Source: a virus. Taken from it: a stretch of 27,677 nucleotides of DNA. Both the position numbers and the translations under genes were made by a program. The notes below the pieces were generated by a model. The model worked only from the letters and a program-made list of their open reading frames with translations. It did no database searches and was not told where the DNA came from. Shown one piece after another: positions 1-27,677 of the stretch (its first letter is position 1; each line of letters begins with the position of its first letter). The stretch is taken from IMG/VR virus record IMGVR_UViG_3300031629_000056, positions 1 to 27,677 of that record; one strand, 5' to 3'.

Positions 1-314
1 TCTAAAGGGTTATGTAAGGTAATACCTTAAACATATAACGTTAGTTAACGTAAAGGTCTTAAAGGTCTTAAAGGTCTAAAGGTCTTAAAGATCTAAAGGT
101 CTAAAGGGTTATGTAAGATATTACCTTAAACAGATCAAACATTAGGCATAGAGGTTGACAGGTCTTAAAGATCTAAAGATCTAAAGGTCTAAAGGGTTAT
201 GTAAGGTAATACCTTAAACATATAACGTTAGTTAACGTAAAGGTCTTAAAGGTCTTAAAGGTCTAAAGGTCTTAAAGATCTAAAGGTCTAAAGGGTTATG
301 TAAGATATTACCTT
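1..314. repeat. Long tandem repeat, 127-bp exact copies 187 bp apart
   Basis: Positions 1-127 recur exactly at 188-314; the first copy may continue left of the window. Each copy contains an imperfect palindrome TAAGGTAATACCTTA, a dyad ACGTTAGTTAACGT, and several TCTAAAG or TCTTAAAG units spaced 8-9 bases apart. I count about ten TCTAAAG units in 1-294. No credible reading frame occurs. T7 carries arrays of a short CCTAAAG-type repeat next to its terminal repetition, so a terminus or packaging-related role is possible. Replication-origin iterons or regulator operators are the other options. The sequence gives no decision between them. Confidence 0.9.
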
Positions 315-335
315 TAACATAGCCTTGGTTAACGT

Positions 336-398
336 AAAGGTCTTAAAGGTCTTAAAGATCTTAAAGGTCTTAAAGATCTTAAAGGTCTTAAAGGTCTC
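336..398. repeat. Seven tandem 9-bp units (AAAGGTCTT type)
   Basis: Seven consecutive 9-bp units begin at 336, 345, 354, 363, 372, 381 and 390. Units alternate between AAAGGTCTT and AAAGATCTT, and the last ends in CTC. Because 9 is a multiple of 3, the array stays open in frame and spells a Lys-Val/Ile-Leu repeat, but it lacks coding signs and I treat it as DNA structure. It continues the TCT(T)AAAG theme of the preceding long repeat. Confidence 0.9.
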
Positions 399-429
399 AA
401 AGGGTATATATGTATATGACCGTTACAGT

Positions 430-450
430 AGGGGCCCTTTTTGGAGGCCG
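430..450 (+). repeat. 21-bp inverted repeat, left arm
   Basis: The reverse complement of these 21 bases matches 2460-2480 at 20 of 21 positions, with 16 perfect in a row. The 9-mer TGCTATCAG follows this arm at 451-459 and precedes the other arm at 2451-2459, in direct orientation. The pair encloses the regulator gene, attP and the GIY-YIG nuclease gene. Confidence 0.8.
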
Positions 451-539
451 TGCTATCAGAGTGTTTCAAGCGTTTGCAAGATGGGGGGGAAATGCCCTAT
501 AGGCACATTGAAAGGATATGTTTATCATCGATTGTATCA

Positions 540-588
540 ACACATAGAACAAGTAGAAAACTTTAGTAATCCAAACGCATACATTGAG
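540..588 (+). repeat. 49-bp direct repeat, copy 1
   Basis: This stretch matches 1457-1505 at 48 of 49 positions; the only difference is A574 against C1491. Copy 2 ends 16 bases before the ATG of the GIY-YIG gene, and this copy lies upstream of the regulator gene. A shared promoter or 5' leader is the simplest reading. The two copies also flank attP. Confidence 0.85.
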
Positions 589-801
589 CGTCCTTAACGC
601 AAAACACGGAGAAACAGTATGGAGAAACACCCAGAATGATAAGAGTCATCAGAAATGAACTATCCCAACTCAATAAGAGCGGGCTTGCCTTCCATCGTTG
701 TGAAGAAAGCGACGTGATACACTACTGCCTAATACTACGCAGGAGTTGTTACGATGTATTTATCACAAGGATCAAGCCGTTCTCTAACAGGAGAGAACAC
801 C

Positions 802-1188
802 ATGAAGACCAAGAGTATAGAAAGCAGGACAGCAAGCGCACTGGAGTTCTTGCGGTCCATAGTGGCGCGTCCGAGGTTGGAAGCACAGCAAGTATCCATG
901 TTGTTGACCTTGCAAGACCTCCCAAGCGAAGGAGTCACAATGCAAGCACTAGGTAAAGCCTGCAATGCGTCACAGTCTTTCATCTCGCGTAACTGCCAAG
1001 CTTTCGGGGCTAAGTCGCTCGGTAAGCGCCTAGTGGGCCTTAGGATAGCAGATGACGACCCACGCTATAGAACTGTATTCCTCACAGAAGAGGGCAGAGC
1101 TTCGATGCAGCTATTCGTTGGCATCATAGAAGGCACTAGCGAAGTCCCCAGAGGCACTCGCCACGCAGTTGACAGGCGCACTAAGTGA
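802..1188 (+). CDS. Small winged-helix (MarR-like) putative transcriptional regulator
   Basis: This 128-residue protein has a helix-turn-helix region around residues 30-70 (core GKACNASQSFISRNCQAFG) followed by a wing-like segment and TEEGRASMQLF. That is the pattern of MarR-type winged helices, where a beta-wing carrying an Arg/Asp-rich turn (here ADDDPRYRTVFL) precedes the last helix. The ATG at 802 is preceded by AGGAGAG at 789-795, an ideal ribosome site; an in-frame ATG at 754 also has an AGGAG and would add 16 residues. It stands alone between the left repeats and attP, upstream of the integrase, so a role in lysogeny or early gene control is plausible. No phage CI- or Cro-type repressor was seen elsewhere in the window. 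The family assignment is from motif shape only. Confidence 0.6.
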   Translation: MKTKSIESRTASALEFLRSIVARPRLEAQQVSMLLTLQDLPSEGVTMQALGKACNASQSFISRNCQAFGAKSLGKRLVGLRIADDDPRYRTVFLTEEGRASMQLFVGIIEGTSEVPRGTRHAVDRRTK

Positions 1189-1276
1189 CCTCGCGTATAC
1201 ACTTGGGTAGCTGTGTATCATCGTGTCCACCACCCTCTCGCATAGGCCCTTGTAGATATGCCAGAGGTATTGATAA

Positions 1277-1326
1277 TGGCTCCGCCTGCTGGGCTCGAAC
1301 CAGCGACCCATTGATTAACAGTCAAT
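1277..1326 (-). other. attP: attP core: 3' part of a tRNA-Asn(GTT) gene
   Basis: Read on the minus strand, this stretch gives an anticodon arm with a 5-bp stem (1310-1314 with 1322-1326) and loop CTGTTAA carrying anticodon GTT. A 5-nt variable loop, a perfect 5-bp T-arm (1288-1292 with 1300-1304) around a GTTCGAG-type loop, the acceptor 3' strand AGGCGGA, discriminator G and CCA follow. The D-arm and 5' acceptor strand are absent, so it cannot be a working tRNA. Integrases of temperate phages commonly use the 3' half of a tRNA gene as crossover site and carry this copy to restore the gene. The integrase gene lies 1.6 kb downstream. The host site would be a tRNA-Asn whose 5' acceptor strand reads TCCGCCT. 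Confidence 0.88.
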
Positions 1327-1363
1327 CGTCAAATCACCCCACCTCACACGGTGCGTACATAGT

Positions 1364-1384
1364 GGGACACAGCGTTTGTGTCCC
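1364..1384. repeat. Perfect 8-bp inverted repeat beside attP
   Basis: GGGACACA (1364-1371) pairs with TGTGTCCC (1377-1384) around a 5-base loop. GTGTCC recurs at 1387-1392 and GACACAG at 1417-1423. Clustered short repeats about 40-100 bp from the attachment core fit arm-type integrase or excisionase sites, or an operator. There is no T-run after the hairpin, so a terminator is unlikely. Confidence 0.6.
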
Positions 1385-1456
1385 ATGTGTCCACTCTTGT
1401 GGGCCAAATGGGGTAGACACAGATAACGGTGTACGGTTTAATACGCGAATACGCAT

Positions 1457-1505
1457 ACACATAGAACAAGTAGAAAACTTTAGTAATCCACACGCATACA
1501 TTGAG
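1457..1505 (+). repeat. 49-bp direct repeat, copy 2
   Basis: This is the second copy of the repeat at 540-588, with one mismatch. It ends just before the GAGG ribosome site (1509-1512) of the GIY-YIG nuclease gene, so it covers the position of that gene's promoter or leader. Confidence 0.85.
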
Positions 1506-1521
1506 AAACGAGGTTCATCAC

Positions 1522-2433
1522 ATGGCTAAGTTTATAGATCTAACAGGGCAGAAGTTTGGGTATCTCACTGTGGTGTCGCGTGGGCCTAATGACAAGCACC
1601 ACAAAGCCACTTGGTATTGTGTCTGTGATTGTGGGAACGATGCGCCCAAATTTATAGCGACTTCGACGCTCAAATCCAATCACACAACTTCTTGTGGTTG
1701 CGCCCAAATAGCTGCCGCTAATTCGCAGGTGGTGGACTTAACAGGGAAGAAGTTTGGGAAGCTCACTGTGGTGTCACAGGGTCCGACCCCTAAGTCTGGG
1801 AAAGCTGTGTGGTATTGTGAGTGTGATTGTGGCAACAAGCCCTCTAAGCCAGTTTTAGGCTTTTCGCTAAAGTCGGGTAAGACCGCATCATGTGGCTGTA
1901 AGTACAAAAAAGTAGGGCAGGCCAAGGTAGCCAAAGCCGCTAAAGATTTCCCAGCTAAGGCCGCCGCTGTGCATGGCGATGGAAAGTATGATTACTCAAG
2001 GGTGTTCTACGCAGGTAATCAATCTGATGTTTCCATAGGTTGTAACACTTGTGGTGCTTATTTCCCGCAGACCCCTAATGTCCACTTGAAGGGTGGTGGC
2101 TGCTCCACATGCGCTGGATACGGCTTCGACCCACTAGCACCAGCCATATTCTACTACGCCCTCCTGCAGCTCCCTAGCGGCCTCACAGCCTACATGATAG
2201 GCATCACCAATAGAACCTTTGAGGCCCGCTACAGCGCTGCTGACAGGGCTCACATGGATCTCATAGACTTCATTGAGTTCCCTGTAGGCGCTGATGCCCT
2301 GGCTCTTGAGACTCAACTCAAGCAGGACAACAGGCACCTGCTGTACACCGGAGAGATGCCGATCAACAAAGGCAACACCGAGGTGTATGTGGTCGACATA
2401 GAGCCCTTCGAACGGGCCTTAGAGGCCGCATAG
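1522..2433 (+). CDS. GIY-YIG homing-type endonuclease with duplicated N-terminal zinc-ribbon-like domain
   Basis: This 303-residue protein starts at an ATG with GAGG 9 bases upstream; a TTG at 1501 would overlap the 49-bp repeat. Residues about 5-60 and 70-125 are two copies of a domain reading DLTG.KFG.LTVVS, then WYC.CDCGN, then SCGC. That cysteine pattern is common at the N-terminus of phage HNH and GIY-YIG homing nucleases. A DUF723-like segment with CNTCGAYF and CSTCAG follows. The C-terminal part has YYALLQ...AYMIGITNRTFEARY and later ALETQL, matching GIY-YIG with the conserved Arg and Glu. Homing nucleases cut unoccupied alleles and spread by repair. The gene sits between attP and the integrase and has its own upstream 49-bp repeat, so it is probably a later insertion. 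Target is unknown. Confidence 0.75.
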   Translation: MAKFIDLTGQKFGYLTVVSRGPNDKHHKATWYCVCDCGNDAPKFIATSTLKSNHTTSCGCAQIAAANSQVVDLTGKKFGKLTVVSQGPTPKSGKAVWYCECDCGNKPSKPVLGFSLKSGKTASCGCKYKKVGQAKVAKAAKDFPAKAAAVHGDGKYDYSRVFYAGNQSDVSIGCNTCGAYFPQTPNVHLKGGGCSTCAGYGFDPLAPAIFYYALLQLPSGLTAYMIGITNRTFEARYSAADRAHMDLIDFIEFPVGADALALETQLKQDNRHLLYTGEMPINKGNTEVYVVDIEPFERALEAA

Positions 2434-2459
2434 ACCTCCCTTGAAACCCTTGCTATCAG

Positions 2460-2480
2460 CGGCCTCCAAAAAGGGACCCT
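2460..2480 (-). repeat. 21-bp inverted repeat, right arm
   Basis: This arm is the inverted partner of 430-450 with one mismatch. It overlaps a short palindrome AAAGGGACCCTTT and lies 35 bp before the small gene starting at 2515. It may therefore be an operator or promoter element. Confidence 0.75.
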
Positions 2481-2514
2481 TTATACCAACACAGAAACTT
2501 TAAGGGATACCGCA

Positions 2515-2712
2515 ATGAGCGCAATAGGAAGTTTATTAGGATCAGGATTTACAGTTGCCGAGGCGATAGGAGTGTTAGACGCAAGGCAGCAGGACGCATG
2601 GAGTCGAAGTATCACAGACGATGTTGACTTCACCCACGGCTTACGCTTCGGCATGGGCATAGAGCAAATCGATGAATACACCACAAGACGAGGAGTAACA
2701 CATGACAACTAA
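2515..2712 (+). CDS. Small hypothetical protein
   Basis: This is a 65-residue protein that I do not recognise. It starts at an ATG with a weak AAGGGA ribosome site at about 2501-2506. The sequence has a hydrophobic Gly-rich N-terminus (MSAIGSLLGSGFTVAEAIGV) that is too short to call a membrane segment, then a mixed polar part. It is followed by an 11-base overlap with the next gene, which suggests real translation and coupling. It lies in the accessory zone upstream of the integrase, where excisionase or regulatory genes are often found, but it shows no helix-turn-helix that I can identify. Confidence 0.55.
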   Translation: MSAIGSLLGSGFTVAEAIGVLDARQQDAWSRSITDDVDFTHGLRFGMGIEQIDEYTTRRGVTHDN

Positions 2713-2914
2713 AGAACTAAACATGGCTTCCCTCTGGGAGAGGTGCGCTGACCTAGAAGAGCAACTCTACTTCAAGAAGGCAGAGATCAGGGACCTATCT
2801 CTTGAGATAGAAGCAGCCAATTCCAAGGTGTCTAGGCTAGAAGCTCTTTCAATCGACCTCAGTCACCAAGCGCGACAGCTAGCTCAATACGCCCAATCTC
2901 TGAGGGCACTATGA
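2702..2914 (+). CDS. Small coiled-coil protein upstream of integrase
   Basis: This 70-residue protein is predicted from heptad spacing to be largely a coiled coil: leucine or isoleucine recurs through ADLEEQLYFKKAEIRDLSLE and SKVSRLEALSIDL. A GAGGAG ribosome site precedes the ATG. Its stop overlaps the integrase start as ATGA, so it is probably translationally coupled to the integrase. The position would suit an accessory recombination factor, but nothing in the sequence shows DNA binding and I assign no function. Confidence 0.6.
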   Translation: MTTKELNMASLWERCADLEEQLYFKKAEIRDLSLEIEAANSKVSRLEALSIDLSHQARQLAQYAQSLRAL

Positions 2915-4050
2915 AACTTACAACAGAACTCATCAATCGCATAGAGCTCCCCAGAGCTGGCCGGAAGTACATAACAGACAGCATCACACGGGGACTCACC
3001 TTGGAGTTGACACCCAAAGGGAAGAGACTTCTCGACGTGTACCGCCGTGAAGATCGCACTAAAGCTCGTGATGTCCTCGGAGTGTGGCCCATAGTCTCTC
3101 TCCAAGCTGCCATAGGTGCCTGTGAGGCCCGTAAAGACCTCCAGTTGAACGATAAGGATAAACCCTTTGTGATTCCCTACGTTGCACATGATGTCTCTGA
3201 GAGAGGCTCAACGGAGCTTATAGGGCTTGTGGGTGCGTATGAGCTATCACACGTTCGCACCTTGTCACCCTCGTCACAAGCCCTGTATACGGCCATGCTG
3301 AAGCTCTTCACGGACAAGAATCAGTACATCGAGAGGGTAACGATGAGGTCTCTGCGGCTCCAGATGGATGATATTGGGGTATCAACTCCAGTACAGGCCA
3401 ACAGGTTCTGTGCGGTTGTGAGTGGTTTCCTCCAATGGGCTGTTGAGCGCGGGTATTGTGACAACAACGTCGCTCGCGGGCTGCGCCGTTTCAAAGAGCA
3501 ACCTTCCACACGCTACTTGGCAGAGCCAGAGCTTACCAAACTAGCGAGTGCCATAGAGTCATTTAGAGGGCAATGCGGACTCAAGTTATACATCCAAATA
3601 GCCCTGGCGACTCTAGCTAGGAGCAATGAGATAGAGGGTATTAAGTGGAGCGAGGTAAACGGTAACGAATGGCTCATTCCTGCTGATAGAACCAAATCGA
3701 ATAGAGAGCACCTTATGTTCCTTCCAGACTCAATAGCGGCTTGCATAGAAGACCGCAAGCACCAGGGTTTTGAGGAAATCATTACGGTGAAAAGCTCTTC
3801 TGTTCGCCAAGCTTTAAAACGCATCGCAAAGAAGCAAGGTATCACTCACTTTAGCAATCACGATCTTCGTCGAACGTCTTCAACTTTGCTGGCAAAAGAG
3901 GGGATCGACCAAGATACCAGAGCACGTATGCTCAACCACTCAATAGGAGGTACAACCGAAAGGCACTATACATCTTACAACTTTCAAGCTGAGAAACACG
4001 CTGCCGCATTGAAACTGTGGGCAGTTTTAGAACGCACTGGGATACTATAA
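2911..4050 (+). CDS. int: Tyrosine recombinase, phage integrase
   Basis: This 379-residue integrase catalyses site-specific recombination between attP and the host chromosome. The N-terminus (residues about 15-70, RGLTLELTPKGKRLLDVYRR and LGVWPIVSLQAA) resembles the DUF4102 arm-binding domain typical of tRNA-targeting integrases. A core-binding domain follows at about 100-190. Catalytic residues are visible as R237 (LARSNEIEG), H317-D-L-R320, H343 (MLNHSIGG) and the nucleophile Y353 (RHYTSY). The start overlaps the upstream coiled-coil gene by ATGA. The phage RNA polymerase gene follows after only 15 bp, an arrangement also known in integrase-bearing T7-like phages of marine bacteria. The length is normal for the family and no lesion is seen. 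attP lies 1.6 kb upstream rather than directly adjacent. Confidence 0.93.
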   Translation: MKLTTELINRIELPRAGRKYITDSITRGLTLELTPKGKRLLDVYRREDRTKARDVLGVWPIVSLQAAIGACEARKDLQLNDKDKPFVIPYVAHDVSERGSTELIGLVGAYELSHVRTLSPSSQALYTAMLKLFTDKNQYIERVTMRSLRLQMDDIGVSTPVQANRFCAVVSGFLQWAVERGYCDNNVARGLRRFKEQPSTRYLAEPELTKLASAIESFRGQCGLKLYIQIALATLARSNEIEGIKWSEVNGNEWLIPADRTKSNREHLMFLPDSIAACIEDRKHQGFEEIITVKSSSVRQALKRIAKKQGITHFSNHDLRRTSSTLLAKEGIDQDTRARMLNHSIGGTTERHYTSYNFQAEKHAAALKLWAVLERTGIL

Positions 4051-4065
4051 AGGGGTAACACATAT

Positions 4066-6546
4066 ATGAAAGATTCAGCACAGGTCAATGACCAGCAAGC
4101 TCCAGAAGTGAGCGAGAATCTAATACAAAGAGAGTACGCATTAGAAATGGAGGCCGTCGATAGGGCCAAATTGAACATAGAGAAACGCATCACCACCAGA
4201 GGGTTCGCTGAAGGCTCAGTAACTGCTAGGGCGGCACTCCGCAACAGTATCTCTCTCACCACAGTTTCTTTACAGAATTGGCTTGATAATCAGAGAAAGC
4301 TTAAACGTAAGAGCAGAGTGTACCGCAACTTGCTCCTCTTAGAGCCAGAGCAAATGGCTTTCATCACAGGACGTGTCTTGCTGGACCAAGCGTTCAAAGA
4401 GAAATCAAACTTCACCGGACTGTGCGCCAAAGTTGGGAGGCAAGTGAAGGATGTAGCAGAGTATGCCATATTCAAAGAGGCCAACAAGGGTTTAGCGAGC
4501 ACGATTGAGAAGCAGCTACTCCACACTACATCTTCGAAGCACTCTAGGGCAGTGACCTCTGCCGCTATGAAGTCAGCGGACTTTGAGGGCATCCAGTGGA
4601 ACCATTCGGATATTGTTACACTAGGTGTCGTATTGGCCCAGTGCTTCGTTGAATCTACGGATCTTTTTGAGCGAATAGTTCTTCGAGGTGGAAAGAAGAC
4701 CACAGCATACCTAGTACCCACTGTGACCCTTCAGATACTGTTGGCTCAAGCCGACATACGAGACTCTCTAATACTTCCATTCCACTACCCGATGCTCGTG
4801 AAGCCCACAGATTGGACCACGATGGAAAATGGGGGCTACTTGGACCAAGAGTTGCACGGAGTGCGTCTTATTAAAGGGGATGCTTCTTTAGCCACGAGGC
4901 TAGACGCCACGGACACCTCGAAAGTGAGGAGTGCTGTCAATAACATACAGTCCACTGGGTGGCGTATAAACTCTCTTGTGCTTGACGTTCTAAGGATACT
5001 CAATGACGCTGGAGACGGCTCGGCAGGTCTTGCAAGCAGTCTGCCGCCGCCCATACCAGAGAAGCCTTGGCCTGTGATGTCAAAGGAGGAATGGACCACT
5101 TGGAAGGAGGATACCCAAAACAAGGAAGAGTTTGATAAGTGGCGCTACCTAGCTAAGAACGCCTATCGAGATCAAAAGAAGTGGGCGGGTCATAGGCTGG
5201 TCCAGCAGCAGCAAATCATGGTGGGCGAGAAGTTCGTTGACGAAACTGCCATCTACTTCCCGCATTCCTTGGATTTCAGGGGACGAGTGTACCCGGTTGC
5301 TGGCATGGGCAGTGTGAACCCTCAAGGAAATGACGCTGGGAAAGCTTTGCTGGAATTTGCTGAAGGTTTGCCATTAGGTCCAGATGGGGCTAAGTGGCTC
5401 GCCATACATCTAGCCAACACTTACGGTAACGACAAGTGCTCTTTTTATGACCGAGAGTTGTGGGCGCAAATGAACTCTGATTGGATATTGGAGTGCGCTG
5501 AAGACCCCATCAATAACACTAGGTGGCATGAGGCTGATAAGCCTCTATGCTTTTTGGCTACGTGTTTCGAGTGGCGGGGGTATCACAAGGATGGTGATGA
5601 TCACATCAGCAGAACCTGCGTGGCTATGGACGGCTCTTGCAGTGGCTTGCAGCACTACGGTGCGATGCTATTGGACGAAGGGACTTGCCGTGCTGTGAAT
5701 GTCATCCAAACGGGTGATTCACCACAGGACGTATACTCAGTAGTCCTAAACAAAGTCAAGATGCTAGTGCAGAAAAACCCAGACCCTCTAGCAATGCAGT
5801 GGGTTACAAGGCTTCACCGCAATATATGCAAGCAGCCAATAATGACGAGTGTTTATTCTGTGACACAGCGTGGCATCACTCTGCAAATAGAAACATGGAT
5901 TGGAAAGCTCGTTAAGAAAGGAGAAATCGAACCGTTCGTTGACTGCACTAACATGCAAGCCGCGCTGTTTTTAGCGCCGATAGTCTTGGAAGCTATTGAT
6001 GACGAACTGACAGCAGCAACGTGCGCTATGAACTGGCTGAAGAACGTCTGTACGGTTGTTAGTTCAACAGGGTCCGCATTGGAGTGGCAAACTCCGGTGG
6101 GATTTACGGTATTCCAAAGCTATCGAGACTTGAAAGCAGAAGTCGTTAAGATCACTTGGGCTGGTAAGCGGCAGAAGTTAAATATAAAAACACAAAGCAA
6201 GGAGCTAGCACCCAAAAAGTGTGTCAACGCTATAGCAGCTAACTTTGTCCATTCAATGGACGCATCTCATTTGATGCTGGTAGCTAATGTAGGGAAGGAT
6301 AATGGAATAGATTCATTTGGATTCATCCATGATTCCTTTGGCACACACCCCAGCGCCACCACTCTACTTAACGAAGTTATAAGAGAGTGCTTTATCGCGC
6401 AATACGAAGGTGACACCCTCGCTGATTTTTATGAGCAAATCAGGGAGCAGGTAGAGCCAGAAGTGTTCGAGCAAATAGAACCACCACCCAGGCAAGGGAA
6501 AATGGAACTACAGGCTGTCAGAGACAGTCTTTTTTTCTTTGCGTAA
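4066..6546 (+). CDS. Single-subunit T7-type DNA-directed RNA polymerase
   Basis: This 826-residue polymerase (T7 gp1 has 883) would transcribe phage genes from phage-specific promoters. Motif A is MDGSCSGLQHYGAML with catalytic D522. Motif B is KQPIMTSVYSVTQRG with K589 and Y597, at the same 8-residue spacing as T7 K631 and Y639. Motif C is FIHDSFGTH with D756. The protein ends in FFFA, like the FAFA end of T7 RNA polymerase. The region of residues about 680-735 corresponds to the promoter specificity loop and differs strongly from T7, so the T7 promoter consensus should not be expected here. An AAGGGG ribosome site lies 10 bases before the start. The gene follows the integrase closely, so host transcription through int may also switch it on. 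Confidence 0.97.
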   Translation: MKDSAQVNDQQAPEVSENLIQREYALEMEAVDRAKLNIEKRITTRGFAEGSVTARAALRNSISLTTVSLQNWLDNQRKLKRKSRVYRNLLLLEPEQMAFITGRVLLDQAFKEKSNFTGLCAKVGRQVKDVAEYAIFKEANKGLASTIEKQLLHTTSSKHSRAVTSAAMKSADFEGIQWNHSDIVTLGVVLAQCFVESTDLFERIVLRGGKKTTAYLVPTVTLQILLAQADIRDSLILPFHYPMLVKPTDWTTMENGGYLDQELHGVRLIKGDASLATRLDATDTSKVRSAVNNIQSTGWRINSLVLDVLRILNDAGDGSAGLASSLPPPIPEKPWPVMSKEEWTTWKEDTQNKEEFDKWRYLAKNAYRDQKKWAGHRLVQQQQIMVGEKFVDETAIYFPHSLDFRGRVYPVAGMGSVNPQGNDAGKALLEFAEGLPLGPDGAKWLAIHLANTYGNDKCSFYDRELWAQMNSDWILECAEDPINNTRWHEADKPLCFLATCFEWRGYHKDGDDHISRTCVAMDGSCSGLQHYGAMLLDEGTCRAVNVIQTGDSPQDVYSVVLNKVKMLVQKNPDPLAMQWVTRLHRNICKQPIMTSVYSVTQRGITLQIETWIGKLVKKGEIEPFVDCTNMQAALFLAPIVLEAIDDELTAATCAMNWLKNVCTVVSSTGSALEWQTPVGFTVFQSYRDLKAEVVKITWAGKRQKLNIKTQSKELAPKKCVNAIAANFVHSMDASHLMLVANVGKDNGIDSFGFIHDSFGTHPSATTLLNEVIRECFIAQYEGDTLADFYEQIREQVEPEVFEQIEPPPRQGKMELQAVRDSLFFFA
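6515..6540 (+). terminator. Possible weak terminator in the RNA polymerase tail
   Basis: CTGTC-AGA-GACAG (6515-6527) forms a 5-bp hairpin followed by a T-rich run to 6540. The same bases encode the conserved C-terminal end of the RNA polymerase, so the T-run may simply be Phe codons. If real, it would separate int-RNAP transcription from the replication operon. Confidence 0.3.
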
Positions 6547-6588
6547 TGAAACCCGTATACACATATATAATCACTTCGAGGAATCAAA
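6547..6588 (+). promoter_or_regulatory. Intergenic leader of the replication operon, possible promoter
   Basis: This is the only non-coding gap in the replication arm before the operon starts. It is AT-rich, contains TATAAT at 6566-6571 and a GAGGA ribosome site at 6578-6582. I find no good -35 at 17 bp, so either the host consensus is poor or a phage-type promoter lies here. Confidence 0.35.
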
Positions 6589-7290
6589 ATGGAACAAGTA
6601 ACATTTAAGAAAACAGTATCTCCAAAGGGCACAGTCGGGCCTTACTGTAAGCTAACTGTCGCCGACGTATACGAAGGTAAGACAGAATTCAAATGCGCTG
6701 TGGTATTTGACCCAGCCGAGGAAGGCGTGAACGATTACATCAAAGATATCGAAGCGGCAGCAGACGCTGGCTATGCTAAAGGTATCGCAGAGATAGATAA
6801 GGACCTTGAGACGGCCAAAGGAGCAAAGCTTAACTCCCTCAAAGAGCGCAGGGATAACCTGATTCGTTCATGCCCCGTGAAAGACGAAGTTGCGGAAGAT
6901 GGAAGCCCAACGGGACGTTACCTCGTCAATTTCAAAAGGACCGCAAAAGGTGTGTATCGGTTCGGAAAGGATCAAGGTAAATCTTGGAGCATCAAACTCC
7001 CAATCTTTGATACTAAGAAGAAACCAATCACAGAATCTGAAGGAGAAATCTACGAAGGAAGCACACTCCGCATCCAAGCACTGCTCAAGACATACACGAT
7101 GCCGACTAGAGCTGGTGTATCCATGAACATCCGAGCGGTCCAGGTTATTAACTTGATTAGCAGAGCTGATGGCGGTGGCGATGCTAGCGGCTTCGACATT
7201 GAGGAAGGCTACGAAGCAAGCGAAGTCGAGAGGGTAGTTTCTAAAGGAGAACCATCCGAGAGCTATCAAGACGACAGTTCAGACTTCTAA
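6589..7290 (+). CDS. gp2.5-like single-stranded DNA-binding protein
   Basis: This 233-residue protein (T7 gp2.5 has 232) would coat single-stranded DNA and bind the phage polymerase and helicase during replication. It begins with an OB-fold-like strand pattern (VTFKKTVSPKGTVGPYCKLT), contains the region RYLVNFKRTAKG, and ends in an acidic tail SESYQDDSSDF with a terminal Phe. That tail is the hallmark of gp2.5 proteins. It is the first gene of the coupled operon, and its stop shares a base with the next start. Length, tail and position all agree. Confidence 0.88.
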   Translation: MEQVTFKKTVSPKGTVGPYCKLTVADVYEGKTEFKCAVVFDPAEEGVNDYIKDIEAAADAGYAKGIAEIDKDLETAKGAKLNSLKERRDNLIRSCPVKDEVAEDGSPTGRYLVNFKRTAKGVYRFGKDQGKSWSIKLPIFDTKKKPITESEGEIYEGSTLRIQALLKTYTMPTRAGVSMNIRAVQVINLISRADGGGDASGFDIEEGYEASEVERVVSKGEPSESYQDDSSDF

Positions 7291-7676
7291 TGCAACGAGT
7301 GCCAAGAACTAGAGCAGGAGGGCGCTGGACGGAATCAAGATTCTTTGGGTTCATCCGGTCTGCCCTCCGCTCTGCGGCCATGCGTTACCCACCAAAGTTT
7401 GATGCTCTAGCAGCAGCTAAACGAACTAAGCCACAAGGAAAACCAGGCAAGCACAGGTTTGAATACCAGTGTGCTTACTGCCTTGATTGGTTTGAAATGA
7501 AAGACGTAGCAGTTGACCACATAGTACCCGCTGGGTCTTTGAAGTCCTTCAATGACATAGCTTCATTCGCGGAGAGGCTCTACTGCGAACCCGATGGCCT
7601 TCAGGTGTTGTGCAAATCACCTTGCCACCAACGCAAAACTAACGCCGAAAGGAAAGCGGCAAAGGAATCCAAATGA
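7290..7676 (+). CDS. HNH endonuclease in the T7 endonuclease I slot
   Basis: This 128-residue protein carries a compact HNH fold: CAYCLDWF (first zinc pair), VDHIVPAGSL (catalytic HNH His after Asp) and LQVLCKSPCHQRKTNAE (second zinc pair and last His). It is basic at both ends, as DNA-binding proteins often are. T7 has the structurally unrelated endonuclease I between genes 2.5 and 3.5, where it resolves junctions and degrades host DNA. Here an HNH protein occupies exactly that slot, so it may be a non-homologous replacement or a free-standing homing nuclease. It overlaps the preceding stop (TAATG) and the following start (ATGA). Confidence 0.85.
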   Translation: MQRVPRTRAGGRWTESRFFGFIRSALRSAAMRYPPKFDALAAAKRTKPQGKPGKHRFEYQCAYCLDWFEMKDVAVDHIVPAGSLKSFNDIASFAERLYCEPDGLQVLCKSPCHQRKTNAERKAAKESK

Positions 7677-8089
7677 AACGAGCAAAACTTAAAACGGAGG
7701 AAGTCACACGAATAATCGTATCAGCCACCATGACTATGGACGATGAGGACGCCCTGGAATCGTTGGTGATAGAGCATTGTTGCCACACGCCAGAGAAGCT
7801 TGGGTGTCACTACTACATACAGAAGAACGGAGACGTACTGACACCTGTGAGCCATGAAGAACGCGGCAATTGGTTTTCTCGCTATGGTAGCACAGCAATA
7901 TTCATCGTCGTTGAAGGTGGACTAGATGATGACGGTCAGTTATCCAACAACTTCATGGCTGGTCAGATTTGCTGGATAAAGGGCATCGTGAAGACATTAA
8001 AGAAAATATACCCAAACGCTGAGTTAACTCTGCACCGAGAGCTATTTCTCGGCGTCAACCCAGTATTAACTAAGGAGCAAATAGAATGA
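7673..8089 (+). CDS. T7 lysozyme (gp3.5) homologue lacking amidase active site
   Basis: This 138-residue protein aligns along its length with T7 gp3.5, the N-acetylmuramoyl-L-alanine amidase that also binds and inhibits T7 RNA polymerase. Landmarks are RIIVSATMT (T7 IFVHCSAT), LGCHYYIQKNGDV (T7 VGYHFIIKRDGTV), IFIVVEGGLDDDGQLSNNF (T7 IGVCLVGGIDDKGKFDANF) and LTLHRELFLGVNP (T7 LRAHHEVAPKACP). By this alignment the first zinc His is deleted, Tyr46 is C45, Lys128 is G127 and the zinc Cys130 is N129; only the His equivalent to 122 (H121) remains. It should therefore have no amidase activity. The frame is intact, with coupled starts on both sides, so it is under selection for another role, most simply RNA polymerase control. 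The alignment was made by eye. Confidence 0.8.
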   Translation: MKRAKLKTEEVTRIIVSATMTMDDEDALESLVIEHCCHTPEKLGCHYYIQKNGDVLTPVSHEERGNWFSRYGSTAIFIVVEGGLDDDGQLSNNFMAGQICWIKGIVKTLKKIYPNAELTLHRELFLGVNPVLTKEQIE

Positions 8090-8334
8090 AAAAGACAACA
8101 GTATCTAAGATAAAGCGCCACCCAAAAACTGGAACACAAGTAGCAACAATCTTGAGTCACCTTCAGTCGGGTAGGTCCATCAATCAGGTTTCTTCTGCTG
8201 GTCTGTACGCCATACCGCAGTTGTCCGCTGCTGTACGTCACCTTCGCCAGATGGGCTGGAACATATCCAAGCAAACCCATACTGGTGTCAGAGGGGCCTA
8301 CGCAGAATACAAGCTAACCACTAAGGGAGAATAA
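8086..8334 (+). CDS. Small helix-turn-helix (HTH_39-like) protein
   Basis: This 82-residue protein has the pattern of the small winged-helix proteins found in many phage replication operons. It reads QVATILSHLQSGRSINQVSSAG, then QLSAAVRHLRQMGWNI, then a basic wing ending AYAEYKLTTKGE. These are usually annotated as helix-turn-helix domain of unknown role. The start overlaps the preceding stop as ATGA, and the primase-helicase gene follows 1 bp after its stop. A DNA-binding role in replication or transcription is inferred; no target is known. Confidence 0.7.
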   Translation: MKKTTVSKIKRHPKTGTQVATILSHLQSGRSINQVSSAGLYAIPQLSAAVRHLRQMGWNISKQTHTGVRGAYAEYKLTTKGE

Positions 8335-8335
8335 A

Positions 8336-10000
8336 ATGTCCGACTTCAGCCACCATGAGCCGTGCCCTAAGTGCTCTAGCAGCGATGGGTTCGCTAGGTA
8401 CACAACAGGATCGGGGTTCTGCTTCAGCGGCGGCTGCGGTCACTGGGAGCCCTCTGATGCCGACTATGTACCTGTAGTTCCAGAGGGTAGCTCTAAGCGC
8501 ATGAAGCTCCCAGAGCTAGGTGAGTATAGAGGGATACCACGCAGAGGCATCGACGAGGCTACTTGCAGAAAGATGCGGTACAGCATGAGCGAGTATTTCG
8601 TTAAAGGCCCTGATGGTTGGGAGCCTATCCCAGCGCATGTTGTCCACGTCCCAGATCAAGACGGACAACCTGTAGCAGCTAAGGTAAGGATGCCCGGAAA
8701 GGAGTTTAGATTCGTTGGAGACACGAAGGAGGCGGGTCTGGTGTTTCAGAACATCTGGCCTAGAGGCGGCCTCAAGCTCACGGTCTGCGAAGGAGAGATA
8801 GATGCCCTATCTGTCTCCCAGATCAATAACAATAAATACGCAGTTGTGAGTTTACCCAATGGTGTCAGCAACGCAGCAGAAGTTTGCGGTAGGTCGCGTG
8901 ACTACATCAATAGTTTTGACGAAGTGATCCTGATGTTTGACCAAGACGAAGCTGGCAGGGAGGCCGCGAGAGAAGTAAGTAAGCTCTTTAAGCATGCCAA
9001 GATCGCAGAGCTTCCACTCAAGGATGCCAACGAGATGCTGGTCGCTGGCAGAGGGCAGGAAGTTGTCTCTGCTGTCTTCAACGCTCAACCGTGGAGTCCT
9101 TCTGGCGTCCTTACCCTCGCCAGTTTGAAGGAAGAAATTCTAAAGCCAGTTGAGTGGGGTAGCCCTTGGGTTTTCCCTACGCTTAACGAGATGACGTTTG
9201 GGAGGCGAAGGGGCGAGCTGGTTACGCTAGGCGCTGGGACAGGCATCGGTAAGACCAGCTTCATCTTGCACCAGGCTATTGCTGATATTAAAAGCGGCAC
9301 AGAGAAGGTCGCACTCTTTCTTTTGGAGCAGAACCCAACAGAGACCAGCAAGCGTCTAGCGGGTGTGATGGACCACAAGATGTATCACCTACCACCAGAC
9401 GCAGGTAAATATTCGGCAGAAGAGCTGGAGGCTTCAGTGGACAAACTGATAGCGATGGAAGACGTGTTCCTGTTTAGCCACTTTGGAAGTAAAGACTTCG
9501 ACAGTATTGCCGAGAACATCAGGTGGCTCGCGCTTACTCACGGTGTCACGCAGGTGTACCTAGACAATCTCACCGCACTAACAGCTCACGCCTCTGACGA
9601 GCGTCGGGAGCTAGACAAGGTTTGTGAGCAACTGGCATCGCTTGCCCAAGAGCTGAATATCCACATGGTGGTTGTATCTCACCTAACCACACCAGCTAAA
9701 GGCAGCCACGAAGAGGGAGCCAGAGTGAAGGCTAGAGAGTTCAGAGGGAGCCGCAGCGTTGCTATGTGGTCCCACTTCTTGATTGGACTGGAGCGTCACA
9801 CGCAGCATGAGGACCCCTTTGTTCGCTCAGTGACTACGCTGCGATGCTTGAAGGATCGGAACACTGGACGAGGCAATGGCAAGACGGTCCTGATGGGATT
9901 CGATGAAGCTACCGGAGTTCAGTACGAACTTTCGCCACAAGAGATTGAAATGTACCACGAGGCTCTCAACGGGGGCCAATCATTTAGCGAGGATTTCTAA
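8336..10000 (+). CDS. gp4-like bifunctional DNA primase-helicase
   Basis: This 554-residue protein (T7 gp4 has 566) makes RNA primers and unwinds the fork ahead of the phage polymerase. The zinc ribbon is C10-x2-C13...C29-x4-C34, the element that recognises primer sites. The Toprim primase core shows VCEGEIDALS with E152 and MFDQDEAG with D202 and D204. The RecA-type helicase domain has Walker A GAGTGIGKTSF with K306, a Walker B-like VYLDNLT and a VVVSHL motif. The C-terminus is acidic (SFSEDF), as in T7, where it contacts the DNA polymerase. It is coupled to its neighbours on both sides. No catalytic residue appears to be missing. Confidence 0.96.
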   Translation: MSDFSHHEPCPKCSSSDGFARYTTGSGFCFSGGCGHWEPSDADYVPVVPEGSSKRMKLPELGEYRGIPRRGIDEATCRKMRYSMSEYFVKGPDGWEPIPAHVVHVPDQDGQPVAAKVRMPGKEFRFVGDTKEAGLVFQNIWPRGGLKLTVCEGEIDALSVSQINNNKYAVVSLPNGVSNAAEVCGRSRDYINSFDEVILMFDQDEAGREAAREVSKLFKHAKIAELPLKDANEMLVAGRGQEVVSAVFNAQPWSPSGVLTLASLKEEILKPVEWGSPWVFPTLNEMTFGRRRGELVTLGAGTGIGKTSFILHQAIADIKSGTEKVALFLLEQNPTETSKRLAGVMDHKMYHLPPDAGKYSAEELEASVDKLIAMEDVFLFSHFGSKDFDSIAENIRWLALTHGVTQVYLDNLTALTAHASDERRELDKVCEQLASLAQELNIHMVVVSHLTTPAKGSHEEGARVKAREFRGSRSVAMWSHFLIGLERHTQHEDPFVRSVTTLRCLKDRNTGRGNGKTVLMGFDEATGVQYELSPQEIEMYHEALNGGQSFSEDF

Positions 10001-10233
10001 TGAACACAAAAGCGCACAAGGAAGCAATTGCAGAGGACCACAACAGGCAATACAAGGGGCAGACTGCATCAGAGGACGAGGAGATGGCGCGTAAGGTCAT
10101 TGAGCTGATCCAATCTGAGCTAGAGCCAGAGACTCTAAAAGGTTGGCGTGATTCCTGTCGAAGCATTGAGAACCGTGTGAAGAAGAGCTTGGGCCTTCAG
10201 AGTAAGTATAGGGCTGATGGGACGGTGAGATAA
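10000..10233 (+). CDS. Small hypothetical protein between helicase and HNH gene
   Basis: This is a 77-residue, charged, probably helical protein that I do not recognise. It begins in the stop codon of the helicase gene (TAATG) and ends sharing a base with the next start, so it is translated as part of the operon. The N-terminal half is acidic (AEDHNRQYKGQTASEDEEMA) and the C-terminal half is basic (RVKKSLGLQSKYRADGTVR). Such short charged genes fill the space between genes 4 and 5 of T7-like phages without known functions. Confidence 0.65.
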   Translation: MNTKAHKEAIAEDHNRQYKGQTASEDEEMARKVIELIQSELEPETLKGWRDSCRSIENRVKKSLGLQSKYRADGTVR

Positions 10234-10757
10234 TGTCACACAAATGCAAGGAGAAGAAGGCTGCTTACATGAAGCAGTGGAGAGCAGATAACAAGGAATC
10301 CATAGCTGCTAAAAAGAAGAAGTGGCAAGCAGATAACAAGGAAGCACAGGCTGCTTATAATAAGATTTACATGAAGCAGTGGAGAGCAGATAACAAGGAA
10401 TCCATAGCTGCTAAAAAGAAGCTTTATAATCTAAAAAATTCTTATGGTTTAACCGAGGAAGACTACCAGAGCATATTAGAAGCGCAGAATGGTTGCTGCC
10501 CGATCTGTCTGAAACATCACACCGAGTTTACCAGGAGGCTTGCAGTCGATCATATACACGATCGTGCTGCTTCGGGTTTGGATTATAACAAAGGCGTATC
10601 TGGCGCTGTCCGTGGCCTTCTCTGCGATAGCTGCAACACAGGCATCGGAAAGTTAGGAGACTCACTGGATAACTTCATACGGCTCATAGCTTACAAGATG
10701 GGCAGCGACTTATGCCCATTCACTTTAACTGAACGAGATAAAAACGAGAGCGACTAA
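10233..10757 (+). CDS. Endonuclease VII-type HNH nuclease with N-terminal repeats
   Basis: This 174-residue protein has a C-terminal recombination endonuclease VII domain: CCPICLKHH, then LAVDHIHD, then GLLCDSCNTGIGKLGD. It shows the zinc cysteines and the catalytic DH pair. In T4 the family resolves branched DNA; free-standing copies in phages are often homing nucleases. The N-terminal 65 residues are three helical repeats of the form YMKQWRADNKESIAAKKK, with a shortened middle copy, likely a basic DNA-binding surface. At DNA level 55 bp are exactly duplicated. The gene lies directly before the DNA polymerase gene, with coupled start and stop. Confidence 0.85.
   Translation: MSHKCKEKKAAYMKQWRADNKESIAAKKKKWQADNKEAQAAYNKIYMKQWRADNKESIAAKKKLYNLKNSYGLTEEDYQSILEAQNGCCPICLKHHTEFTRRLAVDHIHDRAASGLDYNKGVSGAVRGLLCDSCNTGIGKLGDSLDNFIRLIAYKMGSDLCPFTLTERDKNESD
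10265..10421 (+). repeat. Internal duplication, 55-bp exact copies 102 bp apart
   Basis: Positions 10265-10319 are repeated without mismatch at 10367-10421, with a diverged third unit between them. The repeats stay in frame and encode the helical repeats of the HNH gene. Perfect identity points to a recent duplication or gene conversion. Confidence 0.92.
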
Positions 10758-12733
10758 TGCTGATCTTCGACCTAGAAACGGACGGCCTGCTTGACACTGT
10801 CAGCACCATCCACTGCCTGCACCTCTATGATACTGACAATCCTGACCTTGGAGTGCAACGATATAACGATCACTCCTACCACGCAACAGGGACAGTCTCA
10901 GAGGGCGTTCAGGCTCTAGGTAGGGCTGATGAGATATTAGCTCACAACGGAATAGGCTTCGACTATCTCGTGCTCGACAAGCTATACCCTGTTTGGAATC
11001 TAGAGAAAAAACCAAAACGGCTTGATTCACTGATTCTATCCAGAGTTTTATTCACAGAACTAAAGGACATGGACTTTGAAGCTCGACGCCGTGGGTATTG
11101 GATTTCCTCTGAGAAAAAGAACCCTGTACCGGAGAAGATGGGTGGCATCATTGGCTCACATTCGCTGAAGGCATGGGGCCTGCGTCTTGGAAACAACAAG
11201 GCAGACTATGACCCAAGAGATGAGTGCGAGCCTGGGCTTACAGTCAGCGCAGCTTGGAAGCAAGTGGGCTGGACAGAGCGGATGGATGACTACTGTTGTC
11301 AGGATGTATTGGTAACTGTCCAGCTCGTAGAGATGTTGCAGTCTAAGAACCTCTCTCCGATCTGCTCAGACCTTGAGCATCAGTTTGCAACCATCATCAA
11401 CAGACAGGAACGCTTCGGGTTCAAGTTTGACATCCCTAAAGCTCAACAGCTCCATCGCAAGCTGGCCATTCGCAGCACCCAACTGGAAGAAGAGCTAAGA
11501 GCTTTGATCCCGAATTGGTGGACTGCGGATGGCAGTAACGCGCAGAGGATGCCGAAGGTGAACAACAAGACACGGCACGAGGTTAAGGGAGCCGCTTTTA
11601 CGAAAGTAACTTGTCGAACATTCAACGCTGGCTCCACGCAGCAGATAGGGGACAGGCTGCAGGCTATCTATGGATGGAAGCCTGAGCTGTATGGAAACGA
11701 CGGCTCACCCACATGCAGCGACGAGATCCTAGCGACCCTTGATTACCCAGTGGTCCCAATGATCCGAGAGTATCTCATGGTCTCTAAGCGCCTGGGACAG
11801 CTCGCCCTTGGTACGCAGGCACTATTGAAGAAGGTGAACAAGAATGATGGGAGGATGCATGGACGATGTAATACCGGAGGAACAGTCACAGGTAGATGTT
11901 CACACAGCTCTCCGAACGTGGCGCAGACTCCAGCCAACGGTGTCCCATATGGCAGGGAGTTCCGCAATCTTTATACAGTCGGGTCCGACAGGAAGCTTGT
12001 CGGTGCTGATGCTGCGGGTCTCGAGCTGCGGACGCTTGCGCATTACATGGCAGCGTACGACGGCGGGGAATATGCTGCTGAGGTCGTTGACGGCGATGCC
12101 CATTTTAAGACGCTTCAAGCCCTTGAACTCGTTAGTGGTGAAAGAGACAGACATAGCGCAGCACATGAAAAAGCTCGAAGCCTTGGGAAGGTTTGGTTGT
12201 ACAGCTTATTGTATGGATGCGGAGAAGATTTGTCGGGCCTCAACTATAAGAAAATCTTTGAAGTTATACACGGTCAGGAACCAGCGGGCAGTCTTATTTC
12301 ATTGGGACGAAGATCGCGTAAAGCTTTCAAGAAGAACTTGAGCGCTCTAGCTGACCTAGAGAAGGCAGTCAAAGAGAAGGCAACGGTAGCTAAAAGAGTC
12401 AGAGGTTTGGACGGCAGGTTTATATCCTGTCGCTCATCTCACTCAGCTCTTAACTCGCTGCTTCAATCTGCTGGAGCTATCGTAATGAAGCAGGCCCTGG
12501 TTGAGTTAGACAACTCGCTTCAGGCACAGGGTCTGCGGCCAGGTAACGATTATGAGTTCACTCTAAATTGCCACGACGAATGGCAAGTAGACGTAGCTGA
12601 TCGAGATGGGCTGCCTGAGCTTGTAGCTGAGGAGAGCTGCACTGCAATGGTAAGGGCTGGGAAGTTCTTCAAGATGCGCGTGGCTATTGAAGGTGAAGCA
12701 CAGATCGGCAACAGCTGGGCCGAAACTCACTAG
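10757..12733 (+). CDS. Family A (T7-type) DNA polymerase with proofreading exonuclease
   Basis: This 658-residue polymerase (T7 gp5 has 704) is the replicative enzyme. The 3'-5' exonuclease begins at once with FDLETDG: D5 and E7 fall at the same residue numbers as in T7. Polymerase motif A is GADAAGLELRTLAHY with D418. Motif B is RSLGKVWLYSLLYGCG with R474, K478 and Y482, matching T7 R518, K522 and Y526. Motif C is NCHDEWQVDV with D607. Y482 is the site equivalent to E. coli Pol I Phe762, whose identity has been linked to lifestyle in marine phages. The start overlaps the preceding HNH gene (TAATG), and an HNH gene also follows. Confidence 0.97.
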   Translation: MLIFDLETDGLLDTVSTIHCLHLYDTDNPDLGVQRYNDHSYHATGTVSEGVQALGRADEILAHNGIGFDYLVLDKLYPVWNLEKKPKRLDSLILSRVLFTELKDMDFEARRRGYWISSEKKNPVPEKMGGIIGSHSLKAWGLRLGNNKADYDPRDECEPGLTVSAAWKQVGWTERMDDYCCQDVLVTVQLVEMLQSKNLSPICSDLEHQFATIINRQERFGFKFDIPKAQQLHRKLAIRSTQLEEELRALIPNWWTADGSNAQRMPKVNNKTRHEVKGAAFTKVTCRTFNAGSTQQIGDRLQAIYGWKPELYGNDGSPTCSDEILATLDYPVVPMIREYLMVSKRLGQLALGTQALLKKVNKNDGRMHGRCNTGGTVTGRCSHSSPNVAQTPANGVPYGREFRNLYTVGSDRKLVGADAAGLELRTLAHYMAAYDGGEYAAEVVDGDAHFKTLQALELVSGERDRHSAAHEKARSLGKVWLYSLLYGCGEDLSGLNYKKIFEVIHGQEPAGSLISLGRRSRKAFKKNLSALADLEKAVKEKATVAKRVRGLDGRFISCRSSHSALNSLLQSAGAIVMKQALVELDNSLQAQGLRPGNDYEFTLNCHDEWQVDVADRDGLPELVAEESCTAMVRAGKFFKMRVAIEGEAQIGNSWAETH

Positions 12734-12741
12734 GAGGAAGT

Positions 12742-13191
12742 ATGGAAGTTTTAAGATTATGCAAGAGGTGTGAGCGTAAGGCGCATAACGTGGACGAGCT
12801 AGAATATTTTACTAAGAGGAAAGACTCCAAGCATGGGCGCAATAACTTATGCAAACAATGCGCCAATGATCACGGAAAAGGAAAAGGAAGAGACTGGAAG
12901 ACAGACCACCAAACTAGGAAGCGTTATGGCGTAGGCGTTGCAGAGTACAAGAAACGCATGGCTACAAGCGCATCCTGTGAGTGCTGTGGGTCAGAAGAAA
13001 ACCTCTGCTATGACCACTGCCATGAAACCATGAAGTTCCGTGGCGTTCTGTGTAGGTCATGTAACGCAGCCATAGGCCAGCTAGGTGACAGACTAGAGGA
13101 TATTCGGAGAGCGGTTGCCTACCTTGAGAGGGCTTTAGTACGCCCTGACATAAGTGAACAAACATACACAGAGGAATACGCAAATGACTGA
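12742..13191 (+). CDS. Endonuclease VII-type HNH nuclease downstream of polymerase
   Basis: This 149-residue protein has an N-terminal zinc-ribbon-like part (CKRCERKAHN and NLCKQCANDHGKGKG) and an endonuclease VII-type HNH domain: CECCGSEENLCYDHCHE, then RGVLCRSCNAAIGQLGD. The DH pair and four cysteines are present, so it should be active. GGAGGAA lies a few bases before the ATG. It differs from the HNH gene on the other side of the polymerase except in the core motif, so the two are not a simple duplication. It could resolve recombination intermediates or act as a homing nuclease against polymerase-region alleles. Confidence 0.85.
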   Translation: MEVLRLCKRCERKAHNVDELEYFTKRKDSKHGRNNLCKQCANDHGKGKGRDWKTDHQTRKRYGVGVAEYKKRMATSASCECCGSEENLCYDHCHETMKFRGVLCRSCNAAIGQLGDRLEDIRRAVAYLERALVRPDISEQTYTEEYAND

Positions 13192-13912
13192 GAAAGACTT
13201 ACGACTAGATTACCTAGCGGCCCGACTGTGCTCTGCAAGCTACCCAAGCCAGCAGCATCGCATGGACTTCCTGATGGACGACTTCATACACGAAAGCGAC
13301 AATAGCCACGATTTCGATTGCTGGGTCGGGGAAGGTGCTGAACATAACTTCGCTGTGTTCAGAGGGTACAAGGCTACGACTACGCTTTCATGGAGTGACA
13401 TCGGATCAATGGTAGTTGATTACTTCCGCCCTCTACCGGGTAACGACCTAAAACTACATCCACCATTCTTTAGTCTTTGGAGAAAAATGAGTCCAAAGGT
13501 TTTTCAAGCAACCCACACAATCCAATACACCCAGGCTCAAGAGCGTGGTGAATCCAAGCCTTGGGTCTTTACTGGACACGGACTGGGTGGCGCTATGGCA
13601 ACTATAGCAGCGGCCAGCTTCAAGCCAGCCACTCTTGTCACCTTTGGGGCACCTCGCGTGGGCGGTAAGAAGTTCGTTGAGGTTGTAGACGATTCCTGCA
13701 CACACCGACGGTGGCTTTCTGCTCGTGACAGAGGCGCAATGATTCCTTTGGGCGGCCACCAGATGCACAGCGGCGACCTGTTCTACATCGCCTCTAACGG
13801 CACCTTAGAACGCAACCCATCCGCAATGATGCAAGTGCTTGACCATGACAAGTGGTTTGAACGGCACGGCATTGAATCATACGTAGACTTTATAGAGGAA
13901 TCATTTGCATGA
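13184..13912 (+). CDS. Class 3 lipase-like protein with Gly at the nucleophile position
   Basis: This 242-residue protein has the Lipase_3 alpha/beta-hydrolase layout: early FAVFRGYKATTTLSWSDIG (usual FRGT), then PWVFTGHGLGGAMATIAAAS, then LVTFGAPRVGGKKF, then a charge-relay region RDRGAMIPL and a late HSGDLFYIASNG. In active members the elbow is GHSLGGA; here residue 133 is Gly (codon GGA), two substitutions away from any Ser codon. It is therefore probably not a conventional lipase. No signal peptide is visible, so it acts inside the cell. GAGGAA at 13171-13176 supports the ATG at 13184 over an upstream in-frame ATG. It overlaps its neighbours by ATGA-type junctions within the replication operon. 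The function is unknown. Confidence 0.75.
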   Translation: MTEKDLRLDYLAARLCSASYPSQQHRMDFLMDDFIHESDNSHDFDCWVGEGAEHNFAVFRGYKATTTLSWSDIGSMVVDYFRPLPGNDLKLHPPFFSLWRKMSPKVFQATHTIQYTQAQERGESKPWVFTGHGLGGAMATIAAASFKPATLVTFGAPRVGGKKFVEVVDDSCTHRRWLSARDRGAMIPLGGHQMHSGDLFYIASNGTLERNPSAMMQVLDHDKWFERHGIESYVDFIEESFA

Positions 13913-14082
13913 CACCACCAAAGACACGCGAAGAGGCACAGCGCCTTCTGGAAGTACCACACTGCGCCACACAGGTTGTTATAGATGAACCCATCATGCT
14001 TTTCTTGGATATTGATAACGCTTGTATGGAGATCGTTAGGCAGGCCGATGGCAAGCATGCCAAGAGGGAGCACAAGCCATGA
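13909..14082 (+). CDS. 57-residue hypothetical protein
   Basis: This short gene begins in an ATGA overlap with the lipase-like gene and ends in an ATGA overlap with the exonuclease gene, and the frame is open throughout. These junctions are the main support. The product starts MTPPKTREEAQRLLEVPHC, has a central VVIDEPIMLFLDIDNACMEI segment and a basic tail. Nothing in it points to a known family. Confidence 0.7.
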   Translation: MTPPKTREEAQRLLEVPHCATQVVIDEPIMLFLDIDNACMEIVRQADGKHAKREHKP

Positions 14083-14825
14083 AGCCACAGCTACTCATAG
14101 ATGCGGACATCGTAGCGTTCCGCTGTGCCGCTAGAGCTGAGACATTGACAGCTTTTGGGAAGACAGTGGGTCCACTAGAGGACTGCTTGGCTGACATCGA
14201 CCAGATGATTGATGGCTACCTAAAGCGCCTCAAGGCCTCTAGGCCCATCATGGCCCTGTCGTGTCGAGAAGCCAACTTCCGTGAGGCCGTGCTGCCAACG
14301 TACAAGCACAGCCGAAGCAAGTCTGTGGACTCAAGGCCCACCTATCTCACAGAAGCTAAGGCTCACCTTCGGGACCAGTATGAGAGCGTACTGCGCTACT
14401 CGCTAGAGGGTGACGATGTGTTAGGCATCTTGCAGACGGACAGCACCATCATAGTCTCAGAGGACAAGGATCTCCGCACAGTCCCCGGCAAGCTATACAA
14501 CCCACGCAGAGACGAGGTTGGTGTTATAGACATCACCCCGCTAGAGGCTAACCAGTTCCTCATGTGGCAGACGATCTGTGGCGATAGCACGGATGGTTAC
14601 AAAGGGGCTTTGGGTGTTGGTAAGCGTAGCCCCTACGCAGAGGCGGTGCTCGCAGCAGATGCTGATGAGCTTTGGGACATCGTAACTGATGCCTACGCCA
14701 GCGTTGACATGACTGAAGACGAAGCAATCGTCCAAGCTCGCTGCGCCAAGATACTCACAAGTGAATTTTATGACGAGAAAACAGGAGTTAGATTATGGAC
14801 ACCAAGCGACCTAGAAGAAGCTTAA
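14079..14825 (+). CDS. gp6-like 5'-3' exonuclease (FEN family)
   Basis: This 248-residue protein would remove RNA primers and help degrade host DNA, as T7 gp6 does (about 300 residues). Metal-binding acidic residues appear in the family order: LLIDADIVAF (residues 5-14), SLEGDDVLG (about 107-115), VSEDKDLRTV (about 125-134) and CGDSTDGYKGALGVGKRS (about 167-184). The last stretch is the helix-hairpin-helix-type DNA-binding element of flap nucleases. It follows the polymerase with only short genes between, matching the T7 gene order 5 to 6. The reading frame overlaps the next gene by 31 bp. Confidence 0.9.
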   Translation: MKPQLLIDADIVAFRCAARAETLTAFGKTVGPLEDCLADIDQMIDGYLKRLKASRPIMALSCREANFREAVLPTYKHSRSKSVDSRPTYLTEAKAHLRDQYESVLRYSLEGDDVLGILQTDSTIIVSEDKDLRTVPGKLYNPRRDEVGVIDITPLEANQFLMWQTICGDSTDGYKGALGVGKRSPYAEAVLAADADELWDIVTDAYASVDMTEDEAIVQARCAKILTSEFYDEKTGVRLWTPSDLEEA

Positions 14826-15340
14826 ACGACCCAACGCCAGACGAATGGACAGCAGCATCACGCACTCACCCGGTTGGAAGCCGAGAGTGGTATCAAGAAA
14901 AGGAAGAGGAGGAATACCCAAGCTACTTCAAGGGTCGATCATCAGCCTCTTATGTTCCTGAAGATTACGTGGCCCCTAGTGCGTCTGAAGGTAACCCGAA
15001 GGCCCGTGTTGGGGCCCTGAAGGTCCCTATGCACTTAGTGCCACCTGTAGCTACTGTCCACCTCGCTATGGCTCTCAAAGATGGCGCTAAGAAATATGGG
15101 GCATTCAACTACAGATCGGGGAAAATCAATGTCAGCACTTACATCGGCGCTATCCATCGTCACCTCGCAGCTTACCAAGATGGTGAAGACTTTGCTGCTG
15201 ATAGCGGCGTTCACCACATTGCTTCTGTCTTGGCTGGGGGTGCTATTTTGTTGGACTGTCTTTCAATGGGTAACCTGGTTGACGATAGACCAGTACCAAG
15301 CAATGCGGCCAAGCTCATCGAAGAATGGAGAGACAAATGA
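14795..15340 (+). CDS. dATP/dGTP diphosphohydrolase-like (DUF5664) protein
   Basis: This 181-residue protein carries the pattern of the phage dATP/dGTP diphosphohydrolase N-terminal-like family. That pattern is KVPMHLVPPVATVHLAMALK, then DGAKKYGAFNYR, then YIGAIHRHLAAYQDGEDFA, then GVHHIASVLAGGAILLDC. The His and Asp/Glu pairs are candidate metal and phosphate ligands. The N-terminal 55 residues are acidic and low in structure. Relatives would hydrolyse purine dNTPs; in some phages such enzymes accompany 2-aminoadenine DNA, but no PurZ-like gene is in this window. It overlaps the exonuclease gene by 31 bp and ends in ATGA with the next gene. Confidence 0.75.
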   Translation: MDTKRPRRSLNDPTPDEWTAASRTHPVGSREWYQEKEEEEYPSYFKGRSSASYVPEDYVAPSASEGNPKARVGALKVPMHLVPPVATVHLAMALKDGAKKYGAFNYRSGKINVSTYIGAIHRHLAAYQDGEDFAADSGVHHIASVLAGGAILLDCLSMGNLVDDRPVPSNAAKLIEEWRDK

Positions 15341-15459
15341 CTGACTTCATATTAACAGGCGTGTTCGTGGCTGTTGGAATCTGGCTAACTTTCGTTGTGC
15401 TTGCCGTCGGGTTTATGGGCATAAGCGCGGCTATCAAATGGATAAGCGATAATGCTTGA
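15337..15459 (+). CDS. 40-residue single-span membrane protein
   Basis: This short gene starts in an ATGA overlap with the preceding stop and ends overlapping the next start. The product has one clear transmembrane stretch, ILTGVFVAVGIWLTFVVLAV, continued by GFMGISAAI, then a short tail KWISDNA. Size and topology would suit a small holin or other membrane effector of T7-like phages, but holins are too varied for this to be firm. No endolysin lies beside it. Confidence 0.65.
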   Translation: MTDFILTGVFVAVGIWLTFVVLAVGFMGISAAIKWISDNA

Positions 15460-15700
15460 TGCCCCAGACTTGTCAATATCACCACTGATGTGGATCAGAA
15501 TGACGGAGGGGCTTGGTGCAATCCATTCACAAACCATAATGGCAATAATCCCTGACGTGAAAGCACCAAAGAAGCGGAGCCTAATCATATCCAGCGCGTT
15601 CCCAGAAGGCATCACTGTTGAAGGTGACGCTGAGTCACTGTTGATGTCTTGGTGGTTGGAGGTTGGGGATACTCCGGAACTCGATGAGGAGAGTGAGTAA
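15452..15700 (+). CDS. Last gene of the replication arm, hypothetical
   Basis: This is an 82-residue protein that I do not recognise. The start lies inside the end of the membrane-protein gene (ATGCTTGA overlap). The product contains a hydrophobic but not membrane-like middle (SQTIMAIIPDVKAPKKRSLI) and an acidic C-terminus (DTPELDEESE). The bidirectional terminator begins 8 bp after its stop, which marks it as the end of the rightward transcript. Confidence 0.65.
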   Translation: MLDAPDLSISPLMWIRMTEGLGAIHSQTIMAIIPDVKAPKKRSLIISSAFPEGITVEGDAESLLMSWWLEVGDTPELDEESE

Positions 15701-15708
15701 GACTAAAG

Positions 15709-15765
15709 AAAAAAACAGATCAACCTTTGGCTTGATAAAAGCCTTAGAGTTGATCTGTTTTTTTT
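15709..15765. terminator. Bidirectional terminator between convergent arms
   Basis: AAAAAACAGATCAAC at about 15710-15724 pairs perfectly with GTTGATCTGTTTTTT at 15749-15763. An inner hairpin GGCTT/AAGCC (15729-15733 with 15739-15743) stacks in the loop. The A-run and the T-run provide the U-tract for each direction. It sits exactly between the rightward replication operon and the leftward virion operon. Confidence 0.92.
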
Positions 15766-15773
15766 GTTAAAGA

Positions 15774-15803
15774 GGAGCTAACCGACCGAGGAATCGGCGC
15801 TCC
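15774..15803. terminator. Second hairpin at the end of the virion operon
   Basis: GGAGC (15774-15778) pairs with GCTCC (15799-15803), and CCGA (15782-15785) with TCGG (15794-15797) inside it. It lies 8 bp after the last virion gene stop, read leftwards, and just before the main terminator. There is no strong U-run of its own. It may protect the mRNA 3' end or assist termination. Confidence 0.5.
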
Positions 15804-15810
15804 AAACTGG

Positions 15811-18060
15811 TTATCTTGCGTTGAGCTTCTGGGCCCTCTGTGCTCTATCAGCAGCCTCATCGTCAGGAGAGGCAGCTACCCTAGCTGTGCCTCTTGTGGC
15901 AGAAGATAAACCCAATATGATAGCGTCAAGATAGTTCCTGTCACGCTTCGCATCTATACCGTCAAGCCTGTCAGCAATCTGCTGCCTAAGCTCAAGTCTG
16001 GCTGTCTTCACAGAGCTAGGTGGTAAGCTGCCATCGTTCAGGGCTTTAGCGGCTACGTCAAAAGCGTGTGTTTTTGACTGTCCTTTAAGTATCCGCATAG
16101 CTGGCGCGAGCATCTGTAGAGGTACTCCTAGATAGCCTGCAACACCCAGCCCAGCTATCTGCTGTGCTCCGCTGATAGAAGCAGCAGAGTTTGAGTTGTT
16201 AAGCTTAGCGCCTCCCTCTGGTTTCTGGTTACGCAAGTCCCACGCTCTCACAGCGCGTTCCATTTCTTCTGCTCCTTCTTCTCCCCAAAGCGCCCTCCGC
16301 ATCTTAGGGTCAAGCTCCTCCATAGCAGTCTTGTAAGCCTTGTGGCTGAACTCGTTAGGGTTTGCTCTAAGAGCCTTTGCGGTTAGCTCCATACGCTTAG
16401 AGTCAACCACCTTGTCCCACATAGGTTGCAGCTCAGGGATAGCTTCTATGTCTTTCTTGAGCTTTAATACATTATCCGCATTGCCTTTTTTGATTATGCT
16501 TTTGATGCTATCTATGGGGTTCCTAAATAAAGACTCACCATCTTTGCTGGTTCTTGTTAGCCTACCTAAGTCTGTTTCTTTGTCATCCCACTTGCGGTGT
16601 ACATCCCTAGCTTTTGTCCTCGCCTCCTTACCTAAGCGTCTTGGGTCGTTAGGGGCTAAGTTTATTTGATTGCCAAAGCCATCATCTATAACAAAGTCAT
16701 CGAGAGCATTCTTAACTCCTTTGGCAGCTCTGTTGGATGGGTCATCAGCAGCTTTGTAGATTGAATTAATCTCTTGGATAATCTCCTCTACTTTGTCTAC
16801 AGACAGGGGCTTGCTTTGAGCGCCACCCTTCTTGCTAAGAGTTATTCCATACTTGTCCATGATCTCTTCTATGTCTTTCTTAACGCCCTTCTGTCCCTGC
16901 TTTATTTTACCTATCTCAGTTTTTACCTTTGATCGGAAACCGTTAGTGTCCACTTTAGTGGTGCCACCATGAGACTTCCTCCACGCATCATAAGCATCAT
17001 CTACAGCCTTCTCCTCTCTGGCCCTAACATCCCTCATGCCTTGGACTAACTCATCTGAGCCACTCATAATGCCATTGGATGCTACGTCTGGAGTGTCCCT
17101 GTCATACTTATATCCTTCGCCGTTGAGCTTGTTGGCTCTAGCCTCTACAGCTTCTTGTTGGTACTTCCTAGAGGCTAAGTAGTCAGCATTGCCTGTGGTT
17201 TGTAATGCCTCTCTTTCTCTCAGTGCCAAGGTGTTACGCTCTGAGTCTGCTGCATCCAGTTTGTAGCCGCCGTCTTCTAAAGCCCGAACCTTCCTAGCTT
17301 GGCCCTCTGCTGTTAAGCCTATGGGATTAGCACCATCTTCTGCGGTCACAGGAGGACTGTCGTGGGCCATCATGGATACTTCGTTGTCTATCTTGTTGCT
17401 TCTCAGTTTGTGTGAAGCATACCCAAGGGCCTTGTCTGCTACACCAGCGGTTAAAGCGCCTATTGCTGCTGCTGGGGCTCTCTCTCCCAAATCTCCGCGC
17501 GTGGCTACAAACTCAGTAAGGCCACCTTCAACCATAGATAGAGTTCCTGTCCGTCCCGCCAAAGAGCCAACTTGAGCTGCACGAGCTACACCCATTCCCG
17601 GTATTAAGGAAGGGAGTACCTCGCCAGCTATCTCACCAGCAGTTGACCAACCGGAATCTCCAAAGCCTTTCTCATACAAAGCCCTCTCTTCGTCAGCCTT
17701 GCGGTTAAAACGATCTAAGCTATCCTCTTGCTCTTGAGTCCTGCCTCCACCGTCTATCTCCCCCGCTTTTCCTCCTCCCTGTGTACGCATATAAAGGTCT
17801 TTTGCGCCTTCACCGATGTTAGTAAGACCACGGCCCATACCAACAGCAAACTCATTAAACTTACCATCACCAAACAAGGGATCGCTCGTTACCGATCCAA
17901 ATAGTTCTTGATCCTCAGCGTTTAGGCCCCACTCGTTTGGCTTCTCTGCTTCTTTCTGCATTTCCACAGCGCGTCTAGTTAACTTACGCGCCATCTCCAT
18001 ATTGCCCTCAGCAGCGGCTTGCTTAATGCCGGTGTTAAGCTGCTCTATTGTCCATTTCAT
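15811..18060 (-). CDS. Large internal virion / DNA-ejection protein
   Basis: This 749-residue protein is the last gene of the virion operon. The N-terminus (IEQLNTGIKQAAAEGNMEMA) is a helical motif often seen at the start of large ejection proteins. Residues about 140-225 contain hydrophobic Gly/Ala-rich stretches (GEIAGEVLPSLIPGMGVARA and APAAAIGALTAGVADKAL) that could insert in membranes. The long middle is charged and helical. By position it corresponds to T7 gp15/gp16, which form the channel that carries DNA across the cell envelope, but it is shorter than gp16. I see no convincing transglycosylase motif. Function rests on position and composition. Confidence 0.65.
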   Translation of the reverse strand: MKWTIEQLNTGIKQAAAEGNMEMARKLTRRAVEMQKEAEKPNEWGLNAEDQELFGSVTSDPLFGDGKFNEFAVGMGRGLTNIGEGAKDLYMRTQGGGKAGEIDGGGRTQEQEDSLDRFNRKADEERALYEKGFGDSGWSTAGEIAGEVLPSLIPGMGVARAAQVGSLAGRTGTLSMVEGGLTEFVATRGDLGERAPAAAIGALTAGVADKALGYASHKLRSNKIDNEVSMMAHDSPPVTAEDGANPIGLTAEGQARKVRALEDGGYKLDAADSERNTLALREREALQTTGNADYLASRKYQQEAVEARANKLNGEGYKYDRDTPDVASNGIMSGSDELVQGMRDVRAREEKAVDDAYDAWRKSHGGTTKVDTNGFRSKVKTEIGKIKQGQKGVKKDIEEIMDKYGITLSKKGGAQSKPLSVDKVEEIIQEINSIYKAADDPSNRAAKGVKNALDDFVIDDGFGNQINLAPNDPRRLGKEARTKARDVHRKWDDKETDLGRLTRTSKDGESLFRNPIDSIKSIIKKGNADNVLKLKKDIEAIPELQPMWDKVVDSKRMELTAKALRANPNEFSHKAYKTAMEELDPKMRRALWGEEGAEEMERAVRAWDLRNQKPEGGAKLNNSNSAASISGAQQIAGLGVAGYLGVPLQMLAPAMRILKGQSKTHAFDVAAKALNDGSLPPSSVKTARLELRQQIADRLDGIDAKRDRNYLDAIILGLSSATRGTARVAASPDDEAADRAQRAQKLNAR

Positions 18061-18076
18061 ATATCAATTCCTATTG

Positions 18077-19294
18077 TTACAGCCCCAGCGACTTCAGATA
18101 TTCGTCTTCTTCTTCAACAGAAACTCCAGGATTCCCAGCGAGTGAGCTACCATCTCTTGCCTTCCTTCCGCCTACTCCAGCACTAGATTGAGTCGTATCA
18201 CCCGCTGCCGAAATAGACTTAGAAGATTCTAGGAATCCATCCTCTACAGCGTTCGCATACTGCTGCTGAGTAATGTTGCCTAGATCGAGTTGTTCCTTGA
18301 GACCACCGAGAACGTGAATCATGTTATCAAGACCGGCCATCTTAGCTTTAACTGTGTTGGTAGAGTCCCCCGCTTCGGGAACGTACAACTGCCTGTATCG
18401 TTCAACTTCTGGCTCTGGCGCTGCTGCACCAGTTGCTAGACGAAGTAATGTCTCAGAGGCATCAATGGCCTCACGTTGGAACTCTTGTCCTGGACCGGAT
18501 GCTGCGAAGTTAGTCCAGCCTCCAGCCGTTAGCTGGTCTATGTAACCCTGCCATCCTGTTGGGTTATAACCAGGTTTCCCATCTTCTCCAGGAGACATTA
18601 GCTTCTTCATGTTGCCAACAGCGTTTATCAGCTTGAGAGAGTCGTCCTGTCGAGCTTGGTCTGGGGCACTCATTTTACCTTTGAAGTTTCCATCACTAGA
18701 ACGCTTAGTACCGCCAAGTTGCTGCGCTACGTTTTGCATTGCTGGGTCAACTTTATAATATGCAGGGTCTATATCATTCTGGGTTTCTCCGTTGATAACG
18801 TCACTTGCGTTCTGACCTTCGGGTACAGGTATGGCGCCTGGTGGAAGGTCGGATGGCTTACCATTTTGAACGGGAAGCACATAAGTTATACCGGAATCAG
18901 TTACATACTGAGCGTACATCAGGCCATCGCTGCCCTCTTTGAGGGTTGTTCCTATACGGTTGTGGGCTGGCTTCACTTCAGACACCTCATCGACTAAATT
19001 CCTGTCAGCTATACCAGCAGAAAAAACCTGCCTGCGATCATACTCAGCGTTAGCAGCGCCAGTCACTACGAGATGGTCTTGGATGCCTTGGAGTCTAGCA
19101 TCATCGGCGTCCTTAAGACCTTGGAGTCTAGCTCCGTCAGCGGATTCTCTGGCCTCTTCAACGTCTGCTAGCTTATTCGCACGGGCCTCTGCGAGACGTT
19201 CAGATACAATCTTTTCCTTTGCGATGATGCCGAAGTAGTTCCCAGCGCCTTCTGCTGCGGTTCCCAAAGCCCCTATTGCTGCCCAGTTGCTCAT
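18077..19294 (-). CDS. Putative internal virion protein
   Basis: This 405-residue protein starts MSNWAAIGALGTAAEGAGNY, followed by a long Glu/Ala/Arg helix (residues about 28-80) containing near repeats of ADGARLQGLKD and DDARLQGIQD. The rest is polar with no catalytic motif that I recognise. Such N-terminal small-residue helices plus coiled coil are typical of podovirus ejection proteins. It overlaps the upstream gene by ATGA and is followed 16 bp later by the largest virion gene. Assignment is by position and composition only. Confidence 0.6.
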   Translation of the reverse strand: MSNWAAIGALGTAAEGAGNYFGIIAKEKIVSERLAEARANKLADVEEARESADGARLQGLKDADDARLQGIQDHLVVTGAANAEYDRRQVFSAGIADRNLVDEVSEVKPAHNRIGTTLKEGSDGLMYAQYVTDSGITYVLPVQNGKPSDLPPGAIPVPEGQNASDVINGETQNDIDPAYYKVDPAMQNVAQQLGGTKRSSDGNFKGKMSAPDQARQDDSLKLINAVGNMKKLMSPGEDGKPGYNPTGWQGYIDQLTAGGWTNFAASGPGQEFQREAIDASETLLRLATGAAAPEPEVERYRQLYVPEAGDSTNTVKAKMAGLDNMIHVLGGLKEQLDLGNITQQQYANAVEDGFLESSKSISAAGDTTQSSAGVGGRKARDGSSLAGNPGVSVEEEDEYLKSLGL

Positions 19295-19989
19295 ACCATT
19301 CTCTCCGCTTGTCCTGCTTGTTGCACCTGCTCACCCATATTTGTAATGATTGGTTGGGCTGCTCCTCGGTCACCTTCAGCGACGTTCATATCTGGACGTG
19401 CCTGTTCTCCACCCTTCTGAAGCTGTAGGGGCGCTGCGCCTTCTTGGTAAGCCTGCAAGTCCCCATCTACCGCTTCTGGGTTCTGGTCCATCCACGTGTT
19501 TATTCCTATAGAGAGAGCCTCGGCCATTTGGTCATCGTTGAACTTAATCGTTGGGTCCGCAGACTCCGCAAGTTCAACGAGTTGCTCTACTGCTGCTTCT
19601 CCTAGTGAGAACAAAGCGTCCTCCGAAAGATCAGGGTTCTCACCCCAAACTTCGTCGGTGAGAGCTGCTGCCATTGAACCCACGCCTTTCACTGGGTCAC
19701 CGTTGGCTTGTATGGCCTTGATTATCTTGGGGTTGGCTGGGCCAAACACCCTCTCAGCTAGGCTACGCTCGGCTCTGGTGAACGCTTCTTGTTCTGTAGG
19801 GTCTGCCATCTCTTCTGCCATGTCTCGGTCTTCACCTTCGACTACGGCTTGGCCGTATGCAGCTCTACCTTCTTGTTCTAAAGCTACAGCGTTGGGTCTG
19901 GAGTTCTCCACCCTTTCAGCAACGCGCTGCTCAGACTGAACAGCCTGCTGTGCGCCGTTCTGCTCGGCTATCTTCTGTAGTAAGCTCAT
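19291..19989 (-). CDS. Acidic putative internal virion protein
   Basis: This 232-residue protein is rich in Glu, Gln and Ala, with a helical N-terminus (SLLQKIAEQNGAQQAVQSEQ) and a disordered, Gln/Gly-rich C-terminus. It has no membrane segment and no enzyme motif. It lies between a membrane-active-looking protein and a coiled-coil virion protein, in a block equivalent to T7 genes 14-16. A component of the ejected protein set is the best guess; I do not recognise a family. Confidence 0.55.
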   Translation of the reverse strand: MSLLQKIAEQNGAQQAVQSEQRVAERVENSRPNAVALEQEGRAAYGQAVVEGEDRDMAEEMADPTEQEAFTRAERSLAERVFGPANPKIIKAIQANGDPVKGVGSMAAALTDEVWGENPDLSEDALFSLGEAAVEQLVELAESADPTIKFNDDQMAEALSIGINTWMDQNPEAVDGDLQAYQEGAAPLQLQKGGEQARPDMNVAEGDRGAAQPIITNMGEQVQQAGQAERMV

Positions 19990-19992
19990 GGT

Positions 19993-20682
19993 TTACGCCT
20001 GTGCATATTGGTTGGTGGAACTGTCGTAGTAGTCTTTGCGCTGCTTCTTGCCGTTCAGCTCTACGTTCGCTACTTTGCTTATTGCAGACTCTTTCCGATT
20101 AGAAAGAGAACCTGCGTCCAGCTCGGCCTCACCAGCACTTGAGCTAACTCCACCAATATCGGCAGGAGTCCAATCTCCACGGCCTTCCATCTGGAGCTTG
20201 AATGATCCATTCTCATCCAGCGTCTTGAGTCGCTTGTCTTCTGCTTCTTCTTCTTCCTTGGACTTGGCATACCCAGAAAGAACCTGTCCGCCTGTAGTTA
20301 GGACGGAAGAGGTTAGAGTGGGGTTGGCAGCGGCGTATGCGCCTATGGCTTTAGCACCTGCGGCTATTGAACCAATGACTCCTGTGCCAGCAGTGGCGGC
20401 AGCTCCTGCTGTGTTTGCAACCATCGTACTGCCAATGCCCGTCGCTAGGTTCGGGACGGCGGCTGTTGTTATCGGGGCTAACGCCCCAGCACCTCCCGCA
20501 GCAGCACCAGCAGAACTCATGGAGGCCAGTATCCCAGGGGCGGCCGTTATAGCGAAATAAGCTACAGCCGCTATCGCTACCGCTTTGAATAGCTTGCTAT
20601 TAACGATTTTCTTGGTAACCTGAACGACTTTCTTAAAGACTTTTTTCACGCCTTTGGAAATCTTCTTTAATACTCCACTCAT
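19993..20682 (-). CDS. Membrane-active putative ejection protein (gp14-like slot)
   Basis: This 229-residue protein has an N-terminal Lys-rich amphipathic stretch (LKKISKGVKKVFKKVVQVTK) followed by a hydrophobic segment (KAVAIAAVAYFAITAAPGIL). A long Ala/Gly-rich hydrophobic region runs to about residue 145 and a polar C-terminal third follows. This looks like a protein that binds and crosses a membrane, as expected of the first ejected proteins of T7-like virions (gp14 forms the outer-membrane pore). It starts on the stop of the GNAT gene (1-bp overlap). Confidence 0.6.
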   Translation of the reverse strand: MSGVLKKISKGVKKVFKKVVQVTKKIVNSKLFKAVAIAAVAYFAITAAPGILASMSSAGAAAGGAGALAPITTAAVPNLATGIGSTMVANTAGAAATAGTGVIGSIAAGAKAIGAYAAANPTLTSSVLTTGGQVLSGYAKSKEEEEAEDKRLKTLDENGSFKLQMEGRGDWTPADIGGVSSSAGEAELDAGSLSNRKESAISKVANVELNGKKQRKDYYDSSTNQYAQA

Positions 20683-21140
20683 TATTTCTTCCTCATGTAT
20701 GTGATGCCAATTCTTGCGTATCCGAGGCTGCGATAGATGGCATCAAGATACTGTGTGCTCGCTCCAATCTGACTAATCCCCAGTGTGCTACCAATAAGCG
20801 TTGGTATCCTGTCGCACCAATCGCTGTAAGCTGTGATTAACTCCTTGGCAGCGTCAGTGCCTCGCAGCACAGGGTCCACGTAGATCACTGTGTCACTCGC
20901 CACGAGTCCAGAAGCGAAAGCATGTGGAGCAACCTCTCCTATGATCAAACCTTTCGGAACGTCATCACAGAGGACCACAAGGCCCAACTGATGATCATCC
21001 CTAACCATGCTCCTGATGTATCTTCTGACACGCGGTATGGACATTGGGGCGCTCTCAGGACCCTCTGCGTAGGCTGCTTCACTTAGCTCAACCATGCTGT
21101 CGATGTGCTTATTCTTAGCGACTGCCAGTTCGTATTCCAT
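20682..21140 (-). CDS. GNAT-fold acetyltransferase-like protein (gp13-like slot)
   Basis: This 152-residue protein follows the GNAT secondary-structure plan: an N-terminal strand and helix (AVAKNKHIDSMVELSEAAYA), central strands LGLVVLCDDVPKGLIIGEV, a strand VIYVDPVLRGTDAAKELI in the acetyl-CoA-binding position, and a C-terminal SLGYARIGITYM. The usual R/Q-x-x-G-x-G/A loop appears as LRGTDA. T7 gp13, a small protein needed for virion maturation, has a comparable fold and lies at the same place between tail and ejection genes. It could therefore be structural rather than enzymatic. Confidence 0.7.
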   Translation of the reverse strand: MEYELAVAKNKHIDSMVELSEAAYAEGPESAPMSIPRVRRYIRSMVRDDHQLGLVVLCDDVPKGLIIGEVAPHAFASGLVASDTVIYVDPVLRGTDAAKELITAYSDWCDRIPTLIGSTLGISQIGASTQYLDAIYRSLGYARIGITYMRKK

Positions 21141-21148
21141 TCTTCAGC

Positions 21149-22312
21149 TCACAAGTTTGGGTTGTGGGTGTAAGGTCTAGTTCCAAAGTTGGGCTGACCA
21201 GGCAGTAGACCGTTCTTGCGATCGGCAAACCATTTCGCATCGTTTGCCTTCTTTGCTGTGGTTTTAGCGGGGGCTGAACCCTTAACCGTATTACCTGTAC
21301 CACCTCGTGTTGCGTTGATAGCATCAAGGGTGGTATCTCTTGCGTTGACTAATCGGTTGTATTGCTCTTGCTGTGTTGATCCAGAAGCTTCTTGGTTAAT
21401 GTTAGCAACGCCACGCTGGAACTCTGATCTAGCACCCGTGACTGCATCTTCTGTACGAGCCACACCGCCACGCTCAAAGGCTTGTGTGTCCCTTGCTTTA
21501 TCGGCTTCTATGGCGTTCTGAGATAAGTCTGCACGAGCCATTCGATCTAGGTGGGCAGTGTTCTCTTGAGCTTGCACTCTGAACCTGTCACCTTCAAGTT
21601 GCTTTTCAGCAATGTACTCCCTAGAGTTCGCTGAGAGTTGTGCTGCTCCCATTGTGGCGCTTGCTTGCATACTTGCAGCCGAAACCTGAGCAGCGGCTCC
21701 TATGTTAGCACTTGCGACTTGTGCGCTAGCTTGAATCCCAGCAGAGGTTATCCTAGATTCTGCATCAATTTTAGTGCCTACAAGACGTTGGTCATCGCTG
21801 TACTTAGATGCTGCGGATGATGAGTCATCAGAATACTTCTGAGCCTTTGCGCCTTCATCTGTGCCGTACTTGTTGACAGCCGCTTTAAGTGCTTCAGACT
21901 TACGCGCGTTGTAAGCTGCGGCGTCTGCTGTTGCCCACTCGCCGCTCTTGTCTAACACAGCGCCTATAGCGCCCTGTGATGCTATGCTGCTGTTAGTGAG
22001 TCCACGGGCCGCAGCGTTAGCTCTGCCTTTATTGGCTATCCGCTTCATAAGCGGTGATTCTAGGTCTGTGTAGTTCTCTAGCTGACCACGAACAGTGTCA
22101 GTGGATTCATTAACCGTGTACAGCTCAGTGCTGTCTACTGTTGGTGGCTTTGCTGTGGGCACATCATCGGCCATAAAAAATGGTCTTGGACCACTGCTTC
22201 CGGCTCTCCTACCATTGGTGCTAGCAAAGTCTGTCCCGTTGACGGCTGATCTGTCGGTCAAGACACCATCAGTTTGGTTTGGTAAAATTCTTGGATCAAA
22301 TGGTTCGCTCAT
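21149..22312 (-). CDS. Ala-rich coiled-coil virion protein
   Basis: This 387-residue protein has an early segment, VRGQLENYTDLESPLMKRIA followed by GLTNSSIASQGAIGAVLD, that resembles a motif recurring in podovirus structural proteins. The middle (about residues 180-225) is an Ala-rich run with hydrophobic spacing suited to a helix bundle (ASAQVASANIGAAAQVSAAS). The C-terminus is basic and Gly/Pro-rich. It follows the fibre gene by ATGA overlap and precedes the GNAT gene. A head or tail-interior protein is likely; no enzymatic motif is seen. Confidence 0.6.
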   Translation of the reverse strand: MSEPFDPRILPNQTDGVLTDRSAVNGTDFASTNGRRAGSSGPRPFFMADDVPTAKPPTVDSTELYTVNESTDTVRGQLENYTDLESPLMKRIANKGRANAAARGLTNSSIASQGAIGAVLDKSGEWATADAAAYNARKSEALKAAVNKYGTDEGAKAQKYSDDSSSAASKYSDDQRLVGTKIDAESRITSAGIQASAQVASANIGAAAQVSAASMQASATMGAAQLSANSREYIAEKQLEGDRFRVQAQENTAHLDRMARADLSQNAIEADKARDTQAFERGGVARTEDAVTGARSEFQRGVANINQEASGSTQQEQYNRLVNARDTTLDAINATRGGTGNTVKGSAPAKTTAKKANDAKWFADRKNGLLPGQPNFGTRPYTHNPNL

Positions 22313-23199
22313 TCTTTATTCTCCACTGCGCTCAGGCGAGTTTTCAGGCTTTTTATCTCTGCCTTCATGCTCTCTACGTGAAAGTCTATGTCTGCCAAAA
22401 CTCCGTAAGGGTTTATTTCTGCGCTAGATAGATATCCCGATGTGCTGACTATTATAATAGAATCTCTGGGCTTAGACAGGTAGCCCACCTGTATTCCGTA
22501 TGGTCCTATCAGTATCGCGCTGTTGGCTACCCACTGACCGCTACTCCAAAAAAGAGTCTGCCCTTGAGTCCCTGCACTAACAACTGGGCCAGAATAATCA
22601 GCGCCATTCGCACCGTTTCTTCCGTTCTGACCAGCAACACCTTGAGGTCCCTGCGGTCCGATTGGCCCTGTTATACTGGATCCGTTGCTCCCTGTGGCTC
22701 CCTGTTGTCCTGCTGGTCCTTGAGGGCCTTGAGGGCCTGTTGCTCCGTCCTCTCCACCAAACGCACCAATGTCTTCCCAAACACCGTTTTCCAGCACGTA
22801 GCAAACAGAGGTGTCCAGAGCGATAAACACGTCTCCGTTTTGGGCGTCAGTTACGCCATCTAGGTCTGATGCACTTGCTACGGTCCCGCTGATTTCTAAG
22901 TTAGTACCGTCAGTGCCGTTAGTTCCTGGTGCTCCAGTGGGTCCTGTGTCTCCCTTTGGTCCGGGTATTTTGTTCACGTTTTCTATGGCTGTATCAACGT
23001 AACCTTTAGTTGCTGCGTGTTGTGGCTCGTATGGCGTGTCTACACCAAATACATTCTGGACGCCGTATGGACCATCTGTTCGCTCACTGCCAAGCTTTCT
23101 GAAGCTAGCTGTGACTGCTAGGTTGGTTTCGTTAAAGTCTTTAGAGTAAATCGTTTCGCCTCTGCGAAAGTCTTTTGGTGGAGTAAATAAGTCAGTCAT
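22309..23199 (-). CDS. Short tail fibre with collagen-like repeats
   Basis: This 296-residue protein would form a trimeric fibre. Residues 1-75 include DFRRGETIYSKDFNETNLAV and HAATKGYVDTAIENVNK, a fibre N-terminus that usually docks to the tail. Collagen-like Gly-x-y repeats occupy about 79-99 and 148-205. Between them lies a small module (ISGTVASASDLDGVTDAQNG to VLENGVWEDIG) common in phage fibres. The C-terminus ends in a coiled coil (FHVESMKAEIKSLKTRLSAV). There is no large receptor-binding domain, so a separate receptor-binding protein may exist elsewhere. It overlaps both neighbours by ATGA. Confidence 0.85.
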   Translation of the reverse strand: MTDLFTPPKDFRRGETIYSKDFNETNLAVTASFRKLGSERTDGPYGVQNVFGVDTPYEPQHAATKGYVDTAIENVNKIPGPKGDTGPTGAPGTNGTDGTNLEISGTVASASDLDGVTDAQNGDVFIALDTSVCYVLENGVWEDIGAFGGEDGATGPQGPQGPAGQQGATGSNGSSITGPIGPQGPQGVAGQNGRNGANGADYSGPVVSAGTQGQTLFWSSGQWVANSAILIGPYGIQVGYLSKPRDSIIIVSTSGYLSSAEINPYGVLADIDFHVESMKAEIKSLKTRLSAVENKE

Positions 23200-24812
23200 A
23201 GTGCTACCTGTCCGCGTGTTCTGTATCGTATGGTGTACCCCGTTAGGGCTGCTTGGGCGTCGTAAGCTGTTGAGCGAGAGAAACTAAACTGCACGTTGTA
23301 CCCAGTTCCCTTCAGGTGAACTCTGTCTCTCGAAAGTGGGCGAGAACCGAATAGGCTCTCACCAAACTCAGCACTACCAAAGAGAGAGGAGCCATCTGGG
23401 AAGTTTGCTAACTGCGGCAAGAAGGTTCTCTGTCCATCGTTCATAACATAATCAACATTGAATTCTGTGGGGGAATCCAGCACTGCCTCTAGCCCTATGC
23501 CGTCGAAACGCTTCTTCGCTGAAGGATCTCCAAAATGGTTGAACTGCAATACAACCTTCAAATAAATCTCTTCACCGTTGTGGCTAGTTCCTTTATCCAT
23601 CTGGTAAACGTAACCGTCAGAACTGCCGAAGAATGTATTCTCGTATCCTTCCAAATCTTCTTCAGTGGAGATACAGTCAATAGTCGTTAATGGAGGATAG
23701 GATGCCTCTGTCAGTCCGTACCGTATGCCTTTGTTTCCGTTTGCGTTGAATTCAATACGGCTGGCTATAATCCCTCTATTGCCGTAGAAGAACCTCATCT
23801 GGTTCTGTGAGCGTATTGTCGTAGCGCACGTAGCGTCCTGAGAAATGACCCTGAACAGTGGTTGGATGTCATCAGTGATGGTCTCACTGGCAAAACCACC
23901 TAATGCGTCAACTCTTGAGAGCCTAGATATTCCCCTGTCGTCGCTGGCGAATATGTCGTCAGTCTCAGCTTGGCAGTGTGGCTTAGACCCAGAGTTCTGG
24001 CTGATCATTTGGAGCTTCCAGTCTTCAGGAGAGTTCCCGCTGAGACCAAATGTGGTTCTTACTGTGTATATTGCCAAGTCCTTCGAAGCGGTAACAACGA
24101 ACCCCGTGATATGGTCCCCAACGCCAATCTCTGCTGAGTCTACAACAGCAGCGTCGAAGTCATCTGGAGTACCTGCGCCGCTAATGAGCAGAGTTCCGCC
24201 TGTGCTGCTGAACACCAAGCGGTTTTGCCAAGCTACTATGTGACCCGCCTTTCCAGCGGCGGTTATCTCTGTAATGTTGTCTCCTTGTGGGTCGTAGTAT
24301 TGGGCGTAGTTAGTTCCGTCGCTGAAGTACATTCTGTACGTGTCTTTGCCACCGTAGAAGTTGTGGTTGACGTAAGATATTTTGGTTCCTGATAGGGCGT
24401 ATCGTTCTGATCCACCGGATCGGTAAGGGACTAACTTCCACCCATCGGCTGTGGCCTTGTAAACTTTAAGTTTGCTTCCGTCATTCCTCCAAGCAAGAAC
24501 TATCCCACTAATCTGTGCGACTCCGCGTATCGGCCCGTCACCCGGGGGCTGCCCAATGGCTTCACGCCGATCCTGCATCTCTTCTTTCCAATCTGCATCA
24601 GAGGCCCACGCATCTCCGTTTGGCTGGGAGAACCTGCTGACATCTGAAGGTGCGGGTTGACCATCAAAGACCTCGTAGCCCTGCATGGCCTTGTAGCCTC
24701 CACGGACGCTCTCGTAGACGTTCAGTGCTGTGACGCACTTACCACCCTTTGCCTCTAATGATGGCGTCACCAGGTCTAAGCCGCCCTCTAGGGCCACGTA
24801 TTTGTTTGTCAT
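23196..24812 (-). CDS. gp12-like tail tubular protein B (nozzle)
   Basis: This 538-residue protein would form the tail nozzle below the gp11 ring. The sequence is beta-rich with propeller-like repeats: LVTPSLEAKGGKCVTALNVY at the start, NRLVFSSTGGTLLISGAGTP, then DSAEIGVGDHITGFVVTASK, and SRLSRVDALGG. The start at 24812 has AAAGGA upstream and leaves a 5-bp gap to the upstream gene. An earlier in-frame start would force a 109-bp overlap and adds unlike sequence. The tail nozzle of T7 (gp12) has about 794 residues, so this one is shorter, as in several other podovirus lineages. Confidence 0.8.
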   Translation of the reverse strand: MTNKYVALEGGLDLVTPSLEAKGGKCVTALNVYESVRGGYKAMQGYEVFDGQPAPSDVSRFSQPNGDAWASDADWKEEMQDRREAIGQPPGDGPIRGVAQISGIVLAWRNDGSKLKVYKATADGWKLVPYRSGGSERYALSGTKISYVNHNFYGGKDTYRMYFSDGTNYAQYYDPQGDNITEITAAGKAGHIVAWQNRLVFSSTGGTLLISGAGTPDDFDAAVVDSAEIGVGDHITGFVVTASKDLAIYTVRTTFGLSGNSPEDWKLQMISQNSGSKPHCQAETDDIFASDDRGISRLSRVDALGGFASETITDDIQPLFRVISQDATCATTIRSQNQMRFFYGNRGIIASRIEFNANGNKGIRYGLTEASYPPLTTIDCISTEEDLEGYENTFFGSSDGYVYQMDKGTSHNGEEIYLKVVLQFNHFGDPSAKKRFDGIGLEAVLDSPTEFNVDYVMNDGQRTFLPQLANFPDGSSLFGSAEFGESLFGSRPLSRDRVHLKGTGYNVQFSFSRSTAYDAQAALTGYTIRYRTRGQVAL

Positions 24813-24817
24813 ATCCT

Positions 24818-25441
24818 TTACCTTATAAGCGGGACTTTTTGCATCATGGCGGGGAGATAGAACCTGAGCATGTCTGAGTACATATGGTTGTACTCTCGTG
24901 TGGATGCCGTATACAGACCTTCCCACTCTCTACCTTGTTCTCTTGCGTAGTTAGCAATGGCTTTCCACACGATGGCCTTATGCCACGCTGGGGCAACTGA
25001 AGGGGTGTCCAAGTCGTTCTCTAGGAACACAGGCGTTTCCCACATGCTGTATAGAATCGAATATTCCTTGTCCGGCGTTGGAGAAATCCGGATAGTTTCG
25101 TTAGGGAAGCTTGCAACGCTTCTAGGAGGCCCTACATCGTCTCCAACTGGTGGGACGCGGTTGTTGGTATACCCTATGAACCTTCTGGTTGGATAAGCGT
25201 ACAGGCTGGTAAAGTCTGCCTTTGAGCCGTTCTCTCTGAGCTGCTCGGCGCGTGTGTAGTCTGGCTGTCCAGCCTTTGTCTTAAATTCACCTTGCCTCCA
25301 CATAAAGTCCCAGCGTTCACTGCGCTGTATCTCTACCCAAGCGTCTCGAACCCAATTTGCGGCTCTAAGAACCTCGTCGTCCTGACTTAATACACTAACC
25401 ACTGGGTCATCCATCGAGGTTTCTAGCATGAAGTTATTCAC
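24818..25441 (-). CDS. gp11-like tail tubular protein A (adaptor)
   Basis: This protein of about 207 residues matches the tail-adaptor pattern: an N-terminal helix with LSQDDEVLRAANWVRDAWVE, then WDFMWRQGEFKTKAGQPDYT, then a strand-rich middle and a C-terminal helical part with HKAIVWKAIANYAREQGREW. It would form the ring joining portal to nozzle. The start is unusual: the first canonical codon is GTG 25441 (then ATG 25429), but neither has a ribosome site. The frame stays open up to 25462 with plausible residues INYKQLV before it. A near-perfect Shine-Dalgarno sequence (GGGGGTGA) lies at 25462-25469, spaced for an in-frame ATC codon at 25459. Confidence 0.8.
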   Translation of the reverse strand: MNNFMLETSMDDPVVSVLSQDDEVLRAANWVRDAWVEIQRSERWDFMWRQGEFKTKAGQPDYTRAEQLRENGSKADFTSLYAYPTRRFIGYTNNRVPPVGDDVGPPRSVASFPNETIRISPTPDKEYSILYSMWETPVFLENDLDTPSVAPAWHKAIVWKAIANYAREQGREWEGLYTASTREYNHMYSDMLRFYLPAMMQKVPLIR

Positions 25442-25543
25442 GAGCTGTTTATAGTTGATATGTCACCCCCATAGGGTCGAAGTGGTTGAATTTGGTTAGT
25501 GGGTTACGCCCACCACTCGGCCGGTCCCAAGGTAGGGACTGGG
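25442..25543 (-). promoter_or_regulatory. Intergenic hairpin region before the tail adaptor gene
   Basis: Read leftwards, two hairpins occur after the upstream stop: GTCCC/GGGAC around a TACCTT loop, and GTGGG/CCCAC around CGTAA. Neither has a U-run, so RNA processing or mRNA protection fits better than termination. A string CGACCCTATGGGGGTGA follows and looks slightly like a T7-type promoter end, but I cannot confirm it. Confidence 0.4.
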
Positions 25544-25996
25544 CTATTCTTTGATCCAGCGGAGGATGCTTATGGGAACGCCCGTTCGCGGAAGTCTTAC
25601 TTCGCTTGGGCTGTTCTCTAGCATGTCAGTTAGAGGTACTACGGTGAATCCTGCTCTGTTCTGGGCGCTCTTTATGGCCTCCCAGAACTTAATGGGTATT
25701 ATGGTTGGCACGTCTCTTTTAACAGAGAACATCTCACCATTTGCTCCTCCACGATATGGGAAGTTACCCGTAACGCCAGCTTCACGAGCTATCATTATCT
25801 CGACGTGCGTTGCGTCTTCGCTTGGGTCCTTTGCTAGCCACCCCATTGCCTCTACAACTTGCTTGATCATGGAGCCACGATCTGTGTGCTTGTTGAACTC
25901 GATGCCACAATTCTCGTTAGCGTATGCTCTTATCTCTGAGCTTGATGCTTCGTATATTGTATTTTGGTCGAACTCTAAATTCTTTGTTGTTGCCAT
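25544..25996 (-). CDS. Putative head-associated protein downstream of capsid gene
   Basis: This is a 150-residue protein. The middle contains THVEIMIAREAG, then MFSVKRDVPTIIPIKFWEAI and KSAQNRAGF. That order (short strand, VKRD.P..IP, then helix with NA/NR) resembles small proteins encoded next to capsid genes in other podoviruses, where they are annotated as structural. A GAGGAA ribosome site precedes the ATG. It lies between a strong terminator after the capsid gene and the adaptor gene. A head completion or decoration role is possible but unproven. Confidence 0.55.
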   Translation of the reverse strand: MATTKNLEFDQNTIYEASSSEIRAYANENCGIEFNKHTDRGSMIKQVVEAMGWLAKDPSEDATHVEIMIAREAGVTGNFPYRGGANGEMFSVKRDVPTIIPIKFWEAIKSAQNRAGFTVVPLTDMLENSPSEVRLPRTGVPISILRWIKE

Positions 25997-26010
25997 TATT
26001 GATTCCTCGT

Positions 26011-26037
26011 TAAAAGAAAGGAGGCCCGAAGGCCCCC
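26011..26037 (-). terminator. Intrinsic terminator after the major capsid gene
   Basis: Read leftwards, GGGGGCC-TTCG-GGCCTCC forms a 7-bp GC-rich stem with a UUCG tetraloop (one G-U pair), followed by TTTCTTTT. It begins 13 bp after the capsid stop. T7 likewise has its main class III terminator just after the capsid gene, which lowers expression of downstream tail genes relative to capsid. Confidence 0.92.
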
Positions 26038-26049
26038 AATCAAATGGTG

Positions 26050-27072
26050 CTAGTCTGTAACACCGTTCTCTACAATAACAATCCAGTCGTTATTGAGTAT
26101 TGACTCGGCGCTGTACATTTTCCAACCAACCGAACCCTGCTGGCCCAGTGGATCAGAAATGGACGGAGTGCCAACTGGTACGACAACAGGAGTGAATACT
26201 CCAGAGCCAGCTAGGTTGAGAGTTCCGTATGCGTCCATACCGCAGTAGACAGAAACGTAAACGTCTACGTTAACGCCGCCTTTGGAAAGCAATGCGGGAG
26301 CATCTTCACAAGGAACACCTGCACCCAACATCGGATCAAGATCAGCACTGAGGATGTAGCGAACGCTATCCACTGTACCAAGCTCATTCTCGTTGATTAC
26401 AGTCTGACTGCCGTAACGAGACACAGGGACAAATCCTTCCATCTGGCGGATGTCTTGCTCTGTATCTGTGTGAGCAAAGCAGATGTACGACGCTTCAACA
26501 GGGAACGTATTGATCTTGACGCCACCAGTGACAATCGAGGTGAATTTCTTCGCCTTATTGTTATTCAGTGTTCGTACTGCTTTAGACTGAATGTCGTAAG
26601 TCAGAGGAGCACTCACTGTGTCGGTTGAAGTACCGCCAGCCCAGTAGGTGATACCGCTGCTCTGCAACATGCCCCAAAGGAGTGATTCCTTTGTCTTAGC
26701 AGCCTGCTGTGCATTGAGTTCGTTAATGTCACTCAGGACAGGAGTCATTTCCAGATCGACGAGCTGGTCAGTAACACGTACAAAAGCACCGTACTGCTGT
26801 AGCTCAACATCGATCTGCACGTACTCGATGGGAGTTGCCGCAGGTGGGTAGCCTTCGGTCAACGCTGTGGTTGCGGCAGCATACGGGATGCTACGACGCA
26901 GGCGCAGTGTCTTGGTTGAGTTCTTAGGCAATGTAAACTTCTTTGCACCAAGAGAGAGGACAAGAGTAGGCTGCGCGTGACGCAAGGCCTGCTTCTCCAT
27001 TTTAGCAGCTAGCGTTCCCCAGCCGGGGCCAGTTCCGTTTACTGCATTTTGATATACTGTTGGGTCTGCCAT
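26050..27072 (-). CDS. Major capsid protein, N4-gp56-like
   Basis: This 340-residue protein builds the icosahedral head. It matches the N4-gp56 capsid pattern: WGTLAAKMEKQALRHAQPTL at residues about 18-37, then STKTLRLRRSIPYAAATTAL and YVQIDVELQQYGAFVRVTDQ (the E-loop and spine region). A conserved SYICFAHTDTEQDIRQMEGF follows further on. The T7 gp10 capsid does not show this pattern. AAGGAAG precedes the ATG. The scaffold-like gene lies upstream and a strong terminator downstream, as expected for the most abundant virion protein. Confidence 0.85.
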   Translation of the reverse strand: MADPTVYQNAVNGTGPGWGTLAAKMEKQALRHAQPTLVLSLGAKKFTLPKNSTKTLRLRRSIPYAAATTALTEGYPPAATPIEYVQIDVELQQYGAFVRVTDQLVDLEMTPVLSDINELNAQQAAKTKESLLWGMLQSSGITYWAGGTSTDTVSAPLTYDIQSKAVRTLNNNKAKKFTSIVTGGVKINTFPVEASYICFAHTDTEQDIRQMEGFVPVSRYGSQTVINENELGTVDSVRYILSADLDPMLGAGVPCEDAPALLSKGGVNVDVYVSVYCGMDAYGTLNLAGSGVFTPVVVPVGTPSISDPLGQQGSVGWKMYSAESILNNDWIVIVENGVTD

Positions 27073-27083
27073 TCTAAACTTCC

Positions 27084-27677
27084 TTAATCTTCATCATCTA
27101 TTTGCCACTCTCGTTCGTAGCTCTCTTTATCCGACAACTGACTTAGGCTTCGCATGTCTGGCTTTCCTCCACGGGATTGCGTGGATTGCATACTGCTAAG
27201 TCCGTTATCTTTAGCCTCTTCGGAGTGGTTGAGGGTTTTGTAGTAATCCAGAGCGGCTATTACGTCCGCTGGATCATTTGAGTGTAAGGTTTCACTGAAC
27301 AACTTTGGCTTTCCACCGTGTTTAAAAACAGGGTCTTCAGCCAGCAGCTTTTTCATGCTTTCTGAGTTATAGAGATCACCCGCTGTTGGGTGTGCTCTAG
27401 TGATAGCTTCGTAGGTCATTTGATCCACTTCAGCTTCCGATAACTCTTCCTGCACAGGGATGCGTTGCTGAAGCTTCTGCTCGATCATCGTATTGATGTC
27501 ATTCGCATACACCTCATGCTCTTGCTCGAACTCTGTACGTGGCCGTGTATCCTCTTGCAGTTCAGCAGCTTCCTGCCTAAGTGCCTTCAGTTCCCTACCG
27601 CGTTCAGCCAGCTTGTCGCTGTTTATCTTTGCCCTGTTCTCTGCTGCCGTCTTCTCGTTCTCAGCGCGACGGAACGC
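27084..27677 (-). CDS. Scaffold-like protein, 5' end beyond the window
   Basis: The frame stays open to the window edge, so the gene starts further right; at least 197 residues are present. The visible N-terminal part is a charged coiled coil (AFRRAENEKTAAENRAKINS, then LAERGRELKALRQEAAELQE) followed by a polar, probably disordered region and a very acidic C-terminus (EREWQIDDED). Coiled-coil, acidic, disordered proteins directly upstream of the capsid gene are usually assembly scaffolds. A GTG at 27512 could be mistaken for the start, but the upstream frame is clearly protein-like. Confidence 0.7.
   Translation of the reverse strand, partial: AFRRAENEKTAAENRAKINSDKLAERGRELKALRQEAAELQEDTRPRTEFEQEHEVYANDINTMIEQKLQQRIPVQEELSEAEVDQMTYEAITRAHPTAGDLYNSESMKKLLAEDPVFKHGGKPKLFSETLHSNDPADVIAALDYYKTLNHSEEAKDNGLSSMQSTQSRGGKPDMRSLSQLSDKESYEREWQIDDED

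Follow-up and report, generated by a model that had tools for sequence, protein, structure and literature searches.

A probable attachment site formed by the 3' part of a tRNA-Asn(GTT) gene in an uncultured phage with T7-like early genes

Why does a viral genome carry the 3' part of a tRNA gene, without its 5' half, upstream of an integrase gene? The question is raised by a 50-base tRNA-like block in a linear IMG/VR virus record of 27,677 bases, the whole of which was analysed and is called here the window. The block occurs a single time in the window, and a reading made from the sequence alone had taken it for an attP that is the 3' part of tRNA-Asn(GTT).

1277-1326, - strand: attP core, bases 27-76 of tRNA-Asn(GTT), from the anticodon stem to CCA; exact in 41 complete genes

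In the order of the - strand the block comprises the anticodon arm ATTGA-CTGTTAA-TCAAT (anticodon GTT), the variable loop, the T-arm, the acceptor 3' strand, G73 and CCA. The predicted folding of this fragment alone, as RNA, is unremarkable. ARAGORN and Rfam call no tRNA gene in the window, as expected for a fragment without its 5' half. A scan of ~85,000 genomes, one per species, returned the exact 50-mer at 41 loci, all of them complete 76-base tRNA-Asn(GTT) genes, while shuffled sequence gave no match at up to 3 mismatches. The search against bacterial tRNA genes called for by the sequence-only reading thus finds the full core, and it bears out both the identity of the block and the absence of its 5' half: sequence identity ends exactly at tRNA base 27, with no further identical base 5' of the block in any of the 41 loci, and extends past CCA by 0-4 bases, which is the chance level. 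The block reproduces a stretch of a genuine chromosomal tRNA gene without change and runs to one end of that gene, as a tRNA-type attP does.

Neighbourhood of the core in the window and in related phages

The core lies between a regulator gene and an integrase gene, in a region with the following coding features, some of which are shared with a related viral contig, G144.

754-1188, + strand: MarR/winged-helix-like regulator beside attP (phrog_9665 transcriptional regulator; weak MarR match; 51% identical to a homologue at the same place in G144)
1522-2433, + strand: endonuclease-like gene between attP and integrase (phrog_374/681)
2702-2914, + strand: small conserved ORF directly before the integrase (38% identical to a homologue before int in G144)
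2911-4050, + strand: tyrosine integrase of P4/CP4 type (PF00589, 1.5e-20)
4066-6546, + strand: T7-like RNA polymerase (phrog_414, 3e-216)

The integrase anticipated downstream of the core is therefore present. It has the full catalytic set R237, K262, H317, R320, H343 and Y353, which is kept in G144. Its N-terminus resembles the CP4-like integrase 3jtz (profile match 4.6e-5), a P4-type protein with an N-terminal arm-binding domain; the likeness is remote, the window integrase having no PF13356 match and that of G144 matching below the curated cut-off. The product of the small ORF preceding it is possibly an accessory (excisionase-type) protein, a function suggested by position only. Core and integrase are 1.6 kb apart with the endonuclease-like gene in between, which counts against the attP assignment. 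By eye, the product of this intervening gene, which has no homologue in G144, shows zinc-finger-like repeats and a GIY-YIG-like C-terminus. Three more HNH-like small ORFs, also recognised by eye and with homologues in relatives, are found among the replication genes (7290-7676, 10233-10757 and 12742-13191).

Several repeats are found in the same region. A 49-nt direct repeat (540-588 and 1457-1505, 98% identical), not found in G144, has one copy on each side of attP and may act as a phage promoter or as a site for a regulator. A 21-nt inverted repeat (430-450 and 2460-2480, 95% complementary) surrounds the block of regulator, attP and endonuclease genes. Positions 1-400 of the window hold tandem AAAGGTCTT-type repeats, a 132-nt copy of which recurs after 187 nt.

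Relatives were identified among viral contigs through the capsid protein. Single-sequence searches of these contigs with the integrase and the RNA polymerase gave no relatives, and a profile built from two integrases added a single remote sequence. The exact 50-mer had no match in viral contigs because the core of the relative differs at its last four bases. This relative, G144 (IMGVR_UViG_3300002137_000205), is a 40-kb contig with a 938-bp end overlap of 99.8% identity. Beyond the two genes listed above, it shares with the window the integrase (41% identity), the RNA polymerase (55%) and the capsid protein (70%). Its core matches 46/46 nucleotides of the same tRNA, that is 46 of the window's 50, and is kept although the flanks have diverged; it is oriented as in the window and flanked by regulator and integrase, with less than 300 bp separating it from the latter. 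G144, a metagenome contig, is the only core-bearing relative known, which weakens the case for attP. A second relative, G148 (40.6 kb, 141-bp end overlap), has window-like replication and structural genes; this near-complete genome has no integrase and its best core match, 27/50, is background. Other genes are found near its contig end (locus L097, 18624-19523, and locus L098, 798-1547), and its lysogeny block may have been replaced. In this small set of genomes, core and integrase are thus present or absent together.

The conservation in G144 bears on two other origins of the block. It is extremely improbable that the fragment is the decayed remnant of a tRNA gene which the phage once carried as an aid to translation. 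Phages do carry tRNA genes, and in LUZ100 and Lo5R7ANS the integrase has a tRNA-Leu nearby (PMC10134795), yet decay should have left substitutions, whereas the block is identical to host genes at 50/50 positions and that of G144 at 46/46. Its sharp edges at base 27 and at CCA, and its absence where the integrase is absent, also speak against decay. There is equally little reason to believe that the contig is the end of a prophage, with the site being attR or a chimeric join and positions 1-1276 host chromosome. An attR does look like a displaced 3' fragment beside an integrase, and the contig is linear, but the regulator at 754-1188 has a homologue in the corresponding position of G144, a contig with overlapping ends, and the 49-nt repeat is found on both sides of the core. 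The left flank is thus phage DNA rather than host DNA, and the core is surrounded by phage sequence on both sides, as befits an attP.

tRNA-Asn as an integration site in Halieaceae

The exact core is found mainly in Halieaceae, the Luminiphilus family, which accounts for 31 of the 41 loci, in 30 of the 140 family genomes; when up to 3 mismatches are allowed, the site is present in 97 of these 140. The ten exact loci outside the family are, as labelled, five Microbulbifer and five others (Klebsiella, Verrucomicrobiaceae, Kordiimonadaceae and others). The locus labelled Klebsiella pneumoniae (L013) has its exact tRNA-Asn in a tRNA-Val/uvrB neighbourhood like that of Microbulbifer and probably belongs to a mislabelled assembly. 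In nearly all exact-match genomes uvrB adjoins the tRNA-Asn gene.

No match to the capsid protein or the RNA polymerase was found in the 140 Halieaceae genomes, one per species, which counts against the attP assignment; the search for prophages flanked by the core string proposed in the sequence-only reading hence returned none of the window kind. The same genomes encode many integrase homologues, all remote, the best-scoring being ~30% identical. In five of 14 loci taken from the best-scoring ones a tRNA-Tyr, tRNA-Ser or tmRNA is nearby; the rest have no tRNA or tmRNA.

Two other elements do occupy tRNA-Asn. Parahaliea aestuarii (G135) encodes a 425-amino-acid integrase homologous to that of the window over nearly its full length (24% identity, E 2e-14). 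A displaced 3' fragment of tRNA-Asn lies ~150-200 bp from the start of its gene, and the two are oriented to each other as in the window. Phage-type replication genes follow this integrase and a DbpA-like helicase gene lies beyond the tRNA fragment, while the intact uvrB/tRNA-Asn end is on a separate contig; uvrB, tRNA-Asn and DbpA are neighbours in another sequence of this family, L041. A different, 11-kb island is found at tRNA-Asn in genome G033 (locus L110, 2201-13461), with a DNA methyltransferase-like gene and another tyrosine-recombinase-like gene; its integrase has no relation to that of the window detectable by tblastn. These two islands indicate that tRNA-Asn is a used integration site in Halieaceae.

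The assignment of the block as attP is therefore supported by the exact tRNA-Asn matches, the conservation in G144, the absence from G148 and the Parahaliea integrase beside the same tRNA. The further claim that the block pins the integration site holds for the identity of the site; its use is what we infer, no integrated copy having been found. Integrases act in trans, and therefore the distance between int and attP does not alone block recombination; the core is moreover perfect, and the integrase intact with every catalytic residue in place. With these features it is very unlikely that attP is a relic of past integration, no longer efficiently used, for instance because the endonuclease-like gene now intervenes. 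The presence of that gene, the lack of prophages of the window kind in the 140 Halieaceae genomes and the cyanophages that integrate without lysogeny (PMC8776855) are what such a relic could explain.

Proposed recombination and predicted hosts

The attP assignment taken by itself is held with high confidence and integration by the window phage is likely; the phage might also form stable lysogens. It is very probable that the attP core is recombined by the P4-type integrase with the host tRNA-Asn(GTT) gene, by an exchange inside the anticodon loop that rebuilds the tRNA. The P4-type tyrosine integrase would recombine the core with the matching host gene (attB), which would be split on insertion. 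The host would retain the 5' part and its promoter and the phage would donate the 3' part, such that the gene is restored behind the host's own promoter and a working tRNA-Asn is kept. The displaced 3' fragment, adjoining the integrase, would mark the other end of the prophage.

The position of the exchange is suggested by where the identity blocks of four elements set in: at tRNA base 27 for the window, at base 29 for the Parahaliea island, and at base 31 both for G144 and for a solitary relic in genome G018, in all four cases just 5' of the seven-base anticodon loop. Strand exchange is therefore placed within this loop, with the exact cleavage points being inferred. Tyrosine recombinases usually act on a 7-bp overlap with core sites, a layout that the anticodon loop and stem fit (PMC8371274). 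Anticodon-centred sites, with identity running from the anticodon stem/loop as in the window, are the commonest type in Islander (2083 of the 3919 listed islands; PMC4383910). The tRNA-targeted islands of that collection likewise combine a 3' tDNA fragment, from the anticodon arm to the 3' end, with a tyrosine integrase; they are integrated, whereas the window site is a free phage attP on a viral contig (PMC4383910). This kind of attP is well known, indeed textbook, and the window site is a further, well-supported case.

1315-1321, - strand: probable 7-bp crossover (overlap) region, the anticodon loop CTGTTAA enclosed by the inverted repeat of its stem (ATTGA/TCAAT)
1223-1230, + strand: GTGTCCAC, candidate integrase arm-type site of the left arm (motif cluster near the core; tentative)
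1363-1394, + strand: TGGGACACA / TGTGTCCCA / TGTGTCCAC, candidate arm-type sites of the right arm (GGACACA copies; tentative)

Copies of GGACACA/TGTGTCC are found at 1223, 1365, 1377 and 1386 in the window, three of the four being in the right arm, and G144 has two GGACACA copies 10 bp apart beside its core. In both phages the copies are within ~75 bp of the core, and they are tentatively regarded as candidate arm-type sites, the motif having been picked after viewing the sequence. The core flanks of the two phages have more 8-mers in common than random region pairs (P about 0.001), a sharing to which synteny may add.

A single base pair may determine which hosts can be used. Most of the non-exact Halieaceae sites carry a covarying change at stem pair 28:42 (T:A to A:T or C:G). 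Hosts with A28 or C28 would be left with a mismatched anticodon stem after integration, because the host keeps base 28 and the phage brings A42. The usable hosts are thus predicted to be those whose tRNA-Asn has T28:A42, in which the pair is kept: Haliea, Luminiphilus, Parahaliea, HTCC2080 and relatives, and possibly Microbulbifer. The expectation that the exact string gives a direct route to the host holds at family level, chiefly for Halieaceae besides Microbulbifer and a few other groups, and does not extend to the species. Tetranucleotide composition singles out no host, the best correlation, with an 8-kb locus, being 0.52 against 0.86 between the window and G144.

Phage architecture and significance

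Less usual than the attP is the make-up of the phage. The window is made of two halves in head-on orientation: T7-like early and replication genes at 1-15700 on the + strand and structural genes at 15811-27512 on the - strand, which meet at a two-way terminator-like repeat (15704-15769). The structural half is not T7-like and encodes an N4-gp56-type capsid protein and an SU10-type portal; portal and terminase are supplied by contig G151, which overlaps the right end of the window by 750 bp at 99.87% identity. The head-on join is also present in G144, G148 and G150 and is therefore unlikely to be an assembly error.

Like temperate T7-like phages (Autographiviridae), the window has regulator and integrase genes ahead of a T7-like RNA polymerase; unlike them, its head and tail genes are neither T7-like nor codirectional with the early genes. 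The T7-like cyanophages P-SSP7 and S-TIP37 also combine a tyrosine-type integrase with an attP that exactly reproduces a portion of a host tRNA gene, and their integration was shown, with no stable lysogens (PMC8776855). Their site lies downstream of int and matches the first half of tRNA-Leu over 39 bp, whereas that of the window lies upstream of int and is a 50-nt 3' part of tRNA-Asn; the structural genes of the window also set it apart. The order MarR-like regulator, integrase and phage RNA polymerase, with a tRNA sequence near the integrase, is common to the window and to LUZ100 and relatives (PMC10134795), and no stable lysogen of LUZ100 was obtained (PMC10134795). The lack of stable lysogens in the cyanophages and in LUZ100 weighs against the course of events proposed for the window phage. 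The window differs from this group by an attP between regulator and integrase, the endonuclease-like gene between attP and int, and late genes on the opposite strand. By RNA polymerase, the cultured phages nearest to the window are Caulobacter phage S2B (36%) and Mesorhizobium phage Lo5R7ANS (34%), and the two are again among the nearest when DNA polymerase is compared (about 39%). In each of them the integrase precedes the polymerase, as in the window, but their structural genes, with T7-like tail genes, are codirectional with the early genes.

The association of a T7-like early half with an N4-gp56/SU10-type structural half possibly defines an undescribed phage group. A broader proposal, for which doubt slightly outweighs confidence, is that of an undescribed lineage of Halieaceae phages. 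In it, an early half of the temperate T7-like type, with MarR-like regulator, attP, integrase, phage RNA polymerase and replication genes, would be joined head-on to a non-T7 structural half, and its hosts would be set by the single tRNA-Asn stem pair 28:42.

Halieaceae are abundant coastal bacteria (PMC10100682), and no described Halieaceae phage was found in the literature searched. For a phage lineage that is uncultured, the core provides a testable prediction of the host at family level, and the covarying 28:42 pair yields a specific rule as to which hosts could be lysogenized without damage to their tRNA. The window adds one more T7-like early module equipped for integration.

Follow-up and report, generated by a model that had tools for sequence, protein, structure and literature searches.

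The DNA analysed here, referred to as the window, is a virus record from IMG/VR of 27,677 bases, which leaves roughly one third of a 40-kb genome uncovered. It comes from a T7-like virus of bacteria. The + strand carries a T7-like early and replication module, consisting of integrase, RNA polymerase (RNAP), gp2.5, an HNH endonuclease, gp3.5, an HTH_39 protein and gp4, followed by endonuclease VII, DNA polymerase and an exonuclease. Opposing it on the − strand is a structural module (15811-27512), which is not itself T7-like and includes a tail-fibre-like protein, an SU10-type adaptor and the major head protein. Several of the structural proteins of the window have no family match; the major head protein belongs to PHROG_1357, and its nearest named relatives, from Pseudoalteromonas, Stenotrophomonas and other phages, are 29-36% identical. 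At the start of the window (1-420) a 132-bp stretch is present in two copies 187 bp apart (99%), together with arrays of AAAGGTCTT-like units, a possible origin, iteron or terminal-repeat region. The endonuclease VII gene contains an in-frame tandem repeat (10247-10421, +), with copies 45-57 bp apart, that encodes YMKQWRADNKESIAAKKK.

The gene of interest, gp3.5 (7673-8089, +), encodes a protein of 138 aa (P0001), and lies between RNAP/gp2.5 and gp4, as is usual for the T7 gp3.5 family. In order along the + strand, there is a tyrosine integrase (2911-4050; PF00589, E=1.5e-20), directly upstream of a T7-type RNAP of 826 aa (4066-6546; PHROG_414, E=3e-216), which is the presumed target of gp3.5. 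The position of the integrase beside the RNAP suggests a temperate lifestyle. These are followed by a gp2.5-like ssDNA-binding protein (6589-7290; PHROG_112, E=3e-23), an HNH endonuclease occupying the place of gp3 (7290-7676; PHROG_1985, E=1e-27), gp3.5 itself, an HTH_39 winged-helix protein (8086-8334; PF14090, E=9e-12) and a gp4-like primase/helicase (8336-10000; PHROG_239, E=3e-156). The initial annotation described the gp3.5 frame as intact and translationally coupled, with the phage's own RNAP upstream, and this description holds: the 138 codons contain no internal stop, ATGA overlaps join gp3.5 both to the HNH gene, which ends at 7676, and to the HTH_39 gene, which starts at 8086, and the RNAP retains the equivalents of six catalytic residues (D537, R627, K631, Y639, H811 and D812).

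By descent the window protein is a member of the T7 gp3.5 family, as judged from both sequence comparison and structural modelling. It matches the amidase family PHROG_822 (E=5.4e-14, residues 7-124), and a phmmer search of the PDB finds T7 lysozyme as the only relative (1ARO and 1LBA, E=1.4e-5), in agreement with the homology proposed initially. The score for Pfam Amidase_2 is below threshold, at 17 bits vs a cut-off of 26. The AlphaFold (AF2) model has a pLDDT of 88.3 and a pTM of 0.85, and its best Foldseek matches in the PDB are again 1LBA and 1ARO, at TM 0.73-0.74 with 1LBA at the top (0.74); peptidoglycan recognition proteins (PGRPs) are also among the structural neighbours. The window protein thus resembles T7 lysozyme in fold, length, tail motif, the presence of a T7-type RNAP, and a gene position between gp2.5/gp3 and gp4. 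It differs in having lost two of the three zinc ligands as well as the catalytic Tyr and Lys, and the identity is 22-25%.

The active-site residues are numbered here as in mature T7 lysozyme. The zinc ligands His17, His122 and Cys130 correspond in the window protein to Ser17 (TCA, 7721-7723), His121 (CAC, 8033-8035) and Asn129 (AAC, 8057-8059), all on the + strand, so that one ligand of the three is kept. Tyr46 is replaced by Cys45 (TGT, 7805-7807, +) and Lys128 by Gly127 (GGC, 8051-8053, +). The alignments therefore bear out the substitutions of Tyr46, Lys128 and Cys130 that had been read from the sequence, and the protein has neither the three zinc ligands of an amidase nor its Tyr46/Lys128 pair. 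The loss of His17 is also seen in the alignments. It had been described as a deletion, VHCSAT becoming VSAT, and this part needs revision: the segments around position 17 line up as IIVSATMTM, IIIMSTMTM and VVVGSTMTA in the window and its orthologues, so a substitution by Ser, with a one-residue gap further upstream, is the likelier alignment. Neither alignment has a His, and the 15 residues to either side of the H17 site are free of His and Cys, as is everything after H121, so that no realignment restores the zinc ligands. Nor is there a KACP motif in the other reading frames. An error of sequencing, assembly or frame is ruled out, the same losses being found in three orthologues. Loss of the catalytic site is thus strongly supported by sequence comparison, and we infer that the window protein does not cleave peptidoglycan.

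Searches of IMG/VR with P0001, RNAP or gp2.5 alone identified no close relatives, and neither did a search of GTDB genomes with P0001; a scan with the capsid protein was the only one to reach true relatives, of which nine are 69-73% identical; one further match is short. Three of these are long records (G041, G045 and G047), with RNAPs 56, 45 and 42% identical to that of the window, and each has a gp3.5. All three proteins are dead, with three zinc ligands gone in each: the residues at positions 17/46/122/130 are M/C/Y/N in G041 and G/M/W/N in G045 and G047. His121 of the window is therefore Tyr or Trp in the orthologues, and Asn129 lies in a G-[VI]-N-P motif common to all four. G045 and G047 have a deletion of about 12 residues in the region of helix alpha1, which in the window protein has diverged. 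The four proteins are 43-87% identical (window vs G041, 45%). Forty positions are invariant between the window, G041 and G045, including M1, R3, A4, L6, T19-M20-T21, H46, E81-G82-G83, G127, N129 and P130. G045 and G047 have 87% amino acid identity in gp3.5, with a dN of 0.085 and saturated dS, and the gene is therefore under purifying selection. That gp3.5 is maintained as a protein in this lineage is strongly supported by these comparisons.

The N-terminal tail, M1-L6 (MKRAKL, 7673-7690, +), is conserved and resembles that of the T7 subfamily, and is likely to be an RNAP-binding element. In T7-like lysozymes the inhibition of RNAP arises from the N-terminal tail, with position 3 being critical, and exchange of the first nine residues carries inhibitory strength from one lysozyme to another (PMC10138996). 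The amidase activity of T7 lysozyme requires zinc and the inhibition does not, and lysozyme residues 2-52 make contact with RNAP residues 307-312, 720-736 and 844-855 (PMC5445346). All four proteins of the window lineage share the tail M[KR]RA[KN]L. The window's MKRAKLK fits the pattern Mx[RK][AV]x[FL][RK], written down after the window had been seen, as do the T7-subfamily tails with which it was compared (MARVQFK, MAKVQFK and MPKAEFK); of the roughly 70 other distant tails examined, from intact and dead proteins alike, none shows the pattern. Across the window, G041 and G045, invariant positions make up 6/11 of the tail vs 34/127 of the rest of the protein, a marginal enrichment (p=0.06).

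On the polymerase side, similarity to T7 RNAP is higher at the contact sites than over the whole protein in all three RNAPs compared from the lineage (window, G041 and G045), and likewise in four pelagivirus-type RNAPs and in the intact phage L126. Contact sites of this T7-like kind are found in 8/34 distant RNAPs with gp3.5 vs 0/22 without (Fisher p=0.013, a value that ignores relatedness and the choice of statistic, the window lineage itself contributing three related RNAPs). When the RNAP interface was compared group by group with random positions, the difference did not reach significance (p=0.08 and 0.19). The resemblance is best described as suggestive. Many T7-like phages with an RNAP have no detectable gp3.5, which means that a phage can do without the regulatory function.

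Loss of the zinc site is not confined to this lineage. The loci examined contain 143 gp3.5 homologues, of which 101 retain all of HYHKC and about 30 belong to dead classes. Losses are seen in the marine clade A2 (H122F, C130S), in L206 and L207 (Y46F, C130S), and in L059 and L069, where the H122/C130 region is missing. They are also seen in gp3.5 of isolated Pelagibacter phages: HTVC109P has HFYVS, HTVC021P HFCNS and HTVC201P HFCKC, while HTVC200P and HTVC119P have Asp in place of H17 and no C-terminal ligands. On sequence, these five appear dead or nearly so, HTVC201P being the least certain because its Cys could still bind zinc. The ligands are kept in HTVC031P, HTVC168P, HTVC142P and Eistla. 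The dead-type pelagiphages resemble the window in the loss of zinc ligands, in a T7 gene order with RNAP, and in having an integrase. They differ in that it is mainly H122 and C130 that are lost, H17 being kept in all except HTVC200P and HTVC119P, in a shorter and non-T7-like tail, in a GH24 endolysin in the genome, and in that their genes are annotated as active ('lysozyme' or 'amidase'). The annotated HTVC200P and HTVC119P proteins are 97-98 aa long (L220:7562-7897, L221:7515-8057); the homologous frame runs further upstream (TKYIFIDSTKTP) without an ATG, so the start codon is probably misannotated.

Mapping the dead state onto the RNAP tree takes 5-6 changes, and starred branches force no fewer than five of them; the RNAP trees are quick trees, with some long branches. 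The conclusion is that the zinc site was lost at least five times in T7-like phages. Dead genes keep gp3 and gp4 as neighbours, and RNAP lies upstream in every contig that extends far enough. In A2, a large marine dead clade independent of the window lineage, dN/dS is 0.055-0.25, a sign of purifying selection; its sister clade has no gp3.5.

A GH24 endolysin (PF00959) is found in all five dead-class pelagiphages and in two of the four with intact ligands, and Peptidase_M15_3 in 4/5 near-complete A2 contigs. Neither turned up in a search of 18 IMG/VR records, some of them fragments, that are not from pelagiphages and have an intact gp3.5, or in six named intact phages; M15 is also present in some phages without gp3.5. 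This pattern fits a sequence in which a new endolysin came first, after which the catalysis of gp3.5, and sometimes the entire gene, was lost. No endolysin was identified in the 27,677 bases of the window. In G041, G045 and G047 a conserved gene of 144-152 aa adjoins a large internal protein (L252:5549-6007; L253:16246-16680, −; L255:15007-15438, −). It resembles GH24 weakly (E=0.016, short of the cut-off), matches the N-terminus of PHROG_37474 (2087 aa), and is a candidate endolysin; G041 also has a 3TM holin. The gene is missing at the matching place in the window, where 111 bp separate the neighbours.

It is worth adding that the window contains two labels which look like mislabels. One is a PHROG 'amidase' at 23196-24926. 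The other is PHROG_2252, 'endolysin; inhibits RNA polymerase' (14795-15340, +; E=1e-40), at a gene that also matches PHROG_801, a dATP/dGTP pyrophosphohydrolase; this label was probably carried over wrongly within PHROGs. A class 3 lipase (13154-13912, +; PF01764, E=1e-10) is encoded in the early/replication strand and is kept in G041 (L252:8315-9034, E=4e-10). It is unusual cargo for a T7-like phage, and perhaps a lysis helper.

We consider it reasonably probable that gp3.5 of the window is a pseudo-amidase kept as a cytoplasmic partner or damper of the phage RNAP, acting through its M-x-R-A-x-L tail. It would have the T7-lysozyme fold without the zinc site and without cell-wall cleavage; the tail would grip the phage's own RNAP much as T7 lysozyme does; and the protein so anchored would damp the polymerase, by inhibition or by phase control of transcription. 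A likely history is that a separate endolysin took over the cutting of the cell wall, leaving gp3.5 free to lose its catalytic site. Indirect support for a remaining role at the RNAP comes from the T7-like tail, the intact RNAP and the contact sites. Against it count the marginal enrichment in the tail, the post hoc motif and the non-significant broad interface test, and also the deletion in G045 and G047 of alpha1, since the T7 interaction domain (residues 2-52) includes this helix. The failure to identify an endolysin in the window counts against it too, and the chief reservation is the number of relatives that have an RNAP and no detectable gp3.5. The original proposal that only the regulatory job remains is thus partly supported: catalytic loss and retention of the protein hold across four orthologues, and a role at the RNAP is probable.

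Non-catalytic PGRPs, such as PGRP-SA and PGRP-LC, have the Amidase_2 fold and a regulatory role after loss of zinc ligands, and the Cys-to-Ser change of the A2 type resembles their state. This change and the PGRPs among the structural neighbours would suit a protein that binds peptidoglycan without cutting it, whether it acts as a sensor, times lysis or inhibits a different lysin. We think this unlikely: the orthologues have other residues at the groove-lining positions H17, Y46 and H122 and lack part of the fold, the gene lies among replication genes next to the RNAP, and inspection by eye finds no signal peptide. PGRP-SA and PGRP-LC themselves differ in being animal receptors for peptidoglycan, either secreted or in the membrane, with no link to RNA polymerase. 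The absence of gp3.5 from the sister clade of A2, and the shortening of dead proteins in places, might instead point to a functionless relic, disappearing since another endolysin took over. The chance of this appears slim, given an open frame in four diverged orthologues, the fixation of new residues (G-[VI]-N-P, TMT), the saturated dS at a dN of 0.085, and the dN/dS of A2.

Equally slim is the chance that gp3.5 is kept for some other partner in transcription or replication, for example the HTH_39 protein, gp4 or the HNH enzyme. Translational coupling to the HNH and HTH_39 genes is in its favour, as is the fact that an HTH_39 homologue (E=5e-11) adjoins gp3.5 in G041 too; the tail, however, resembles a known RNAP-binding tail, and in G045 it is an RNR gene that follows gp3.5, HTH_39 not being adjacent. 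Finally, the window protein has an unusual H35-C36-C37-H38 cluster and C45-H46, from which one could imagine a new and perhaps catalytic zinc centre formed by HCCH, Cys45 and His121. This is very improbable, since G041, G045 and G047 have no such cluster, and confidence in the model is lowest over residues 31-40 (pLDDT 67).

Returning to the proposed damper of RNAP, it may not cover the A2 and L059-type proteins, because these lack a tail of the T7 type, and the interface scores of the corresponding RNAPs are low. The statement that a dead gp3.5 is an RNAP regulator may therefore hold for the window lineage and not for all dead groups. Only tentatively, then, and with the balance somewhat against it, can it be proposed that gp3.5 pseudo-amidases form a class of their own, arising repeatedly and kept by selection, whose members are dedicated to regulating transcription: lysis would have been handed to a separate endolysin, and the former lysozyme would have become a stand-alone regulator of RNAP. 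Such a class is perhaps tuned to temperate life, because the window and several dead-type pelagiphages have an integrase beside the RNAP.

Among phage proteins with two functions T7 lysozyme is the textbook case, and pET/pLysS systems use it as their inhibitor. Its two functions, their separability and the role of the tail are already known. In the open literature surveyed, no description of a natural amidase-dead gp3.5, recurrent or selected, was found. Selected versions of this kind would show which of the two jobs of T7 lysozyme evolution keeps, and would supply RNAP inhibitors without cell-wall toxicity. The labels 'lysozyme', 'amidase' and 'endolysin' in marine phage genomes would be corrected, and it would become testable whether temperate T7-like phages restrain their own RNAP by means of gp3.5.
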